A stretch of 64,000 nucleotides of DNA from a virus. Positions 1 to 64,000 of this stretch are shown one piece after another. Every line of letters starts with the position of its first letter. Within the stretch, counting starts at the first letter, position 1. Below the pieces are notes generated by a model. That model saw only the letters and a list, made by a program, of their open reading frames with translations. It was not told the origin of the DNA and did not search any database. The DNA lies in IMG/VR virus record IMGVR_UViG_3300045976_000088, positions 33,605 through 97,604 of that record, one strand, 5' to 3'. A program made the position numbers and the translations under genes.

Positions 1-304
1 GCGTGCATGTGTGTGCGTGCGTGTGTGCGAGCGCACGCGCGTGCATGCGCACACGATGATGATGAATGATTGTTGGTTACTTGGTTACTACTACTACTAG
101 AGCGAGCTAAGTCCGCGTCAGCAAACAAAAAAATCGGTAACCTTGATTTGGTTACCCGTGGTTCCCGTGGGTTACCGGGTAGGAGTTCACGGAAAGTCAG
201 TGGTCACTATCGCAGTTCACGCAAATACTTCCGAAGCCTTTACACGGATCATCAAATATGAGGCAAAATGCCCCCTACCTCGTCGGGTTGGGGGACCAGT
301 CGCA
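1..304. repeat. Low-complexity non-coding left edge
   Basis: No convincing gene is present. Bases 1-54 are almost strictly alternating purine-pyrimidine (GTGCGTGC-type), with two arms meeting near base 30 that could fold back imperfectly. GAT and TAC triplet runs follow at 55-100. GGTTAC occurs at 75-80 and 83-88, then GGTAACC at 136-142 faces GGTTACC at 150-156 and 170-176. Base composition is lower in GC than the flanking genes. A regulatory region or origin-like DNA is possible, but nothing in the sequence decides it. Confidence 0.5.
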
Positions 305-820
305 ATGGTCGAGTACATGCAACTCGTGCCGGGAAAGCTGCATTTCCGGTGCGATCGTCAGCGCGCAACGCTGAGCACGGAGGCCTGCGCCGAAATGTGG
401 CGCCAGGCCAATCACGAGAACATCGAAAGCCGCCTGGGCTGTCGGTGCTGCCCGCTGGGTGCTGAGCACGCCGGCGAGCGCCTGGCGAGCATGAGCGCGC
501 TGAAGGGCACGCCAACCTGCGCGCGCTGCCACCGCGGCGCCGAGCGGCTGATCCACGGCATGCACTGCGTCAGCTGCTACAACCGGCAGCGCGAGGTGAT
601 CCGCGGCAAGAACGCCAAGGGCACGGCGCCGACGCGCATCGCACCGCTGCAGCCCCGGCGCATCTGGTTCCTGGCCGGCCGGGTGCTGACCACCCTGGCA
701 AGCCCGCTGACGATGGACACCACCGAGCTCGTGGTGGCCGCTCTGCGCGACAGCCAGGACCGGGTGCGCTTCGCGTTCAAGGCGCAGGCGCCGCGGGCGG
801 CCCAGCTGAGCCTCTGGTGA
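305..820 (+). CDS. Cys-rich putative zinc-binding phage protein
   Basis: A 171-aa protein of unknown function. The centre holds cysteine pairs of zinc-ribbon type: a CRCCP cluster, then CARCH and later CVSC about 20 residues on. A basic linker follows before a non-cysteine C-terminus. I chose the ATG at 305 because a G-rich stretch (GGGGGA) lies about 11 bases upstream; the frame is open further upstream but reads into low-complexity DNA. It lies 4 bases before another Cys-rich gene, so the two are probably one transcription unit. Nucleic-acid binding is an inference from the cysteine pattern only. Confidence 0.6.
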   Translation: MVEYMQLVPGKLHFRCDRQRATLSTEACAEMWRQANHENIESRLGCRCCPLGAEHAGERLASMSALKGTPTCARCHRGAERLIHGMHCVSCYNRQREVIRGKNAKGTAPTRIAPLQPRRIWFLAGRVLTTLASPLTMDTTELVVAALRDSQDRVRFAFKAQAPRAAQLSLW

Positions 821-824
821 CCGG

Positions 825-1163
825 ATGGCTACCAGCGCCTCACCCCTGGCCGAAAAACGGCCCAGCGAGCCCGCCAGCGCCCACGGCGAGGCATCCGGCA
901 GCTGGCGGCTCGTGCCGCACTGCTGCCGCAACTGCTTCGGCCGGATCCTGTCGCGGCCGCACGCCGGCGAGACCCTGTACCGCTGCAGCAACTGCGGCAT
1001 GGAGAAGCTGAGCACGCGGCCGGAGTCGATCTGTGCGTGCGGCACGGCGCTGCGCACCGGCAAGAACGCCGGGCTGCGCTGCGTGCCAAACCCGGAGCCG
1101 CGGCCCGAGTGCCCGAGCGAGTACGTGGTCGAGGAGGCCTCGGGCGGGGCAAAAATGCCGTGA
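825..1163 (+). CDS. Small zinc-ribbon-like protein
   Basis: A 112-aa protein with four closely spaced cysteine pairs: HCCRNC, YRCSNCG and CACG, followed by one more Cys near residue 90. This is the pattern of one or two zinc ribbons. It directly follows another Cys-rich gene. No catalytic motif is visible. The start ATG at 825 has no strong ribosome-binding site and may be translationally coupled to the gene ending at 820. Function is unknown; DNA or RNA binding is possible. Confidence 0.55.
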   Translation: MATSASPLAEKRPSEPASAHGEASGSWRLVPHCCRNCFGRILSRPHAGETLYRCSNCGMEKLSTRPESICACGTALRTGKNAGLRCVPNPEPRPECPSEYVVEEASGGAKMP

Positions 1164-1292
1164 GCTGATTCTTAGTCTGTTGTCTTGAGCAAGCAGACTC
1201 CGCGCAAACGCAGTAACGGCGCGGTTTTCCGGCCTTCCGGCCATCTTCAAAAACCGCGTTCGGGCTCAAGTCGGGCGCAACTGGAGCACTTT
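1164..1292. promoter_or_regulatory. Intergenic region with two hairpins
   Basis: The gap between two genes contains an AGTCTG/CAGACT hairpin with a nested CTTG/CAAG stem (about 1174-1199). A long inverted repeat follows: CGCGGTTTT at 1220-1228 pairs with AAAACCGCG at 1250-1258 around a GGCC-rich core. CTTAGTCTGTTGTC near 1172 resembles the 15-mer repeat at 6193 and 10637. A TTG-initiated reading frame crosses this region, but the structure argues for a non-coding leader and a start at 1293. Confidence 0.4.
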
Positions 1293-1964
1293 GTGAGGCA
1301 ATTACCCGAGTTCATCACCTTCACCGGCGTCGACGATCACACCTCGATCGGCGGCATGCTGGCGCTGTCGCGCCTGTACCCGATCGAGTGGGGTGTGCTG
1401 CTGTCGCGGTCACGCCAGGGCGTGGATACGCGCTACCCGTCTTGGCAGTTCATCAGCGGCCTGATCTCGCACCATCGCGAGCTGGCGCTGTCGGCGCACG
1501 TGTGCGGGGCCTACGCGCGCGAGGTCATGGAAGACGGCCAAATCCAGGGCGTCGACGCGGTGCTCGGGCGCTGGTTCCGGCGCGCGCAGGTCAACCACAC
1601 CGAACCGAACCATGCCTCGGTGGCGCTGTGGGCGCAGCGCGTGCGCATCCAGGCGATCGTGCAGCACCGGCATGCCGACGGCTTCACGCGCTCGCATCCT
1701 GACGTCGCGCTGCTGTTCGATGCGAGCGGCGGCCGCGGCATCCAGCCGGAGGCCTGGCCGATCGACACCAGCGGCGTCATCAAGGGCTACGCCGGCGGCC
1801 TGAACCCCGACAACGTGGCGCACGCGGTCAACGAGATCGGCCGGACGGCCCCGTGCTACTGGCTCGACATGGAGACCGGCGTGCGCGATGAGAACGACCG
1901 CTTCGACCTGGAGCGCTGCCGCGCGGTCTGCGAAGCGGTCTACGGGAAAAGCCTGTTCGCCTGA
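1293..1964 (+). CDS. Phosphoribosylanthranilate-isomerase-like TIM-barrel protein
   Basis: A 223-aa protein opening with a beta strand and a TFTGVDDHT turn, followed by a WGVLLSRSRQG strand and later strand-helix units ending in a YWLDMETG(V) segment. This resembles the (beta/alpha)8 plan of TrpF-like proteins carried by some phages. The catalytic Cys/Asp pair of true TrpF is not evident, so enzymatic activity in tryptophan synthesis should not be assumed. I chose GTG 1293 because CTGGAG lies at 1281-1286 with a 6-base spacer. An upstream TTG at 1185 would read through the hairpins. It may be a repurposed barrel with unknown ligand. Confidence 0.5.
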   Translation: MRQLPEFITFTGVDDHTSIGGMLALSRLYPIEWGVLLSRSRQGVDTRYPSWQFISGLISHHRELALSAHVCGAYAREVMEDGQIQGVDAVLGRWFRRAQVNHTEPNHASVALWAQRVRIQAIVQHRHADGFTRSHPDVALLFDASGGRGIQPEAWPIDTSGVIKGYAGGLNPDNVAHAVNEIGRTAPCYWLDMETGVRDENDRFDLERCRAVCEAVYGKSLFA

Positions 1965-1979
1965 TCACCTGCGCGGGCA

Positions 1980-2001
1980 CTCGTGACGCCACGATCACTG
2001 C
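1980..2001 (+). promoter_or_regulatory. Leaderless-type phage promoter for gene at 2002
   Basis: CTCGTGACG at 1980-1988 is followed by CACGAT (A at -11, T at -7 relative to the ATG) and a C at -1. The ATG at 2002 would itself be the transcription start. There is no Shine-Dalgarno sequence. Confidence 0.55.
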
Positions 2002-2355
2002 ATGGCTACATGCTGGCAGATCGTCACGAGGGCCCTGCACGAGCTTGGCGGCAGCGCCACGGCCGCGCAGGTGGAGCTGCACATCGGCGGCGCGTTCTAC
2101 GCGGCGCGCGGGCTGGAAAGCGCGGCGAAGCACGGCCTCGTGAAGTGCTCCGGCAAGGGTGCTGCAGTGCCGTGGGTGCTCACGCAAAAGGGCATCGACT
2201 GGAGCGAGGGCCGGCTGACGACGGCAGAGCAGCGCCGCTATCCAGGTCGCGAGAGCCCGCAGTTCATCGGCATGCGCTTCGTTCCGACCTGGCTGTCGGC
2301 GCTGCCGCGCGGGATTCGTATCACCCAACCCGAACCGGAGGCCGCGCCGTGCTGA
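2002..2355 (+). CDS. Putative winged-helix DNA-binding protein
   Basis: A 117-aa protein. The first 60 residues (TALHELGG-type helix, then AAQVELHIGG and a RGLESAAKHGLVK helix, then a short wing ending WVLTQKG) look like a winged helix in which the recognition helix is followed by a beta hairpin. The C-terminal 40 residues are Pro/Arg-rich. It starts exactly at the predicted start of a leaderless promoter and begins a run of overlapping small genes up to 3786. A transcription-regulator role is plausible but not shown. Confidence 0.55.
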   Translation: MATCWQIVTRALHELGGSATAAQVELHIGGAFYAARGLESAAKHGLVKCSGKGAAVPWVLTQKGIDWSEGRLTTAEQRRYPGRESPQFIGMRFVPTWLSALPRGIRITQPEPEAAPC

Positions 2356-2474
2356 ACGCCGCTTTCCTCACCTGGTGCGCATGGTGGCACGCCTACACCG
2401 GCAACTTCGAGGCCGCCGCGCGCTGCGTGGCCGCAGCATGGGAGGCGCCGTGCGCTCCTGGTTCCGCAACCTGA
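2349..2474 (+). CDS. Small Trp-rich ORF, possible gene
   Basis: A GTG-initiated 41-codon frame overlaps the preceding stop codon (GTGCTGA) and the next gene. The product is rich in Trp, Ala and Cys (segment TWCAWWHAYTGNFE). It fits the overlapping style of this cluster, but it has no homologue I recognise and could be a chance frame. Confidence 0.3.
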   Translation: MLNAAFLTWCAWWHAYTGNFEAAARCVAAAWEAPCAPGSAT

Positions 2475-2794
2475 TCCGTTCCTGGGTGGCCGGCCCCGAG
2501 CTGTCGGAGCTCGCACGCTGGCGCATCGCGCACGCCCACGTGCACGGAGGCCTGAGCGAGTTCCCGCAGAGCGCCGCCGCGCTGCAGTTCCTCGACGACC
2601 TGGTGGCCGGCCGCTCGCGCTACGGCGACCTGAACGCGCTGCGCGCCCAGCTGCGCGAGCTGCAGCCGGTGACGCCGATCGCGCCCGCCGGCTACCGGCC
2701 GCCCGAGCCGCCGAGGCGCCGGCGCGAGGACTACCTGGACGGCGACAGCATCCCCTACCAGTACCTCGTCGGAGCGTGCGGCGATGAGCGCTGA
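2438..2794 (+). CDS. Small phage protein with amphipathic N-terminus
   Basis: A 118-aa protein of unknown function. The N-terminus (RSWFRNLIRSWVAG) is a strongly amphipathic helix that could contact a membrane or DNA. The middle is helical and the C-terminus is Pro/Arg-rich before an acidic end. Two starts are possible: ATG 2438, or GTG 2450 preceded by GGAGG at 2441-2445 with a short 4-base spacer. The gene overlaps the metallopeptidase gene by 11 bases, suggesting coupled translation. Confidence 0.5.
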   Translation: MGGAVRSWFRNLIRSWVAGPELSELARWRIAHAHVHGGLSEFPQSAAALQFLDDLVAGRSRYGDLNALRAQLRELQPVTPIAPAGYRPPEPPRRRREDYLDGDSIPYQYLVGACGDER

Positions 2795-3329
2795 TCGCGA
2801 GGATCTTGAGGCCGAACTGCTAGACGCCTACGAGGCGCCGCCGGACGGCCCGCTGCACCCCGCCACCGTCGCGCACCGCGTGATGCAGCTGGACGAGCAC
2901 AAGCACCTGGTCGAGAACGAGATCCGGTTTCTGTTCCTGCTGCGCTACACGCCCGACAAGCAGGGCGGCCGCGAGGTGATCGGCCGCGTGAGCGAGCCGC
3001 AGGTGCAGGGCCGCATGCGCGAGCTGTTCGAGCACCTGATCGTCAAGGCCTACGGCTTCCTGCCCGACTACATCGTCACGATCAGCGCGGACTTCTGGCG
3101 CGAGGCGACCGACCTGCAGCGCGAGGCGCTGATGCACCACGAGCTTAGCCACGTGCAGCAGGCGCTCGACCGCGATGGCGAGCCGCGTTTCAACACGCAG
3201 ACCGGCGAGCCGATCTATTGCCTGGTGGCGCACGACATCGAGGAGTTCAACAAGACGGTCGAGCGCTACGGACTGTGGAAGGATGACGTGCGGCAGTTCG
3301 CCGAGACCTGCGCGAGGGTCGAGCGGTGA
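2784..3329 (+). CDS. Putative phage metallopeptidase (HExxH)
   Basis: A 181-aa protein. Residues 118-123 read HHELSH, giving the zincin motif HExxH (119-123). About 20 residues later an LVAHDIEEF segment supplies His, Asp and Glu residues that could complete the metal site. This matches the small putative phage metallopeptidase family. No signal peptide or membrane segment is seen, so it acts in the cytoplasm or virion. Its target is unknown. It overlaps both neighbours by a few bases (start 2784, stop overlapping the GTG at 3326). Confidence 0.7.
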   Translation: MSADREDLEAELLDAYEAPPDGPLHPATVAHRVMQLDEHKHLVENEIRFLFLLRYTPDKQGGREVIGRVSEPQVQGRMRELFEHLIVKAYGFLPDYIVTISADFWREATDLQREALMHHELSHVQQALDRDGEPRFNTQTGEPIYCLVAHDIEEFNKTVERYGLWKDDVRQFAETCARVER

Positions 3330-3679
3330 GCACGCAGCCCGGAACCGGCCTGGCCCGCTTCGCCGAGGTGGTGGCGCTGCTGGTGAAGCAGCCTCGCACC
3401 ATCACCGAGCTGTCGGAGGCGATGGGCCAGGACAAGCCGAACGATCAGCCGGCCCGCTACATCAACGCGCTGCGCGCCGAGGGCCTGCTGTACGTGAAGG
3501 AGTGGCGGCAGCAGCTCAATGGTCGCGGCAAGCCGTGGCCCGTCTACGCCTGGCAGCCCAGCGTGCTGGAGCTGCCCGACGCGCCGCGGCCGGAGTGCAC
3601 GCCGCGCCCGCCGAAGGTCGGCAAGCGCGAGCTCGCGCGCCAGCGGCGCGAGGCCGCGTCATGCACGACGCCCGCCTGA
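3326..3679 (+). CDS. Putative winged-helix DNA-binding protein
   Basis: A 117-aa protein with a GTG start overlapping the previous stop. Residues 10-65 have the order helix, ITELSEAMG helix, RYINALRAEGLLYVK recognition helix, and a wing ending in YAW. This is typical of small winged-helix regulators. The rest is Pro/Arg-rich and basic. The arrangement resembles the products at 2002 and 12209, so the phage keeps several such small proteins. Its operator is unknown. Confidence 0.55.
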   Translation: MSTQPGTGLARFAEVVALLVKQPRTITELSEAMGQDKPNDQPARYINALRAEGLLYVKEWRQQLNGRGKPWPVYAWQPSVLELPDAPRPECTPRPPKVGKRELARQRREAASCTTPA

Positions 3680-3786
3680 AGTGCTGCCGCTGCGGCGGCA
3701 CCGGCCACCTGTCGAAGGACTGCCGCATCCCGCTGCTGCCCGTGAAGAATTTGCCGACGCCCGCGCACAAGCCGGCGAAATCATGA
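3661..3786 (+). CDS. 41-aa CCHC zinc-knuckle protein
   Basis: This short frame overlaps the end of the preceding gene. Residues 8-21 fit C-x2-C-x4-H-x4-C exactly (CCRCGGTGHLSKDC), the retroviral-type zinc knuckle that binds single-stranded nucleic acid. The remainder is a Pro/Lys tail. Start ATG 3661 is in frame with no earlier start that preserves the knuckle at the N-terminus. A single-knuckle protein of this size is unusual in a phage. Confidence 0.6.
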   Translation: MHDARLKCCRCGGTGHLSKDCRIPLLPVKNLPTPAHKPAKS

Positions 3787-3837
3787 TCAAATTCGAGTAA
3801 CGCGCGCCGGGCGCATCCCGGCATCATTGGAGAAATC

Positions 3838-3978
3838 ATGAGCACTGGAACCGGCATCGCCATAGCTGGCGCTGCAGCATCGGCCGCGTGCGTTGCGATC
3901 TTCGCGCCGCCAGCAGTGGCGCAAATGATCTTTGCCATCCTCGTTTTCGGATTCGTTTGGTGGGTGGTGTTTTCATGA
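3838..3978 (+). CDS. Small single-span membrane protein
   Basis: A 46-aa frame with ATG 3838 preceded by TTGGAG 7 bases upstream. The product is hydrophobic almost throughout: an Ala/Gly-rich first half and an MIFAILVFGFVWWVVF second half that can span the membrane once or twice. The stop overlaps the next ATG (ATGA). TGATCAAATTCGA at 3784-3796 lies upstream as a possible promoter. Function is unknown. Confidence 0.55.
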   Translation: MSTGTGIAIAGAAASAACVAIFAPPAVAQMIFAILVFGFVWWVVFS

Positions 3979-4523
3979 CCCGCCGCGTTTTCCTCGACAT
4001 GGACGGTGTGGTGGTGGACTTCGAGGGCTATCTGCGCCACCTCAACGAAACCATCGCCTTCTCTGGATCGGCGCCTTTCACCGGCGACGACGTGAAGCGC
4101 AGCGCGGGCGCCTACGCCAACATGCTGCCGATCCCCGGCGCCCTCGACGGCGTGCGCTCGATCATCGGCATGGGCTTCGACGTGTGGCTCGCCACCAAGC
4201 CGCCAACCGGCATCAGCTGGGCCTACGCCGACAAGGCCGAATGGGTCTTCAAGCACCTGCCAGAGCTCAAGCGCAAGCTGATCATCACGCACGACAAGGG
4301 GATGCTTGGGAGCGAGCGCGACATCCTGGTGGACGATCGTCCGCACCGTGCGAACTGCGAGGCCTTCCGCGGCATGCTTGTGTCGTTCGGCTTCGCGTCG
4401 AGTGAGCTTGTCAAGAAGCGCTGCAGGCTCGCCACCGCTGGAGTCTGCGACTGGCAAGAGCTGCTTGCCATGCTCGGCAAAATCGCCCCGAACCGCGAGC
4501 GCAGTTCGGCGCTGGAGTTCTGA
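3975..4523 (+). CDS. HAD-family 5'-nucleotidase-like phosphatase
   Basis: A 182-aa protein. Motif I is FLDMDGVVVD (catalytic Asp8 and Asp10). Motif II is probably the Thr of VWLATKPP. Lys and the acidic motif IV lie in KRKLIITHDK and DILVDDRPH. This is the 5'(3')-deoxyribonucleotidase type of HAD fold, which removes phosphate from nucleoside monophosphates. In a phage it would adjust the nucleotide pool. ATG 3975 overlaps the preceding stop, placing it in the same operon as the small membrane protein. Confidence 0.75.
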   Translation: MTRRVFLDMDGVVVDFEGYLRHLNETIAFSGSAPFTGDDVKRSAGAYANMLPIPGALDGVRSIIGMGFDVWLATKPPTGISWAYADKAEWVFKHLPELKRKLIITHDKGMLGSERDILVDDRPHRANCEAFRGMLVSFGFASSELVKKRCRLATAGVCDWQELLAMLGKIAPNRERSSALEF

Positions 4524-4525
4524 CC

Positions 4526-4726
4526 ATGGCACCGCTCACCGAGCGCTGGGTCGCTATCGAAGGCAGCATCTACACCGAGGCCGAGCACGAGCAGAAGACC
4601 GCGGGCGGACTCACAATCCGCGTGCGCCACGCGATCGCCTACAACGTCGGCGACGCGGCCGCCCAGCACATCGTGACGCTGCACAACTCGGCGTTGGTTC
4701 GATCATCCTTACAGGCTGCTGTGTAG
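4526..4726 (+). CDS. Hypothetical 66-aa protein
   Basis: A short frame two bases after the nucleotidase gene. The product is mixed alpha/beta with a central EQKTAGGLTIRVRHAIAYN strand pair and no recognised motif. It contains an in-gene TCGTGACG 8-mer at 4671 that lacks the downstream -10-like hexamer. Function unknown. Confidence 0.5.
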   Translation: MAPLTERWVAIEGSIYTEAEHEQKTAGGLTIRVRHAIAYNVGDAAAQHIVTLHNSALVRSSLQAAV

Positions 4727-4730
4727 TGGC

Positions 4731-4748
4731 ATAATCAAATTTGATCAA
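4731..4748. promoter_or_regulatory. AT-rich palindrome ATCAAATTTGAT
   Basis: A perfect 12-bp palindrome at 4734-4745 inside ATAATCAAATTTGATCAA, about 40 bases before the gene at 4788. Related TGATCAAA-containing sites stand at 3784, 14871, 18475 and 19466, always in gaps. It may be a promoter or an operator of a different class from the GTCGTGACG sites. Confidence 0.4.
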
Positions 4749-4787
4749 CCGCGCGGCCCGGTCGCGCCGCATATTTGGAGAAGCACC

Positions 4788-5837
4788 TTGGAGATCAAAC
4801 CCACCATTGGCCGCAAGGTCTGGTACTGGCCCACCAACGACACGTCGATGGCCGTGAGCAGTGCCGACCAGGCGCTCGACGCGACCGTGATCTACGTGCA
4901 CGAAGATGGCTTCGTGAACCTGTTCATCGTCGACCACATGGGCGCGATGTACTCGCGCTACCGCGTGCCGCTGTATCAGGGCGATGTCGACAGCAGGCCG
5001 CGTGATCACTCCTGCGCCACGTGGATGCCGTACCAGCGCGAGCAGGCATCGAAGGCGTCCATCGTCACCGCCGAGGAGAAATCCGAGCTGCTGGGGGTGT
5101 TCGAGAAGCCGCGGCACACCGTCGACATTCCCGACTCCAGCGGCCGTATCGCGCGCTACATCCTCGACGACGCCGCGAGCACCGAGAGCGCGCTGAGCGC
5201 GAAGCTGGTCGAGATGGGGTGGACGCCGCCGGGCGGCATGGTGCGCAGCGATCCGGTGGATCTGAGCACTGTCGCAAACGTGGCGCTGATCCAGGAACTG
5301 GCGCGCCGCAACATCTCGCTTACCGCCGCCGAAAAGACCTTCGCCGACCCCTGCCTCGCCAAGCGCCGCCCCGGCGAGCCGATGTTCACGCTGCTCGGCC
5401 GCGACCCGGTGGCGGCCAGCCTAGTGCGGCTGTGGGCAGCCGCGCGCGACGCCTACCTGCTCAAGCAGACCGACCCGGATCGCCTGGCGAACGCGCTGGA
5501 CATCGCCGACAAGATGGAGCGCTGGAGCCGCGGGCCGTCCGACACCCGCCCACTAGGCAACGGCGTGCCGGCCGACGTGCTCGACCTGCTGCCGCTCGAC
5601 ATGCTGGAGCGCGCGCTGTCGAAGCGCGGGTACACCGTGCTGCCCAACGCGGCGAGGATGGCGGGCGAGATGAAAGACGGCAGCGCTCCGACCGGAGTTC
5701 CGCGGATCTCAGGCCCGTTCTACGAGCAGCTGAAGAAGCAGCTGCGCGAGGAGTTGTTTCAAATGCCTGACCTGCGGCCGGCTGGCGCAGGCGATGGCAG
5801 CACCATCCCGTGCGTCGACATCACGCTGGAACGCTGA
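4788..5837 (+). CDS. Hypothetical 349-aa phage protein
   Basis: The N-terminal 70 residues form a beta-rich module (IGRKVWYWP, ATVIYVHEDGFVNLFIVD, SRYRVPLYQGD) that I recognise as recurring in phage hypothetical proteins. The remainder is mostly helical and acidic, without catalytic motifs. The start is TTG 4788, with TTTGGAG 7 bases upstream; no ATG lies earlier in frame. It probably forms a unit with the gene at 5840. Function unknown. Confidence 0.6.
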   Translation: MEIKPTIGRKVWYWPTNDTSMAVSSADQALDATVIYVHEDGFVNLFIVDHMGAMYSRYRVPLYQGDVDSRPRDHSCATWMPYQREQASKASIVTAEEKSELLGVFEKPRHTVDIPDSSGRIARYILDDAASTESALSAKLVEMGWTPPGGMVRSDPVDLSTVANVALIQELARRNISLTAAEKTFADPCLAKRRPGEPMFTLLGRDPVAASLVRLWAAARDAYLLKQTDPDRLANALDIADKMERWSRGPSDTRPLGNGVPADVLDLLPLDMLERALSKRGYTVLPNAARMAGEMKDGSAPTGVPRISGPFYEQLKKQLREELFQMPDLRPAGAGDGSTIPCVDITLER

Positions 5838-5839
5838 CC

Positions 5840-6190
5840 ATGGACGGCAATGAACTGGTCAAGTTTCTCGCCACCACGGTCGAGAAGCACACCCTGCAGG
5901 CCTGCAGCATCGAGCAGCTGAAGGCCGAGCTCGCGCGCCGCGGCGAGGCGCTGCCCCAGCAGATCGACCTGCGTGAGCCGCTGGCGCGGCTGTTCCAGGC
6001 CGCCGACCTGCTGAACCAGAACCTCAACAGCGGCGACTACGATGACGCGGTGCGCGAGGCCATGGCCCAGCTGCTGCCGGACATCGAGCGCGCGCTGATC
6101 CTCGACTGCGGCGACGCGGTGCGGCGCCAGGCCAAGCCGCGAGGCTGGATGGGCGACCGCAGCGGCGGCCCGCACGGCCCGCACGACTGA
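5840..6190 (+). CDS. Hypothetical helical protein
   Basis: A 116-aa protein, mostly helical, with charged amphipathic helices over residues 1-85 and a Gly/Pro/His tail. ATG 5840 is two bases past the previous stop. No recognised motif. Its stop codon is followed two bases later by the 15-mer repeat CTTAATCTGTCGCGC. Confidence 0.5.
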   Translation: MDGNELVKFLATTVEKHTLQACSIEQLKAELARRGEALPQQIDLREPLARLFQAADLLNQNLNSGDYDDAVREAMAQLLPDIERALILDCGDAVRRQAKPRGWMGDRSGGPHGPHD

Positions 6191-6192
6191 CA

Positions 6193-6207
6193 CTTAATCT
6201 GTCGCGC
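6193..6207 (+). repeat. 15-bp inverted-repeat partner (with 10637-10651)
   Basis: CTTAATCTGTCGCGC occurs here two bases after a plus-strand stop codon. Its exact reverse complement is at 10637-10651, two bases after a minus-strand stop codon. The two copies bound a 4.4 kb block holding the acyl carrier protein and terminase genes. Confidence 0.6.
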
Positions 6208-6297
6208 ACGGCCGGCCGGCCCTTGCGTGGCAAGCAGTTAGCGACGCCGGCCTGATCATCGGGCGCGCTTTGGGCGCGCCAGCACCTGGAGACCGCA

Positions 6298-6564
6298 ATG
6301 AAAAGCACCTTTGACCGCATCAAGAAGCTCGTCGCCGAGCAGCTGGGCCTGAGCTACGACAACCTCGACGACAACGTGAAGCCCGAGAGCAGCCTGGTCG
6401 GAGACCTGGGCGCCGACAGCCTCGATACCATCGAGATGGTCATGGCCCTTGAAGACGAGTTCGGCATCGAGATTCCCAACGAGCACGCCGAGAAGATCAA
6501 GACCGTGCAGGACTGCCTCGACGTCGTGGAGCAGCAACTGAAGCTGCGCGGGGTGACGGCGTGA
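6298..6564 (+). CDS. acpP: Acyl carrier protein
   Basis: An 88-aa protein with the full carrier-protein plan: acidic four-helix bundle and the [10 protein letters not shown] signature, in which Ser41 would receive 4'-phosphopantetheine. Length and acidity match bacterial fatty-acid ACP. It carries acyl chains on the cofactor in the cytoplasm. SD CTGGAG is 7 bases before ATG 6298, and a GGCGCGC/GCGCGCC hairpin precedes it. No other fatty-acid gene is near, so it must use host enzymes or serve another acyl or structural role. It is next to ordinary phage genes, so host contamination is unlikely. Confidence 0.85.
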
Positions 6565-6821
6565 GCGGCGGCGAGCGCGACGACGGCGGGCCGGCGTTCC
6601 CGGTCCCCACGATAAGCGTGGCCGATCGCGAAATCACCACGCACGAGAGCACCGGCGGCATGACGCTCCGCGACTACTTCGCGGCGAAGGCGATGCAGAA
6701 GCTCATAGGCAACGTCAGCATGGAACATCTCGCCACCGGCCGCCCCTACTTCAAAGCGGACTGGGCGGCGGTCGCAGCCTATGCGATGGCCGACGCTATG
6801 CTGAAGGCGAGGTCATCATGA
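6561..6821 (+). CDS. Phage protein with [13 protein letters not shown] motif
   Basis: An 86-aa protein of a widespread phage hypothetical type: an N-terminal GGPAFP stretch, then [15 protein letters not shown], then a helix ending [11 protein letters not shown] 6561 overlaps the ACP stop, so the two genes are translationally coupled. The function of this family is not known to me. Confidence 0.65.
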
Positions 6822-7033
6822 ACGCCCACGCCGCAATCAACGCGCTGCTGATCTTCCTGATGGTGCCGGGAGTCATCACGGCCTGGCACATCCTGTTCAG
6901 CATCGCCATGGCCTGCGAAGACCGCGACGGCGAGCTGATGGAGTGGTACAAGCGCGGCCCGCTACTCGGGCAGTGCCTGGTCTGGCTGCTGTGGCCGGTG
7001 TTCTTGATCTGGAGGCACAGGCGCCGTGGATAA
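6818..7033 (+). CDS. Small two-span membrane protein
   Basis: A 71-aa protein with a hydrophobic helix at about residues 6-32, a charged loop (CEDRDGELMEWYKRG) and a second Trp-rich helix at 48-64, ending in basic residues. It overlaps both neighbours by a few bases. Function unknown. Confidence 0.55.
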   Translation: MNAHAAINALLIFLMVPGVITAWHILFSIAMACEDRDGELMEWYKRGPLLGQCLVWLLWPVFLIWRHRRRG

Positions 7034-7373
7034 CAGCCCTTGGACCCTGATCATCGACGGCCACGAGTACCAAGGCTCGATCACCGAGCTGCAGGTGACG
7101 CTTCCGATCGTTTCCACCTACACGCCAATGACTGGCTGCTCGGCGACGCTGGAGATGAAGGCCGCCCGGTGGAACGTCAAGAACTGCCGCAAGCTGTGGC
7201 CGGGTCCGCCTGGCGGTAAGCGGGCTCGTCGCGCCAGGTTTTACGCGAGGCAGCGCAAGTTGCGTTGGCTCGCGCGGCAGGTCAGGCAGGACTTGGAGCG
7301 GTTCTATGGTCGCCCGCTCACGCCGGAGTTGCGCGACGAGGTGATCGAGCAGGTCTACCACTCGCTCCGCTGA
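7026..7373 (+). CDS. Hypothetical 115-aa protein
   Basis: GTG-initiated and overlapping the preceding gene. The N-terminal 45 residues are beta-rich (WTLIIDGHEYQGSI); the C-terminal half is strongly basic (KRARRARFYARQRKLRWLA) and helical, suggesting nucleic-acid contact. It ends with a TGATG overlap into the next gene. No family recognised. Confidence 0.45.
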   Translation: MDNSPWTLIIDGHEYQGSITELQVTLPIVSTYTPMTGCSATLEMKAARWNVKNCRKLWPGPPGGKRARRARFYARQRKLRWLARQVRQDLERFYGRPLTPELRDEVIEQVYHSLR

Positions 7374-7810
7374 TGCTCTGCCCCATCTGCGGCCGCCCGA
7401 CGCGCCTGCTGCGCACCGAGCCGCTGGAGGTGGGCGCAGTGCGCCACGTGCGCCTGTGCACGATCCCGACCGCGCTGGCGCACCCTCACGTCGAGTTCGA
7501 GACCGTTGAGGTGCTGGCCGCCACGCTGAGCGGCATGGGCGCGACCGCGTTGGCGCGCGAGCTGCACCGCGCGCGCAAGGGGCTGCGGCGCCGCGTCGAG
7601 ACCGAGACCATCCGGCGAAAGACGCTGAAGCTGCTGGCCGCCGGCAAGCGCACGGCGCACGTGGCGCGCGCGGTCGGCATAACCGAGGCCCGTGTTCGTC
7701 AAATTCGAGCAGAAGCGGCCGCTGTGACGGTATCCTCCGCGCATGGTGAACCCGAACCCCAAAGCGAAACCGGACCTGAAGCACGGCAACAGCCACCCGC
7801 TGCGCGCTGA
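7373..7810 (+). CDS. Putative HTH protein with N-terminal CxxC
   Basis: A 145-aa protein. It opens with LCPICGRPTRLL, which recalls the zinc-ribbon start of NrdR-like proteins, but only one later Cys is present so the ribbon is incomplete. Residues 82-110 (LLAAGKRTAHVARAVGITEARVRQIRAE) are a helix-turn-helix of the type used by small terminases and regulators. It overlaps the terminase small subunit by 68 bases, and that gene's promoter lies inside it. It may be a DNA-binding partner of packaging. Confidence 0.5.
   Translation: MLCPICGRPTRLLRTEPLEVGAVRHVRLCTIPTALAHPHVEFETVEVLAATLSGMGATALARELHRARKGLRRRVETETIRRKTLKLLAAGKRTAHVARAVGITEARVRQIRAEAAAVTVSSAHGEPEPQSETGPEARQQPPAAR
7721..7742 (+). promoter_or_regulatory. 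Leaderless-type promoter for terminase small subunit
   Basis: GCTGTGACG at 7721-7729, then TATCCT as the -10 hexamer, with the ATG at 7743 at predicted +1 and C at -1. It lies within the coding region of the preceding gene. No ribosome-binding site. Confidence 0.5.
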
Positions 7811-8417
7811 AGCGATCGAGTGGATTTACAACCACCTGTTCGTCAACGGCGAGAGTGACCTGCGGCCGATCTACGAGCGATACGAGAAGGGCCAAGGAGT
7901 CGGCCACCACACGGTTTGGGGGTGGATCCGCCAGGTCAAAGCCGCGGGCCCGCGCAAGACCGACCTGAGCGCGGCCGCGGCGCGCGTCGAGGAGATCATG
8001 GACACCGACATCGGCAAGAACCTGCCGGTGGCGCCATCGCCGCACTACGTCGCGAGCGCCGGCGAGCGCGGCATGCGCAACCTCGATATCCTCGGCTGCC
8101 TCTCGCAGGCGAAGCACGACATCGACATGCTGCGCAAGCACGCGGTCAAGATGGTGACCGATCCCGACACGGGCGAGCAGGCCGAGGGCATCAAGAACCC
8201 GCTGCTGTTCGAGAAGCAGATTCAGCGCCGGCTGAACCTGGCCGACAGCGCGATGAAGGCCATGAGCGAGGTGTGGAACCTGCGCACGATGCAGAACTTC
8301 TACGAGACCGTGGTCGACGAGATCGGCAAGGAATCACCGGAATGCCAGCAGCGCATTATGCGCCGCCTGGCCGCGCTGAACGCGCGCACGGGGATGACGC
8401 TCAACGCCAGGGTCTGA
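7743..8417 (+). CDS. Terminase small subunit
   Basis: A 224-aa protein directly upstream of and adjoining the large terminase. The N-terminus has a HTH-like segment (AIEWIYNHLFVNG ... HHTVWGWIRQVKAAG) suited to binding the packaging site. The centre and C-terminus are helical, consistent with oligomerisation. The family call rests on this architecture and on position. ATG 7743 coincides with the predicted transcription start. The protein recruits the large subunit to phage DNA. Confidence 0.75.
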   Translation: MVNPNPKAKPDLKHGNSHPLRAEAIEWIYNHLFVNGESDLRPIYERYEKGQGVGHHTVWGWIRQVKAAGPRKTDLSAAAARVEEIMDTDIGKNLPVAPSPHYVASAGERGMRNLDILGCLSQAKHDIDMLRKHAVKMVTDPDTGEQAEGIKNPLLFEKQIQRRLNLADSAMKAMSEVWNLRTMQNFYETVVDEIGKESPECQQRIMRRLAALNARTGMTLNARV

Positions 8418-8418
8418 C

Positions 8419-10491
8419 ATGGGCGGACCCACGAGCGGCCGCTGGCGCGCCAACAAGGCGAGCGTGAACGACTGGGAGTCGGGCCTGGGCGCTGCGATCG
8501 CCGCCCTGGAGGCAAAGACCGGCTTCGTGGTGACCGAGCGCCGCAAGGTGATCGAGCCAGGCACCACGTTCCGCGAATGGGTCGAGCAGCTGGCCGCCGA
8601 TGGCCTCAAGGTCGACGGCAAGCCGTTCACACTAGAGGACCGACCAGCGATGGCGTGGGTCTACGACCAGATCCCGAGCACCGAGGATGAAGCTTTCCGC
8701 CTGTGCCTGGTGATGATGAAGTGCGCGCAGGTCGGCTTCACGGTGTTCGAGATGCTGGCCGCGATCTACCTTGGTCTGCGCTTCGGGCCGGCCACCGTCG
8801 GCATGTTCCTGCCCGACATGAACCTGGCCGGCGTGAAGTCGACCGAGCGGTTCATGCCGATCGTGCGCAGCGTGCCAGAGGTGCACAGCCTGATGACACA
8901 AGACGCGGCCGACGGCTCTGGCCGCAAGGTAGGCGAGGGCAACGTCAACCGCCGGCGCATCGATCAGGCGCTGTTCATCTTCAGCTGGACCAGCGGCAAG
9001 GCCACCACCGAGTCGATCCCGATGGACGTGCTGTCCTTCGACGAGGTGCAGGAGATGACGCTGGAGCAGATCGAAAAGACGTACGAGCGCTTGAGCGCGT
9101 CGTCGATCCGCTTCATGCAGATGGGCAGCACTGCCAACTGGCCCGACCTGGACATCCACTGGTGGTACAAGAAGGGCAGCCAGCACCGCTTCTACACGCG
9201 CTGCACGACATGCGGCAGCGAGAAGCCGCTGGATGACTACTTCCCGGAGTGCATCAAGTACGACCCCGAGCGCCGCGCGCACCGCTACGTTTGCCCAAGC
9301 GGCCATTGGATCGACGACACGCAGCAAGGTGAGTGGCGCGCCGACAACCCGGAAGCCGACCCGCCGATCGACACCACGATCCCGAAGAAGGACCGGCCGC
9401 GGCGCATCCGCTCGCTGCACTTCCCGCAGTTCCTCTCGCCGACGATCAGCGCCGGCGAAATCCTCGACGCCTACAACACGGCCGAGGACATGAAGAACTT
9501 CTACAACCGGAAGCTCGGCAAGCCCTACCTCGATCCGTCGCAGATTCCGGTGACCATGGAGCACTGCCGCGCCGCCGAAGCCGCCGGCATCGCGCTGGGG
9601 CTGCAGTGGAAGCAGCGAGCGCGCGGCACATTCATGGGCATCGACCAGATGGGCCGCTACAACGTGGTGGTGATCAAGGAACGGCTGCCCGATGGGCGCC
9701 AGGCGACGATCCACGTCGAGGAGGTCTACAGCAAGGAGCCGTTCAAGCGCTGCGACGAGCTCATGGAGCAGTACGGCGTGCAGTGCTGCGTGCTGGAGCA
9801 GAACCCGAACTACAACGACGCGCACAACTTCGCCAACCGCCACCCTGGCAAGGTCTTCCTGTGCAACAGCTTCGGCGAGGTGAAAGAGGGCATGATCGTG
9901 TGGGGCGACGCGCCGAAGCTCGACGCCAGCGACCGCCGCACCAGCGACGAGGCGCGCGACCGCTACACGCTGCGCATGGACCAGTACAAGTGCATGCAGG
10001 TCTCGATGATGCGCATCGTCAAAGGCCTATGCCTGTTCCCCGACAGCAAGGCGCTGGTGCAGGAGGTGATGCACGAGGGCCGCATGCAGCTGATGCCGGT
10101 TCTGCCGCGCGCCTGGTACCACTTCACGAAGACCGCCCTGGTGGCCGAGCTCGACGAGGAGAAGGGCACCAACAAGTACAAGCGCTGCGTGCGCAAGGTC
10201 GGCATAGATCCGCACTTCAGCTACGCCAACATGCTCTGCGACGTGGCCTGGGCACGCGCGCACGGCACCAGCACTTTCATCCTGCCGGGAGACGATGTGA
10301 TCGAGAAAGACGCGATGCTGAAGAACCCGATCATCCCCGAGCAGCTGAAGCAGCTGGTGCGGCAGGAGATCCCCGCGGGCGACGTGTGCGGGCGCTGCAG
10401 CGCGCGCGACCCCGAAACCGGCCGGTGCGATGAACGCGGCTTCCTGGTGAAGCCCGAGCAGCCTGGGTGCGTGCTATTCGTGGCGTCGTGA
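8419..10491 (+). CDS. Terminase large subunit (GpA-like)
   Basis: A 690-aa packaging motor of the lambda GpA type. Residues 101-108 (KCAQVGFT) form the deviant Walker A, D208-E209 (LSFDEVQ) the Walker B, and D409 (MGIDQMGRYN) opens the RNase H-like nuclease that cuts concatemers. A CxxC-type zinc ribbon lies between ATPase halves (CTTCG ... YVCPSG), and the extreme C-terminus is Cys-rich (CGRCSARDPETGRC). Length is typical. It starts one base after the small-subunit stop. It uses ATP to translocate DNA through the portal. Confidence 0.92.
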   Translation: MGGPTSGRWRANKASVNDWESGLGAAIAALEAKTGFVVTERRKVIEPGTTFREWVEQLAADGLKVDGKPFTLEDRPAMAWVYDQIPSTEDEAFRLCLVMMKCAQVGFTVFEMLAAIYLGLRFGPATVGMFLPDMNLAGVKSTERFMPIVRSVPEVHSLMTQDAADGSGRKVGEGNVNRRRIDQALFIFSWTSGKATTESIPMDVLSFDEVQEMTLEQIEKTYERLSASSIRFMQMGSTANWPDLDIHWWYKKGSQHRFYTRCTTCGSEKPLDDYFPECIKYDPERRAHRYVCPSGHWIDDTQQGEWRADNPEADPPIDTTIPKKDRPRRIRSLHFPQFLSPTISAGEILDAYNTAEDMKNFYNRKLGKPYLDPSQIPVTMEHCRAAEAAGIALGLQWKQRARGTFMGIDQMGRYNVVVIKERLPDGRQATIHVEEVYSKEPFKRCDELMEQYGVQCCVLEQNPNYNDAHNFANRHPGKVFLCNSFGEVKEGMIVWGDAPKLDASDRRTSDEARDRYTLRMDQYKCMQVSMMRIVKGLCLFPDSKALVQEVMHEGRMQLMPVLPRAWYHFTKTALVAELDEEKGTNKYKRCVRKVGIDPHFSYANMLCDVAWARAHGTSTFILPGDDVIEKDAMLKNPIIPEQLKQLVRQEIPAGDVCGRCSARDPETGRCDERGFLVKPEQPGCVLFVAS

Positions 10492-10632
10492 CGTGACGAT
10501 GAAGGCTCTTGGACGGAAAGCCTAGACCAACCTCACCAGCCAGGAGATCGACGATGAAACGCTGACGCGCCCAACCCGCGCCCGACGAGTAGCCCCGGCA
10601 TCGCAACTGCGCGCCGGGGCTACGCTTTTTTG
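10485..10632 (+). ncRNA. Candidate small RNA between phage promoter and terminator
   Basis: GTCGTGACG (10485-10493) followed by GACGAT gives a predicted start near 10507. A strong terminator ends at about 10632, and no real gene lies between. The transcript would be about 125 nt. It contains an AGGCT/AGCCT repeat at its beginning and a GGAG-preceded three-codon minigene (ATG AAA CGC TGA, 10554-10565). Confidence 0.45.
10590..10632 (+). terminator. Rho-independent terminator after terminase
   Basis: TAGCCCCGGC (10590-10599) pairs with GCCGGGGCTA (10612-10621) in a perfect 10-bp stem; TTTTTT follows at 10626. Confidence 0.85.
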
Positions 10633-10636
10633 AGCG

Positions 10637-10651
10637 GCGCGACAGATTAAG
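10637..10651 (-). repeat. 15-bp inverted-repeat partner (with 6193-6207)
   Basis: Exact reverse complement of CTTAATCTGTCGCGC. It lies two bases beyond the stop codon of the minus-strand gene at 10654-10887, mirroring the position of the other copy after its gene. Confidence 0.6.
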
Positions 10652-10653
10652 GA

Positions 10654-10887
10654 TCAGGCAGGCGCAGGCTCCGGCAGTTCGTAGCGGCCGCTGTCGCGCG
10701 GGAACAGGTGCACCAGCACCCAGTCGCTCGGCTTGCGCGACGGGTCATGCAGGTCGGCGTCATACACGACCCAGCGACCTGGCGGTATTCGGTAGAGCTC
10801 GGCCAGGCGCGACGCGCCGATGTGGTGGTATTGGCCGTCGTGCTGCGATCGCACGCAGCCCGGGTGAAGGACGTACATCGTTTCCAT
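10654..10887 (-). CDS. Small phage protein (MYVLHPG type)
   Basis: A 77-aa minus-strand product beginning METMYVLHPGCVRS, then HHIGASRLAELYRI and a VVYD strand. I recognise this as a common small phage hypothetical that is often encoded as an isolated gene. SD GGGG is about 8 bases before ATG. A GGGTGA/TCACCC inverted repeat at 10905-10921 upstream could be its operator. Function unknown. Confidence 0.65.
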   Translation of the reverse strand: METMYVLHPGCVRSQHDGQYHHIGASRLAELYRIPPGRWVVYDADLHDPSRKPSDWVLVHLFPRDSGRYELPEPAPA

Positions 10888-10981
10888 AGCTGCCCCTATG
10901 ACGTGGGTGATTGTCTCACCCGGCCGCTGAACGCTACCCGCCCGGGTTAGGGGGAAGACGTAACAGCGGGCGCAGCGCGAG

Positions 10982-11003
10982 GTCGTGAGCGAAGACTGGC
11001 TGC
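10982..11003 (+). promoter_or_regulatory. Phage promoter upstream of glycosidase-like gene
   Basis: GTCGTGAGC at 10982-10990, hexamer AAGACT, predicted start 11004. This leaves an 18-nt leader that contains CGGAG before the ATG at 11022. Confidence 0.5.
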
Positions 11004-11021
11004 TCTAACCGGAGCAGTACC

Positions 11022-12212
11022 ATGTCCACCTTGCCCGCCCGCCCGCGCGTCGCCGCGCTCGACTACAGCCGCGACCTGTCACCCGCCCGCCAGGCGTTTC
11101 TCTCGCGCTTCCCGTTCGTCGTGCTGAGCTTCCTGCAGGCGCAGCTGAGCGCCGCGGCGCTGCCTGCCACGCTGGCGTTCCTGCAGGCACTGCGCAACGC
11201 CGGCACGCAGGTGGCGCAGTACACGATCCTCAACGAGTTCAAAGACCCGCAGACCACCAGCGACGAGACCTACTCGTGGTGGCAGCAGTTGAACGCCAAC
11301 GCCTGGTGGGCACTGAACGCCGGCGCCAAGGTGCAGTGGACGACCGCATTCGGAAACTTCGAGGCCAACCCGACGCGCGAGACGCAGCCCGACGCGCAGG
11401 GCCGCCATGTGCCGCAGGCGCGCGCCGAATGGGACTGGTCGAACCGCCTGCAGTACCTGGCGCCGCTGGTGGGCTACGTGTTCTGCGACAACACGATGTT
11501 CCAGCCGCGAGTGACCGCCGACTACAACTGCGACGGCACGAGCGAGACGCCGGCCCAGGCCGCGCAGGCATTCCGCACGGGCTACGCCGAGTTCTTCGCG
11601 GCGCTGCAGGCGCGCGGCTTCAAGGTGATGGGCAACAGCGACTGCGACACCTCGGCTGCCGGCGGCTACGGCTGCAGCCTGTCGAAGCCTGAGCTCAAGG
11701 GTGTCGCGCAAGGTGCGTTCCTGGAAGGCGTCGCCGGCAAGAGCTACAGCCTGGAGGGGTTCGCCGGCGTGGCCGCGGTGCTGAAGTACATCCGCAGCGC
11801 GATCAACGCGACGCAGCCAGGCAGCCCGGTGCTGGTGAACGTCTACGCCGACCTGCCGACCAGCGTGCAGCTGGCGCGCTACGGCCTGTGCATCTCGATG
11901 CTGGAGGATGGGCTGTACTGCCTGAACGCGGCCAGCAACCAGGCGCCGCTCTGGCTCGACGAGTACGACCAGCCGATCGGCGATCCAACCGACGGGCCGC
12001 AGAGCGCGCCGACGCTGAGTGGTTGCTTCGTTCGCCGCTACAGCAACGGCATGGTGCTGGTGAACCCGACCAGTGCCGCGATCACGGTCGACCTGACTGG
12101 GCAGGGCCTGCGGCGTTTCTCAGGTTCGCAGGATCCGGTGGTGAACAACGGCCAGGCCGTCAGCCAGGTGACCTTGCAGCCGAAGGACGGCGTGCTGCTG
12201 CTGAAGCTCTAA
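11022..12212 (+). CDS. Putative glycoside-hydrolase-like TIM-barrel protein
   Basis: A 396-aa protein. Strand-helix units (FVVLSFLQAQ, VAQYTILNEF, AKVQWTT, VGYVFCDNTMF, KVMGNSD, SPVLVNVYADL) suggest a barrel. The C-terminal 80 residues (MVLVNPTSAAITVDL ... GLRRFSGSQDPVVNNG ... PKDGVLLLK) form a beta domain like those closing hypothetical glycosyl hydrolases of the GHL15 kind. Acidic residues at strand ends (FCDN, NSDCD) could be catalytic, but I cannot fix them. No signal peptide. It may be a virion protein acting on surface sugar. It sits between terminase and portal, converging with minus-strand accessory genes. Confidence 0.5.
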   Translation: MSTLPARPRVAALDYSRDLSPARQAFLSRFPFVVLSFLQAQLSAAALPATLAFLQALRNAGTQVAQYTILNEFKDPQTTSDETYSWWQQLNANAWWALNAGAKVQWTTAFGNFEANPTRETQPDAQGRHVPQARAEWDWSNRLQYLAPLVGYVFCDNTMFQPRVTADYNCDGTSETPAQAAQAFRTGYAEFFAALQARGFKVMGNSDCDTSAAGGYGCSLSKPELKGVAQGAFLEGVAGKSYSLEGFAGVAAVLKYIRSAINATQPGSPVLVNVYADLPTSVQLARYGLCISMLEDGLYCLNAASNQAPLWLDEYDQPIGDPTDGPQSAPTLSGCFVRRYSNGMVLVNPTSAAITVDLTGQGLRRFSGSQDPVVNNGQAVSQVTLQPKDGVLLLKL

Positions 12213-12649
12213 GCGGCCGCGTCGGCGCAGTCGTCGTTGGCCGCGCCGCGGCGCTTCTTGCCGCGGTCGCTGCGCACTTTCGGTGCCTTGCGCTGGTTCA
12301 CCACGCGCGCCAGGTCGAACACGCTCGCGACGCGCTTGCGCTTGACGCGGTTCTTCAGCGTGCGGCGCCGGTTGTACTGGCTGCTGGTGAGCGGAGGCGG
12401 CTTCGGCTCGTCGGGCCCGGTGCCGAGGCAGTAGACGGCGCGCGGATAGAACAGCGCCGTCCCGTTGAGGTCGCTGCGCTCGTAGCTGCAGATGCGCACC
12501 TTCTGGTTCTTCTGCGTGCGCAGCCGGTTGAGCGTGCAGGTGATTTGCCGGATATCTGATCCTTCGACGCCGGCCAGGAGCTCGCGCGCTGTGAGCGGGC
12601 CGTCGGCCAGCATGGCGAGGATCTTCGCAGTGACGACGCGCTTGGTCAT
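12209..12649 (-). CDS. Putative winged-helix DNA-binding protein
   Basis: A 146-aa product, last gene of a minus-strand run. The first 60 residues (VTAKILAMLADGPLTARELLAG ... IRQITCTLNRLRTQ) give a winged-helix fold, followed by a very basic region (YNRRRTLKNRVKRKR) and an Ala-rich acidic end. It overlaps the plus-strand stop at 12212 tail to tail. It probably binds DNA; target unknown. Confidence 0.55.
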   Translation of the reverse strand: MTKRVVTAKILAMLADGPLTARELLAGVEGSDIRQITCTLNRLRTQKNQKVRICSYERSDLNGTALFYPRAVYCLGTGPDEPKPPPLTSSQYNRRRTLKNRVKRKRVASVFDLARVVNQRKAPKVRSDRGKKRRGAANDDCADAAA

Positions 12650-13218
12650 GTGGTCGAGTGCGAGGGCGAGATCGCGGCGCGAGCCTTGCGCAACGCTGAT
12701 GCCGCCGCCTGGATTGTTTCTCGCTCGTCGCGCCTCAGCTTCGGGTGATCGCTGATGCCATCAAGTTCGGCCAGCAGCGCGTCGCTGATAACCACCGCTG
12801 GCGCTGCTGCCGACAGCCCTGCCACGCTGGCGGTGGCGGATGTATCGGCTCTGGGGCAAGTCGCAAGCAGATCGCAATTCCAACCCAGCGCCTCTGCCCT
12901 GGCGAATGCGTGCCTAGCGTCGCCCTCGTCGTTGTAGATCGCAACGCCGCGATCACGGTCCCAAAACCAGATGACCCACTTGCGCTGCTGCTCGTTAGCA
13001 GGCCCCGGCGTGCACCATGCGCCAACGCCAGTTTGTGCTGGTTCGAGCGGCGGAAGTTGCGTGGCCCCCTCGCGGACTTCCGCCACCACCTCCAGCGCCT
13101 GCTCGGGCTGGGGGGCGCCTCGCGTTTCACGCTGCCATGAGTCAGGCGAATGCGGGCACGGGCGAAGATCACGACGGGTGCAGTACGGGCAGCGCCAGGG
13201 CGCTTCACGGTTTGTCAT
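12646..13218 (-). CDS. Accessory phage protein with N-terminal zinc finger
   Basis: A 190-aa product. Residues 9-22 hold CPYCTRRDLRPCPH, a CxxC plus C/H zinc site. The centre has VAIYNDEGDARHAFARAEALGWNCDLLAT, a segment I know from early accessory proteins of lambdoid-type phages. The C-terminus is a helix rich in Ala/Arg. It overlaps both neighbours by 4 bases, so the minus-strand genes form one operon. Function unknown. Confidence 0.5.
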   Translation of the reverse strand: MTNREAPWRCPYCTRRDLRPCPHSPDSWQRETRGAPQPEQALEVVAEVREGATQLPPLEPAQTGVGAWCTPGPANEQQRKWVIWFWDRDRGVAIYNDEGDARHAFARAEALGWNCDLLATCPRADTSATASVAGLSAAAPAVVISDALLAELDGISDHPKLRRDERETIQAAASALRKARAAISPSHSTT

Positions 13219-14597
13219 GCTGATTGCTCCTTGGCGGCAGCAGCGAGGGCGGCCGCGTACCCGGCGCGGATGAAGTCATAGGCCGCGGCTCCCCGCTTCT
13301 CGTGCATGGTCTTGGTCATAATCTCGTCGCACTGCTCATCCGTCAGTCCCTGCGCCACTGGCTGTGATGCGACGACGGGAGCGGCGATGGATCGACGGAT
13401 GGCTTGCAGCGCTAGCCGGTCGTTGCTCAAGCCGAGAATCTTGATGGTCTCCCACAAGCGCTTCGCTTCCAGCTCCACCGTCTCTGCTGCCCCCTGCACG
13501 GGAGCGAGGTTGCATCGGATGAACTCTGCGACTTGTGGAGCGATCAAAACCGGCTCGCGTCCTTCAGCCGCTTCGATGCGATCTGCGCAGTCGAGTAAGT
13601 AGTCTGCTGTTGGCTTCGGGACGGGCACCAGCACGAACCCATCTGCCGCCACCGGCTCGGCCTGCGCGGGGGTAGTGGTGGGCGTCGTCAGGTATGCGGC
13701 CAGGGCCTTCTCGGCATCGTGGATGACACGGTATCCATGCGTCCCGTCGTCCTGCGCGTTGACCAGCTTGCCGAGGTGGCCGGGATCGCGGCTCGGCACG
13801 GCATCACAGATCGCGCTGGCGAGGTGCAGGGCGTTCATCACTTGCCACAGCAGCGCCACCGGCTCGGCCTGCGGGGTGGCGTCATTGACCATCGGGCCGT
13901 CCCATCCCGGCTCACGTCGCGCAGCCGGTGCAGGGGACGCCACGGGAGGGCGGACGGCGAGGGATGCCGCGCTCTTAAGCCACGCATTCACTGCGCGCCG
14001 GGCAATGTTGGTCATGTTCCCCCGGTAAGCGCGAGCCGCCTCGATGCTGGACAGCTCGTTGTAGCTCGGGTCACGCATGGCCGCGTGGACGGCAGCCGCA
14101 GCGTGATTAAGGGCCGCAGGGTAGTCATCGGCCGCCACCGGCTCGGCCTGCGGCTGCCTGTCGGGATCGTCGCGTTCGCCGGCAATCCAGTCGATCGCCT
14201 TTGCGAGCGCCGCGCCGACGGTGGTGTGATGCGTGTCGGCTTCTAGCCTCGCATCCTCCAACTCATCAAGCAAATCGGCACGCGCCGCTTCCTCGCACGG
14301 GTGAGGCTCGGCCTGCGGCTTCCCAAGCGGCGGCTTCCACTGCTCCCCCTCGTGGTACGTGTAGCCCAGGCCCTGCAGCGTCTTGACGGCAGCGTCGCGC
14401 GCGGCTCGGCTTGGATTCTCGGACTGCAGCTGTGCGGAGATCGCTTCACGCGCATACTCCTGCACGCACATCTGCAGCGCCGCCGCGATGTCCTGGCGCC
14501 CCATTACGCTCGGGTGCGCAGCACTCCATTCGTTCACAAGGCTCCAAAATTTCTTCTGAAGGGATGGCAGTGGCGCGATATTGGTGTTCTCAGCCAC
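13215..14597 (-). CDS. Ea22-like mosaic early protein with QAEPV linkers
   Basis: A 460-aa product. Unrelated helical modules are joined by repeated linkers: KPQAEP, RQPQAEPVAADD, TPQAEPVAL and PAQAEPVAADG. A DGFVLVPVPKPTADYL segment at about 325-340 resembles the phage Ea22/Eaa-type accessory proteins, which are built by module shuffling. GTG 14597 is preferred: it overlaps the upstream stop codon, whereas the longer open frame reads antisense through the neighbour. Function of this family is not established. Confidence 0.5.
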   Translation of the reverse strand: MAENTNIAPLPSLQKKFWSLVNEWSAAHPSVMGRQDIAAALQMCVQEYAREAISAQLQSENPSRAARDAAVKTLQGLGYTYHEGEQWKPPLGKPQAEPHPCEEAARADLLDELEDARLEADTHHTTVGAALAKAIDWIAGERDDPDRQPQAEPVAADDYPAALNHAAAAVHAAMRDPSYNELSSIEAARAYRGNMTNIARRAVNAWLKSAASLAVRPPVASPAPAARREPGWDGPMVNDATPQAEPVALLWQVMNALHLASAICDAVPSRDPGHLGKLVNAQDDGTHGYRVIHDAEKALAAYLTTPTTTPAQAEPVAADGFVLVPVPKPTADYLLDCADRIEAAEGREPVLIAPQVAEFIRCNLAPVQGAAETVELEAKRLWETIKILGLSNDRLALQAIRRSIAAPVVASQPVAQGLTDEQCDEIMTKTMHEKRGAAAYDFIRAGYAAALAAAAKEQSA

Positions 14598-14829
14598 GAC
14601 CCACCCCCATCCCGCAGTCGCACCGCCCAGGCCGCCGGCCCTGCTGGCAGCCGCCGCCGGCACAGCCGTTGTTCGTCGGGGCGTACTTCACCAGCAGCCG
14701 CAGCAGGCCGCAGGCGGCGATCGCGAGGGTGAAGTAGCTGCTGATGCCGAGCACCAGGCAGAGCACCAGCGGAATCAGAATGACGCCTGCGGCGACGATG
14801 ATCCGGTCGGGGTGAACGGGTGATTTCAC
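14590..14829 (-). CDS. Small membrane protein with Gly/Cys tail
   Basis: A 79-aa product and first gene of the minus-strand operon. GTG start preceded by TTGGAGAG. One or two hydrophobic helices (IIVAAGVILIPLVLCLVL, then FTLAIAACGLLRLLV) are followed by a Cys/Gly/Arg tail. The stop overlaps the next start. The promoter must lie in 14830-14913, which also holds the plus-strand portal promoter. Function unknown. Confidence 0.5.
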   Translation of the reverse strand: MKSPVHPDRIIVAAGVILIPLVLCLVLGISSYFTLAIAACGLLRLLVKYAPTNNGCAGGGCQQGRRPGRCDCGMGVGRG

Positions 14830-14870
14830 AGACTCTCCAATGGGTTGCGGGGTGGTCGAATTGTACGCCA

Positions 14871-14891
14871 GCTAATCAAAAAAGATCAAAT
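14871..14891. promoter_or_regulatory. AT-rich GATCAAA-type element between divergent operons
   Basis: CTAATCAAAAAAGATCAAAT stands in the gap between the minus-strand operon and the portal gene, just upstream of a GTCGTGACG site. The A-tract could bend DNA or act as an UP element. Related elements are at 4731, 18475 and 19466. Confidence 0.35.
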
Positions 14892-14913
14892 CAGCGCCCG
14901 CGCTGCTCCGGCT

Positions 14914-14935
14914 GTCGTGACGACACCATGGCGAC
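14914..14935 (+). promoter_or_regulatory. Leaderless-type promoter for portal gene
   Basis: Exact GTCGTGACG at 14914-14922, hexamer CACCAT, C at -1 and ATG 14936 at +1. No Shine-Dalgarno sequence. Confidence 0.6.
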
Positions 14936-16693
14936 ATGGACAATGCCGCCTCCGTTGCCTTCAATCCAGACGCGCCTGCCGACGAGCGCCGCGACGCCAA
15001 AGCGGAGCTGCAGAAGGCGCATGCCCCAACGTCATCCGACATCGCCAAGAACGTCGGTAACCTGGCGCCCCTGATCGACTTCATCCGGCATCAGGCCGAG
15101 GAACAGGAGTTCCAGAAGTCGCTCACCAAGCAAAACGTGATCCCATTCCCGTCGCTGGCGGTCAAAAACCGCAAGCCCGGCATGCAGTCGGTCACGCTCG
15201 ACGACATGCTGGTGACGGTGCAAGGAGACTGGTACGAGCGCCCTGGCTCGATGCCGTTCGACTCTCTGCGCATGATGGTGCGCGAGACACCGGTGCTTGG
15301 CGCCGTGATCATGCAGCGCATCCGCCAGGTGCAACGCTTCTGCCGTCCGCAGGAGAACGGCAAGGGCTACGGCTTCAAGATCGCGCTGAAGGACAAGACG
15401 GCGCACACCGGCCCCGAGGAGGAGCAGTCCATCGCGCTGCTGCAGGACTTCTTCAGCAACTGCGGCTGGGAGAAGAACCCGCGCGCGCGCCGGCGCCTGA
15501 AGCGCGACGACTTCACGTCGTTCATGGGCAAGCTGGTGCGGGAGTCGCTGACCCTGGACTCGATGCCGATCGAGACGGAGTTCAAGCGCGATCGCAGCCA
15601 GGGCATCGACGGCATGTATGCGGTCGACGGCGCGACGGTGCGGCTGTGCACTGAGCTCGGCTATGAGGGCGACGACGAGATTTACGCCCTGCAGGTGGTG
15701 CAGGGCCAGGTGCGAGCGGTCTACACCTATGACGATCTGATCTACGTCCCACGCAACCCGCTGGCGGACGTGAACGCCGGCGGCTACGGCCTGAGCGAGA
15801 CCGAGTTGCTGGTGCGTACGGTGACGGGCTTCCTGAACGCCTTCACCTACAACACCAAGTTCTTCGACTCGAATCAGATCCCGAAGGGCCTGCTGCACCT
15901 GTCTGGCAACTACGACGACAACGACATCACCGCGTTCAAGCGCTTCTGGAACGCGATGGTCAAGGGCATCAACAATGCCTGGTCGCTGCCGGTGATGGTA
16001 TCGAAGGACCAGGAGTCGAAGGCCACGTTCGAGAACTTCGGTGTCGAGGTCAACGAGATCATGTTCGCGAAGTGGATGGTGTTCCTCGTGAGCATCATCT
16101 GCGCGATCTACGGTATCGCACCCGAGGAGATCAACTTCGAGAGCTTCACGGCCGGCACGAGCTCGCTGAGCGGCGACGACACCGAGGAGAAGCTGGTCTC
16201 GTCGAAGGACAAGGGCCTGCGGCCGCTGTTGAGCTACTTCGAGAACCTGTTCACCGACTACGTGGTCTCGGAGTACGGCGACAAGTACGTGTTCCGCTGG
16301 ACCGGCCTCGACGAGGAGGATCCGAAGTCGGCAGCCGAGCGCCAGAAGCTGTCGATGACGTGGAACGAGATGCGTGCACTCGACGACCTGCCGAAGATCC
16401 CTGGCAAGGTCGGCGACGCGCCGCTCAACCCCGCCCTGCTCGGCGCCTGGCAGCAAGAGAACATGCCGCAGGAGACCGACTTCGGCCAGCCCGGGCAGCA
16501 GCAGCCGCCAGGCGACGACGAGGGTGCGTCAGCCGAGGGCCAGGACTTTGGCAACCCGGGCGACGAGAACGACACCGGCGCCGACTTCGGCCAGGCCGGC
16601 GGCGACGACAGCCAGGGCGGCGGCGACGAGCCTGCCGACAGCGCCACGATGGCGAAGGCCTTCGGCCTGCCGGTGTTCAAAATCGAGCCGTGA
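14936..16693 (+). CDS. Portal protein
   Basis: A 585-aa portal of the HK97/SPP1-type fold, forming the dodecameric DNA gate at one capsid vertex. The body (residues 90-490) shows the usual order: FDSLRMMVRETPVLGAVI helix, the VDGATVRL strand region, YVPRNP loop, and the long helix FWNAMVKGINNAWSLPVM. The NFESFTAGTSSLSGDDTEEKL segment is typical of these portals. The C-terminal 90 residues are an acidic Gly/Gln/Asp-rich tail that ends FGLPVFKIEP. The stop overlaps the next ATG. Confidence 0.85.
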   Translation: MDNAASVAFNPDAPADERRDAKAELQKAHAPTSSDIAKNVGNLAPLIDFIRHQAEEQEFQKSLTKQNVIPFPSLAVKNRKPGMQSVTLDDMLVTVQGDWYERPGSMPFDSLRMMVRETPVLGAVIMQRIRQVQRFCRPQENGKGYGFKIALKDKTAHTGPEEEQSIALLQDFFSNCGWEKNPRARRRLKRDDFTSFMGKLVRESLTLDSMPIETEFKRDRSQGIDGMYAVDGATVRLCTELGYEGDDEIYALQVVQGQVRAVYTYDDLIYVPRNPLADVNAGGYGLSETELLVRTVTGFLNAFTYNTKFFDSNQIPKGLLHLSGNYDDNDITAFKRFWNAMVKGINNAWSLPVMVSKDQESKATFENFGVEVNEIMFAKWMVFLVSIICAIYGIAPEEINFESFTAGTSSLSGDDTEEKLVSSKDKGLRPLLSYFENLFTDYVVSEYGDKYVFRWTGLDEEDPKSAAERQKLSMTWNEMRALDDLPKIPGKVGDAPLNPALLGAWQQENMPQETDFGQPGQQQPPGDDEGASAEGQDFGNPGDENDTGADFGQAGGDDSQGGGDEPADSATMAKAFGLPVFKIEP

Positions 16694-18288
16694 TGAAGCC
16701 ACAGCAGCAGAAGCAGCAGCCCGAGAAGGAGCCCAAGGACGTCGCCGTCGGCGACGAGCTCTACGTGCATCACGGCGGCCAGCCGCACACGTGCCGCGTG
16801 GTCGCGCACGGCCGCCACGGCGTCACGGGCGAGATCGAGGGCAAGCACCACAAGTTCACCTGGGACCGGGTGCTCGGGCACAAGAAGCGCGCGAAGCTGC
16901 GCTACCGCATCACCGACCAGGGCGAGGACGGCATGATCCTGGAGGATCACGCCGGCAACCGCCGCTACCTGGCGACCCCCAACGAGGCAAAAGAGGATCC
17001 CTACGTGGCGAAGGCACTCGACCCGCGGCGCCCGGTGCTGCTGCTCAAGGCTGGCGAACCGAAAGGGCCGACGCGCCCGGGGTTGACCGAAAAGCACCTG
17101 ACCGACAAGCGCGGCGTGCAGACCACGCGCTACGTGCGCACACAGAAGGACCAGCCGAAGCAGCGCCAGCGCGCCGCCAGCGATGCCGAGGCTGGCGCCG
17201 CGCACGGCTACGGCACACACAACCTGAGCGCCGGCGACACCGTGCACTTCGCCGCCGGCGACTTCCAGGGCAGCGGCGTCATCGTCGGCGAGCCCGGCGC
17301 CGACGGCGCGCACGTCAAGGACGCCAGTGGCCGCGTGCACCAGGTGAGGTGGGCCGAGATCACCGGCCACGAGCCGCGCGAGGGCGAGAAGCCGACCGTG
17401 CAGCACGGTGTGCGCGGCGAGCAGAAGCCGATCCCAGCGGACCAGTTCAAGGCGGGCGACTACGCGGCGCAGCACAACGACCCCAACGTGACGCCCGAGG
17501 CGATCCTGTCGCAGTTCCCGCCCGACACAGCCGAGAAGATCCAGGCGGTGCAGGAGCGTCTGAAGTCAGTCGAAGAAACGATCGAGCGGCACAAGCAAGG
17601 CGACGACTACGACGAGAAGCGCAAGGCGCTGCACGTGAAAATCTACGATCACTTCCTCTCGCCGGAGAAGGTGATCGCGGCGACGCCGCCCGAGGGTCAG
17701 AAGCCAACGCTGACGCTGCTGGGTGGCCGCGGCGGCTCGGGCAAGAGCTCGTTCAAGGGCAAGGTCTACGACGAGGCGCATGCGATCGTCATCGACCCGG
17801 ACGAGATCAAGGGCATGCTGCCCGAGTACGAGGGATGGAACGCCCACCAGGTGCACTCAGAGTCGAGCGACATCACCGACGAGATCATCAAGATGGCCCG
17901 CGACTTCGGCTGCAACGTGGTGCTCGATGCCACGATGAAGACCGCCAAGAGCACACTCAAGAAGCTCGACGAGTTCAAAGGCGCCGGCTACCGTGTCGAG
18001 GCCCACTACATGCACCTGCCGCGGCAGGAAGCAGCCAAGCGCGCCGTGCAGCGCTTCCTTGGCAAGACGCAGCGCTACGTGCCGGTCGACGTCGTGCTGG
18101 GCAACACCGAGAACGAGAAGACGTTCGATCAGGTGCGCGAGCACGCCGACCGCTGGTCGTTCCGGGACAACAACGTGCAGCAGGGCCAGGAGCCGATCTT
18201 GATCAGCCAGGGCGGCAAGGATCACGAGGAGCAGCCATTGAAGAAGTCCCTCGGAGCAACTATCCTCTTGGTATGGAAAATGCCATGA
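16693..18288 (+). CDS. Multidomain protein with C-terminal zeta-toxin-type kinase
   Basis: A 531-aa protein. Residues 15-95 and 175-225 are small beta modules of SH3/KOW look (VGDELYVHHGG, AGDTVHFAAGDFQGSGVIVG). A PVLLLKAG motif lies near 114. The C-terminal half has a P-loop GGRGGSGKSS (344-353), then VIDPDEIKGMLPEY, VVLDATMKTAKS and YRVEAHYMHLPRQEA, the order found in zeta toxin, which phosphorylates UDP-N-acetylglucosamine. Head-gene linkage suggests a virion-borne effector. Its substrate is unproven. The ATG overlaps the portal stop. Confidence 0.7.
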   Translation: MKPQQQKQQPEKEPKDVAVGDELYVHHGGQPHTCRVVAHGRHGVTGEIEGKHHKFTWDRVLGHKKRAKLRYRITDQGEDGMILEDHAGNRRYLATPNEAKEDPYVAKALDPRRPVLLLKAGEPKGPTRPGLTEKHLTDKRGVQTTRYVRTQKDQPKQRQRAASDAEAGAAHGYGTHNLSAGDTVHFAAGDFQGSGVIVGEPGADGAHVKDASGRVHQVRWAEITGHEPREGEKPTVQHGVRGEQKPIPADQFKAGDYAAQHNDPNVTPEAILSQFPPDTAEKIQAVQERLKSVEETIERHKQGDDYDEKRKALHVKIYDHFLSPEKVIAATPPEGQKPTLTLLGGRGGSGKSSFKGKVYDEAHAIVIDPDEIKGMLPEYEGWNAHQVHSESSDITDEIIKMARDFGCNVVLDATMKTAKSTLKKLDEFKGAGYRVEAHYMHLPRQEAAKRAVQRFLGKTQRYVPVDVVLGNTENEKTFDQVREHADRWSFRDNNVQQGQEPILISQGGKDHEEQPLKKSLGATILLVWKMP

Positions 18289-18458
18289 TCCCAACCCCCG
18301 AGCAGCGCCCGGACCTGTACGACGGCTACGACTGCCAGGACGTCAAACCGCTGTCGCCGGAGTACCGGAAGACGGCACTCTCGCCGACCCTGCAGAAGAT
18401 GTTGGCAGAGCGCCAGAAGGCAAAGCAGCCCGCGAAGCCGGAAGACAAATCCGAGTAA
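18273..18458 (+). CDS. Small hydrophilic protein
   Basis: A 61-aa product overlapping the kinase gene end by 16 bases. It is hydrophilic (DLYDGYDCQDVKPLSPEYRKT, then a Lys-rich C-terminal helix). ATG 18273 or ATG 18285 could start it; the second has a GGA 8 bases upstream. No motif recognised. Confidence 0.5.
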   Translation: MENAMIPTPEQRPDLYDGYDCQDVKPLSPEYRKTALSPTLQKMLAERQKAKQPAKPEDKSE

Positions 18459-18474
18459 TTCGCATGGGGATTGC

Positions 18475-18492
18475 TTGATCAAATCTGATCAT
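18475..18492. promoter_or_regulatory. AT-rich element before the tRNA
   Basis: TTGATCAAATCTGATCAT, an inverted repeat GATCA/TGATC around AATC, lies 26 bases before the tRNA. It belongs to the same family as 4731 and 14871. Confidence 0.4.
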
Positions 18493-18517
18493 CAGCCCCA
18501 CAATCGACCCCATCGAC

Positions 18518-18594
18518 AGCGGTGTAGCTCAGCCAGGTAGAGCAGCGGGTTCATACCCCGCGGGTCGCAGGATCGAAGCCTGCCACCGCAACCA
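18518..18594 (+). tRNA. tRNA-Met (CAT), mixed initiator/elongator features
   Basis: The cloverleaf is complete: acceptor ending CACCGCA-A-CCA (CCA encoded), D stem GCTC/GAGC, anticodon stem GCGGG/CCCGC with loop TTCATAC, a 5-nt variable loop, and T stem GCAGG/CCTGC with loop ATCGAAG. The GGG/CCC pairs next to the anticodon and the unpaired 1:72 position (A:A) are hallmarks of initiator tRNA. The D stem has the C11:G24 pair of elongators. Lysidine-modified tRNA-Ile2 also has a CAT anticodon and cannot be excluded. Confidence 0.85.
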
Positions 18595-18619
18595 GATTCC
18601 TTCACCACACGGAGATCAC

Positions 18620-18802
18620 GTGAGCACCTTCACCCCCAAGCTCAACAAGCAGGTCAAGTACCGCACGCAGCGCGGCAACACGGGCACCGGCAAGATCAAG
18701 GAAATCCCGCCGGCGGGCGTGAACGGCCAGTTCATCCACGTGGTGGACTCCACCTCCAAGAAGCTGCTGAAGCTGCGTCCGGCGCAGCTGAGCGCGGCCT
18801 GA
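18620..18802 (+). CDS. 60-aa basic beta-rich protein
   Basis: GTG 18620 follows GGAG with a suitable spacer. The product (KLNKQVKYRTQRGN, GTGKIKEIPPAG, QFIHVVDSTSKKLLKLRPAQL) has the look of a small SH3-like or KOW-type barrel and is basic. It sits between the tRNA and the structured non-coding region, so an RNA-binding role is tempting but not shown. Confidence 0.6.
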   Translation: MSTFTPKLNKQVKYRTQRGNTGTGKIKEIPPAGVNGQFIHVVDSTSKKLLKLRPAQLSAA

Positions 18803-19080
18803 GCAAGAACGCAAGCGCCCGAGAAGGGCAGACGCTGAAGCGGCCGCGCGAAGTGAGCGGCGCCGGTTCGCAACCGGCATGAGAGCGCGAGGGGCTGGGC
18901 CTGACAATCCAGCCTAACCTCAGTGTGGCAAGACACGGCCGCGAGCGACGGCGCCACTCTGTAAACCCCGTCAGGGGGAAAGTGTCTAGGCCAACGCAGG
19001 CCGCGGGCGTCACCCACCGGCTGCGGAAACCGTGAACCTGGTGCACGAGCGGTGAGACCCCGCGCCGGAGACGTAACCGG
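18803..19080 (+). ncRNA. Structured non-coding region, first part
   Basis: About 280 bases without a credible gene. Many stable stems are visible. GCCC/GGGC spans 18817-18829 around GAGAA, nested in AGCG/CGCT. GCCGGTT/AACCGGC is at 18862-18878. GAGG-GGCTGG pairs with CCAGCC-TAA-CCTC at 18889-18921. GTGT/ACAC is at 18923-18936, CCCC-GTCA-GGGG at about 18966, CACCGG/CTGGTG at about 19015-19042, and GCCGG/CCGGC at 19064-19081. The density of stems suggests a folded RNA, but I cannot match it to a known class. Confidence 0.5.
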
Positions 19081-19197
19081 CACCCTCACGCATGCGGATT
19101 GGCGTGGCCGTAAGTCGGGAATTGGAAGACCGACCTTGAAAGCATAGGTGCGCCTTGCGGGTTCGAGCCCCGTCGCCAGTCCGCAGTCGTGAGGGTG
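19081..19197 (+). ncRNA. Degenerate tRNA-like element in CACCCTCAC/GTGAGGGTG arms
   Basis: Outer arms CACCCTCACG (19081-19090) and CGTGAGGGTG (19188-19197) pair perfectly. Inside, GCGGATTGGCG pairs with CGCCAGTCCGC (19094-19104 with 19174-19184, one G-T wobble or more). T arm GCGGG-TTCGAGC-CCCGT (19157-19173) is canonical. A D-arm-like GTCGG/CCGAC hairpin carries GAATTGGAAGA, recalling tRNA-Leu. About 8 extra bases before the D arm and an oversized anticodon loop mean it cannot be a normal tRNA. Confidence 0.5.
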
Positions 19198-19261
19198 GAA
19201 GTTAAGCGGAAGCGCTGCCGCATGGTGATCTGTGTTCGCCGCGTCCTGGCTCGCGACCAGG
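19198..19261 (+). ncRNA. Linker RNA between cassettes
   Basis: Holds GCGG/CCGC and CCTGG-CTCGCGA-CCAGG, a 5-bp stem with a 7-base loop like an isolated anticodon arm (CGC). The upstream GTGAGGGTG arm can pair with the next CACCCTCA, giving an alternative fold. Confidence 0.35.
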
Positions 19262-19348
19262 CACCCTCAGCCTTCACGCATGCGCCTGGATAGGGGCCGT
19301 ACCCCCGAAGTCTGTACGGGGCCTCCCTTGCCGGGAGCTGGGCGCAGT
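19262..19348 (+). ncRNA. Second arm-bracketed RNA cassette
   Basis: CACCCTCA (19262-19269), a GCCT insertion, then CACGCATGCGCC, closing with GGGCGCAGTCGTGAGGGTG. Inside, GCGCCTGG pairs with CTGGGCGC. GGCC-GTAC pairs with GTAC-GG-GGCC around a loop, and CTCCC-TTGCC-GGGAG mimics a T arm. The same outer-arm sequence as the first cassette implies duplication. Confidence 0.45.
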
Positions 19349-19474
19349 CGTGAGGGTGGAGCGCACCACGGGTTGGCGCCGTGGTAGTCCTGTTTCATGG
19401 GCTTACATCTCAACTCCTCCTTTCTTGTTGACGCTGCCGCATGCGAGGCGCGCCACCCTCAACCATGATCAAAA
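19349..19474. other. Non-coding gap with third CACCCTCA repeat
   Basis: No gene. CGCATGCG recurs at 19438-19445, and CCACCCTCA at 19453-19461 can pair with TGAGGGTGG at 19341-19349. A pyrimidine-rich AT-containing stretch (19404-19428) separates them. ATGATCAAAAATCGTGACG begins at 19464. Confidence 0.4.
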
Positions 19475-19496
19475 ATCGTGACGCTACTCTGTGCGT
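19475..19496 (+). promoter_or_regulatory. Phage promoter before gene at 19516
   Basis: ATCGTGACG at 19475-19483 with hexamer TACTCT; predicted start 19497 leaves a 19-nt leader with TTGGAG before the ATG. Confidence 0.5.
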
Positions 19497-19515
19497 CTCA
19501 ACCCTTGGAGATCCC

Positions 19516-19752
19516 ATGTCCATCACCTCCGTTGTCGACGCCATCAAGGCAAAGGCCGAAGCCGATCTGTCCGTGTTCAAGGCCGAGCTCGTCGGCTTCG
19601 AGCACCACGTCGAATCGATCTTCAGCCTGGGCGTGAAGTACGCCGCCGAACACCTCGGCTTCAGCGCCGCCGAAGCGCAGGCCCAGCCCGAGCAGACCGC
19701 CGCCGCGCCGCAGGCCACCGAAGGCGCCGCCACCGAAGCCTCGGCGAGCTGA
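19516..19752 (+). CDS. 78-aa helical protein
   Basis: ATG 19516 with TTGGAG 6 bases upstream. Residues 1-50 are an amphipathic helix (VVDAIKAKAEADLSVFKAELVGFEHHVESIF), and the C-terminal 30 residues are an Ala/Glu/Gln tail (EAQAQPEQTAAAPQ). It is followed after 19 bases by another helical protein with an Ala/Pro tail, and the two may be partners. No function recognised. Confidence 0.6.
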   Translation: MSITSVVDAIKAKAEADLSVFKAELVGFEHHVESIFSLGVKYAAEHLGFSAAEAQAQPEQTAAAPQATEGAATEASAS

Positions 19753-19771
19753 TCGCCAACAGGGAGGAGAT

Positions 19772-20158
19772 GTGTTCTCCGACCACCACGCGCTCGAACG
19801 CATCGAGCACATCGTCACCACCATCGAAAGGATGGAACGCTTCATCATGACCGCTCTCGAAGACCTGCAAGCATCGACCGCCGCCCTCGTGCAGAAAGTC
19901 GGCGCACTCGAAACCCTCACGAACTCGCTGAAGTCGCAGCTGGACACCCTGGCGAACGCCGGCGGTGCCACGCCCGACCAGCTGAACGCGCTGAAGGCGC
20001 AGATCGACGCGGCCGCGCAGGGCGTGGACGCCACGATCGCCGCCGACTCGCCGGCCGCGCCCGCGCCGGCCCCGGCCCCCGCTCCCGCGCCGGCCCCGGC
20101 GCCGGCCGACCAAGCTCCCGCCGCCGGCGCCGGCCAGGCCGCCACACCCGCGGCCTGA
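19772..20158 (+). CDS. Coiled-coil protein with (Ala-Pro)n tail
   Basis: A 128-aa protein. GTG 19772 follows GGGAGGAG closely. Residues 1-85 form a heptad-like coiled coil (ERIEHIVTTIERMERFIMTAL, then LVQKVGALETLTNSLKSQLDTLA). The tail is a run of Ala-Pro dipeptides, a stiff extended rod, ending in Ala/Gly. A later ATG at 19850 would give a shorter form. A strong terminator follows. Such rods can act as spacers on virions, but the location is unknown. Confidence 0.6.
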   Translation: MFSDHHALERIEHIVTTIERMERFIMTALEDLQASTAALVQKVGALETLTNSLKSQLDTLANAGGATPDQLNALKAQIDAAAQGVDATIAADSPAAPAPAPAPAPAPAPAPADQAPAAGAGQAATPAA

Positions 20159-20172
20159 TTGCGTGTTCGCAG

Positions 20173-20200
20173 AGTCCGGGCCTTCGGGCCCGGGCTTTCT
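20173..20200 (+). terminator. Rho-independent terminator
   Basis: AGTCCGGGCC pairs with GGCCCGGGCT (20173-20182 with 20187-20196) across a TTCG loop, followed by TTCT. It closes the two small genes upstream. Confidence 0.75.
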
Positions 20201-20205
20201 GATCA

Positions 20206-20435
20206 GCGCCAGCACGCTGACATTGATCAGAGAGCTCACCGCAACCGCGGCTTGGCCCCGCGGGTGATTTGCGTGCATGCACGCACACGGCACACAACGC
20301 TGCCTCATGCGAGTGCGGTGGGTTCTCGACTGGTAGCACCTTCACAGAAGCGGCGTCAGGGTCTGGATGGGTACGGCGCTGCACCTGCATGCCAGGCCCG
20401 CTTCTGTGAGGGTGAATGCGCAGGCTGATGCGCGA
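20206..20435 (+). ncRNA. Structured non-coding region with 17-bp hairpin
   Basis: No gene fits. CACCTTCACAGAAGCGG (20337-20353) pairs with CCGCTTCTGTGAGGGTG (20398-20414), 17 bp with one G-T. Inside, GGTCTGG pairs with CCAGGCC. The outer bases reproduce the CACC-TTCAC/GTGAGGGTG arm of the cassettes near 19.1-19.3 kb. GTGCATGCAC and other short palindromes precede it. Confidence 0.45.
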
Positions 20436-20612
20436 ATCGTGAGAGCAAGATCCCTTCCGGTATAGCCTCGTAGGAGGTGTCGTTAGCGGTGCGGTAGGGC
20501 TCACTGGCCCGCTCGTAAGAGCCTACCAGTGGGGATGTAAAACGAGGCGTCACTACACGCCTATTGCCTCAAAGCCGGAGATCAGCACCGGCCGCCCTCA
20601 ACTCAAAAATGA
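20436..20612 (+). ncRNA. Candidate RNA driven by phage promoter
   Basis: ATCGTGAGA (20436-20444) with hexamer CAAGAT predicts a start near 20458. Downstream lies a long hairpin in which CTCACTGG pairs with CCAGTGGG. Inside it is GCTC-GTAA-GAGC, capped by a GNRA-type tetraloop. CCTC/GAGG and GGCGT/ACGCC stems are also present. There is no open frame of note before 20635. Confidence 0.4.
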
Positions 20613-20634
20613 GTCGTGATGCCCCAATCGGGGC
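20613..20634 (+). promoter_or_regulatory. Leaderless-type promoter for phosphatase gene
   Basis: GTCGTGATG at 20613-20621, hexamer CCCAAT (the -11 A is missing here, the -7 T present), C at -1, ATG 20635 at +1. ACTCAAAAATGAGT lies just upstream. Confidence 0.5.
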
Positions 20635-21330
20635 ATGGAACTCCTCAAGCACTTCGACCGCAACACCGCGGGCCGCGACCTGATCGTCGGCGACGTCCAT
20701 GGTTGCTTCACCAAGCTGCAGGCCGCGCTCGACGCGCTGAAATTCGACCCCGCGCGCGATCGCCTGTTCTCCGTCGGTGACCTGGTGGACCGCGGCCAGG
20801 AATCCGACGACGCCACCGAGTGGCTGGCGAAGCCATGGTTCCACGCGGTGCGCGGCAATCACGAGCAGATGGCGATCGACTTCGCGGCCGGCTTCGGCGA
20901 CCCGCGCCTCTACATGATGAACGGCGGCGCCTGGTTCATCGGCCACCCGAAGTCGCACCAGCAGTGGATGGCCGACCAGTTCGCCGCGCTGCCGATCGCG
21001 ATCGAGGTCGAAACCGAGCACGGCCTGGTCGGCATCGTGCACGCCGAGTGCCCGACGATCCGCTGGCAAGACCTGCGCGATGCGCTGACGGGCCCGGCAT
21101 CCGACGGCTTCCAGCAGCTGTGCATGTGGTCGCGCGACCGTATCACGGGCGAGCTCGTCGATCACACCGAGGGCGTCAGCGCGGTGATCGTCGGCCACAC
21201 GCCGGTAGAGCGCTGGATCACGCTGGGGAACACGATCTACATCGACAGCGGCGCGTGGCTGCCTCCGCACCGCGGGGATCGTCCGTTCACCATCCTCGAC
21301 GCCGCCACGCTGCGCCCTGCGCAGTCGTGA
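20635..21330 (+). CDS. PPP-family serine/threonine protein phosphatase
   Basis: A 231-aa metallophosphatase close to lambda phosphatase in size. Motifs are complete: GDVHG (19-23), GDLVDRG (48-54), GNHE (74-77), a VGIVHAECP His, and VIVGHTPVE near the end. These bind the two metal ions and the phosphate. It removes phosphate from Ser/Thr/Tyr of proteins or from bis-phosphorylated nucleotides. It lies alone between two non-coding stretches, with a leaderless promoter. Confidence 0.9.
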   Translation: MELLKHFDRNTAGRDLIVGDVHGCFTKLQAALDALKFDPARDRLFSVGDLVDRGQESDDATEWLAKPWFHAVRGNHEQMAIDFAAGFGDPRLYMMNGGAWFIGHPKSHQQWMADQFAALPIAIEVETEHGLVGIVHAECPTIRWQDLRDALTGPASDGFQQLCMWSRDRITGELVDHTEGVSAVIVGHTPVERWITLGNTIYIDSGAWLPPHRGDRPFTILDAATLRPAQS

Positions 21331-21540
21331 TTGCACACTCACACTGCCTGCAAAGGCGTCCGCAAGGGCGACGATGGCCGGGTGCTTCCCCCCTAGCTGT
21401 GCGTGGGGGCGTGGGTTTCTCAACGGCAGCAGCAGATCACGGCGACCCACTCCGTGGGGCCCCTCCACGCTGGGGATCTGCCGGCATTGCGCGGCCCGGG
21501 GCGACTCGGGCCGCCGTGTCGTGACTGCATTCTTGCGGGC
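21323..21540 (+). promoter_or_regulatory. Promoter and leader region before head gene
   Basis: GTCGTGATT (21323-21331) with hexamer CACACT predicts a start near 21345, at the end of the phosphatase gene. GCAGT-C-GTGA pairs with TCAC-ACTGC around it. The 170 bases that follow are GC-rich with C-run/G-run pairs and no gene. A second site, GTCGTGACT (21518-21526), hexamer CATTCT, places +1 one base before ATG 21541. Confidence 0.45.
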
Positions 21541-22692
21541 ATGTCCTTGTTCGTCGACCTGATCGAGCTCAGCGAGCCGCGCACCAACGCGGCGCTGGAG
21601 TTCATGTGCAAGGCGTCGCACGACGATGACGACGCGGTGTGGCTGCCGATGGATTCCCCGTTCATCCGGCGCCTCGTCGAGCTGTTCACCCAGCGCGGCC
21701 TGATGCGCCTCGATGCGTTCCGCGTCGACCTGCAGGCCTGGGCCGAAGGTCAGCGCCACCGCGAGCACCCCGAGCGGCCCGCGCGCCCCGATGGCGCCAT
21801 GGAGCGCTGGACGTCGGCCGAACTCGCGCTGGTGAAGCTGTACCTGGAGGCCGTGCCGCCGGCGCAGTACACGCTCGACGACTGGATGATGCTCACCGAG
21901 TACCTGTTCCAGCGCTACCTGCCGGCCGACGACATGCGCACCGAGGCCGAATGGTTAGCCACCAAGGCGACGCTGATGGGTCGCGTGCAGGCCAACATGG
22001 AGAAGATCGGCACGCGCCAGGCCGACGCGGTGATCGCCGCGCTGCCAGCCACCGTGCACGCGGCCGAAACCGCCTTCGACCTGACGCCGCGGCAGCGCGC
22101 TACGCTCGACTTCGCGCGCGTGCGCGCCGCTGAGAACGTGCGCGCGCTGACCGAGGACGTGCGCCACAAGATGCGCACGCTGATCGCGCAGCACGCCGAG
22201 CGACAGATGCTCAAGGTGCCTGGCACGCCGGGCACCGCGCTGCAGACCGAGCTCGTCGATGCGTTCGCCGCGCTCAACCGCGACTGGCGCCGCGTCGCGG
22301 TGACGGAGGCGGCCGAGGCCTCGAACCAGGGCTTCATCGGCACGCTCAAGCCTGGAGCGCGCGTCAAGCGCGTCGAGCAGTACAAGGGCGTGTGCGCGTG
22401 GTGCGCAAAGATCAACGGCCGCATCCTGGAGGTCGTCGACCCGTCGGCGCCGGACAAGGACGGCGAGACCCAGGTATGGGTCGGCAAGACGAACATCGGC
22501 CGCTCCGCGGCGCCGCGCAAGCGCGTTGGCGACCTGCTGGTCGAGCGCGAGCCGCACGAGCGCTACTGGATAGCCGCCGGCACGCAGCACCCTCACTGCC
22601 GCGGGCGATGGATCCCCGTGGCCGATGCCCAGCCGGGGGACGATCCGGCGTTCGCGGAGTGGCTGAGCCAGCTCCTGGAGAAGAAACCTTGA
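21541..22692 (+). CDS. MuF-type head morphogenesis protein
   Basis: A 383-aa protein. The C-terminal third has the hallmarks of the Mu gpF/SPP1 gp7 domain: [36 protein letters not shown] (CxxC), then [14 protein letters not shown]. The N-terminal 200 residues are helical. MuF proteins are minor head components bound to the portal and enter the host with the DNA. ATG 21541 is preferred because it follows the promoter by one base; the frame is open upstream through GC-rich non-coding DNA. The portal gene is unusually far upstream (16.7 kb). Confidence 0.8.
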
Positions 22693-23300
22693 ACCAACTG
22701 AGCTGGCCCGAGCGCCCGACCTGCCACGACAAGGACTGGCAAGCCCAGCGCTTCGGCCAACAGACCTGGCGCGCTGCCGGCGAGCGACTGCACCCCGAGA
22801 ACGATCACGTTCCCGCGTTCCGCACCTGCAGCTACTGCGGCTCGATGCACCCCGAGGATCTGCTGAACGCGCTGCGCGCCGGCGCCAAGGCGGGCGGCTC
22901 CGACTGGAAGTACGGCTGGCCGCACAAGTTCTACATCGACGGCATCCCCAACAGCCAGGCCGGCAACCTGGTGACGCGCATGTCCATGTCGAGCTGCGGA
23001 GAAGTGCCGACGGACGAGGAGAACGCTTCACTGCAGGACTGGGCGAAGCGGTACAACGGCGTGGCCGAGTGGTCGCCGCCGAAGGATGGTCGCTGCCGCG
23101 GCGTGGTGCGCGTGCCCGACGGCCAGACCACGCACGGCAAGTGGTACAACCAGCACCTGTTCGACCTGGACGAGGCCTCGTTCAACGAGCTCGCGTCCCT
23201 GCTGGAGCAGCACACCGGCATCAAGTTCACCCGAGAGGTGGATGCCGACGGCAAGGTGAACATCGCCTACCAGGCGCCGCGTCACGGCTATCAGCGCTGA
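22689..23300 (+). CDS. Hypothetical protein with CSYCG motif
   Basis: A 203-aa protein. TTG 22689 overlaps the previous stop and follows CTGGAG. One cysteine pair ([13 protein letters not shown]) sits in the first third, followed by a [13 protein letters not shown] strand pair and a C-terminal [21 protein letters not shown] hairpin. I recognise the type as a recurring phage hypothetical. No catalytic motif. It is coupled to the head gene upstream. Confidence 0.6.
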
Positions 23301-23302
23301 TC

Positions 23303-23992
23303 ATGCCGCTCCTCGAAGGCTCCAGCGACGACGTGATTTCGGCGAACATCGCCGAGCTGATCCGCGCCGGCCACCCGCGCGACCAGGCTGTGGCGATCGC
23401 CTACAAGAAGGCCGGCCGCGCGCGCGAGGAGCAGCCCCTGGCAAAGGCCGTGCTGTTGGTCAAGGCTTCGGTGCTGTCGGCCGCGGCCCGGCGCGCCTGG
23501 TCGGAGCCTACCGAGGCGCAGGCGAAGGCCGGCAACTACGCCAAGCCGCGCGTGCAGTGGCATGGCCTGGAGATCGCCATCGAGAACCCGGCCGGCAGCA
23601 CGCGCCGAGGCAAGAAGCCGGACGGCACCGAGTGGGCGACGAAGATGCGCAACGACTACGGCTACGTGTGCCGCAGCGAAGGCGTCGACGGAGACGAGGT
23701 GGACGTGTTTCTCGGGCCCGAGCTCGACAGCGCGCCGACGGTCTACGTCGTGCACCAGCGCAAGGTCGGCGACTGGAAGGCCTACGACGAGGACAAGTGC
23801 ATGCTCGGCTTTCCCAGCGAGGAGGCCGCGCGCGATGCGTTCCTGGCGAACTACGATGATCCGCGCTTCCTCGGCCCAATCACAGCCATGCCGGTCGATG
23901 AGTTCATCGCCAAGGTGCGGGCCACGCGCGAGCGGCCGGCGATGATCAAGGCGCTGTTCGTCCTGTTCAGAACACCCATTCGCGCAGGGTGA
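23303..23992 (+). CDS. Polyvalent-type protein with inorganic-pyrophosphatase-like domain
   Basis: A 229-aa protein. Residues 1-38 are a helical unit ([27 protein letters not shown]) common at the front of phage polyvalent proteins. An [10 protein letters not shown] motif follows. Residues 80-200 ([59 protein letters not shown]) match the pyrophosphatase-like domain described in polyvalent proteins of phages and conjugative elements. DGDEVDVF supplies the acidic metal site. It may hydrolyse pyrophosphate or only bind a nucleotide. The 3' end lies beneath a low-GC antisense gene. Confidence 0.65.
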
Positions 23993-24351
23993 AGACAGAG
24001 CGCCAAAACCAGCGCGACGTGCATCGATCGTAATAATCGCCGGCGCCTTTCAGCCGGGGTAATTCCGTGGTGGCGTTTGCATACGGTTGTGTAGTGGCTT
24101 TGATTTGCAAAGCCACATTCGTATGCTATTTCTGAAAGTGATTTATCACGATCGACTAGCAAATCGTCTGCAGCCTGTAGCCGATACTCTGTTAAAAATT
24201 GCATTGGCGTTGAGCCGATTGCAACCTTGAATCTACGAGAAAAATGATGGTCACTCATTCCTGCTGCCCTTGCCATTTCAGATAATGTGATTTTTCGCCC
24301 GTAGTTTTTGGCGATGAACCCGAATACCCTTTCAATCTGCGATGCGCGCAT
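23851..24351 (-). CDS. AraC-family DNA-binding domain protein, low GC
   Basis: A 166-aa product. Residues 1-105 are a complete AraC/XylS double helix-turn-helix ([21 protein letters not shown], then [26 protein letters not shown]). There is no effector domain. The last 55 residues run antisense through the 3' end of the plus-strand gene and look like acquired tail sequence. GC of about 24030-24360 is clearly below the surroundings, indicating recent transfer. It could regulate host or phage promoters. The plus-strand genes on both sides seem intact. Confidence 0.7.
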
Positions 24352-24412
24352 GGCTGCACTGCATATCTGTTGGGACGTTATTTAACGGGTAAAGTCGACG
24401 AGGGTTCCGTGC

Positions 24413-24434
24413 ATCGTGACGTCATGATCGGGTT
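24413..24434 (+). promoter_or_regulatory. Phage promoter before the 2096-aa gene
   Basis: ATCGTGACG at 24413-24421, hexamer CATGAT, predicted start 24435, 23-nt leader. TGACGTCA at 24417-24424 is palindromic. Confidence 0.45.
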
Positions 24435-24457
24435 GACATCTTCAGGGCCTGGTCAGG

Positions 24458-27400
24458 ATGATCATCTTCCTCAAAAAATCGCAGTTCGCGCTGTTCGACG
24501 CTCCTGTGCACGTGGCGCCCCACGTGCGCAAGGATGGCGTGGTCGTCGCCGCCCACACGCGGATCCAGAAGGTGCGGCCGAAGGCGCCGGCGCCCCAGCA
24601 GCGCACCCTGTTTGGCGACGAGCAGGAGAAGCAGAAGCGCTCGAAGCTGGACGCCTGGATCGCCAAGCATGGTGGCTTGCGCGCGATCGCCAGCATCCTG
24701 GCAACCGTCACCGAGGGCCAGCAGCAGCACCTGTTCGATCTGATGGCGAAGCTGGGCGGCAAGACGCCGGCCGAGATCGCTTCGATGTTCGATGGCCTGG
24801 CCGAGAAGGCGCCGGAGAAGGGCGAGACACCGGACCTGTTCGCGCAGCCGGCGGCCACGGAGAAGCCGGCCGAGGCGCCTGCGCCGGAGCCGAAGAAGAA
24901 GCGCGCGCCGCGCAAGGCGAAAGAGACCGAAGCCGACACCCGACAGTCAGAGGTGGCGTCCGCGATTCGGGCAGCAGTCGGCTCCTCCTCGCCGCTCGGT
25001 CGGCCGTTCCCGATCACCGTGTCATTTGGCGGTCGCGAGCAGCGGTTCATGGCGCGCATCGACGCGCTAGCGCGCGGGAAAAACAAGGGCGCCATCCACC
25101 TCATGCAGGTCGTGCAGGGACGCATCGTCAAGGGTGATGAGGTTGGGCCGATTGCGCGCTACTTCGTGCTGACGGGAAAGGACGAGCTCAAAGACGACAA
25201 GCAACTGCCGCACCGCGTCAGCGACGAGGAAAAGGCGAAGTTTGACCAGGCATTCCAGGCTGCACAGCCCGAGCCAGCCCCGGTTCCAGCACCAGCCCCG
25301 CACGACCGCGACGCTCCGTTCGGCGTAGCCGCCGGCATCACCAAGGCCGCGCGCCGCGAGATCAACGCCGAGGTCGCGCGCCTGGTGGCCGAGGGCCAGG
25401 TCGACAAAGACCTGTTCCGCCAGTACAGCGGCAACGGTGGCTGCGGCGACAGCCTGAACGAGTATTACACCGACCCCGACGTGGCGCGCGCGATGTGGGA
25501 CGTTCTGGCGCGCCTGGGCGCCGAGCACGGTACAGCGCTTGAGCCGAGCTGCGGCACTGGCGTGTTCCTGCACACCGCGCCGGCCGGCTTCCGCGTCACC
25601 GGCGTCGAGCTCGACCCGACCAGCGCGGCGGTCGCGCTGGCGCTGCACGGCGACCGGCACGAGATCAACACCGCGAGCCTGGAGCGCTTCGCGACGACCG
25701 ACGATCGCCAGTTCGACGTGGTGATCGGCAACCCGCCCTACGGCCCGCGCGGCTTCCTCGCGAAGGATGACAAGGTGGGCATGACGACCGCCGAGGCCTA
25801 CTTCTGCGACACCGCGCTCGACAAGTGCAAGCCGGGCGGCCTCGTCGCGCTGGTGGTACCCACCGGCATCATGGACAGCAGCCGCAACCGCAGCCTGCGC
25901 GAGCAGCTGCTGGTGAAGGGCCAGTTCCTCGGGGCGCTGCGCATGCCGAACACCGCGTTCGAGCACTCGCACACCGAGGTGACAACCGATGTCGTCTTCC
26001 TGCGCAAGCGCCCCGACGACGTGGTAGGCGCGCTGCAGACCGTACCGCAGGAGAAGTTGCAGCAGCTGGGCGTGTGGGACGATGATTTCCTGGCTGGTAC
26101 CTACTTCACCGAGGGCCGCGGCGCCGGCAACGTGCTGGGCACGCTGGAGGCCGGCTGGCGCGCGAAGGCCGGCATCGGCAACGACATCACAGTGACCGGA
26201 TCGATGGCCGGCGTCCCCGAAGCCATCCGCGAGTTCGCGCCGCATCCCGAGAGCGTTGGCGTGGCCGACCTGACGGTGCCGCAGATCCTGGAGGCGTTGC
26301 CAGAGGGCGCGATGCGCGACGCGGCGCTGTCTGCATCGTTCCGGCGCCCCTACACCAACACCGCCAAGATCGGCGACACCAAGACGGTCGATGGCGTCAC
26401 CTACGTGCTGCAGGGCAACCCGCCGCGCTGGCACCGGGTGGACGAGTTCATGGCGACGACAGCGGTGGCCGACGCCGCGCCGCTGGCGGCTCGCATCGAG
26501 GCGGCCATGGACGGCGGCGACCGTGAGGGCCTGGCCGAGGCCGTGCGCGCCTACGTCGAGCAGCACGGCATCCCGGCCGACAACCCCGAGCTGATGACCG
26601 CGGCCAGCGTCGACAAGACGCTGTTCCGCCTGGTGGGGGCCGTGAACCGCAAGGGCGAGCTGTCCGATGCCGTGCTCGGCCGCGCGCCGCGCAAGATCGA
26701 AGGCAGCTTCGAGACGCAGGCCGAGGCGCTGGCTCTCGACGAGAAGCGCAGCTTCACAGCCGACGAGCTCGCCGAGCGTGTTGGACGCGACGTGGACTCG
26801 GTGGTCGACCAGCTGACCGCTGACGCACGCTACGCCTACCTGGGCGATGGCCGCTGGACCACCATGTCGGCCTACCTGACCGGCGAGCTCTGGCCCAAGC
26901 TGGACGCCGCGCGCGCCGCGTTGGCGGCCGGCGCCGGCGAACTGCAGGGAAAGCTGGAGCAGCAGGCCAAGCGCCTGGAGGAGACGATTGCGCCGCGCGC
27001 GCTCGATGAGGTCGATTTTCAGATCAACAGCGCGTTTCTGCCGCTGCACGTGCTGGAGGCGTTCTTCAACTGGCGCCAGTTCGACGGCCCCGAGGCGAAC
27101 GAGTGGACGCGCAAGCAGCCGCCGATCTCGATCAAGTTCGGAGATGGCGTCTACACGATCGAGGGCGGCCTGTCCTGGAGCACCAGCAAGCTGCTGGACA
27201 AGTACCTCAACCGATCCGGCGTCAAGAAGGACGAGAAGCCGGAAATCGACAGCCTGAACGAGGAGTTCAAGAGCTGGCTGTGCGGCAGCCAGTACCGCGA
27301 TGCGGTCGAGGAGCTTTACAACCGGAAGTTCCGCGGCTACGTCGGCGAGGACTACAGCGACGCTCCGATCGACGTGCCGGGCCTGACCACCGACCGCGAC

Positions 27401-30400
27401 GTGCGCAAATGGCGCTGGTCGAGCCTGCGGCGCTCCCTTGCGACCGGCAAGGGCATCGTGGCCGACGACGTGGGCCTTGGCAAGACGCTGGGCGGCCTGC
27501 TGCTCGCTCGCATGGCGAAGATCGACGGGCGCGCCAAGAAGCCGATCATCGTCGTGCCAAAGTCGGTACTCGCCAACTGGTACAGCGAGACGCAGACCTG
27601 GTTCCCGAGCTCGCGCGTGCTCACCATCGGCGCCAACTTCAGCGAAGGCAAAGACGGCGAGCTCGTCGGGCGCGACGACGATCCGATCGAGCGCAAGCGC
27701 AAGTACCACGACCTGACGCAGAACGATTACGACTTCGTGATCATCAGCGAGCCGGCGTTCGAGGAGGTCGACCTTAACCCCGAGCTCAAAGAGGGGTACT
27801 ACAGCGACGATTTTTGGGTGCAGCGCGGCGACAAGCTGGGCAACGCCGGCGACAAGCGACGCAAGCGCATCAAGGAGCAGTACGAGCAGTCCATCGCCTC
27901 GCGCGAGTTCCAGGACCGCACCGACGCGATCTACTTCGACCAGCTGGGCGTCGACATGCTGCTGGCCGACGAGATGCACCACCAGAAGAACCTCTACGCC
28001 GCCAAGGCGCGCTTCGGCGAGCAACCGAAGTTCCTCGGCGGCCAGGGCCTGTCGAACCGCGCGCTCGACTTCAACCTCAAGACGCGCTGGGTGCGCGAGC
28101 AGAACGATGGCAAGGGCGTCTACGGCCTGACGGCCACGCCGACCAAGAACAGCCCGCTCGAAATCTACTCGATGCTGTCGCACGTAGCGCCCGAAGCATT
28201 CGAGAAGATCGGCGTGCGCAACAGCGAGGAGTTCCTGGACCGCTTCTGCGAGTTCACGAACGACAAGGTTCTGTCGACCAGCGGCGACATCGAGGATGCG
28301 CTGGTGGTGTCGGGCTTCAAGAACCTGACCGAGCTGCGCGAGATCATGGCGCGCTTCATCGACCGCCGCACCGCGGAAATGGTCGGGCTTGAGCTGCCTA
28401 AGCGCGACGACAAGCTGCACCTGGTGGGCATGACACCCAAGCAGGAGGAGGTCTACGCCAGCCTGCGCGAGCTCGCGGCCGAGGCCAAGGAGAAGGACTC
28501 CACGGGCGACGCGCACATCTTCTCCGTGATGGACAAGATGAACAAGGCGGCGCTCGACCTGGCGCTGCTCGGCGCCGAGCATGCCGGCGCGCGCAGCCCG
28601 AAGTACGACGCGATCGCCACGCAGGTGAAGGCGGGCCTGAAGGATGGCGCGCAGATCGTCTTCAGCGAGTACATCGACTCGCACGACCGGTTGGTGGCCG
28701 CGCTGGTCGACGCCGGCGTGCCGCGGAACCGCATCGGTGTGATCAACGCGAAGGTGGCGAGCAGCGCCGTGAAGCGCCAGAACATCGCCGAGGCGCTGAA
28801 CAACGGCAAGCTCGACGTGGTGATCGGCAATGCGACGATGGCCGAAGGCCTCAACATGCAGAAGCGCACCACCGACATCCACCACGCCGACGTGCCGTGG
28901 GAACCGGCGACGCTGCAGCAGCGCAACGGACGGGGCCTGCGTCAGGGCAACTACAACGAGGCCGTTCGCATCCACACCTACCTGTCCAAGGGCAGCTTCG
29001 ACGGCTACCGGTACCAGGCCGTGCGCGCTAAGAAGGACTGGCAAGACCTGCTATGGAACGGCGGAGATCGCGTCGAGAACCTGGCGCGCGAGGGCCAGTT
29101 CAGCCGCGAAGACCTGAACATCATGCTGGCGGCCGACCCCGAGGCAGCGCGCGCCGCCTACGAGAAGGACAAGTCCGCGGCGCAGCAGCGCTATGACGCC
29201 GGCCAGCGCCAGGCCGCGAACGAGCAGTTCGTGCGCTTCCAGGATATGACGCGCAGCTACGGCGCGCTGAAGAACAAGAACACCGCGAGCGCGACGCGGC
29301 TGCGCCAGAAGCTGGAGAGCGCGAAGACGGCGCTGTTCAACAACAAGTATTTCACCCACAAGCCGGCGCTCGACAGCGCGACCGACGTGCTGATCGAGCC
29401 GAGCAGTGGCACCGCGCTGCACGCTGGCGTCGGCCTCGACTACGGCAAGGAAGGCCGGTTCGTCGTGTCGGGCGTCAACGCGCGCGCAGGCACCGTGACG
29501 ATGCGGCGCTACGCCGAGGTGAGTGGTGGCAGCGCGGTGACGGTGCCGCTGAGCGAACTGGCTTCTGGCATCAAGCCGTTCGCGGTCGACAAGGACGCCG
29601 AGGCGGCCGAGGTGCGCGTCAAGCTGGAGAGTGCAGCAGCCGAGAAGCTGAACAGCTTGAAGTCCTGGGACGATGTGAAAACCATGCCATCTTCGGTGCT
29701 GGAGGCGAACCACGACCTGATTCAGCGACAGATCAAGGAAGGCGCCAAGAGCTACAAATTCAGCATGCCTTACGGCTCGGTTCCCATGGTCGACAAGCAG
29801 ACCGGTGAGCTCAAGATGGTTGAGAGCTACGAGCACACCAAGCTGCACGACACGCACGACTACTTGCTGCCGACCGAGGCGGCTAAGGAGAAGGCAATCC
29901 AAGCGTGGATGCAGGCCCGGCGAGAGGCCGAGGTCGGCAGCGAGTACGTGCACACTGGCAAGGGACGCAGCCAGAAGTCGACCCGCATGACGGCGCGCAC
30001 CTACAAGGGTGCCAGGTACGACGCGCGCACGCGCAATCCATTCACCGGTCTGCTGGGCGAGCTTGGCGGCAAGTCGTCCACCTACGGCGTCGACGGGCCG
30101 CTGGTGAAGGAGGCAAAGCGCCGCCTTGAAGTTGAGCAGCTGCATCGAATCAAGCACGCCGGCAGCCTGGAGGGCATCGTCGACGCTCTCGTGCCGCTTG
30201 CGAAGCTGGAAGGCAGCGAGAGCAGCATGGTCGCGCGCTACCCGGAAAAGGCGCTGGCATCGGCCTGGGCGCGCGCGCGCCATCTCGGGCTGCTCGACAA
30301 GCCGATGCCGCGCGGCAAGCACGGACACTACGCCGTCGGCCAGGCGACCGCATACGGCGCGCCGGAGCGCAGTGCTCACAACGCGCTGGTGCAGCTCGCC

Positions 30401-30748
30401 GCGGCCGCCGGCAGGCACGACCTGGCCGAGGCGATGGTTGCCAGCGCGGAGCGGCACGCGCAGCATGTCAACACGCCGGAGACCGCATCGGTGCTGACCA
30501 AGCACTACACGCCGAACACGCGCCGCCTGCGGCAGATCCGCGCGATCGCCGAGCGGCATGGGATGGCCGACAAGACGCTGGGGCAGTTGCGAGAGCACCG
30601 GCTGGGCGGCAACTTCTCGGTGCCGAGCGGCTACGGATATGACCCGGTTGGCATGCGCAACCAGGGCACAACGTTCATGGATAAGTGGAACGAACTCCAC
30701 GACCTGGCGAAACGCCGCGAGGCCGAGCCGCAGAAGGAGGCCGCATGA
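24458..30748 (+). CDS. Giant polyvalent protein: N6-methyltransferase + SNF2-like helicase (DarB-like)
   Basis: A 2096-aa protein. The N-terminus (MIIFLKKSQFALFDAP) resembles those of other phage head-linked proteins. Then comes a Lys/Ala/Pro linker. An adenine-methyltransferase domain has motif I LEPSCGTG at 361-368 and motif IV NPPY at 425-428. An SF2/SNF2-type helicase has DDVGLGKT around 1003-1010, DEMHH at 1171-1175 and QRNGRGLRQG near 1487. The C-terminal 600 residues are helical. The order matches P1 DarB-type proteins, which are packaged and protect injected DNA from restriction. No internal stop or frameshift. Modifying or remodelling incoming DNA is inferred. Confidence 0.85.
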   Translation: MIIFLKKSQFALFDAPVHVAPHVRKDGVVVAAHTRIQKVRPKAPAPQQRTLFGDEQEKQKRSKLDAWIAKHGGLRAIASILATVTEGQQQHLFDLMAKLGGKTPAEIASMFDGLAEKAPEKGETPDLFAQPAATEKPAEAPAPEPKKKRAPRKAKETEADTRQSEVASAIRAAVGSSSPLGRPFPITVSFGGREQRFMARIDALARGKNKGAIHLMQVVQGRIVKGDEVGPIARYFVLTGKDELKDDKQLPHRVSDEEKAKFDQAFQAAQPEPAPVPAPAPHDRDAPFGVAAGITKAARREINAEVARLVAEGQVDKDLFRQYSGNGGCGDSLNEYYTDPDVARAMWDVLARLGAEHGTALEPSCGTGVFLHTAPAGFRVTGVELDPTSAAVALALHGDRHEINTASLERFATTDDRQFDVVIGNPPYGPRGFLAKDDKVGMTTAEAYFCDTALDKCKPGGLVALVVPTGIMDSSRNRSLREQLLVKGQFLGALRMPNTAFEHSHTEVTTDVVFLRKRPDDVVGALQTVPQEKLQQLGVWDDDFLAGTYFTEGRGAGNVLGTLEAGWRAKAGIGNDITVTGSMAGVPEAIREFAPHPESVGVADLTVPQILEALPEGAMRDAALSASFRRPYTNTAKIGDTKTVDGVTYVLQGNPPRWHRVDEFMATTAVADAAPLAARIEAAMDGGDREGLAEAVRAYVEQHGIPADNPELMTAASVDKTLFRLVGAVNRKGELSDAVLGRAPRKIEGSFETQAEALALDEKRSFTADELAERVGRDVDSVVDQLTADARYAYLGDGRWTTMSAYLTGELWPKLDAARAALAAGAGELQGKLEQQAKRLEETIAPRALDEVDFQINSAFLPLHVLEAFFNWRQFDGPEANEWTRKQPPISIKFGDGVYTIEGGLSWSTSKLLDKYLNRSGVKKDEKPEIDSLNEEFKSWLCGSQYRDAVEELYNRKFRGYVGEDYSDAPIDVPGLTTDRDVRKWRWSSLRRSLATGKGIVADDVGLGKTLGGLLLARMAKIDGRAKKPIIVVPKSVLANWYSETQTWFPSSRVLTIGANFSEGKDGELVGRDDDPIERKRKYHDLTQNDYDFVIISEPAFEEVDLNPELKEGYYSDDFWVQRGDKLGNAGDKRRKRIKEQYEQSIASREFQDRTDAIYFDQLGVDMLLADEMHHQKNLYAAKARFGEQPKFLGGQGLSNRALDFNLKTRWVREQNDGKGVYGLTATPTKNSPLEIYSMLSHVAPEAFEKIGVRNSEEFLDRFCEFTNDKVLSTSGDIEDALVVSGFKNLTELREIMARFIDRRTAEMVGLELPKRDDKLHLVGMTPKQEEVYASLRELAAEAKEKDSTGDAHIFSVMDKMNKAALDLALLGAEHAGARSPKYDAIATQVKAGLKDGAQIVFSEYIDSHDRLVAALVDAGVPRNRIGVINAKVASSAVKRQNIAEALNNGKLDVVIGNATMAEGLNMQKRTTDIHHADVPWEPATLQQRNGRGLRQGNYNEAVRIHTYLSKGSFDGYRYQAVRAKKDWQDLLWNGGDRVENLAREGQFSREDLNIMLAADPEAARAAYEKDKSAAQQRYDAGQRQAANEQFVRFQDMTRSYGALKNKNTASATRLRQKLESAKTALFNNKYFTHKPALDSATDVLIEPSSGTALHAGVGLDYGKEGRFVVSGVNARAGTVTMRRYAEVSGGSAVTVPLSELASGIKPFAVDKDAEAAEVRVKLESAAAEKLNSLKSWDDVKTMPSSVLEANHDLIQRQIKEGAKSYKFSMPYGSVPMVDKQTGELKMVESYEHTKLHDTHDYLLPTEAAKEKAIQAWMQARREAEVGSEYVHTGKGRSQKSTRMTARTYKGARYDARTRNPFTGLLGELGGKSSTYGVDGPLVKEAKRRLEVEQLHRIKHAGSLEGIVDALVPLAKLEGSESSMVARYPEKALASAWARARHLGLLDKPMPRGKHGHYAVGQATAYGAPERSAHNALVQLAAAAGRHDLAEAMVASAERHAQHVNTPETASVLTKHYTPNTRRLRQIRAIAERHGMADKTLGQLREHRLGGNFSVPSGYGYDPVGMRNQGTTFMDKWNELHDLAKRREAEPQKEAA

Positions 30749-31071
30749 TCGACCCCAAGACCTTCGCAGCCAGCACGCTGCAGCTGCTGCAGCAGGATCC
30801 GCGGCGCTACCGCAACTTCGGCTGTTACTGGTGGCTGGTGAAGGCGCTGCTGAAGCAGTTCTACACGCGCGACAACCTGCATCTGCTGGGCGACTACAGC
30901 GACCCGGAGGCTATGGAGCGCATGCCGGCGCACACAGACCTGCAGGAGGCTCTGGCGGCCGCGATCAATGAGTACCAGGCCAACGCCAGCTATGGCGCCG
31001 GCGCCGTCGAAGTGCCAGACCAGGCCGGCGGCGGCACGTTCTTGCTGGTGGACCCGGATGCCACGTCCTAG
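30745..31071 (+). CDS. Small acidic helical protein
   Basis: A 108-aa protein with ATG overlapping the stop of the giant gene (ATGA). Aromatic-rich helix RYRNFGCYWWLVKALLKQFY, then acidic helices and a Gly-rich end. It is placed so as to be co-translated with the helicase-methyltransferase. It might be a chaperone or partner, but no family is recognised. Confidence 0.55.
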   Translation: MIDPKTFAASTLQLLQQDPRRYRNFGCYWWLVKALLKQFYTRDNLHLLGDYSDPEAMERMPAHTDLQEALAAAINEYQANASYGAGAVEVPDQAGGGTFLLVDPDATS

Positions 31072-31174
31072 AATCTCCCCACGGCCAGCGCTTCCGCTGC
31101 GTCGTCGATCCTGACCCGGACCAGAAGGCGGGCAATCCCCGGGCAAAGGTTCACCACCCGCAATCGAGCGCACA

Positions 31175-31204
31175 GGGGCCGCCTTCGGGCGGCTCCGTTC
31201 TTTC
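31175..31204 (+). terminator. Rho-independent terminator
   Basis: GGGGCCGCC pairs with GGCGGCTCC across a TTCG loop (31175-31183 with 31188-31196), followed by GTTCTTT. It ends the preceding unit four bases before the next promoter motif. Confidence 0.65.
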
Positions 31205-31207
31205 CGG

Positions 31208-31229
31208 GTCGTGAGGCGATCATGCTGGC
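31208..31229 (+). promoter_or_regulatory. Leaderless-type promoter for 1513-aa gene
   Basis: GTCGTGAGG at 31208-31216, hexamer GATCAT, C at -1, ATG 31230 at +1. Directly behind a terminator; no Shine-Dalgarno. Confidence 0.55.
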
Positions 31230-34200
31230 ATGAAGCCGGTTCTCCTCCTGAAATCGAAGATCCCCGAGGGGGCCCGCTGGATCACGGTGCACCCCAACGG
31301 CCCCGGCACCGAGGGCCAGCCGGTGCTGATCCAGCCGAACCCTGACGGCACCGCGCACGTGATCGGCGGCGCCGGTGGCAAGCTCAACTACCTGAAGCTC
31401 CGCGGCGTTCGCAAGGAAAGCGAGTACAAGCGCGAGGCCGAGGAGCGCAAGAAGGCAAGGACCGAGGCGGCGAAGGAGCAGCGCCAACGGGACAAAGAGG
31501 CCGGCATCCTGGAGTCGAAGAACAAGGCCCGGGAGAACCTGCGCCTGCAACAGCGCCAGCACGAGCGCGAGTTCGTCGAGACGGTGGGCCGCGCGCTCGG
31601 CTGGGATCCGAAGGAGATGCAGTTCCCGGAGGAGGACTACGCGCACCTGTCGGATGCCGCGCAGGCCAAGCTGCGGCAGAAGTTTCACCGGCAGCTGATG
31701 CAGCGAGCCAACGAGGCCATTGAGCTGCAGCGCCAGCGTCTGGTGACCGACAGCGCGGCGCGCATGCAGGCTGGCATCGGCGAGGTGCCGCTGACCGCGC
31801 GCGACGACTCCACCCTGTCGGTGCAGGATCTTGCGCCCATCCAGGAGAACCCCGGCGGCTTGGGTTTCGCGCAGGACTTCAAGAAGCGCGCGGAGGCGGC
31901 AGGCGCCGGCGAGGAGGAGATCAAGGCCGAGGCCGACAAGCTGAAGCAGGCTAAGCAGCAGCAGCTGAGCGAGGGTCAGCGCCGTGCGGCGGTCGATCGT
32001 GGCGAGACGGCGAAGCTGGTCAAGCAGGAGCTGCAGGGCATCCGCGAGCCGGCGGCGCCGAAGGCTACCGCCGACCTGGCCGACGCCAAGCGGGCCGTCG
32101 AGCTCATGAAGGCGCGCAAGAAGCTGCAGCAAATCCAGCAGAAGGCGCGCGCGGCCGCCGCCGAGATCGACAAGTCGGCCACCGAACCGAAGGCCTACGT
32201 GCTGCAGTACGAGGCCGAGCCGGACGAAAAGCTCGACGCGAAGATCGCCGAGGAGGTCAACAACGACCTGCGCACAGTGCAGACCCTGGCGTTCCTGTCG
32301 GAGGTTCAGCGCTTGGCCGGCGGCGACCCCACCGAGACCCTTGGCAAACACATTGGCATCGGCGCCTACAACTCGGTCAACTCGCTGGCGCTGGCCGTCG
32401 GCGGCGATGCGCTGGTCGACCGGTCGGTGGTCGACGTGCTGGGCATCGCCGGCGCCGCGCAGGTGCTCGCGCGCCGCATCCACGGCGACCTGCCGGACCA
32501 GGTGGAGCGCATCACCGAGGGGGTTCAGGATTTCCACCTGCACCACTACATGGACACCAGCACCGAAGCGCTTGCGCAGGCGCAGGAGCTGATGGACGCG
32601 GCGAAGGAAATCGAGCTGGGCGAGGCCGCCAATGGGGCCGACCTGCAGGTGGCGCAGGAGCTCAATTCGCGCCGGCGCCGCGCCATCGGCGACGCGCAGA
32701 AGATCCTCGGCCAGGCACTTGGCGAGATGGAGGCAAACGCCGCGCTGGTGGTTGCGCTGAAGCAGGGCCGTAAAGACTCTTTCCAGGTCAGCCTCGGCAA
32801 GGCCAGCCCGGAGGCTGCGATCACGCAGGCGCGCGCGATCGGCCTGCAGCGCGGCGACTACACCATCGAGCACGTCGCCGGCGACACGTTCCTGACCGTC
32901 AACGGCGCCGGCCTCGACCGCCTGGCGAAGCCCGTCAACCGCGCAGACCTGGAGCAGGTGCAGCGTAACCTGGCAATCATCCGCGGCGACCACGACGAGG
33001 AGGATTGGCTGCCGGAAGGCGTCGCGCGGCGACCTGACCTGGTGATGGACGTCAAGCCCGGCGTCGCGCCGCGGCTCGCGCAGCCGTTCGCGCCAAGCGG
33101 CGACCTGGAGCAGTCCCTGCGCGACTACATCGGCGGCCGCGCAGCCGACGGCGATGCGCCAGGCGACATCGTGGCCGACATCCAGTCGGCCGACTTCTTC
33201 CAGCGCGTGGGATTCGATCGCGCCGAGGCCTACCGCCAGGCGCTCGATGCCGTGGCGCCGCTCAAGGACGCCGACGGCAACCAGCAGCGCGCCGAGGCAC
33301 TGGCCGAGCACTTCGACCGGTTGGCCGACGATTTCGTGCAGCGCCATCACGGTGGCGAGCGCTCGACGCTGAACAAGCAGGCCTTCGACGTCGACGACAA
33401 GGCCACCGACGCGCTGCACCGCGCCCTGGCCGAGCACCCTGAGGGCGTGGCAGCCTACAAGCAGATCGGCGAGCTCACACACCAGGACCAGCGCGCGCTG
33501 CGCGAGTTCTTCCACGCGAACATCGCCAAGGAATCGCCCGAAGCAACCGCGCTGCGCCGCGATCTGGAGCAACACCAGGCCAACGAGCCGGAGCGCGAGA
33601 CCACGGATATGTTCGGCGAGACCGTGCCGAATCCCGAGCACGGCGAGTGGCGCGCGCGCCACGACGAGCTGTCGACCAAGGTCAACGCTTCGTCGCTGAA
33701 CTGGGCGAAGTACGCGGAAGCCATGGGCGGCCACGAGCGCGCCTACGAGGTGGTGCAGGACTTGATCAAGTCGCGCGTTGGCCGCGCGTTCGCCGACCAC
33801 TACAACCGGCTGAACCCCGGCAAGCCGCTGAAGGTCGGCAAGTCCGTCATCCGCAACAACCTGCACCACCTCGACGCCACCGACCCCGAGGCGCGCGAGC
33901 GGCGCGAGCAGCAGCACCGCGCGCTGGTCGACAGCCTGCGCGAGCGGTCGCAGGGCCGCTACGCCGCCGGCAGCGTCAGCGAGAAGCTGGATGCGGCGCG
34001 CGAGCAGCGCGAGGCCTTCGAGCAAGCGCAGATGGGGTTCTTCTCGGCCGAGGAGGCGCCGCAGGCTGCGGCCGCCGACAAGCCAATCGAGCTATCCGGC
34101 GATGAGCGGCACACCATCGGCCACGTGGCCGAGCGCCAAATCGCCGGCATGATGGGCAAGGTGGGCGCCAACTTCAAACCCGGCAAGCCGCTGCGCCTGT

Positions 34201-35771
34201 GGCAGCCGAGCATGAGCGGCGGAAAGAACGCGGCTCGCCAGCGCCTGGTGAAGATGGTTGCCGCCAACAAGCGCGTGGTGGCCGCGTTCGGCACCGGCTC
34301 CGGCAAGACGCTGCTGGAGATGGCAGCCTTCACCCACGCGCACGCGAGCAACCCCAGCAGCCGCGGCCTGATCCTGGTGCCGAGCGTGGTGCAGGGCCAG
34401 TTCGGCGGCGAGGCGCTGCGCTACCTGGAGCCAGGCAAGTACAAGTGGCACTGCGAGCCTGGCGCGGCGCGCGAGCAGCGCATCGCAGCCTACAAGGATC
34501 CATCGCACCACTTCTGCGTCATGACGCACCAGTCGTTCCGCGACGACATGATGCACCTGGGAGCCAAAGCGGCCGGGATCAGCGAGCAGGAGATGGCCGA
34601 TCGTGTGGGCGCGATGACGCCGGCCGAACGCAAAGGCTGGATGCGTGAGCTCATGCAGCGCGAGGGCATCCACTTCAACTACCTTGCCAACGACGAGAGC
34701 CAGAACGCGCTGAATCGGGCCGGCAAGGACAACTCCGGCCTTGCCAACGTGGTCGACGCGCTGGGCGACAACGCCGAGTACCTGCTGCACGCCAGCGGCG
34801 ACCCGGTGAAGAACGACGCCAGCGAGGCCTTCGACCTACTGTCTAAGATGGACCGCGAGCGCTACAACGACCGTGCCGCGTTCATGCGGCGCTACGGCGC
34901 CGACACGCTGGCGGCCAAAGACGCGCTGAAGCGCGAGATGGCCCGCTACGTCTACCCGAGCCGGATCGACCCGGACGTGCAAGCCCACAAACAGGAGTCG
35001 AAACTTGCCCTTTCCGACGGTCAGCGAAAGTCCCTCACTGAGCTCGACAAGGCCTTTGCGTCGGCGCGCCTGGCCCGCATGCAGGGGAAGGTCGACGTGG
35101 AGGCGATGCGAACGATTTCGCCTACTTCGTTTGCTGGCGTGGATGCCGCCGAACACGAGAATGTTGCGCGCGAGCTGCAGAGGAATCTTGGCATCCTGAA
35201 GTCGGCGGCCGTGCGCCGGGTGATCAACACTCACCCGGAAAACCCGGTGCTCGACGACATTGCCAAGAAGGCTTCAGAGCGCCAGGGAAAGCCTGGCGTC
35301 GTGTTCGCCCACTCGCTGCAGCAGGTCAAGATGATTGCCGAGCGCCTGCAGAAGGAGGGGCACCGCGTGGTCATGATCACTGGCGCCGACAGCGCACAGG
35401 AGAAGGAGCGCAAGCGGCTGATGTTCCGACCGGAGAAGGGTGAAGCTGAAGCCGACATCCTGGTGGCCTCCGACGCCGGCGCCACCGGCATGAACCTGCA
35501 GCGCGGTCAGTGGCTGTACCAAGCTGACACCCCGGACACCGCGATGACGCACGCGCAGCGCCGCGGCCGCATTTACCGAACCGGTCAGCAGAACGACGTC
35601 GAGCTGATCGACGCGGTGCCGGACCACCCGGAGGTCCACCGGGCCCGTGATCGGCTGATGAAGAAGTACGGCCTGCGCGAGCTTATGACGTCGCCGATGG
35701 AGGGGTTGGATGACACTGGCGTGGCCTACTACCTGAAGCAGGCGCAAGTTGCGAAAGATAATCCTTTTTGA
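31230..35771 (+). CDS. Giant polyvalent protein with C-terminal SNF2-like helicase
   Basis: A 1513-aa protein. The N-terminus (PVLLLKSKIPEGARWITVHP) is a short beta unit followed by a long charged coiled coil (residues 65-330) and helical regions to about 950. The helicase has GTGSGKT at 1021-1027, DESQ at 1155-1158 in place of DExH, and QRRGRIYRTGQ near 1442. There is no methyltransferase. The coiled coil suggests a structural or anchoring part. Like its neighbour it is probably carried in the head and acts on DNA after entry. A second helicase of the same broad family next to the first is unusual. Confidence 0.8.
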   Translation: MKPVLLLKSKIPEGARWITVHPNGPGTEGQPVLIQPNPDGTAHVIGGAGGKLNYLKLRGVRKESEYKREAEERKKARTEAAKEQRQRDKEAGILESKNKARENLRLQQRQHEREFVETVGRALGWDPKEMQFPEEDYAHLSDAAQAKLRQKFHRQLMQRANEAIELQRQRLVTDSAARMQAGIGEVPLTARDDSTLSVQDLAPIQENPGGLGFAQDFKKRAEAAGAGEEEIKAEADKLKQAKQQQLSEGQRRAAVDRGETAKLVKQELQGIREPAAPKATADLADAKRAVELMKARKKLQQIQQKARAAAAEIDKSATEPKAYVLQYEAEPDEKLDAKIAEEVNNDLRTVQTLAFLSEVQRLAGGDPTETLGKHIGIGAYNSVNSLALAVGGDALVDRSVVDVLGIAGAAQVLARRIHGDLPDQVERITEGVQDFHLHHYMDTSTEALAQAQELMDAAKEIELGEAANGADLQVAQELNSRRRRAIGDAQKILGQALGEMEANAALVVALKQGRKDSFQVSLGKASPEAAITQARAIGLQRGDYTIEHVAGDTFLTVNGAGLDRLAKPVNRADLEQVQRNLAIIRGDHDEEDWLPEGVARRPDLVMDVKPGVAPRLAQPFAPSGDLEQSLRDYIGGRAADGDAPGDIVADIQSADFFQRVGFDRAEAYRQALDAVAPLKDADGNQQRAEALAEHFDRLADDFVQRHHGGERSTLNKQAFDVDDKATDALHRALAEHPEGVAAYKQIGELTHQDQRALREFFHANIAKESPEATALRRDLEQHQANEPERETTDMFGETVPNPEHGEWRARHDELSTKVNASSLNWAKYAEAMGGHERAYEVVQDLIKSRVGRAFADHYNRLNPGKPLKVGKSVIRNNLHHLDATDPEARERREQQHRALVDSLRERSQGRYAAGSVSEKLDAAREQREAFEQAQMGFFSAEEAPQAAAADKPIELSGDERHTIGHVAERQIAGMMGKVGANFKPGKPLRLWQPSMSGGKNAARQRLVKMVAANKRVVAAFGTGSGKTLLEMAAFTHAHASNPSSRGLILVPSVVQGQFGGEALRYLEPGKYKWHCEPGAAREQRIAAYKDPSHHFCVMTHQSFRDDMMHLGAKAAGISEQEMADRVGAMTPAERKGWMRELMQREGIHFNYLANDESQNALNRAGKDNSGLANVVDALGDNAEYLLHASGDPVKNDASEAFDLLSKMDRERYNDRAAFMRRYGADTLAAKDALKREMARYVYPSRIDPDVQAHKQESKLALSDGQRKSLTELDKAFASARLARMQGKVDVEAMRTISPTSFAGVDAAEHENVARELQRNLGILKSAAVRRVINTHPENPVLDDIAKKASERQGKPGVVFAHSLQQVKMIAERLQKEGHRVVMITGADSAQEKERKRLMFRPEKGEAEADILVASDAGATGMNLQRGQWLYQADTPDTAMTHAQRRGRIYRTGQQNDVELIDAVPDHPEVHRARDRLMKKYGLRELMTSPMEGLDDTGVAYYLKQAQVAKDNPF

Positions 35772-35783
35772 GACACTGCGCCC

Positions 35784-36044
35784 ATGAACAACCCGCCGAT
35801 CGACGACACCCGACGCCGCCTTGGTGAGCTTGGCGCCATGGCTGCGCAGGTCGACGAGGCTGAGCGCGGCATCCTCGCGCGTGCTGAGAAGCGGCTGGCT
35901 GAGGTCGAGAAGATCATCGAGCACAATCGCACGGCATCGCTTTCTGGTGATCCTGAAGGGGTGCGCGACTACCTCGATGCAATCGAGGAGCGCGGCCATC
36001 TCCAGCAGGTCATCGCCCAGGCGCGCGTGAACCTCCCGAACTGA
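35784..36044 (+). CDS. 86-aa coiled-coil protein
   Basis: The product is a single long charged helix (LGAMAAQVDEAERGILARAEKRLAEVEKIIEHNR), then a shorter one. There is no SD; AGACACT followed by GCGCCC lies before the ATG, so a degenerate leaderless promoter is possible. A terminator follows directly. Function unknown; it may be a small structural partner. Confidence 0.5.
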   Translation: MNNPPIDDTRRRLGELGAMAAQVDEAERGILARAEKRLAEVEKIIEHNRTASLSGDPEGVRDYLDAIEERGHLQQVIAQARVNLPN

Positions 36045-36066
36045 CCACGCTACCGGTGGACCCGTT

Positions 36067-36090
36067 GGCCGCTTTCGAGCGGCCTTTTTT
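36067..36090 (+). terminator. Rho-independent terminator
   Basis: GGCCGCT (36067-36073) pairs with AGCGGCC (36078-36084) across a TTCG loop; TTTTTT follows. Confidence 0.88.
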
Positions 36091-36115
36091 GTTCGTGCGC
36101 ACACACGTCTAAAGA

Positions 36116-36137
36116 GTCGTGACGCCAGACTCGGCTC
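36116..36137 (+). promoter_or_regulatory. Leaderless-type promoter for capsid operon
   Basis: Exact GTCGTGACG at 36116-36124, hexamer CAGACT, C at -1, ATG 36138 at +1. It lies 26 bases past a terminator, at the head of the protease-scaffold-capsid genes. Confidence 0.6.
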
Positions 36138-37019
36138 ATGCGTAATGACGCCGAACTGCTTGCAGCCGTACCCGATTTCATCTCGGTAGGCGGCCTGCTC
36201 AAAGCAACCCCGTCCGAGGACGGGGGGCGGCGCATTCTCTACTTCGAGGCCAGCAACGAGGACCGCGACATCCAGAACGAGGTGGTGCTGCAGAAGGCAC
36301 TCGAAGCCTCGTCGGACTACTACCTGCGCCACGGCAACCTCGATCTGGAGCACTTCACCGTCATCGGTGCCAAGGTCGGCATTCCGAACTACCACGAGTA
36401 CGAGATCGGCAAGCCCTGCGAGGTGCAGGTCAACGGCAAGAAGACGTTCGTCAAGGCCGAGCTCTACCGCGGCGACAGCGCGATGGCGCGCAACGCCGAT
36501 ATGGTGTGGGACAGCATCACCAAGCAGGATCCGCCGGCGCGCTGGTACCCAAGCGTCGGCGGATCGGTGCTCGACAAGAGCGTGAAACTGGACCCGAAGA
36601 CGGGTGAAAAGATCGCTGTCGTCGAGCGCGTGCGCTGGAACAACACCGCGCTTTCGCGCACACCTGTGAACAAGTCCGTCGGAACGGTCAGCACCGCACC
36701 GGTCGGCATCTTCGCGAAGTCGCTCGGCGGCTTCGTGATCAAGGCACTCGAAGCGAGCTACGCAACCGACGCGGCCGGCAAGACCGGCGGCGCGGCGCTC
36801 GGCATGCAATCACTCGATCGCGGCGTCGCCAGCTACTGGGACTTCCGCGAGCGCCTGGCCGGCGACATGCGGTCGGGCGCGATCCAGAACCCGCGAGCGC
36901 GCGATCTCGTCGCGCACGCTGTGGAGCGGTTCGGTCTGTCTCACGACGAGGCTGCCGAGTACGTGGAGCGCTTTCTGCGCGATTTGAAAAACGGTCTCAA
37001 CAAACGGAGCAATCCATGA
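36138..37019 (+). CDS. Prohead maturation protease (putative)
   Basis: A 293-aa protein directly before scaffold and major capsid. ILYFEASNEDRDIQNEVVLQKAL, HGNLDLEHFTVIG and WYPSVGGSVL recall phage prohead serine proteases: His in LEHFT and Ser in PSVGG are the likely catalytic pair. The C-terminal 100 residues are helical and may bind scaffold. FAKSLGGFVIKALEAS near residue 195-210 could be a self-cleavage site. It trims scaffold and capsid during head maturation. It overlaps the next gene by 4 bases. Confidence 0.65.
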   Translation: MRNDAELLAAVPDFISVGGLLKATPSEDGGRRILYFEASNEDRDIQNEVVLQKALEASSDYYLRHGNLDLEHFTVIGAKVGIPNYHEYEIGKPCEVQVNGKKTFVKAELYRGDSAMARNADMVWDSITKQDPPARWYPSVGGSVLDKSVKLDPKTGEKIAVVERVRWNNTALSRTPVNKSVGTVSTAPVGIFAKSLGGFVIKALEASYATDAAGKTGGAALGMQSLDRGVASYWDFRERLAGDMRSGAIQNPRARDLVAHAVERFGLSHDEAAEYVERFLRDLKNGLNKRSNP

Positions 37020-37690
37020 GTGGTCAATTCGACAATCTGCTGAAGGACATCGAAGGTCTGACGGCAGGCAGCGAGGCCCTGGCAAAAGCGCTCCAGACGG
37101 ACGGCGAGGATGACGAAAAGATCCAAGCTGCTGCCGCTGGCGCCAATGCCGAGGGCGGTGAAGCCGGCGCGGCCGGCAGCAACGATGGCGGCGCAACGCC
37201 GGCCGGCGAAGGCAACGGCGGCGACAAGCCGCTGGTGAAGTCTCTGACCGTGAAGCTGCCCGACGGCACCGAGGTGGAGGCCGCCGACGGCGCCGAACTG
37301 CTGAAGGCCATCAACGATCTCAGCGAGCGCGTGGGCAAGAGCGAGGGCGACCTGGCGAAGGCGCTCGGCGGCGCCGTGGCGCTGATGAAAAGCCAGTCCG
37401 CTGTGATCAAGCAGCAGGGCGATCTGCTCAAGTCGTTGAGCGAGCAGGTCAAGAAGCTGGGCGGCGAAGGCCGTGGCCGCAAGACCACCGTGGTGGTCGG
37501 CGCACCGGGCACCGAACAACCGCTCGCCAAGAGCGAGACCGCCAGCATGACTCCGCAGGAGTTCATGCTGAAGGCCACCTCCGCGTTCGACAACGGCAAG
37601 TTGTCGGGCAAAGAGCTCACCGTGATCGACGTGTCGCTCCGCTCGGGGCAGCCCATCGACCCGGCGCTGATCCAGAAGGTCGTCGGCTGA
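37016..37690 (+). CDS. Scaffolding protein (putative)
   Basis: A 224-aa acidic protein between protease and major capsid. Gly/Ala/Asp-rich region at 30-75, then a long helix with coiled-coil pattern (LLKAINDLSERVGKSEGDLAKALGGAVALMKSQ split over 95-135), then a C-terminal MTPQEFMLKA unit. Position, acidity and coiled coil are what is expected of a scaffold that guides capsid assembly. No sequence motif proves it. Confidence 0.6.
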   Translation: MSGQFDNLLKDIEGLTAGSEALAKALQTDGEDDEKIQAAAAGANAEGGEAGAAGSNDGGATPAGEGNGGDKPLVKSLTVKLPDGTEVEAADGAELLKAINDLSERVGKSEGDLAKALGGAVALMKSQSAVIKQQGDLLKSLSEQVKKLGGEGRGRKTTVVVGAPGTEQPLAKSETASMTPQEFMLKATSAFDNGKLSGKELTVIDVSLRSGQPIDPALIQKVVG

Positions 37691-37727
37691 CGATCGAACC
37701 AACCGGCAACACCTCACAGAGGAAAAC

Positions 37728-39233
37728 ATGAATCCGATCCTGTCTCAATTCGCGGGTGTCGCACCGGGTGGTGCGATCCCCACGCTGGGCGGCTCGACCA
37801 GTGGTGCTCTCGCGCAGTTCGAGGATCTGCAGAAAGCGCTCCAGGCGAGCAACTATCAGACCGACGTCGCAAACCTGACCGGTGGCGGCGCGCTGGGTGT
37901 GCAGTCGCTGGACACGGCGATGAAGACCACCATCCAGGAGAACGAGCACTTCGTGCTGTTCAATCGCCTGGCGAAGACCAACGCGACGAACATCGTCGAC
38001 GAGTACACCCGCCAGAACGGCGTGGGTGGCTTCCTGGGCGGCACCACCAACACCCAGCTGGGTGTGGTGCGCGCGGCTCAGGGCGACTACGCCCGTGAAG
38101 TCGGCCTGGTGAAGTTCCTCATGTCGCTGCGTCAGGTCGGCTACGTCCTGAACATCGGCAAGAACATCACCGAGGCCACCGCGGTCGAGGAACGCAACGG
38201 TGCCCTGCAGCTGCTGACCGACGCCGAGTACCTGCTGTTCCACGGAAATGCCTCGGCCTGCCCGACGCAGTTCGATGGCATCTTCGCGCAGCTCGACAAG
38301 GAAATCGCCGCCGGAAACATGGGCAGCGACCACGTGATCGACATGAACGGCGGCGCCGTCAACAGCGTCGACCCGTTCTCGCAGGTCAACGTGGCGGTGA
38401 TGCGCTACGGCTCGTGGGGTCGCCTGACCGACGCGCTGCTGCCGATCAGCGTGCAGAACGACCTGAACCAGGGTCTCGATCCGGCCTTCCGCTGGATGCC
38501 CGGTCAGAACAACACGCCGATGATCGGCGCGCACGTCGAGGGCATCCGCCTGCAGGGTGGTGTCGTGAAGACCGCGCAGGACACGTTCCTGCACGACGAG
38601 AACCATCCGATGGTCTCGCCGTTCCAGGTCAGCTACTCGGCCACCGCCACGGCGAACGCCGCCATCAACCCGGCAAGCCTCACCGGCTCGGCCGCCAACG
38701 ACAGCGCGTCGATGTTCACGTCGACCCGCGCCGGCAACTACTACTACGCCGTCGAGGCGATCGACTCGACCGGCGCAGGCATGTCGCAGCTGGCGATCAG
38801 CGCCCAGGTGGCCGTGGCCTCCGGCCAGTCGGTGACGCTGACGATCACCAAGTCGTCGGCCGGCACCGAGTCCGGCTACCGCATCTTCCGCTCGAAGCAG
38901 AACGGCGACAACACGCCGGCCAACTTCCGGCTGATGACGGTGGTGGCGAAGGCCGCAGGCAACACCACGACCTACGTCGACCAGAACCGCGAGATCCCGG
39001 GCACGGTGAAGATCCCGCTGCTGGACATGGCTCCGGGCGCCGACGCCATCGGCTGGCGTCAGTTCCAGCCGATGACCAAGATCCCGCTGCCGTTCGGCGT
39101 CGGCGGTGTGCCGGTGATCAGCTGGTTCCAGTTCCTGTTCGGCTACCTGCGGATCACCAAGCCGAAGCGCCACGGCTACATCAAGAACGTGCTGCCGACC
39201 AAGGCGGTGTGGCGCCCCTTCACTGCGGAGTGA
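37728..39233 (+). CDS. Major capsid protein with Ig-like insertion
   Basis: A 501-aa protein. It follows protease and scaffold, has an AGGAAA ribosome-binding site, and its codon use is the most regular here. The HK97-type features are the N-terminal arm (FEDLQKALQ), an extended E-loop region (TRQNGVGGFLGG), and an AEYLLFHGN P-domain helix. Residues about 300-430 (AGNYYYAVEAIDSTGAG, GYRIFRSKQNGD, TTTYVDQNREIPGT) look like an inserted Ig or fibronectin-like surface domain. The C-terminus returns to the capsid fold. It forms the head shell. Confidence 0.82.
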   Translation: MNPILSQFAGVAPGGAIPTLGGSTSGALAQFEDLQKALQASNYQTDVANLTGGGALGVQSLDTAMKTTIQENEHFVLFNRLAKTNATNIVDEYTRQNGVGGFLGGTTNTQLGVVRAAQGDYAREVGLVKFLMSLRQVGYVLNIGKNITEATAVEERNGALQLLTDAEYLLFHGNASACPTQFDGIFAQLDKEIAAGNMGSDHVIDMNGGAVNSVDPFSQVNVAVMRYGSWGRLTDALLPISVQNDLNQGLDPAFRWMPGQNNTPMIGAHVEGIRLQGGVVKTAQDTFLHDENHPMVSPFQVSYSATATANAAINPASLTGSAANDSASMFTSTRAGNYYYAVEAIDSTGAGMSQLAISAQVAVASGQSVTLTITKSSAGTESGYRIFRSKQNGDNTPANFRLMTVVAKAAGNTTTYVDQNREIPGTVKIPLLDMAPGADAIGWRQFQPMTKIPLPFGVGGVPVISWFQFLFGYLRITKPKRHGYIKNVLPTKAVWRPFTAE

Positions 39234-39236
39234 CGC

Positions 39237-39291
39237 AGACGGGCCGCAAGGCCCATTGATCAGGCCCGGCTCCCTCGTGGGGCCGGGCTTA
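39237..39291 (+). promoter_or_regulatory. Two hairpins after major capsid gene
   Basis: GGGCC-GCAA-GGCCC (39241-39254), then GCCCGGC/GCCGGGC (39264-39288). No T-run follows, so these are more likely mRNA-stability or attenuation hairpins than full terminators. Confidence 0.45.
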
Positions 39292-39307
39292 CCACCAGGA
39301 GATTCAC

Positions 39308-39673
39308 GTGCCCAAAGTCATCTGCAAGCTGCCCAACGCCTCCGAGAAAATCAGCGGCGTCAACTTCACGCAGCACCCCGACGGCGCCGAGTTCGGCATG
39401 GTCTCCGAGGAGATCAGCCAGGACCAGGCCGACGTCTTCGCCTCGATCCCGGGCTACGAGCTCGTCGGCGCACCGGACAAGGAACTCGTCGACCTGCGCG
39501 CCCAGGCCGAAGCCCTTGGCATCAAGGTCGACCAGCGCTGGAAGCCCGCGCGGCTGCGCCAGGAGATCAAGGCGGTGCAGGACGATCCGAGCGCCAAGGC
39601 CGCCACCCCGGCACCCGCCCCAGCCTCGGCGCCCGGTGCTGGTGAGCAGGCGTCGCAGCCCCCGACCACCTGA
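39308..39673 (+). CDS. Small head-associated protein with Ala-Pro tail
   Basis: A 121-aa protein. GTG 39308 follows CAGGAG. N-terminal 55 residues are beta-rich (KVICKLPNASEKISGVNF), then a short HeH/SAP-like helix pair (LVDLRAQAEALGIK, ARLRQEIKAV), and an Ala-Pro-Ser tail. Its place right after the capsid gene fits a head-completion or decoration role. That is inferred from position. Confidence 0.55.
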   Translation: MPKVICKLPNASEKISGVNFTQHPDGAEFGMVSEEISQDQADVFASIPGYELVGAPDKELVDLRAQAEALGIKVDQRWKPARLRQEIKAVQDDPSAKAATPAPAPASAPGAGEQASQPPTT

Positions 39674-39702
39674 TCTACTCTCGCACCTGAAAGGCCAACG
39701 CC

Positions 39703-39933
39703 ATGTCCGCACCGATTCGCCAGAAGCAGCTGAACAAGCTCAACCCCGCCGCCGCCCATGCCAAGCTGGGCGATGTGCTCAACGACCTGATCGTGCAGGT
39801 GAACGCGCTGTGGGTCGCTGTCAACGCCATCTGCGTGAAGCTCGACGCTGACGCCGGCGTGACCGACACGAACTACACCTCGACGATCGCGCCGAGCGCG
39901 GTGACCGTGAAGGATCTGGAGAGCCGCGGCTGA
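39703..39933 (+). CDS. 76-aa phage head-region protein
   Basis: ATG 39703 with AAAGG upstream. Helical N-terminus (IRQKQLNKLNPAAAHAKLGDVLNDLIVQVNALWVAV) and a beta C-terminus. I recognise the LN.L.PAAAHAKLGD pattern as a common small phage protein near capsid genes. Function unknown. A strong terminator follows. Confidence 0.6.
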   Translation: MSAPIRQKQLNKLNPAAAHAKLGDVLNDLIVQVNALWVAVNAICVKLDADAGVTDTNYTSTIAPSAVTVKDLESRG

Positions 39934-39955
39934 CGCCAGTCAATCCACCGAACTG

Positions 39956-39990
39956 AAAGCGCCGCCAGGGGTACCTGCGCGGCGCTTTTT
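39956..39990 (+). terminator. Rho-independent terminator
   Basis: AAAGCGCCGC (39956-39965) pairs with GCGGCGCTTT (39979-39988), with the T-run continuing. Confidence 0.85.
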
Positions 39991-39993
39991 CTT

Positions 39994-40015
39994 GTCGTGA
40001 CTTCATAGTTCACGC
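39994..40015 (+). promoter_or_regulatory. Phage promoter behind terminator
   Basis: GTCGTGACT at 39994-40002, hexamer CATAGT, predicted start 40016. The 56-nt leader holds AAAGGA before ATG 40072. Only 3-4 bases separate it from the terminator T-run, so any upstream contact would overlap the hairpin. Confidence 0.55.
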
Positions 40016-40071
40016 GCGGGCTGACAGGCCCCGGAACCACCAATTCGCAGGCCTCTGCAAAGGACATTTCC

Positions 40072-40491
40072 ATGTCGGCTTACAACAAGTTCAACGTCTT
40101 CGCGACGGACCTCACCAACGGGAAGCACAACTTCTCGTCGGACAGCATCAAGGTGATGCTCACCAACACCGCACCGGTCGCGACCAATGCGGTCAAGGCC
40201 GACATCACCGAAATCGCTGCAGGCAACGGCTACACCGCTGGCGGCAGCGCGACGACGATCACGAAGTCGAACAGCTCTGGCACCGAAAAGATCGTCGGCT
40301 CCAACGTGGTGTTCACCGCGACCGGCGCTGTCGGCCCGTTCCGCTACGCGGTGCTCTACAACGACACGCAGGCCAGCCCCGCCAAGCCGCTGATCGGCTG
40401 GTGGGACTATGGTTCGAGCATCAGCCTGGCGAACGGCGAGACGTTCACTGTCTCCTTCGACGCGACGAACGGCATCTTCCAGGTCGGTTGA
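40072..40491 (+). CDS. Beta-sandwich structural protein (decoration-like)
   Basis: A 139-aa protein: FNVFATDLTNGKHNF, then SIKVMLTN, a Gly/Thr-rich turn region, RYAVLYND and a closing FDATNGIFQVG strand. This is a known pattern of small phage structural proteins in the head region. The stop overlaps the next ATG (TGATG). A capsid-surface role is inferred. Confidence 0.6.
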   Translation: MSAYNKFNVFATDLTNGKHNFSSDSIKVMLTNTAPVATNAVKADITEIAAGNGYTAGGSATTITKSNSSGTEKIVGSNVVFTATGAVGPFRYAVLYNDTQASPAKPLIGWWDYGSSISLANGETFTVSFDATNGIFQVG

Positions 40492-42452
40492 TGCCGATGC
40501 CGCGCGGCCTGCGTATCGGGTTCCCGGGGCCGAAAGTGCTGCTTGCCAGCACCGCCATCGCGGTGCAGGTGCTGGCTCAGCAGTGTTCGCTCGGCCGCCA
40601 CTCTCTGCTGGGTGCAGCAGAGGGGCAGTATGCTTTTGGCGGCCAGGCGGTGCTGTTCAGCAAGGCGACCAGCACCGTACCCTACATCACGTGGGTGGAT
40701 TTCCCGGCGGCGCCCGTCTCCGGCGGCGAGAACAACAAGGGCTATTACCTCACGCTCGGGATCAAGAACGCCGGCGCGTTCAGCGACTGGGGCGTCACCT
40801 CACACGTGACGATCGGCGGCGTCGAGGTGGACAACTACCGCTGTTTGGTCAGCCCGCCGGCAGGGTCGTTCGATGCACTGGTTGGCGTGAAGTACCTGCG
40901 CGTGCAGGTGGGCGCGCTCACGGGCCTGTCGATCGGCACAACCTACCCGGTGTCGGTCACGGTCAACGGCACGGCGCCGGCCAACACGCTCAGCGGCGGC
41001 TACTACCTCGACCCGTTCGGCGAGCAGATCAGTTTCATGCCGGTCGCCGGCACGATTCTGGTGGTCGATCCCGTCAGCGGCAACAACGCCAACTCTGGCG
41101 CCTGGGGCTCGCCGCTCAAGGATCTCCAGACGTCGACTGGTAGCGCGGGCGCGTACCGCATCAACACCTCGGCCAATGGGACCGATGGCATCCACCCCGG
41201 CACGTTCATCGTTTGCCGCAGCGGAACGTCGACGACCACGGGCCTGAACAACCGCGGCGCCGACCTGTTTCGTATCACGGGCACGGCGCCGACGGGTGCC
41301 GTCGACCGCGGCCCCATCTGCTGCACTTCCTACCCCGGCGCGGCCGGCGCGAACAGCGAGGAGTGGTTCACGTGGGCCGGCCCGAGCGGCACCGGCGGCA
41401 TGTTCAATGGGAACGACAGCACGCGCGCGGTAGAGACCAGCACCAGCTTCGGCGGCTTTACTGGCTGGTGCCAATATATGTGGTTCAGCCGCGTGAAGGG
41501 GGCCGTCAATGCCGGCAGCGGCGCCGACGCGGGCCCGTTCAATGTGCAGAACCTCGGCCAGAACTGGCGCGTGATCGCGTGCGAGATGACCTGGCCCAGC
41601 ACCAACAGCAGCAGCCAGGCGCGCAGCGGCGGCGTGGAAGGCAGCCCGGTCAACAGCCGCTTCTACAGCAACTACATCCACGACATTTACGGCACCGGCG
41701 CAGAGGCCGACACCAACCACGGCTTCTACTTCGACGGTTTCAGCAGTGGCGTGGGTGACGTGGCCTACGGCAACATCGTCGCCTACAACTACATCTACAA
41801 CATCACCTTCGGCAACGGTGTCCAGTTCTACAACGGCGTCAACTCAAGCGACACGCTGCGCAGCAACACCGTTGCCTTCAACGTGATCGACACCGTGCAC
41901 AAGCACGGGGTCAACATCAGCAACCAGACGAGCTCGGTGCAGGTCTACAACAACCTGATCCTGCGCTCTGGTGAGTGTGGCGTCGAGATCCAGACCAGCG
42001 CCGCGTCAGGCACGAACTCGATCGTGGTCAGCAACAACACGATCTACGGCTGGGGCATGTCCGCGGCAAACGCCTTCGCGATCGCGCACACATCGACGAG
42101 CTCGGGCGGAACCATGCGCGCGGAGAACAACATCTGCATGCAGACGCCGAGCCATGCCGCCAACGGCTACACCTTCTTCACGCGAAACAGCACCGAGATC
42201 ACGCCAGCCAAGAACCGCTGGTACGATCCGAACGGCCTACTGACCGCCAAGCCGACCGAGGACACGACGGGAAGCTACGGAGATCCTGGCTTCTCGAACG
42301 CGGCCGGCGGTGACTTTAGCCTGGCGAACGGCAGCGCCTGCATCGATGCGGGCAACGCGCCGGCGGGTATCACTCGCGCGTGGGGCTTTGCGCTCAACGC
42401 GGCGCCACAGGGTAGCGCCAACGATCAAGGCGCCTTCGAGAGGGCTGCGTAA
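40491..42452 (+). CDS. Parallel beta-helix fibre or depolymerase-like protein
   Basis: A 653-aa protein. The N-terminal 160 residues are mixed beta. From about 185 an ILVVDPVSGNNANSGAWGSPLKDLQ motif opens a right-handed beta-helix like those of pectate-lyase-fold virion proteins: repeated N-rich rungs (IVAYNYIYNITFGNGVQFYN, NTVAFNVIDTVHKHGVNIS, VYNNLILRSGECGVEI). The end reads NDQGAFERA, a frequent terminus of this family. It sits among head genes, not tail fibres, so it may be a head fibre. Catalysis is not shown. Confidence 0.65.
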   Translation: MPMPRGLRIGFPGPKVLLASTAIAVQVLAQQCSLGRHSLLGAAEGQYAFGGQAVLFSKATSTVPYITWVDFPAAPVSGGENNKGYYLTLGIKNAGAFSDWGVTSHVTIGGVEVDNYRCLVSPPAGSFDALVGVKYLRVQVGALTGLSIGTTYPVSVTVNGTAPANTLSGGYYLDPFGEQISFMPVAGTILVVDPVSGNNANSGAWGSPLKDLQTSTGSAGAYRINTSANGTDGIHPGTFIVCRSGTSTTTGLNNRGADLFRITGTAPTGAVDRGPICCTSYPGAAGANSEEWFTWAGPSGTGGMFNGNDSTRAVETSTSFGGFTGWCQYMWFSRVKGAVNAGSGADAGPFNVQNLGQNWRVIACEMTWPSTNSSSQARSGGVEGSPVNSRFYSNYIHDIYGTGAEADTNHGFYFDGFSSGVGDVAYGNIVAYNYIYNITFGNGVQFYNGVNSSDTLRSNTVAFNVIDTVHKHGVNISNQTSSVQVYNNLILRSGECGVEIQTSAASGTNSIVVSNNTIYGWGMSAANAFAIAHTSTSSGGTMRAENNICMQTPSHAANGYTFFTRNSTEITPAKNRWYDPNGLLTAKPTEDTTGSYGDPGFSNAAGGDFSLANGSACIDAGNAPAGITRAWGFALNAAPQGSANDQGAFERAA

Positions 42453-44317
42453 TGGCCTGGCGCTCCGGCTCAGCTGGCAACCACGTCGGCAACGAAGTTT
42501 TCACCGTTGCCGCGCCCGCCGGGCTGGCCTCGAACGACATCCTGCTCGGCGGCCTGACCGACGACACCAACACCGCTACGCCTACGCCACCGTCGGGCTT
42601 CACGGCGTTGGCGTCGGCCGACCTGACCGGCCCCGACTCTCAGATCGTTCGTAGCTACTGGAAGCGCGCCGGTAGCTCTGAGCCGACGTCTTATAGCTGG
42701 CAGAGCAGCCAGGGCTACGTCGAAGTGGTGATGGGCGCCTGGTCAGGGCGCAGCACATCATCTTCGCCTGTGGCCGGCACCCCGCTGCAAAGCACGGTCT
42801 CTAACGCTTCAGGCGCTACGCTCTCTGTTCCGGGCGTCACCGCTTCGAGCGGTGACGATCTTGCGATCGTCGTCGGTCTCGATCAAACGGTGCAGACCGA
42901 CGTCTGGACCGTTGCTGGTCCTGATGGAACTTGGACGCTGCGCGAGATTTCCAGCCCAGGGCAGTGGGGAACGATTGCGCTGCTGACGAAGGATAACGTC
43001 AGCGCTGGAGCGACCGGCAACCTCAACGTCACCGTCACGCGATCCTCTGGCAGTGGCGGTGTCGGTGTCGGTGCGTTTGTGGTCCGCATCCCTTCGGCTG
43101 CCGGCAATGCCTACACGCTCACCGCGGCGGAAGGCTCGTTCTCGGTCACTCCGCAGACCACGAAGCTCCTGGCCGGCCACAAGTTGACCGCAGCCCAAGG
43201 CGCGATTTCCGTCACGCCGAAGACGACGCTGCTGGAGCACGGCTACCAGGTCGCCGCAGCTCAGGGATCGCTGGCAATTACGCCGAAGACCACCTCGTTG
43301 CTTGCGGGGCACACCGTCATTGCCGCCCAAGGAAACTACCAGGTCATGGGCTCGGCCGCTGTGGGCGATTACGCCGTCACCGCGAGCTCCGGCAGCTACT
43401 CGATCACGCCCGGCACCACGGTCTTCCAGCACGCCGCTGACCTGACGGCCGCAGAAGGCACGCTGTCGATTGCCGGCCACGCGGCGACACTCGGGGTCGG
43501 TCGTAAGCTGGCCGCGGCTCAGGGCGCCTTCGCCATCAGCGCGCAGACCACAAACCTGCTGGCGGCGCGGAATGTCGCTGCCGGACAAGGATCGCTCGCA
43601 GTCTCGGGTCAGGCAGCGACGCTGCTGCACGCCTACGACCTGACGGCAGCGCAAGGGACGTTCTCGATTTCCGGGCACGCCGCGACGCTGCTGCACGGCG
43701 ATGCCGTGGTGGCGGCGCTGGGTTCCTACAGCATCTTGGGGCAGGCATCCAGCCTGGTTCGAGCGCTCCGAGTGACCGCGGCGTCGGGTACGTTCGCTGT
43801 CGATGGTTTCAGCGCCACGCTGGCGCCTTCGAGCTCGCCAACCCTTGGCGCTGATACCGGCGCACTATCCGTGGCCGGCCAGGCCGCAATGCTTCTGCGC
43901 TCGGCTGACTTGGTGGCCGCGGCCGGGCCCTATGCGGTCTCCGGTCAGGCCGCTGGGTTTCAGCGCGGCTACCTCATGCCAGCTGGCGCTGACGCGATCG
44001 TCGTCACGGGTCTTCCGGCGCTACTGCGCCGTGGTGCCGCTGTCATGGCGAACCAGGGCGCCTATGCTGTTTCCGGCCGGGCGGCCAGCTTGTCGCAAGC
44101 TATCGGGCTTGCGGCCGGCTTCGGCTCCTACTCGATCAGCGGCTATGCGGCCGCGCTCGATGTGCCGCAGCACCTGCTGATGGCAAACGGCGGCCTCTAC
44201 AGGGTGACGGGCACCGTTGCGGGCCTGGCGATCGGCGGCGTGTCCTTGCCGGTGGCCCCCCCAGGGCGCTTCTTCACGCTCAAGAAGCATGATCGAAAAT
44301 TCACGCTGCGCCGCTAG
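42452..44317 (+). CDS. Repeat protein with about 17 copies of a 22-residue beta unit
   Basis: A 621-aa protein. The N-terminal 210 residues are a beta domain (NDILLGGLTDD, WSGRSTSS, GAFVVRI). From residue about 222 to 590 some 17 tandem repeats of 22 residues follow a pattern close to LTAAQGTFSISGHAATLLHG. The last residues are basic (FTLKKHDRKFTLRR). A repeat of two short strands suggests a beta solenoid or stacked hairpins forming a fibre. The start ATG overlaps the stop of the beta-helix protein, so the two may assemble together on the virion. Confidence 0.65.
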   Translation: MAWRSGSAGNHVGNEVFTVAAPAGLASNDILLGGLTDDTNTATPTPPSGFTALASADLTGPDSQIVRSYWKRAGSSEPTSYSWQSSQGYVEVVMGAWSGRSTSSSPVAGTPLQSTVSNASGATLSVPGVTASSGDDLAIVVGLDQTVQTDVWTVAGPDGTWTLREISSPGQWGTIALLTKDNVSAGATGNLNVTVTRSSGSGGVGVGAFVVRIPSAAGNAYTLTAAEGSFSVTPQTTKLLAGHKLTAAQGAISVTPKTTLLEHGYQVAAAQGSLAITPKTTSLLAGHTVIAAQGNYQVMGSAAVGDYAVTASSGSYSITPGTTVFQHAADLTAAEGTLSIAGHAATLGVGRKLAAAQGAFAISAQTTNLLAARNVAAGQGSLAVSGQAATLLHAYDLTAAQGTFSISGHAATLLHGDAVVAALGSYSILGQASSLVRALRVTAASGTFAVDGFSATLAPSSSPTLGADTGALSVAGQAAMLLRSADLVAAAGPYAVSGQAAGFQRGYLMPAGADAIVVTGLPALLRRGAAVMANQGAYAVSGRAASLSQAIGLAAGFGSYSISGYAAALDVPQHLLMANGGLYRVTGTVAGLAIGGVSLPVAPPGRFFTLKKHDRKFTLRR

Positions 44318-44335
44318 GCGCCATGGAGATTGACG

Positions 44336-45445
44336 GTGAGCATTGACGTTTCACTCGACGACGAAGTTCCTTGGAGCCAGAAGGACAAGGACGCCACTCC
44401 GAACTACTCGTTCGACCTGACGCCGCTGCTCGGCGGCGCCACGCTGTCCGGGTGCACGTGGGCTGTGACGCCGGCCGGCGGTGCGTCGGTCGTGCTGTCG
44501 TCGATCTCTGGCAATGTGGCAACGGTGCAGGTCACCGGTGGCGTGGTCAACAACTGGTACAGCCTGACCGCCACCTACACGACGTCTGACGGCCAGACCG
44601 ATCAGTTCACTTTCCGGCTGTTCATCGAGCCGGATGCGGAGACCGTGCCCCAGCTCGGCACGCTGCTGTTCCCGAACCGCTACACGGCTGTGGCGAACCT
44701 GCGCCGCGACCGTCTGATGTTGGCCGCAGCCACGGTGCTGCCGAACCTCGATCTCTCCGACGATTACATCTTCGGCATGCTGTCGGCGGCCGAGGCTGAG
44801 ATCGCGCGCCGGCTGCGCGTGCCGCTCGTGCCGACGAAGTTTTTCCCGCTGCAGCCCACCGACGACCAGATCAACGCCCTCAATGGCATGCCCTGGCAGA
44901 TCGATCCGGGCTACGACTACAGCGCGAACCAGTTCGCAGGCGACTCGTGGGGCTACATCAAGCTGCGCCACAAGCCGATCATCTCGATCGACCAGATCCA
45001 GTTCGCCTACCCGGCACCGCAGGCTGGCCTGTTCACGATCCCCAGCGACTGGATTCGCATCGACGCGAAGTACGGCACTCTGCAGCTGGTGCCGTCGGCC
45101 GTTACCCTGTCGGTACCACTGAGCTCGCTGATCATGCAGGCGATCGCCGGCGGCCGCACGATCCCCTTCATGATGCAGGTCACCTATACGGCTGGCCTGG
45201 CGAATGCGGCGGGCGACTTCCCTGAGCTCCTGGACGTGGTGCAGAAGCAGACCGTGCTGAAGATCATGGAGGATTGCTTCTTCCCGCAGTCCGGCTCGAT
45301 CAGCGCTGACGGCTTGTCGCAGAGCCTGAGCGTCAACATGGACAACTACCGCGACACGATCGACCGGATCATCGACGGCCCGAAGGGGGCGAACGGTGGC
45401 CTCATGTCGGCGATCCACGGCGTGCGTTCGATGACGCTGGGATGA
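44336..45445 (+). CDS. Head-tail connector-like protein with N-terminal Ig-like domain
   Basis: A 369-aa protein. GTG 44336 follows TGGAG with a 7-base spacer. Residues 15-100 are Ig-like (CTWAVTPAGGASVVLSS, YSLTATYTTSDGQTD). The rest is helical then beta: LRRDRLMLAAATVL, AEAEIARRLRV, and WGYIKLRHKPIISIDQIQF, the style of gp6-like head-tail adaptors. A DFPELLDVVQKQTVLKIMEDC helix ends it. It likely joins portal to tail; the adaptor call is from pattern and position. Confidence 0.55.
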   Translation: MSIDVSLDDEVPWSQKDKDATPNYSFDLTPLLGGATLSGCTWAVTPAGGASVVLSSISGNVATVQVTGGVVNNWYSLTATYTTSDGQTDQFTFRLFIEPDAETVPQLGTLLFPNRYTAVANLRRDRLMLAAATVLPNLDLSDDYIFGMLSAAEAEIARRLRVPLVPTKFFPLQPTDDQINALNGMPWQIDPGYDYSANQFAGDSWGYIKLRHKPIISIDQIQFAYPAPQAGLFTIPSDWIRIDAKYGTLQLVPSAVTLSVPLSSLIMQAIAGGRTIPFMMQVTYTAGLANAAGDFPELLDVVQKQTVLKIMEDCFFPQSGSISADGLSQSLSVNMDNYRDTIDRIIDGPKGANGGLMSAIHGVRSMTLG

Positions 45446-45448
45446 GCC

Positions 45449-46099
45449 ATGCAACTGAACCCGAACGCCTTCAACGCGCATCTCGCCAACATCGGCCAGC
45501 AGGTTTCTTGGCGGCAGAGCCACAACTGCCCCTGCATCAACCCGCACAGCGGTGCCGCCAAGCCGGGCTGCCCGGTGTGCGGCGGCCGCGGCCGGTTTTG
45601 GGATCCGTCCGTGGCTGGCGTGATCGGCATTGCGAACCAGCAGGTGCAAAAGCGCTGGGCGCAGATGGGTCGCTACGAGGCCGGCGATGCCGTGGTGACG
45701 GTGCCGGAGAACTCCGCGGTCTATGACGCCGGCCAGTTCGACCGCGTACTGATGCTCAACAGCACCGACCGCTTTTCGGTGTCTCTGATGCACGGCGCCT
45801 CGAACGAACGCCTGTACTACTCACTGCAGAGCGTCGATCGCGTGTTCTGGCTCACCAATGGCGGCCTGCCGCTGGTGGAGGGTGGCATCCCCACCGTTGC
45901 GGACAACGGCGTGCTCACGTGGAGCTCCGGCGAGCCGCCGGCTGGCATGACGTACACGATCGAAGGCTCGAAGTTCAGCGAGTATTTCGTCTTCGACTCG
46001 ATGCCGAGCGATCGCAACGAGCACAGCGGCGCGAGGCTGCCGCGCAAGATCGTGCTGCGTAACTTCGACCTGTATGGTCGAGCCGGCGACAACTCCTAG
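45449..46099 (+). CDS. Head-closure or tail-joining protein with Cys cluster
   Basis: A 216-aa protein. Residues 27-50 hold CPCINPHSGAAKPGCPVCGGRG, a four-cysteine zinc-ribbon type found in phage joining proteins. Beta strands follow (DAVVTVPENSAVYDAGQFDRVLML). The end is basic. It lies between the connector and an oppositely directed tail gene; the two stop codons overlap by four bases. Confidence 0.55.
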   Translation: MQLNPNAFNAHLANIGQQVSWRQSHNCPCINPHSGAAKPGCPVCGGRGRFWDPSVAGVIGIANQQVQKRWAQMGRYEAGDAVVTVPENSAVYDAGQFDRVLMLNSTDRFSVSLMHGASNERLYYSLQSVDRVFWLTNGGLPLVEGGIPTVADNGVLTWSSGEPPAGMTYTIEGSKFSEYFVFDSMPSDRNEHSGARLPRKIVLRNFDLYGRAGDNS

Positions 46100-46956
46100 C
46101 CGCCGCGCTTGATCGCTTCGGTGAAGGCCTGCTCGGCGAGCGGCCGCATCTCGTTGGAGATGTTCTCGGCGATGTGTAGGCCGGGCTGCGCAGGAACGAT
46201 CCAGCCCGAAGATCCTTCCATCATCGTGCGGAAGGTCATGTAGGTCGAATATCGCTTGCCGCCAGGCGTGCGGCTGTCGAAGCGCACCATGCCGGCGTAG
46301 CGATCGGTCTTGCCATGCGGGTTGGGTCCGAGCATGGCAGCCGGCAGCCGGCCGCCCCACTGGTACTGCTGCCGCGGCACCATGTAGTGCTGCCGCGTGT
46401 GGATGCTCGACGCGAACGGCCGCTGCTGCGCGGCCGCGCGCATGCCGAACTTGGGGCTGAGCTCGGTCACCTCGCCGCTCGGCCGGAAGCTGCCCGCTGG
46501 CGTCGTCACCTTGCTGGCAGAGAGCTGTGAAGCGGCGTCGTAAATCTGCTGCGGCATCGCCGGACCGAGCGCATCGTTGCCTGGGGTGTTGTGGCGAAAC
46601 GGGATCACCAGGAACCGGCGCCCGTCCTTGGTGGTGCGCACCTTCAGCGAGGTGTCGAGCATCTTCTTCAGGTCGCGCGCCGGGCGGCCGCTCTCGATCT
46701 CGCTGGCGTACTTGTAGTCGCTGAAGACGAGCCAGGCGAACGGCCCCGTCTGCTGCAGCTGAATCGATTCCATGTAGGCGGTCTTCTCGCCGCTCCAGAG
46801 CTTGGCCCGGTAGACGGCCTCCATCCAACGGACCTGTGTTTGCTGCGCGACGGCGCGCACCGCCTGCGCCAGCCTGGGCAGCACTTGCTCGTTGACTGCC
46901 GACGTGGCGCTATCCAGCACCACGTTCAGGTCGATTGAGATCCGAAACTCAGCCAT
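46096..46956 (-). CDS. Minus-strand tail completion-like protein
   Basis: A 286-aa product in the middle of the plus-strand structural block. The N-terminal helix pair (VLPRLAQAVRAVAQQTQVRWMEAVYRA), a SDYKYASEIESGRPARDLKKML segment and a C-terminal NEMRPLAEQAFTEAIKRGG helix resemble HK97 gp10/minor-tail completion proteins. It has its own leaderless promoter, back-to-back with that of the next gene. Reversed orientation is the oddity. The protein is otherwise well formed. Confidence 0.65.
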   Translation of the reverse strand: MAEFRISIDLNVVLDSATSAVNEQVLPRLAQAVRAVAQQTQVRWMEAVYRAKLWSGEKTAYMESIQLQQTGPFAWLVFSDYKYASEIESGRPARDLKKMLDTSLKVRTTKDGRRFLVIPFRHNTPGNDALGPAMPQQIYDAASQLSASKVTTPAGSFRPSGEVTELSPKFGMRAAAQQRPFASSIHTRQHYMVPRQQYQWGGRLPAAMLGPNPHGKTDRYAGMVRFDSRTPGGKRYSTYMTFRTMMEGSSGWIVPAQPGLHIAENISNEMRPLAEQAFTEAIKRGG

Positions 46957-46978
46957 GCCAGCAGGTTAGCGTCACGCG
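46957..46978 (-). promoter_or_regulatory. Leaderless-type promoter on minus strand
   Basis: Read on the minus strand: CGCGTGACG (46978-46970), hexamer TAACCT, C at -1, ATG at 46956 as +1. Same geometry as the plus-strand copies. Confidence 0.6.
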
Positions 46979-46983
46979 CCGGT

Positions 46984-47005
46984 GTCGTGACGCAACACTC
47001 GGAGC
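46984..47005 (+). promoter_or_regulatory. Leaderless-type promoter for tail operon
   Basis: Exact GTCGTGACG at 46984-46992, hexamer AACACT, C at -1, ATG 47006 at +1. Divergent from the minus-strand copy only 5 bases away. Confidence 0.6.
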
Positions 47006-47866
47006 ATGACGATTACCGCCCTTCGCCCGCTTGCTGCCGGGAACGCGCTGCGCGTTTTCCTGCAGCCGCCCGCTGGCGCGCTGGCTTGGCGGATCGTTCG
47101 GAAGGCCACCAACGACATCAGCGGCTTGAACGATCCGGGCGCTGCGCTGGTGTATGACGGCGACGACATCGCGCCGCTCGACTATTCGGTGCCGACGAAC
47201 GGCGTCACGTTCTACTACCAGGCCTTCTACTGGGATGGCGCCACCTGGACGCCCAGCAACGCGCTCAGCGGTCAGGCGGCGGCCACCTACTCCGACGGCA
47301 CCATCGACGTGCTGGAGCTCGTGCGCGAGCGCTTGGACTTCGGCATGCAGGCCGAGATCGCGGCGCAGCGCCTGGTGCCGCAGTCCGGGATCATCGAGGT
47401 GCTGACGGCGCCCCCGGTGTGGGAGAACACGAAGTGGCCCGTCGTCACGGTCCACATGCAGTCCGATTCGTCGCAGGGTCGCGCTCTCGGCGAGGTGATC
47501 GAGCCGGACGAGCAGGTCGACGGCGGTACCGGCTGGGATGAGATCGAGGGCTGGCTTTCCAGGGTGCAGCTGGCGATCGTCGGCTGGAGCCAGAACCCGG
47601 ACGAGCGCATCGAACTACGCAAGGCGGTGCGCCGCATCGTCGTGGCAAACCTCGCTGTCTTCGACGCGGCTGGCATGGTGCAGATCGACACCACGCAGCA
47701 GGACATTGACATGGTGAACGGGGAGTACCCGGCGCCTGTCTATCAGACCCTGTGCACCCTCACTTGCCAGGCCACGGTGCGCGTTGTCACCGGCCACGAC
47801 GATCCGGTCACCGACGTCACCGTCACCGCAACCGCAACCAACCTTTCACCAGGGGAATCCCCATGA
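47006..47866 (+). CDS. Tail terminator-like protein with N-terminal FN3-like domain
   Basis: A 286-aa protein. Residues 10-95 look like a fibronectin-type domain (AGNALRVFLQPPAG, AWRIVRKA, GVTFYYQAFYWDG). The body (IDVLELVRERLDFGMQAEIA, WPVVTVHMQSDSSQ, RVQLAIVGWSQNPDERIELRKAVRRI) fits the tail-terminator/neck fold that caps the tube and sheath and joins it to the head. It is followed by a small gene and the sheath, the usual order. Confidence 0.6.
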   Translation: MTITALRPLAAGNALRVFLQPPAGALAWRIVRKATNDISGLNDPGAALVYDGDDIAPLDYSVPTNGVTFYYQAFYWDGATWTPSNALSGQAAATYSDGTIDVLELVRERLDFGMQAEIAAQRLVPQSGIIEVLTAPPVWENTKWPVVTVHMQSDSSQGRALGEVIEPDEQVDGGTGWDEIEGWLSRVQLAIVGWSQNPDERIELRKAVRRIVVANLAVFDAAGMVQIDTTQQDIDMVNGEYPAPVYQTLCTLTCQATVRVVTGHDDPVTDVTVTATATNLSPGESP

Positions 47867-48066
47867 GCGACACCCAAGACCTGCCCACGGAATCCGAGCA
47901 GGAACTGACCGTTGAGGAGTTCTGCCGCCGCCTGTCGGTCACCGATCGGCGCGTCGAACTGCTCGGCGCCTTCCACTTCGACGAAAAGCGCAACGGCCGC
48001 GTCAAGGACACCGAGACGAACTTCCGCGCGCGCTTCGACGAGTTCGCCAACAAGCCCGTCAAGTAA
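47863..48066 (+). CDS. 67-aa acidic protein before sheath
   Basis: ATG 47863 overlaps the preceding stop; AGGGGAA lies 6 bases upstream. The product is acidic then basic (EQELTVEEFCRRLSVTDRRVELLGAFH) and helical. Its steady place between neck protein and sheath suggests a small assembly factor. Function unknown. Confidence 0.55.
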   Translation: MSDTQDLPTESEQELTVEEFCRRLSVTDRRVELLGAFHFDEKRNGRVKDTETNFRARFDEFANKPVK

Positions 48067-48076
48067 GGGGTAAGCC

Positions 48077-49792
48077 ATGAGTGTTTTCTTCGACGGCCAG
48101 CTGCTGGTGACGCCGACCACGCGATCGGTGGTCGACGACAGCGCGCTCTACGACAAGAACCTGACGGTCGGCAACGTCGCCGCCTTCATCGGCCAGTCGG
48201 TCGGCGGCCAGCCGAACACCGTGCTGACCTTCGGCACGCCTTCCGAGGCTCAGGCCGCGCTGATCTCGGGTGAGCTCCTGGACGCAGTGCTCAAGGCCTT
48301 CGACCCGTCTTCGGACACGGGTAGCCCGCAGTCGGTGGTTGCGATCCGCGTGAACCCGGCGACGCAGGCCGCGCTCGCGCTGCAGGATGGCAGCTCGAAC
48401 ACCGTGATCAACCTGGTGTCGACCGACTACGGCCTCTACACCAACCAGATCAAGGTCAAGGTCGAGGCCGCCAGCACGTCCGGCAAGAAGCTGACCACGC
48501 AGTACGGCAACAACTACTTCAGCCAGGACAACGTGGCGCGGAACGCCTTCAGCGTGCAGTACGGTGGCGCGCAGGCTTCCGCGACGATGACGATCAACGG
48601 CACCTCGATCGTCCTGCAGGCCCCGAGCGGCAGCACCGTGGCGACGGTCGACCTGAACACCTACAAGACGGTGCAGCAGGTGGTCGACTACATCAACACC
48701 ATCAGCGGATTCACCGCGGCGGTGCTCGATGGCAACGGCCAGGCTCCGACCCTGCAGGGTCTGGACTTCGTGACCGCGCAGGATGTGAAGACCGCGCTCT
48801 ACACGGCGACCGCGCACCTGCAGGCCTGCGTCGACTGGTTCAACGGCGTCGGCGAGGGCTACGTCACCGCGACGCGGCCGGCCAACGTCGGCACGCTCCC
48901 GGCCAACGTCGGCTTCACCTATCTCGCTGGCGGCTCGGATGGGGTGGTCACCAACACCCAGTGGTCGAATGCCTTCACCACGCTGCAGACCGCGGACGTG
49001 CAGTGGATCACGCCGGTGACGTCGGACCCGTCGATCCACGCGATGGCTGACACGCACTGCCACTTCATGTCGACGCAGGGCCGCATGGAGCGGCGCGCGA
49101 TCTGCGGCATGCCGGCCGGAAGCACCGACTCGGCGGCGATCGCGGCAGCCAAGAACATCAACAGCGACCGCACGTCGCTGGTGCACATCGGCTACTACGA
49201 TTTCGACGCCAACGGCAACCTGGTGCTCAAGCCGCCCTACATGACGGCGGCTGCGATCGCCGGCGCGTTCTCGGGTGTGAATCCGGGCACCCCGCTGACG
49301 AACAAGACGCTGAAGTTCCGCGGCCTGGAGCGCCTGCTGCGCAACCCGACCGACACCGACCCGCTGATCAACGGCGGCGTGCTCTGCGTGGAAAGCACCC
49401 CGCAGGGCTACAAGGTGGTCAAGTCGATCAGCACGTGGCTGACGAACGACAACTACGACAAGGTGGAGCAGTCGGTCGGCAACGCGCTGGACTTCGTTGC
49501 GCGCAACGTGCGCCAGGCGCTCGACGTGCTGCGCGGCCAGAAGGCCTCGCCGCTGCTGCTCAACCGCGCTGTCAGCATCACCGAGTCGACGCTGACCCTG
49601 CTCGCGCAGCCCGATCCGGCCGGCCCGGGCGTGCTGGTGGGTGACGCGAACAGCCCGGCGTTCAAGGGCATCACCGCATCGCTCGACGGCGACGTGGTGA
49701 ACGTGCAGTTCCAGTGCTCGCCGGTGCTGCCCGCGAACTACATCCTGGTCACCATCTTCGCGGTGCCGTACAGCGGCACGGCGACGGCTTGA
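48077..49792 (+). CDS. Contractile tail sheath protein
   Basis: A 571-aa protein. The N-terminal region, an insertion around residues 150-225 (MTINGTSIVLQAPSGSTVATV) and the C-terminal core (RGLERLLRNPTDTDPLINGGVLCVE ... VKSISTW ... DKVEQSVGNALDFVARNVRQAL) match myovirus sheath proteins. The TSDPSIHAMADTHCHFMS segment is the protease-resistant middle domain. AAGGGG precedes ATG. It contracts to drive the tube into the cell. Confidence 0.88.
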   Translation: MSVFFDGQLLVTPTTRSVVDDSALYDKNLTVGNVAAFIGQSVGGQPNTVLTFGTPSEAQAALISGELLDAVLKAFDPSSDTGSPQSVVAIRVNPATQAALALQDGSSNTVINLVSTDYGLYTNQIKVKVEAASTSGKKLTTQYGNNYFSQDNVARNAFSVQYGGAQASATMTINGTSIVLQAPSGSTVATVDLNTYKTVQQVVDYINTISGFTAAVLDGNGQAPTLQGLDFVTAQDVKTALYTATAHLQACVDWFNGVGEGYVTATRPANVGTLPANVGFTYLAGGSDGVVTNTQWSNAFTTLQTADVQWITPVTSDPSIHAMADTHCHFMSTQGRMERRAICGMPAGSTDSAAIAAAKNINSDRTSLVHIGYYDFDANGNLVLKPPYMTAAAIAGAFSGVNPGTPLTNKTLKFRGLERLLRNPTDTDPLINGGVLCVESTPQGYKVVKSISTWLTNDNYDKVEQSVGNALDFVARNVRQALDVLRGQKASPLLLNRAVSITESTLTLLAQPDPAGPGVLVGDANSPAFKGITASLDGDVVNVQFQCSPVLPANYILVTIFAVPYSGTATA

Positions 49793-49804
49793 GGAGCCTG
49801 ATCC

Positions 49805-50227
49805 ATGCAAACGAATCTCAAGACCCGCAGCGGCAACCGGATCGTGGTGCTGCTCGACGGCAACGAGGTCGGCCTGCTGCAGAACGTCCGCGCGAGCGAC
49901 GACTACGGCCCCGAGCCGGCTTCGGGCATCGGCGACATCCATGTGCAGGAGTACGTGCCGTCGATGGCGCGCCACGTGCTCAGCATCAGCCAGATGGTCC
50001 TCAACAAGGACAAGCTGCGCCAGCTGGGCATCATCCCGGAGAACGGCGATGCCGCTCTGCAGGGTCTGGTGTTCGACATCGAGCAGTTCGACAAGGACAG
50101 CGGCCAGTCGTTGCGCAAGTACCGCGGCTGCTCCTACGCCAGCGGCGACCTGGACGTGACCAAGCATGCGATCGTCATGCGCTCGGGCACGTTCAACGCG
50201 CTCGACGTCACCGGCACCGGCCTGTGA
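49805..50227 (+). CDS. Tail tube protein
   Basis: A 140-aa protein directly after the sheath. Beta-rich throughout (RIVVLLDGNEVGLLQNVRAS, HVQEYVPSMARHVLSIS, GLVFDIEQFD, CSYASGDLDVTKHAIVMRSG), the small tube fold forming stacked hexamers. GAGGAG precedes ATG 49805. A terminator follows, separating tube from chaperones. Confidence 0.82.
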   Translation: MQTNLKTRSGNRIVVLLDGNEVGLLQNVRASDDYGPEPASGIGDIHVQEYVPSMARHVLSISQMVLNKDKLRQLGIIPENGDAALQGLVFDIEQFDKDSGQSLRKYRGCSYASGDLDVTKHAIVMRSGTFNALDVTGTGL

Positions 50228-50253
50228 CGGCGGCCGGGCGCTGACACCCCAAG

Positions 50254-50278
50254 GGGCCGCTTCGGCGGCCCTTTCTTT
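50254..50278 (+). terminator. Rho-independent terminator
   Basis: GGGCCGC (50254-50260) pairs with GCGGCCC (50265-50271) across a TTCG loop, followed by TTTCTTT. Confidence 0.8.
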
Positions 50279-50298
50279 ACCCCCATGGAGACCTGATC

Positions 50299-50649
50299 AT
50301 GCGATCTGCAGCACCTGGTGACTTCCAAGTCACCGTCGATGACATCGGCACCTTCACCTTCGGCCGGCGCGCGCCGCGCGACGTGTTCAAGATCCGCGGC
50401 CTGTATGCGCAGCTGACCGGCGGCAACTACTCCGAGGAGGGTGGCTACAACGACTACCCTGCCTTCGCGTTCGCGACCCTCAAGCAGATGATGGTCGGCG
50501 GTCCTGACGGCTACGATCTCGACAAGATCGACCCGGTGGTCGACGAGCAGTGGGAAAGCAAGCTGATCCGCGTTTTCTCGGCACTGGTCGAAAAGGAGCT
50601 CTCCTTTCGACCGGGAAATGGAGCGGCAAGCCAAGAAGCGGGCGCGTGA
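50299..50649 (+). CDS. Tail assembly chaperone (first frame)
   Basis: A 116-aa protein between tube and tape measure. N-terminal beta strands (FQVTVDDIGTFTFGRRAPRDVFKI), then helices (FAFATLKQMM, WESKLIRVFSALVEKEL). This is the position and shape of the chaperone that coats the tape measure. It overlaps the next frame by 32 bases. A hairpin (TCGAAAAGGAG with CTCCTTTCGA, 50588-50610) lies in the overlap. Confidence 0.68.
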   Translation: MRSAAPGDFQVTVDDIGTFTFGRRAPRDVFKIRGLYAQLTGGNYSEEGGYNDYPAFAFATLKQMMVGGPDGYDLDKIDPVVDEQWESKLIRVFSALVEKELSFRPGNGAASQEAGA

Positions 50650-50875
50650 TCACCACGAGAGCTACGAGTTCGCTTTCCGTCGCCGCTACAACCTGCCCCC
50701 GACCGATCCGCGTTACTTGAACGCCACTCGTGACCAGATCATCGAGGACTACTGGCTGCACTACTACGCCAGCAACGGCATCAAGGACGAGATCGAGGAC
50801 GAGAGCTTTGACCTGGAAGAAACCCTGGCTCGCATGGAGCAGGGAGACGACTGGGAGGACATAGTTCGTGGCTGA
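50618..50875 (+). CDS. Tail assembly chaperone (second frame)
   Basis: An 85-aa charged protein (YEFAFRRRYNLPPTDPRYLNATRDQIIEDYWLHYYA), a pattern typical of the second tail chaperone made either by frameshifting or from its own start. Here it is in the +1 frame relative to the upstream gene, with ATG 50618 and only a weak SD. Frameshift versus independent start is undecided. It overlaps the tape-measure start by 8 bases. Confidence 0.65.
   Translation: MERQAKKRARDHHESYEFAFRRRYNLPPTDPRYLNATRDQIIEDYWLHYYASNGIKDEIEDESFDLEETLARMEQGDDWEDIVRG
50727..50748 (+). promoter_or_regulatory. Possible intragenic phage promoter
   Basis: CTCGTGACC with a correctly spaced GATCAT hexamer inside the second chaperone gene; predicted start 50749, 119 bases before the tape measure. 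A single in-gene match may be chance. Confidence 0.25.
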
Positions 50876-53297
50876 CGACGTAAAGATCCCAGTATCCGCC
50901 AACCTCAAGGGCGTCACCGACGAGCTCGATCGTCTGCCGAAGAAGATCGAGGACACGGTTCGACGTGTCGAGAAGTTCAAGTGGCACCCGTTCGACCTGA
51001 AGCAGATCGAAGCCGATCTGAAGAAGCTCGAACAGATGATGCTGGAGACGCACCGGCGCGTGCAGCAGTCGGGCGGCGGCGGCTTCGTGCTGCCGGCCTC
51101 GCCTGGCATGCCGGTCCCTGCGTTCCCGGCGGCCCCTGTGCCGGCGCCTCCTGGCCGTTATCCAGTGCCGGCGCCGCGCCAGCCGCACCGCGGGGGCGGC
51201 CGCGGCGCCTACACGCACGCTCCGACCTGGGGAACCATCCCGCAGCAGTTCATTGGCGGTGTGGGCGGCGGCTTCGGCACGATCGGCAGCTATGCGGCGC
51301 GTGGCGCGATCGCCGGCTCCTACGGTGGTGGTGGCCTGGCTGGAGGCCTGCGCGGATTGGCCGGCGGCCTGGGCATCGGCGCGCTGGCATTCGGCGCCTA
51401 TAAGGTCGGCCAGAGCGTCACCGAGGGCTATGACCTGGCGAAGGAGCGATCCGGCACGCTCGACACGCTCAAACGCCAGCTGGGAGACGTCGGCATCTCC
51501 TTCGAGCACCTGAAGGCGATCAGCGACCAGACCGCGCAGGGCCTGCAGATCAACTCGAAGGAGGCGGCAGAGCTCGCAGCGCAGTTCAACCGTCTGAGCC
51601 GGGGCGCCTACGGCGTTGATGGACTATCTGGCGCCACGCGCAACGCCGTCGGCTTCTCGCGCGCCTACGGCCTCGACCCGAGCGCCGGCGTTGGCTTTTT
51701 CGGCGCCATGGCGAACATGGACCGCCGGCAGAACAACCGCGAGCTCGCGCTGCTGCTGGCCGAGGCGATCAACCGCTCAGGCATGTCCGCGCGCGCCGAC
51801 GAGGTGATGCAGGCCATGCTGGGCTATGCGTCGTCGGTCTCGCGCATGGTGATGGGCACTGGTGGCCTGCAGGGCTACGCAGGCGCCTATTCGTCGCTGA
51901 TGGGCATGCACGGCATGACCAGCGACAACGCGGCCGGCATCCTCGGTTCCGCCAACGCCAGCGTGATGCGCATGGGCGGCGCCGGCGAAGCCGGCATGAA
52001 CTTCACCATGATGGCGCTGAGCCGCTATGGCTCTCTCAACCCGGTGCAGGCCGCCGCGCTGGCCGAGGGCGGCCTGTTCGGAACGCGCGGTGACGTGTTC
52101 GGACCCAACTCGTCGATCTCTAAGTTCATGGGTGGCGCCGGCATGCCTGGCGGCGACATGAACGTGTCGAATTTCACGGCGATCCGCGGCGCGCTGCGCG
52201 GCCTCGGCGGCAACAAGTGGCTGCAGTTGGACGCGGCCAAGCGCTATTTCGGCGTCGGCAGCCTGTCTCAGGCCGCTGCGCTGATGAACCTCGACGAAGG
52301 TGGGGCTGGCAACTTGATGCGCGCCGTGCAGAGCGCCGGCATCGACATCAACAAGCTGAACTCCAGCGGCATCCAGGCGCTGGCTGCGGCGGGCCCGAAC
52401 GCCACGCCGGAGCAACTGCGCAACCTGGCCTCATCGAATCGGCAAGAGACCGAGTTCACCAAGATGCAGGACCAGCTGAAGGCGCTGGATGACATCAAGA
52501 TCAACACCGGTGACAAGCTGATCGGCCCGATCAACGACATCCGAGGGTATGTCGCGGCGATCGCCGGGAAGATCGCGCCCGGTAATGCCGTCGACGCAGA
52601 GCGGGCGAAGGCGGCGGCCGACATGGCGGCACCATTCTCAAGCCGCAAGGCGCAACTGGAAAACGCACTGGCCGGCGAGCTCAGCGTCACCAGCTCGCAC
52701 TTCAACATGATGACTCCGGCGCAGCAGGACAGCGTGCGCCAACGTCGCGCGAGCGCGCAGGCGCAGCTGGGACAGATCAACACGCTGGCGAATGCGGAAG
52801 CGAAGTACGGTCTCCCGAAGGGATTGCTGTATGGCGTTTGGGGTGCTGAAACGTCCTTTGGCCGCGACGCCGGCAAGGTGTCGTCGGCCGGCGCACTCGG
52901 CGACTTCCAAATGATCCCCAGCACGGCGGCGCGCTTCGGTGTGAAGATTGGAGACTTCGCCTCCGAGGCCGATGGTGCCGCCCGCTACCTGCAGGAGCTC
53001 ATCAACAAGCACGGTGGCGACGTCAAGGCTGCGCTGTTCGAGTACAACGGGGTCGTGCACAACATCGCCGCCGGCGATGCCTACGTCAGCAAGGTAGCGA
53101 AGGGCGCGGCCAGCATGCCGGAATCCACTCCGCTGCCAGCTGGTCACAGCTCCACCGGCAGCACCGGCGACTTCGCTCGGATGGACCGTGAGCTCAGCAT
53201 CAACGGCACGTTCACGCTGAACGATGCCAAGGGCAACCCGATCGCTGCACCCCTGAAGACCCGAGTGAGCGTCCCGCGCGGCGCCGGAGCAGGCTGA
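50868..53297 (+). CDS. Tape measure protein with lytic transglycosylase domain
   Basis: An 809-aa protein. GTG start overlapping the chaperone. The N-terminus is a coiled coil (residues 15-65), followed by Pro/Gly linker, Gly/Ala-rich hydrophobic helices (150-200), and a long alpha-helical body. The C-terminal domain is a soluble lytic transglycosylase: ETSFGR with catalytic Glu near 661, then GALGDFQMIPSTAARFG, AARYLQELI and LFEYNG. It sets tail length and opens peptidoglycan on entry. The length is modest for a myovirus, predicting a relatively short tail. Confidence 0.88.
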   Translation: MADDVKIPVSANLKGVTDELDRLPKKIEDTVRRVEKFKWHPFDLKQIEADLKKLEQMMLETHRRVQQSGGGGFVLPASPGMPVPAFPAAPVPAPPGRYPVPAPRQPHRGGGRGAYTHAPTWGTIPQQFIGGVGGGFGTIGSYAARGAIAGSYGGGGLAGGLRGLAGGLGIGALAFGAYKVGQSVTEGYDLAKERSGTLDTLKRQLGDVGISFEHLKAISDQTAQGLQINSKEAAELAAQFNRLSRGAYGVDGLSGATRNAVGFSRAYGLDPSAGVGFFGAMANMDRRQNNRELALLLAEAINRSGMSARADEVMQAMLGYASSVSRMVMGTGGLQGYAGAYSSLMGMHGMTSDNAAGILGSANASVMRMGGAGEAGMNFTMMALSRYGSLNPVQAAALAEGGLFGTRGDVFGPNSSISKFMGGAGMPGGDMNVSNFTAIRGALRGLGGNKWLQLDAAKRYFGVGSLSQAAALMNLDEGGAGNLMRAVQSAGIDINKLNSSGIQALAAAGPNATPEQLRNLASSNRQETEFTKMQDQLKALDDIKINTGDKLIGPINDIRGYVAAIAGKIAPGNAVDAERAKAAADMAAPFSSRKAQLENALAGELSVTSSHFNMMTPAQQDSVRQRRASAQAQLGQINTLANAEAKYGLPKGLLYGVWGAETSFGRDAGKVSSAGALGDFQMIPSTAARFGVKIGDFASEADGAARYLQELINKHGGDVKAALFEYNGVVHNIAAGDAYVSKVAKGAASMPESTPLPAGHSSTGSTGDFARMDRELSINGTFTLNDAKGNPIAAPLKTRVSVPRGAGAG

Positions 53298-54811
53298 TGA
53301 AGAACCCGGTCACCATCCGCCATCCCGGCCTGCAGGTGCTGCTGCGCAAGAACATCGGTCGCACCGCGGGCGGCTCGGCGCTGCCTGTCTCCGAGCGATT
53401 CGCTGGTCAAAAGCGCGTCGTCGACCTAACGCCCTACTTCGGAGATGCCGGAGCGGTTCAGGTTACCAAGAGCACGCGCGAGCCCGCTGGCGCATTCGCC
53501 TTGACCTTCGGCGACAAGATCAACCTCGACGCATCCGACACGGTGTACGGCCTCGTCGAGCCGATGGATGTCATCGAGATCCGCATGGCTGGCGATGCCT
53601 ACAAGGGATCTTCGACCAGCAACTCAGCGAGCGGCGCCAGCGGCCAGGTGCCGCTCAGCTTGCCGATCGTCATGCGCGGCCTGGTCACCGAGGTGCGTCG
53701 CACCGAAGCGATGGGCGCCGGCGGACAGCCCCAGCGCGCCGTGGTGGTCAGCGGTCAGGACTACGGCAAGATTTGGCAGATCCTGCAGATCGTGAACAGC
53801 CCGTTCGTCGACCCGAGCGCAAACCTGATCACCAGCCTGCCGCTGTTCGCCCGCTTCGGCCTGGCGGCCGGCACCATGTACGCAGAGCAGTTCGTGCAAT
53901 GGGTCTTCGACAAGGTGGTCAATCCCTACATCTCGAAGATGCAGAGCAAGACCGGTGGATCTTCGTCCCCTCTGCTGCAGATCGCCACCGATGGCATCGT
54001 GGTACAGGACGGCGTGGTCTCGCCCTTCGGTGTCGGCGGGTGGCAGGGCGGCTCGATCTACGACCTGCTGACGATGCACTGCGACATCGGTCCCTGGAAC
54101 GAGCTCTACATCGAGGACCGCGAAAGCGGCCCTCGCGTGGTGTACCGACCGAATCCGTTCTTCGATTCGCAGCTCAACTACATCATTCCAGCAACGGCCG
54201 AGCCCGACTTCGTGGAGATCACGCGCGCCGACGTGGTGAGCATGACGGTGCAGCGCACAGATGCCAACGTCGCCAACTACTTCTGGGTCGACGCTCCGCG
54301 CTTCGCGCTGAACTATGACGACACGCTGCGTCTGATGGCCTACCAGGCGAGCCCGTCGGAGGTTTACCAGCAGGGCTACGGCAACAACGACCCGGACCTG
54401 TACGGCTTCCGCCGGCTGTGGTCCGCAACACAGCAGGGCGGCCGCGGAGAAACGAACAACGGCAACGGCACTCCCGACGGGTCTCCGCGGGACCAGAATC
54501 AGACCGATGCGGTGGACTGGATGAACAAGCGCCGGCAGCAGCTGCGCGCAATGAACCAGGACAACGTGGTGCTTGAAAACGGCTCGATGACCATCAAGGG
54601 CAACGAGAACGTGCGCGCCGGCGTCTACGTTCACCTGCAGCACGGCAACATGGATTCGTTCTACTACGCCGTATCGGTCACTCACAACTACGTCCCATTC
54701 GGCGGCTACACCACCACGGTTCAGTTCGAGCGCGGCACCGGCTTCATTGATCGCGTGCAGAAGGGCAGCGGCCCGGCCTCTCCGTACTGGGCCGAGCTTG
54801 GAGACTCCTGA
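53297..54811 (+). CDS. Baseplate hub-like protein (gp27/gpD type)
   Basis: A 504-aa protein between tape measure and spike, as hub proteins are. Strands near residues 35-90 (VVDLTPYFGDAGAVQVTKS, LVEPMDVIEIRMAG), then LPIVMRGLVTEVRRTEA and AVVVSGQDYGKIWQI match the tube-like domains of late-control D/gp27 hubs. The C-terminus has VHLQHGNMDSFYYAVSVTHNY. It forms the trimer or hexamer that carries the spike. Confidence 0.7.
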   Translation: MKNPVTIRHPGLQVLLRKNIGRTAGGSALPVSERFAGQKRVVDLTPYFGDAGAVQVTKSTREPAGAFALTFGDKINLDASDTVYGLVEPMDVIEIRMAGDAYKGSSTSNSASGASGQVPLSLPIVMRGLVTEVRRTEAMGAGGQPQRAVVVSGQDYGKIWQILQIVNSPFVDPSANLITSLPLFARFGLAAGTMYAEQFVQWVFDKVVNPYISKMQSKTGGSSSPLLQIATDGIVVQDGVVSPFGVGGWQGGSIYDLLTMHCDIGPWNELYIEDRESGPRVVYRPNPFFDSQLNYIIPATAEPDFVEITRADVVSMTVQRTDANVANYFWVDAPRFALNYDDTLRLMAYQASPSEVYQQGYGNNDPDLYGFRRLWSATQQGGRGETNNGNGTPDGSPRDQNQTDAVDWMNKRRQQLRAMNQDNVVLENGSMTIKGNENVRAGVYVHLQHGNMDSFYYAVSVTHNYVPFGGYTTTVQFERGTGFIDRVQKGSGPASPYWAELGDS

Positions 54812-55725
54812 TGTTCTCGATTGGCACTGTCGTCGCCTCCTACCCCGAGGGAAACTCGGTGGATGTGCTGCTCGACAACGGCGACCGCCTGTCGAATGTG
54901 CAGGTGATGGTGCCTACGGGCAGCAACGTGTCGGGCGTGATCGACCTTCCTGACGTTGGCGGCCCGTCGTCGAGCGACGAGGCGCGCTGGGATCCGACGT
55001 CGCAGCGCGACCGCTACGTCAAGGCCGTGGTCGGCTTCTGCCACAGCGTGCCGGTCGTGTTCGGTTTCCTGCTGCCCCAGGTCAACGAGATCACGTTCCA
55101 GGAGAAGAATCGGCGCATCGTGCGGCATGCCAGCGACGTCTACTCCAGCGTCGACGACAGCGGCAACGTCGAGGTCTACCACCCGAGCGGCACCTACATG
55201 CGCATCGGCACGTCGCCGGCGCACGAAGACTTGACAGCGAAGGACTACGACAAGAAGTGGGCGATCGCACGCAACACCGACAAGCAGGTGCACGTGCAGC
55301 TGACGGTGATGAACGGCGGCGCGCAGAAAGCCTCGCTTAACATCGACCCGAGCGGCAACATCACGCTCACGCATGTCGGCAACCTGGTGACGCACACCCA
55401 AGGCACCGCGAGCGTGACGGTCGACGGCAACACCACGGTGCACGTGGGTGGCAATGCCAGTGTCAACGTCAGCGGCACCACCGACGTGACGTCGGGCGGC
55501 AATGCCTCGCTGACGGCGCCCCAGGTGACGATTGATTCCGCGCAGACCACGTGCACCGGCCACGTGACGATCGAGGGGGGGCTCAATGTGTCGGGCGGCA
55601 GTGGGGCGGCCGTGGCTGGCAATGTGACGGTCACCGGAGGTGACGTTACCGCCGACGGTCACACGCTGAAGAACCACACCCACCCCGACCCGCAAGGCGG
55701 CAACACAGGCCTGCCGACTGGCTGA
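54811..55725 (+). CDS. Baseplate spike (gpV/gp5-like)
   Basis: A 304-aa protein. The N-terminal OB-fold (residues 1-75; GTVVASYPEGNSVDVLLDNG, VQVMVPTGSNVSGVIDLP) and middle part lead into a repetitive beta-helix needle (residues 175-280: VTVDGNTTVHVGGNASVNVSG, then similar rungs). The tip HTLKNHTHPDPQGGNTG has the HxH iron-binding motif of phage spikes. It pierces the outer membrane. The stop overlaps a promoter for the next operon. Confidence 0.85.
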   Translation: MFSIGTVVASYPEGNSVDVLLDNGDRLSNVQVMVPTGSNVSGVIDLPDVGGPSSSDEARWDPTSQRDRYVKAVVGFCHSVPVVFGFLLPQVNEITFQEKNRRIVRHASDVYSSVDDSGNVEVYHPSGTYMRIGTSPAHEDLTAKDYDKKWAIARNTDKQVHVQLTVMNGGAQKASLNIDPSGNITLTHVGNLVTHTQGTASVTVDGNTTVHVGGNASVNVSGTTDVTSGGNASLTAPQVTIDSAQTTCTGHVTIEGGLNVSGGSGAAVAGNVTVTGGDVTADGHTLKNHTHPDPQGGNTGLPTG

Positions 55726-55727
55726 CC

Positions 55728-55749
55728 GTCGTGACGGCACCATGCCGTC
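55728..55749 (+). promoter_or_regulatory. Leaderless-type promoter for baseplate operon
   Basis: Exact GTCGTGACG at 55728-55736, hexamer CACCAT, C at -1, ATG 55750 at +1. Confidence 0.6.
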
Positions 55750-56925
55750 ATGTACGGTCGGTCCCCGAGCTCACAGAAGGCCGACGCCCGCCCGATTTCC
55801 TTCGTGCTCGACGATCAATCGAGCGCTGGTGCGTCGCCCGTCAGCGTCAACCTGGCAATCCGCCCGGAAGACCTGTCGCGCACCGACACTTCGCGCATCT
55901 CGGTGCAGCAGACCCTTGGTGGCGCCTGGGCCGACAACTTCGGCGCCGGCATCCCGACGATCAGCATCAGCGGTCACACAGGCTGGAAGCCGGCCGCCAC
56001 GGGGAACGACACCAAGGATGGCGCAGAGCGTTTCCAGTGGCTGTTCGAGAACGTGTTCGAGAAGTGGCACTCGCTGCGCGGCGATGCGGTGAAGGCGGGC
56101 AAGAACCCGGACCTGGTGAAGCTGGTCTATGCGGATTCGCTCGACAGCATCGTCTCGGTGGTCGCGCCGATGAGTTTCGCGCTGCGCCGCTCGAAGTCGC
56201 GTCCGCTGCTGTTCCAGTTCCAGATCGCTCTGACCGTCCTGTCCGATGACATCGACGCGCTCGACTACCTGACCTTCAACAGCCCCGACCCCACCTCAGA
56301 CAAGCAGGCGCTGCAGTCGGCCGGCCTCGACAGCATGGTGGCCTCGATCAGCCAGCTGACGTCTTACCAGCAGGACATCCAGAACTACATCGCCAGCACG
56401 CTGGTGGCGCCGGCGCGCTACTACCTGCAGCAGTCGGTGGCGCTCTACAACGCGGTGAACACCGCGGTGGAGAACAACGACCAGATCGCGAGCCAGCTGA
56501 TCGCTGCTGCGCGCATGACGGCACAGGCTGGCCTGAACGTGTTCCGCACGCTGGCGGCTGCTGAGAGCGCGAGCAGTCAGGTCAAGGCGCGCCTGATGGA
56601 GGTGGCTGGAGCCTTCAGCAACATCTTCTGCGTGCTCGGGAACGCCCTGCTGCAGCAGCAGTATTACCCCGACTACGATCCGCTGTTCGGCTCCTCGAAT
56701 TGCTCCAGCACCAGCGGCGGCCGCCCGCTCAGTCCGCTGTCGGGCGTGAACCCGTTCTACCTCTACTCGCCGACCAGCCAGGCGCTGCCGGTGACGCTTT
56801 CCGACAGCGCGCGCAACACCATGCAGACGCTAGCGTCGAATGACGTGGTGCAGGCTCCCCTGTCGCAATCGTCGATCCAGGCTTCGCTCTCGGTCATTCA
56901 ATCCGGCTTCACGGTGAGCGCATGA
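55750..56925 (+). CDS. Baseplate/tail protein
   Basis: A 391-aa protein between spike and wedge genes. Beta-rich N-terminal half (ARPISFVLDDQSS, PTISISGHTGW, VKLVYADSLDSIVSVVAPMSFALRR, LLFQFQIALTVL) of distal-tail or LysM-linker type, and an alpha-helical second half with an Ala-rich stretch. It likely connects hub and wedges. I cannot name the exact family. Confidence 0.6.
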   Translation: MYGRSPSSQKADARPISFVLDDQSSAGASPVSVNLAIRPEDLSRTDTSRISVQQTLGGAWADNFGAGIPTISISGHTGWKPAATGNDTKDGAERFQWLFENVFEKWHSLRGDAVKAGKNPDLVKLVYADSLDSIVSVVAPMSFALRRSKSRPLLFQFQIALTVLSDDIDALDYLTFNSPDPTSDKQALQSAGLDSMVASISQLTSYQQDIQNYIASTLVAPARYYLQQSVALYNAVNTAVENNDQIASQLIAAARMTAQAGLNVFRTLAAAESASSQVKARLMEVAGAFSNIFCVLGNALLQQQYYPDYDPLFGSSNCSSTSGGRPLSPLSGVNPFYLYSPTSQALPVTLSDSARNTMQTLASNDVVQAPLSQSSIQASLSVIQSGFTVSA

Positions 56926-57551
56926 GCACGCAACAGGCCTACCAGAAGCCTCTCTACGGCTTTCGCTTCGTCGAGATCCAGCAGGGCGACTCGCTGCAGG
57001 TGATCGCTGCGCGCGAGCTTGGCGATGCTGCGCTCTGGTACCAGCTGATCGCCCTCAACGGCCTGGTGCCGCCGTACATCACAGACGATCCGACGCAGGC
57101 CTCGGCCGGAGTGCTGCTGTCGGGCGGCTCGCTCAAGGTTCCGGCGCCGCAACCTGTCGCCACCACGACGACAGACCCCACCGAGGTCTTCCTGAGCGAC
57201 ATTCAGCTCGACCCGTATGGCGGGCTATCGGTCGACGACAACGGAGACTTCGCGGTGGCGTCCGGTGTGGACAACCTGAACCAGGCGCTGTCGAACCGCG
57301 TCAGCACCGACCGTGGAGAACTGATCTATCACACCGACTACGGGTCGCGTGTGCGGCGCCTGCAGGGCACCGTCAATGGGCCCACGGCGGGCCTGCTGGC
57401 GGCCCAGTACGCGAAGTCTGCCGTGCAGGCGGATCCCCGCGTCAAGCAGGTGAACCAGGCCGTGGCCGACATCTCCGGCGACGCCATCAACGTCAGCGTC
57501 GAGGTGCAACCGATCAGCGGGCGCGTGATCAGCGTCACCGCAACCCTCTAG
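56922..57551 (+). CDS. Baseplate wedge: LysM + gp25/gpW-like
   Basis: A 209-aa protein. The N-terminal 45 residues (FRFVEIQQGDSLQVIAARELGDAALWYQLIALNGL) are a LysM-like unit. After a Thr/Pro linker the C-terminal 100 residues (DNLNQALSNRVSTDRGELIYHTDYGSR, AQYAKSAVQADPRVKQV, SVEVQPISG) are the gp25/gpW lysozyme-like wedge. The fusion combines parts that are separate genes in Mu and P2. It overlaps the previous gene by 4 bases. Confidence 0.75.
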   Translation: MSTQQAYQKPLYGFRFVEIQQGDSLQVIAARELGDAALWYQLIALNGLVPPYITDDPTQASAGVLLSGGSLKVPAPQPVATTTTDPTEVFLSDIQLDPYGGLSVDDNGDFAVASGVDNLNQALSNRVSTDRGELIYHTDYGSRVRRLQGTVNGPTAGLLAAQYAKSAVQADPRVKQVNQAVADISGDAINVSVEVQPISGRVISVTATL

Positions 57552-57558
57552 GACCGCC

Positions 57559-58683
57559 ATGGCATTTCAGATCAAGGATTTCGCATCGATCGTCGCTGGT
57601 TGCATCAACTGGGTGAAGTCCGCGACCAGCAAGATCACCGATTTCAACGTCGGCAGCGTGGCGCGCACGATGATCGAAGCGCCGGCCGCCGAGATGGACC
57701 AGCTGTACCAGAACCTGGTGATCGGCCTGCAAGAGGCCATTCCCGTCTCGGTGTTCACCACGTTCGGTTTCAACCAGATCCCGGCCGAGGCCGCATCGGG
57801 CATCGTTCGTTTCTCGACCGGCGGCCCGCTGGCAACCTCGACCATCACGGTGCCGGCGGGTTCGGTGGTGAAAGTGCCGGGGACGTCGCAGAGCTACGCG
57901 ACACAGGCCACTGCGACGATCAACGTCGGCGCATCCTATGTGGACGTGCTGGTGGCCGCGCAAACACCGGGTGTCGCTGGCAACACCGACTCCAGCACGA
58001 TCACCGAGATGAGCACGCCGGTCTCTGGTGTCGCGTCGGTGACCAACCCCAACCCATTCATCAACGGCCGCGACCAGGAAACCGACGACGAGCGCAAGAC
58101 CCGCTTCCAGAGCTACGTCAGCACGCTCTCGCGCGGCACAAACTCGGCGATCGAGTACGGCGCGAAGTCGGCGAACCTGACCGACGCGAACGGCACGATC
58201 ACCGAGTACGTTGCCTATGCCAAGGTCTATGAGCCCTACGTGAGCGACAACACGCAGCCGGTGGCGTTGGTCGACGTCTACATCCACAACGGCGCCAGCG
58301 CCACCTCGGGCCAGTTGGTGGCAGCTGCTCAGAACGTCGTTAACGGCTACTACGATGCCGCGGCCAACGCCATCCCTGGCTGGAAGGCCGCTGGCGTCAA
58401 TGTCGTGGTGTCGGCCGCGAACGACAAGGTGATCAATGTCACCGGCACGCTGACGCTGGACACCGGTGTCGACCACGACAGCACCGTGGCATCTGCAGCA
58501 GCCGCTGTGAAGGCCTACATCCAGGGCCTCGACGTCGGCGCTACCGTGGTGCTGGCCGAGCTCATCGCCATCATCATGCGCGACATCCCTGGCGTCTACA
58601 ACGTGGTGCTCGCAACGCCAAATGCCGACGTCACCTGCGCAGTGAACGAAAAAGCCATTGCAGGCACGGTGACCCTCTCATGA
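57559..58683 (+). CDS. Baseplate protein J
   Basis: A 374-aa protein of the gpJ/gp47 family. The order is usual: MIEAPAAEMDQLYQNLV helix, an IVRFSTGGPLATSTITVPAGSVVKV beta domain split over 90-110, PNPFINGRDQETDDERKTRF (typical NG..E.D..R.R), and a late AVKAYIQGLDVGATVVLAELIA helix with IMRDIPGVYNV. It forms the wedge that triggers sheath contraction. Confidence 0.85.
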   Translation: MAFQIKDFASIVAGCINWVKSATSKITDFNVGSVARTMIEAPAAEMDQLYQNLVIGLQEAIPVSVFTTFGFNQIPAEAASGIVRFSTGGPLATSTITVPAGSVVKVPGTSQSYATQATATINVGASYVDVLVAAQTPGVAGNTDSSTITEMSTPVSGVASVTNPNPFINGRDQETDDERKTRFQSYVSTLSRGTNSAIEYGAKSANLTDANGTITEYVAYAKVYEPYVSDNTQPVALVDVYIHNGASATSGQLVAAAQNVVNGYYDAAANAIPGWKAAGVNVVVSAANDKVINVTGTLTLDTGVDHDSTVASAAAAVKAYIQGLDVGATVVLAELIAIIMRDIPGVYNVVLATPNADVTCAVNEKAIAGTVTLS

Positions 58684-59618
58684 AGCTGACCACCACGCTC
58701 ATCGGGTACCTGAATCGGGTCTTCAAGAAAGACCCTGAGCAGGTGCTGGCGCTGCGCCTCAACTACGACGGCGCGATGACTTGGACGGTGGCCGATGGCG
58801 TGCTCACCACCAGCGTGACGGGCGGCAGCGGCACGCCGTTGCAGGTGAATCTGAGCAACTACACGATCTCCTCGCTGTGCGCTTACCTGGCGCAGCAGCA
58901 GGGCTACACGGTCCCTTACCAGGACACATCTTCTCTCGCATCGCGCTCGGCCATGGTGTTGCTCGACGGAAGCGGCGACCAGGGCGCGTCGAACGGAGAT
59001 CACATCTACGGGTACACCTCGGTTCTGTGGACCTACATGGATGCGATCGCCAACGAGCTCACGCTGATCGGCTTGGCGATCCAGGAGGGCCTGCTGCAGA
59101 TGGCGGCGTCGACCGCGGAAGGCGAGTGGGTGGATTTCCATGGCGACTACTACAACGTGCAGCGCAACCAGGGCGAGCTCGATGCGGCCTACGCGGCGCG
59201 CATCGTTGCGGAGGTGGTGCGCGCGCGCGGCAACAACGTCTCGATCGCTGAAGCGATCCGTGTTGCTGTGCAGGCCGACTCGACTCGTGTCGACGACGTG
59301 ACCACCTACACGACGGCCGCCAACGGCACGAAAAGTTATGGCCTGTTCGATGTCACGGTGGAATCGACCGTGGACGTGCCGATGGGTTCAACAGAGGATT
59401 CTGTCGTCCGCAACCTCATCGAGGTGATGCGCGATTCTGGCACCCATCTTCGGCAGCTCAAGTACGTCCGCAAGAACTCGCTCTACACCTACCCTGCGGC
59501 CGTGCTGAAGACCGGCATGAACGTCAACATCCCGAACAGCAACGCGCTGCTCTACGACGGCTCCTGGGTCTTCAACGGGTCGCAGTATTTCAACGGCGTG
59601 ATCAACTACCCGCCGTGA
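58680..59618 (+). CDS. Baseplate/tail protein I
   Basis: A 312-aa protein in the gpI position after J. The middle segment (LQMAASTAEGEWVDFHGDYYNVQRNQGELDAAYAARIVAEVVRARGNN) fits gpI-like proteins that bind J and tail fibres. A YDGSWVFNGSQYFNG end recalls tail-fibre-attachment motifs. The start ATG overlaps the J stop. Part of the same operon as 55750-58683. Confidence 0.65.
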   Translation: MKLTTTLIGYLNRVFKKDPEQVLALRLNYDGAMTWTVADGVLTTSVTGGSGTPLQVNLSNYTISSLCAYLAQQQGYTVPYQDTSSLASRSAMVLLDGSGDQGASNGDHIYGYTSVLWTYMDAIANELTLIGLAIQEGLLQMAASTAEGEWVDFHGDYYNVQRNQGELDAAYAARIVAEVVRARGNNVSIAEAIRVAVQADSTRVDDVTTYTTAANGTKSYGLFDVTVESTVDVPMGSTEDSVVRNLIEVMRDSGTHLRQLKYVRKNSLYTYPAAVLKTGMNVNIPNSNALLYDGSWVFNGSQYFNGVINYPP

Positions 59619-59650
59619 TGCAACCATTCAACGGATAACAGCAAGGCGCC

Positions 59651-61195
59651 ATGTCTACCCTCTATCGCGTCATCTACACCGACTACGGCCTGGCTGCGAT
59701 CGCGGCCGCCATTTCATCCGGCACGCCGATCAACCTGACGCAGGTCGCGGTCGGAGATGGCAATGGCGTCGACGTCACGCCGAGCCAGAGCATGACGTCG
59801 CTGGTGCACGAGGTCTATCGAGCGGCCGTCAACACCGTCGAGCAAGACCCGGCCGAGCCGACCGACTACTACGTCGAGATGATCATCCCGTCGACGGTGG
59901 GGGGGTGGACGATCCGAGAGTTCGGCATCTACGATGATCACGGCAATCTGTTCGCCGTCGGCAACTACCCGGACACCTATAAGACGCTGCCGACCGATGG
60001 GGCCACCAGCGACCTGGCGATTCGCGCCGAGATCCTGGTGCAGAACGCCGGCGTCATCACGGTGATGGTCGACCCCAACGTCGCGGTCGCATCGCGCGCC
60101 TGGGTGACGAACAACATCACGGTGCCTTTCTTGCTACCCGGTGGCACCACGCACCAGGTGCTGCGGAAAAAGAGCAACGCCGACGGCGACACCGAATGGG
60201 CGGACGTCACTGACGTGAACGTCATCGTGCAGGTGGTGCAGGAAATCCAGACCATCGCGGCCGGCCAGCTGACCTTCAACCTGGCGACGTGCACCACTGA
60301 TGGTCTGTCGGTACACGTCGGCGGCGCGCTGATCCCGAAGCGCGCCGGCGCCGGCGGTTGGCAGACCGGCACGCCGAGCGGCACGCAGGTCGTGCTGGGA
60401 ACCCAGTACCCTGTCGGCACCGAAGTGGTGTTCCTGCAGAACGAGCCCGCCAGCACGTTGACCGTGCCGCTGGACCAGTCCAAGAACCTGTCGGACGTGC
60501 TCGACAAGGCTGCTGCGCGCACGAACCTCGACATCTACAGCAAAGCGGAAACCGACCAGAAGGCGCCCGCCGGCATGGTTGCTCACTTCGCAATGCTCGC
60601 GCCGCCTACCGGCTGGCTGAAGGCCAACGGTGCGCTGGTGTCGCGCACGGCCTATGCGACCCTGTTCGCAGCGATCGGCACCACGTTCGGCGCCGGCGAT
60701 GGCAGCACGACGTTCGCACTGCCGGACCTGCGTGGCGAGTTCCTGCGCGGCCTCGATGATGGCCGCGGCGTCGACCCCGGGCGCTTGCTTGGCACCTTCG
60801 AGTCGAGTCAGAACCTGTCGCACTCGCACACGGGCACGAGCGCAACCGCTGGCAGCCACTCGCACACCGGCTCGACGTCAGCCGCCGGCGACCACGCGCA
60901 CTCTGGCTCGACGAGCGCGATCGGCGACCACACGCACAGCTTCTCGGCGATCCAGGCTGGCGGTATCCAGTCCGGCAACTCGGACGGACGTTACAGCGCC
61001 ACGCCAACAGCCAGCACCACCGGCGCGGCAGGCGGTCACTCGCACTCGATTACCACGAACACGGCCGGCAGCCACAGCCACTCGATCACCACGTCGACGA
61101 CGGGCGACCACAACCACACGCTGTCGATCGACGCCAACGGCGGCACCGAGGCCCGCCCGCGCAACATCGCCCTCCTGGTCTGCATCAAGTATTGA
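59651..61195 (+). CDS. Tail fibre with collar domain and His-rich tip
   Basis: A 514-aa protein. N-terminal fibre domain (LAAIAAAISSGTPINLTQVAVGDGNG, TIREFGIYDDHGNLFAVG) binds the baseplate. Near 310-375 lies a collar domain (PTGWLKANGALVSRTAYATL, GDGSTTFALPDLRGEFLRG). The C-terminal 120 residues contain seven HxH pairs (HSH, HAH, HTH, HNH), the metal-binding pattern of needle-like fibre tips. The stem is short for a fibre. It probably recognises the host surface. Confidence 0.75.
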   Translation: MSTLYRVIYTDYGLAAIAAAISSGTPINLTQVAVGDGNGVDVTPSQSMTSLVHEVYRAAVNTVEQDPAEPTDYYVEMIIPSTVGGWTIREFGIYDDHGNLFAVGNYPDTYKTLPTDGATSDLAIRAEILVQNAGVITVMVDPNVAVASRAWVTNNITVPFLLPGGTTHQVLRKKSNADGDTEWADVTDVNVIVQVVQEIQTIAAGQLTFNLATCTTDGLSVHVGGALIPKRAGAGGWQTGTPSGTQVVLGTQYPVGTEVVFLQNEPASTLTVPLDQSKNLSDVLDKAAARTNLDIYSKAETDQKAPAGMVAHFAMLAPPTGWLKANGALVSRTAYATLFAAIGTTFGAGDGSTTFALPDLRGEFLRGLDDGRGVDPGRLLGTFESSQNLSHSHTGTSATAGSHSHTGSTSAAGDHAHSGSTSAIGDHTHSFSAIQAGGIQSGNSDGRYSATPTASTTGAAGGHSHSITTNTAGSHSHSITTSTTGDHNHTLSIDANGGTEARPRNIALLVCIKY

Positions 61196-61197
61196 TC

Positions 61198-61497
61198 ATG
61201 ATCGTCTATCAAACCGACCGCGACGGCTGGTATGTCGGCACCATCACTGCCGACGAAAGCCCGCTTGAACCTGGCGTGTACCTGATCCCAGCGGGCGCCT
61301 ACGCAGACCCGCCACCGGATCAACCGTGGCCGCCTGGCACGACACCACGTCGCACCGGCGACCGCTGGTCCATGCAGTACAACGGGCGCCCGACCGGCGC
61401 CACGCCGGTGCAGAAGCTGGCCGAGTTCCTGGCGGCCAACCCTGACGTTGCCGCGCTCATCAACAACAAGCAGGGCGCAAGCCCGGGAGGTGTATGA
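61198..61497 (+). CDS. Tail fibre assembly-like protein
   Basis: A 99-aa protein from ATG 61198 (a TTG at 61192 is possible). The order IVYQTDRDGWYVGTITADESPLEPGVYLIP then PPDQPWPPG and RWSMQYNGRP resembles the conserved N-terminal part of fibre-assembly chaperones (Tfa type). It stands between two collar-bearing fibre genes. Confidence 0.6.
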   Translation: MIVYQTDRDGWYVGTITADESPLEPGVYLIPAGAYADPPPDQPWPPGTTPRRTGDRWSMQYNGRPTGATPVQKLAEFLAANPDVAALINNKQGASPGGV

Positions 61498-62198
61498 ATC
61501 TGCTCGACTTCATGGTTGGGATGACCGGTGTTGTGCTGCCATTCGCCGGCAGCAGCCCACCATCTGGATGGCTTCTCTGCAACGGCCAGCAGGTCAGCCG
61601 CACGACTTACCCCGAACTCTTTGCGGCGATCGGCACCACGTTCGGTGTCGGTGATGGCAGCACGACGTTCAACGTGCCCGATCTGCGCGGCCGCGTCGCC
61701 GCAGGCAAAGACGACATGGGCGGCACGGCCGCCAACGTGCTCCAGGTCTCGACGACGATTACCACGACGGCTGGCAGCGCTACAGCGACCGTCGGCAGCG
61801 CCTCCGGCTTGGCGATCGGAATGTCGGTCAAGGCGTCGACTGTGCCCGCCGGCGTGACGATCTCCGACATCAACGGAACGACTGTCACGCTATCGACCGG
61901 CACCGGTGTGACCGCGGGCACGTCGACAGCGGCCCGCTTTTCCAGCGTGGGGGATGCGCAGTCGCTCGGGTCTTCCGGCGGAACGCAGGCGCACACGATG
62001 GTGACGAAGCAGATGCCGGCTCACAACCACACGTTCGCCAGCGGATCGCAAACGATGGTGCTCGCAAACGGCCCTGGTGCTGGCGTCGCCGCGGGGGCTG
62101 CGAGCGGTCAATACCAAACCATGGACAACACGGGCGGCGGACAGCCGCACCCGAACGTGCAGCCGACCATGGTGCTGAACCACATCATCAAGACTTAG
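61494..62198 (+). CDS. Second collar-domain tail protein
   Basis: A 234-aa protein. Residues 10-65 (FAGSSPPSGWLLCNGQQVSRTTYPEL, GVGDGSTTFNVPDLRGR) duplicate the collar domain of the fibre at 59651. A short repetitive beta insert (TATVGSASGLAIGMSVKAST) and a MPAHNH-type metal site with a C-terminal NVQPTMVLNHIIKT follow. It resembles the microcystin-dependent-protein/short fibre group. A terminator follows. Confidence 0.7.
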   Translation: MNLLDFMVGMTGVVLPFAGSSPPSGWLLCNGQQVSRTTYPELFAAIGTTFGVGDGSTTFNVPDLRGRVAAGKDDMGGTAANVLQVSTTITTTAGSATATVGSASGLAIGMSVKASTVPAGVTISDINGTTVTLSTGTGVTAGTSTAARFSSVGDAQSLGSSGGTQAHTMVTKQMPAHNHTFASGSQTMVLANGPGAGVAAGAASGQYQTMDNTGGGQPHPNVQPTMVLNHIIKT

Positions 62199-62220
62199 GG
62201 GTTGACCCACCCCGCTGAGC

Positions 62221-62245
62221 AGCCCCGGATTTCCGGGGCTTTTTT
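62221..62245 (+). terminator. Rho-independent terminator after fibre genes
   Basis: AGCCCCGG (62221-62228) pairs with CCGGGGCT (62233-62240) around ATTT, then TTTTT. Confidence 0.9.
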
Positions 62246-62247
62246 GT

Positions 62248-62269
62248 GTCGTGACGTGACACTGCGGTG
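62248..62269 (+). promoter_or_regulatory. Phage promoter for lysis genes
   Basis: Exact GTCGTGACG at 62248-62256, hexamer GACACT, predicted start 62270; 20-nt leader with AGAGAG before ATG 62290. It is two bases past the terminator T-run. Confidence 0.55.
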
Positions 62270-62289
62270 GTCGAAATAAGAGAGCCAAC

Positions 62290-62664
62290 ATGGACAAGCT
62301 GATTGCCGCAATCGAAGCCATTGCCGAATTCCTTTCCAAGGCAAGCCCGCTTCTCGACAAGGCCGGACGGTTGGTTGCGCTGTTCGACAAGTCGGCGCTG
62401 ATCATGCTGGTGCCGTCGCTGGTGGGCCTCTACTACTACGACCCCGATCTCACCAAGACGCTGATGCAGTGGACCACGCCGGCGGTTTCGATTGCCGGCC
62501 TCTCGATCATCGTCAGCCGCCTGATCTTCCCTCAGATCAAGATCGACGATCTGATCGACCAGGTGAAGAACGACAAGAGCATGGCGGCCGCGATCGTCGT
62601 CGCATCGCTGGTGTTGTTTGTCGGTGTCGTGTTCCTCGGCATCGTCACGTGGGCCAAAGCCTGA
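62290..62664 (+). CDS. Putative holin (three-span)
   Basis: A 124-aa protein at the head of the lysis cassette. Hydrophobic segments at about 37-52 (ALIMLVPSLVGLYYY), 62-80 (TPAVSIAGLSIIVSRLIF) and 98-120 (AAAIVVASLVLFVGVVFLGIVTW), N-terminal amphipathic helix. Class I holins have this three-span plan. It makes holes in the inner membrane to time lysis. Confidence 0.65.
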   Translation: MDKLIAAIEAIAEFLSKASPLLDKAGRLVALFDKSALIMLVPSLVGLYYYDPDLTKTLMQWTTPAVSIAGLSIIVSRLIFPQIKIDDLIDQVKNDKSMAAAIVVASLVLFVGVVFLGIVTWAKA

Positions 62665-62666
62665 CC

Positions 62667-63392
62667 ATGCGCTGGCTGCGCCCGCTCCTCCTGGCGATCG
62701 TCACGCTGGCGCACGGCTGCATGCCGACACCAGCCCCCGCCGCCGAGGCGGTGCCAGCGAACGCACCGAGGTACCTGCCGGTGCTGCGCAGCGCGCAGCT
62801 GCAGACGTGGCCTGACGCGCCGCGTCCAGCCTTCCTCGCGGGCCAGGTCGAGCAGGAGTCGTGCGTCTCGCTGACCAGCTCGCGCTGCTGGAACCCCAGC
62901 GTGCAGCTGCGAACCGCGCGCGAGTGGGGTCGCGGACTCGGCCAAATCACCACGGCCTACAACGCCGACGGCAGCGTGCGCTTCGACAAGCAGGCCGAAC
63001 TGCGCGCCCAGTACGCAAGTCTGCGCGGGTGGACCGCCGAGCGGTGGGCCGATCCCCACTATCAACTGCTCGCCCTGGTCGAGATGGACCACGGCATCTA
63101 CCGCCGCGTCTACGATGCGGCCACGGATCTCGACCGCTTGGCATTCACGCTGAGCGGATACAACGGCGGTGAGTCAGGCGTCCGTCAGGACCGTCTGCTC
63201 TGCCGCAACACGCGCGGCTGCGACCCATCGAAATGGGTCGGCAACGTAGATCGCACCAGCGTCAAATCGCGCGCTCCCTACAAGGGCTATGGCGGAAGTC
63301 CTTACGAGATAAACCGGACCTACGTGCGGAACATCCTTTGGGTGCGAAGCGCGAAATATCAACCCTTCTTTCCTGGCAGCGCCAAGCCATGA
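62667..63392 (+). CDS. Endolysin, transglycosylase-like, with signal sequence
   Basis: A 241-aa protein. MRWLRPLLLAIVTLAHGC is a signal or signal-anchor-release sequence, with Cys18 at a lipobox-like place. The lytic domain begins FLAGQVEQESCVSL (catalytic Glu likely at 61 or 64), then GRGLGQITTAYN and FTLSGYNGGESGVRQ. This is the lysozyme/SLT arrangement that cuts peptidoglycan glycan chains. It is separated from the holin by 2 bases. Confidence 0.75.
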   Translation: MRWLRPLLLAIVTLAHGCMPTPAPAAEAVPANAPRYLPVLRSAQLQTWPDAPRPAFLAGQVEQESCVSLTSSRCWNPSVQLRTAREWGRGLGQITTAYNADGSVRFDKQAELRAQYASLRGWTAERWADPHYQLLALVEMDHGIYRRVYDAATDLDRLAFTLSGYNGGESGVRQDRLLCRNTRGCDPSKWVGNVDRTSVKSRAPYKGYGGSPYEINRTYVRNILWVRSAKYQPFFPGSAKP

Positions 63393-63712
63393 TTCCCGAG
63401 ATGCAATATGTCCTTCTCGCCTTCAACGCCGTCTTCGGCATCGCCGGCTTCTTCGGTGGCATCATCATGAAGGGCATGCTCTCCGACGTGAAGAACCTCC
63501 AGGCCGCCAATTTGGAGATGGTCAGGCAACTGGGCACATTCGCCACGCGCGCCGACGTCAAGGCTGACGTGAGCGAGGTGCGAAATGAAACACGCGAGGC
63601 GCTGAGCGAGATCGCGCGCGCTCAAGCCGAGGGGTTCAACAAAGTCTTCGACAAGATCGATGAGCTCAAGTCGACCGTCGCGCAGAAGGCCGACCGATCC
63701 GAGGTGCGGTGA
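63389..63712 (+). CDS. Membrane-anchored coiled-coil protein in lysis cassette
   Basis: A 107-aa protein. One transmembrane helix at 6-28 (YVLLAFNAVFGIAGFFGGIIM), then a long charged coiled coil (ADVKADVSEVRNETREALSEIARAQ). ATG 63389 overlaps the endolysin stop, and the stop overlaps the spanin start. Size and form suggest an antiholin or accessory lysis factor, but no family is recognised. Confidence 0.55.
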   Translation: MIPEMQYVLLAFNAVFGIAGFFGGIIMKGMLSDVKNLQAANLEMVRQLGTFATRADVKADVSEVRNETREALSEIARAQAEGFNKVFDKIDELKSTVAQKADRSEVR

Positions 63713-64000
63713 TGCTCGCAACGCTTCAGGAGAAACTGCTGGCGGCCGTGCTGCTGCTGGCGATCGGCGTCCTCATTGGTGCCGGAGGATCGCACCTGTT
63801 CTACGCGCCGCGTCTGGAGCTCGCGCGCAACCAGGTCGCGCAGCTGGGCCAGGACATCAAGGATCAGAACACGGCCATCGACAAGATGAAGTCTGATGCC
63901 GAGGAGCGCGAGCGCCAGGCGCAGGCCGCGATCGACGCCGCGCAGGCCGAGGCGCGCCGGCACCAGACCCACGCGCAGCAGCTGCTATCGCGCCAGAAGC
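63712..64000 (+). CDS. i-spanin (Rz-like), truncated by window end
   Basis: ATG 63712 overlaps the previous stop. The product has an N-terminal transmembrane helix (LAAVLLLAIGVLIGAGG) and a long charged helix (QVAQLGQDIKDQNTAIDKMKSD ... continuing), the shape of an inner-membrane spanin that joins an outer-membrane partner to break the envelope. The frame is open to the end of the window. Confidence 0.7.
   Translation, partial: MLATLQEKLLAAVLLLAIGVLIGAGGSHLFYAPRLELARNQVAQLGQDIKDQNTAIDKMKSDAEERERQAQAAIDAAQAEARRHQTHAQQLLSRQK

Follow-up and report, generated by a model that had tools for sequence, protein, structure and literature searches.

A modular array of bracketed noncoding RNA cassettes, with apparently exchangeable inserts, beside a phage tRNA gene

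Results

The array and its surroundings

The window, i.e. the whole 64-kb stretch of DNA that was analysed, is part of a 97.6-kb phage contig in IMG/VR. Its portal protein is closest to that of Bordetella phage PHB04 (68%), then to those of Aeromonas phage ST4 and Pseudomonas phages Dolphis and Jeremy; closer relatives are present in IMG/VR, i.e. L024 (99%) and L021 (81%). A tRNA-Met (CAT) gene at 18518-18594, plus strand, was identified by ARAGORN and by Rfam (RF00005, 55.7 bits), and is followed on the same strand by a 60-residue ORF of unknown function (18620-18802), which L024 shares at 100% identity and L021 at 78%, and for which Pfam and PHROG searches gave no match. This ORF flanks the array but is not part of it; the RNA region begins at its stop codon, the noncoding region proper being 18803-19462 on the tRNA strand. 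The preliminary description had placed some 650 gene-free bases after the tRNA; 18803-19462 is indeed untranslated, but the 60-residue ORF intervenes. No promoter-like site was found within 18200-20300, so transcription of the array from upstream is assumed.

Among the neighbouring genes, the protein encoded after the portal (16690-18285) has a zeta-toxin/P-loop kinase domain (Pfam, 5e-25) and a weaker match to a polynucleotide kinase PHROG. Just downstream of the array, 20635-21327 encodes a NinI-like serine/threonine phosphatase (PHROG 246, E 9e-69), a gene similar to which is located after the portal in PHB04. The RNA ligase RtcB, which is found in PHB04, is absent from the window contig.

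Anatomy and predicted folding

From 5' to 3' on the plus strand, the array comprises a variable domain, a motif here termed M, cassette 1, a linker, and cassettes 2 and 3. With blastn the variable domain (18803-19041) could be matched to neither L024 nor L021, and in L024 its place is taken by unrelated sequence. Direct comparison with L021 identified a hairpin within it, GGCTGG-GCCTGACAAT-CCAGCC (18893-18914), the L021 counterpart of which, CGCCGG-GCCTGACGAT-CCGGCG, differs by two compensatory pairs and has nearly the same loop. Motif M (19042-19083) is a 42-nt double hairpin, consisting of ACG, hairpin 1 (19049-52/19060-63) and, abutting it, hairpin 2 (19064-19081), GCCGG-AGACGUAA-CCGGC, in which the loop AGACGUAA is strict. 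Cassette 1 (19081-19197) has the 5' arm CACCCTCACGCATGCGG (19081-19097), an insert (19098-19180) and the 3' arm CCGCAGTCGTGAGGGTG (19181-19197). The linker ends in a hairpin, CCTGG-CTCGCGA-CCAGG, followed by CAC (19245-19264), a layout that matches hairpin 2 of M with its CAC. Cassette 2 (19269-19358) is built likewise of AGCCTTCACGCATGCGC (19269-19285), an insert (19286-19341) that is identical in L024, and GCGCAGTCGTGAGGGTG (19342-19358). In cassette 3 (19351-19461), TGAGGGTGGAGCGC (19351-19364) pairs with GCGCGCCACCCTCA (19448-19461), the two strands being 93% complementary.

The predicted outer helix of cassette 1, CACCCTCACG/CGTGAGGGTG, is a perfect 10 bp, and is followed by a 3x3 internal loop (CAT/AGT) and 11-12 further pairs; the calculated fold (-62.9 kcal/mol, z -5.1) was equalled by none of 200 shuffles. 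Cassette 3 also folds better than expected (z -3.1), values for M are modest (z -2.0), and cassette 2 folded alone is unexceptional relative to shuffles (z -1.1). Since the whole 678 nt is only slightly above chance (z -1.8), the argument for structure is drawn from the arms and from comparison across relatives. The 5' strand of cassette 3 overlaps the 3' arm of cassette 2, so the helices of cassettes 2 and 3 are mutually exclusive. These results bear out much of what had been noticed from the letters alone: the repeats of CGCATGCG are correctly located at 19089, 19277 and 19438, the two cassettes do share pairing arms, perfectly over 10 bp in cassette 1 and with one U.G pair in cassette 2, and the suggested alternative arm pairing is made possible by the third bracket (19351-19364/19448-19461), which lets the GTGAGGGTG strand pair either upstream or downstream. 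Motif M, the most conserved element of the array, and the limits of the third bracket had been missed.

The insert of cassette 1 is tRNA-like, if degenerate, with an extended acceptor-like stem alongside a T-arm-like hairpin, GCGGG-TTCGAGC-CCCGT (19157-19173), that fits the pattern with a 5-bp stem. ARAGORN makes no tRNA call in this insert, even with introns allowed, and neither ARAGORN nor Rfam detects a canonical cloverleaf in any cassette of the window, the only tRNA being the tRNA-Met outside the array.

Searches for known RNA families

The Rfam covariance models gave no hit to the array, in keeping with the earlier impression that it belongs to no known class, GOLLD included; neither GOLLD nor ROOL matched at the gathering score, or at E<5 in the window stretch. 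Across the loci of 21 relatives and the window, Rfam returned only tRNA, permuted tmRNA, beta_tmRNA, anti-hemB and Burkholderiales-2, none of them in the window array. Permuted tmRNA was sought in the array with both RF04321 and ARAGORN without a match; it is present in PHB04 and L027. Searching the region with blastn gave, among the matches listed, only the tRNA in phages, and nothing in plasmids. No description of the array was found in the open-access literature searched, subscription papers being outside the search.

Covariation and replacement in close relatives

Arm covariation was assessed with seven cassettes from five contigs (the window, L024, L021, L188, which is a Mesorhizobium MAG, and L212, an otherwise different 39.9-kb IMG/VR contig), a small sample in which the 14 arm pairs were aligned by eye. 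Over these cassettes 92.9% of arm positions are paired, and the covariation score is 0.347, as compared with a mean of 0.177 for shuffles and no more than 0.135 for controls with slid partners. Both sides have changed in 7 of the 14 pairs, a result that upholds the reading of the region as structured cassettes, for which compensatory change among relatives had been proposed as the test.

Comparison of the window with L024 bears on exchange. The 2 kb upstream is 98.7% identical, and the tRNA-Met and the 60-residue ORF are 100% identical; there is then no detectable similarity over 18803-19041, M is 87% identical, and the cassette 1 inserts lack homology, after which identity is 100% over 19184-19480, the right-hand border falling at the 3' arm of cassette 1. 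Judged by sequence comparison only, the L024 block at 18803-19041, together with its cassette 1 insert, is an unrelated replacement with the same anatomy. When the 3' arm CGCAGTCRTGAGGGTGG was searched for, L024 was the only real case; the other four matches were rejected by eye as coding-like or otherwise unrelated.

Distribution and conservation of motif M

A 17-nt pattern taken from hairpin 2 was used to search IMG/VR for M, the matches being taken from the listing. At least about 120 stretches carry it, and M occurs in over 100 phage contigs, P1 among them. In nearly all of the noncoding matches listed, an ACG and a hairpin 1 that differs in sequence, both outside the search pattern, are correctly placed. 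M and the enterobacterial loci described below were retrieved by pattern, and identity within the searched patterns is thus by construction. A covariance model (R1) built from 31 sequences, the window sequence included, gave a sole strong match in the window (61.5 bits, E 4.5e-13). Over the 31 sequences hairpin 1 has changes on both sides at 4 of 4 pairs (score 0.189 versus 0.061). Variation in hairpin 2 was left out as evidence, being partly selected by the search pattern; this hairpin does vary in relatives found through the portal protein (L014, L022, L024). A variant pattern with a GCGC loop gave mostly coding matches and a single genuine M, in the L027 contig. In nearly all genuine copies the 5' ACG could pair with CGU of loop 2; L027 has the compensatory combination GCG/CGC and several copies have GCG/CGU, while an unbiased scan was noisy, and the pseudoknot is offered as a suggestion only.

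M appears to be a phage element. Infernal found one copy per M-bearing phage record searched, with two in one prophage, and a scan with strict filters of 397 other Pseudomonadota genomes, sampled evenly, found none. Phage P1 carries M between Pban and its tRNA genes, upstream of tRNA-Asn, and at least three different tRNAs fill the position after M among P1-like phages; M is also present in Bordetella, Jilinvirus and Skatevirus phages. A tRNA lies within 1 kb of M on the same strand at 19 of 101 loci and on the opposite strand at 2 of 101, as compared with 0 of 106 control positions. As read by eye, M of Jilinvirus directly follows a sigma70-like promoter (TTGCAG-N17-TAGAGT) and precedes a terminator, and in the Skatevirus relatives there is a sigma70-like promoter just upstream, together with a terminator-like sequence.

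Some further features were noted at M loci. In L186, an Aliidiomarina contig, M (7653-7693) is ~60 nt upstream of a CsrA-like gene. Long untranslated leaders precede M in L188, L197, L006, L204 and L180 and have motifs in common, e.g. GGAAAGCGGATGC...GCAGCGAGTAGGAGG...GGGAGAACCGT. Permuted tmRNAs accompany tRNAs and M in the phage noncoding tracts of L006 (PHB04, MF663786; 1762-2133) and L027 (512-915, minus strand), with RF04321 scores of 104.5 and 124.8 bits, respectively; the PHB04 record leaves its tmRNA unannotated.

Enterobacterial arrays with other arm sequences

In phages LPST10 and ECO1230-10, ACACAACAGGCAAGAGC follows M. A search with the 5' arm from this sequence found 104 IMG/VR stretches, in nearly all of which the 3' arm CAGTGCTCTTTCCGTTGT, which was outside the search, is present downstream, giving cassettes of ~70 to 210 nt. 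The 97% arm identity of these cassettes is largely by construction and was unused as evidence; matching changes do occur on both arms of some cassettes, one example being L243 (AAGGGCG with CGCCCTT). At 75% identity the 68 distinct cassettes fall into 42 insert families, and between families identity is ~46%, the level of unrelated sequences in global alignment. A module of ~100-200 nt is shared, at 94-97% identity, by phages that otherwise differ.

The alternative pairing of a middle arm recurs here in unrelated letters, as CACAAC...GTTGTGG...CCACAAC, extending what had been inferred from the window alone; the third strand is present in 48 of 55 arrays, versus 8 of 55 for a reversed control. 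Outside called tRNAs there are 20 T-arm-like hairpins in the sense direction and none in the antisense direction, the shuffle sets averaging 0.125 each. In three cases a tRNA-like body carries an insert at or near the anticodon arm, again with none antisense and none in shuffles; these are in L246, L278 and L307, where the inserts are of 16 to 49 nt.

The enterobacterial element is present in 181 annotated phage records (from Salmonella, Klebsiella, Escherichia, Cronobacter, Erwinia and others), and nearly all of the matches listed in them overlap no annotated feature. A search of the E. coli genome with a composite query returned nothing. The settings vary: in mEp390 it lies in the left early operon, in phiEt88 between Q and tRNA-Phe, and in Sergei among structural genes. 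A second cassette type that recurs, GGTGAATGCGCAGGCTGATGCGCG...GCCGGAGATCAGCACCGGCCACCAC, was seen in L235, L254, L277 and L180, either in the leader or downstream of cassette A, and also in a betaproteobacterial prophage; the loops of its two hairpins are complementary to each other (GGCUGAU and AUCAGC), as if mimicking the D-loop/T-loop contact of tRNA. The enterobacterial arms, e.g. at L170 2520, include CACAACA, which is the GcvB R1 target given for AgvB (PMC4104026).

Discussion

The available evidence makes it very probable that 18803-19462 is a modular, covarying and exchangeable noncoding RNA locus, in which M and a run of bracketed cassettes are located beside a tRNA gene. To judge from the related loci, arrays laid out in this way but with different arms are widespread among phages of beta-, gamma- and some alphaproteobacteria, and whole payload blocks are apparently replaced by unrelated ones between near-identical phages. 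The combined proposal, that the array is an expressed, exchangeable scaffold for payloads, is assigned a probability of about 0.5, expression being inferred in the absence of transcript data. The array would be transcribed together with its operon, and the conserved stems would act as scaffold and handles through which folding or processing may occur, though there are no processing data. It can further be inferred that the shared middle arm selects its upstream or downstream partner during transcription or processing, such switching being undemonstrated, and that the variable, often tRNA-like inserts may be the active part, i.e. the payload. A point against this explanation is that the contexts differ, including early left operons, late operons, structural genes and units with their own promoter; such variety nonetheless fits a mobile accessory RNA, rather than one with a single defined regulatory role.

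Two known components of phage genomes bear comparison. The cassette array resembles phage tRNA arrays in place, strand, T-arm-like hairpins and exchange between phages; by contrast with these, the cassettes are mostly not called as tRNAs, have inserts that are mostly mutually unrelated, and possess additional bracketing stems. Permuted tmRNA (RF04321) likewise occupies the same noncoding tract in PHB04 and, in L027, lies close to M, but the window array lacks an Rfam hit to it. The array could be no more than the functionless remains of tRNA and tmRNA genes that have decayed at a recombination hotspot, as the degenerate tRNA-like inserts, adjoining tRNAs and permuted tmRNAs of relatives might suggest, but the compensatory changes in arms and M, the conservation of arms across unrelated phages, and the dedicated promoter-like and terminator-like sequences read by eye in Jilinvirus and Skatevirus make this very improbable.

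With respect to M itself, the alternative that survives best, though we consider it unlikely, is that it works as an antitermination or leader RNA of the put type, acting on RNA polymerase to enable read-through of long untranslated or folded stretches such as tRNAs, tmRNA and cassettes. The put element of phage HK022 consists of two long stem-loops over ~70 nt (PMC9378689), and M likewise has two adjacent hairpins in phage transcripts, precedes tRNAs, and in several prophages occurs early in recombination or early operons, e.g. before exonuclease VIII/RecT in L165 and downstream of Pban in P1, with nearby ORFs that by eye resemble YqaJ and RecT. M is, however, shorter, at 42 nt, has a strict AGACGUAA-type loop and is often directly before a tRNA; no GGAGACGTA-type element is present in the HK022 segment searched (25000-40000), which gave only two unrelated matches, GGAGACG/GAGACGT. 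Moreover, in Arya and HeidiAbel M opens a short unit that ends at a strong terminator ~200-250 nt later, and a put-like role for M leaves both the swapped inserts and the bracketing arms unexplained.

The inserts might instead be base-pairing small RNAs, i.e. antisense RNAs or anti-sRNA sponges, presented on a common scaffold, as with the prophage RNAs AgvB and AsxR. These join a conserved 3' part to a variable part at lambdoid moron sites, are 51-60 nt long and are bound by Hfq (PMC4104026); the combination of conserved and variable parts at phage accessory-gene sites is like that of the array, and the CACAACA of the enterobacterial arm is the GcvB R1 target (PMC4104026). By contrast with AgvB and AsxR, the array has bracketing stems. 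The inserts are mostly self-paired, CACAACA in the enterobacterial arm has a structural partner within the same RNA, and the window arms do not contain it, so that this explanation is rather improbable.

An even less probable reading takes the array as a single large ornate RNA, its core conserved and its arms variable, that forms multimers as do GOLLD and ROOL. The setting is similar: GOLLD occurs in phages near tRNA islands and contains a variable region in which tRNAs may lie (PMC12286853), and the array too is a structured phage noncoding RNA, rich in stems, beside a tRNA (the window tRNA-Met at 18518). Set against this are the absence of a GOLLD or ROOL covariance-model match in the window or its relatives at the gathering score, and the combinatorial build of the loci, which range from M with one tRNA, as in P1, to several independent bracketed cassettes with unrelated inserts, so that neither the core nor its length is fixed.

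If the scaffold reading is correct, the question arises as to what the payloads do. Phage tRNAs are known to act against tRNA-cleaving defences. The tRNA mimicry, the placement by tRNA genes, the replacement between sibling phages and the unrelated inserts on a fixed scaffold are as expected of fast-turnover antagonists, and from these it can be inferred, tentatively and without direct evidence, that the inserts, themselves replaced quickly, act as RNA decoys for, or antagonists of, a host factor that binds or cleaves RNA, e.g. a tRNA-targeting defence. It is possible, but doubtful on present evidence, that proteobacterial phages share a natural RNA display system, in which conserved mix-and-match stems, some of them tRNA-shaped, carry swapped payloads that disarm RNA-targeting defences of the host.

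The lack of an Rfam match, of annotation in phage records and of a description in the open literature suggest that the array is categorically new as an RNA class, a conclusion to be drawn with caution, because evidence of expression is lacking and only open-access literature was covered. If it is correct, a widespread class of phage noncoding RNA has gone unrecognised, including upstream of the tRNA genes of the textbook phage P1, with rapid payload turnover on a conserved scaffold as its signature. Were the payloads to be anti-defence RNAs, the arrays would be the RNA equivalent of anti-defence islands made up of protein genes, and would offer a natural scaffold on which structured RNAs can be presented. 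If they are not, M would still be a compact, phage-restricted RNA element that can serve as an annotation marker for such loci.
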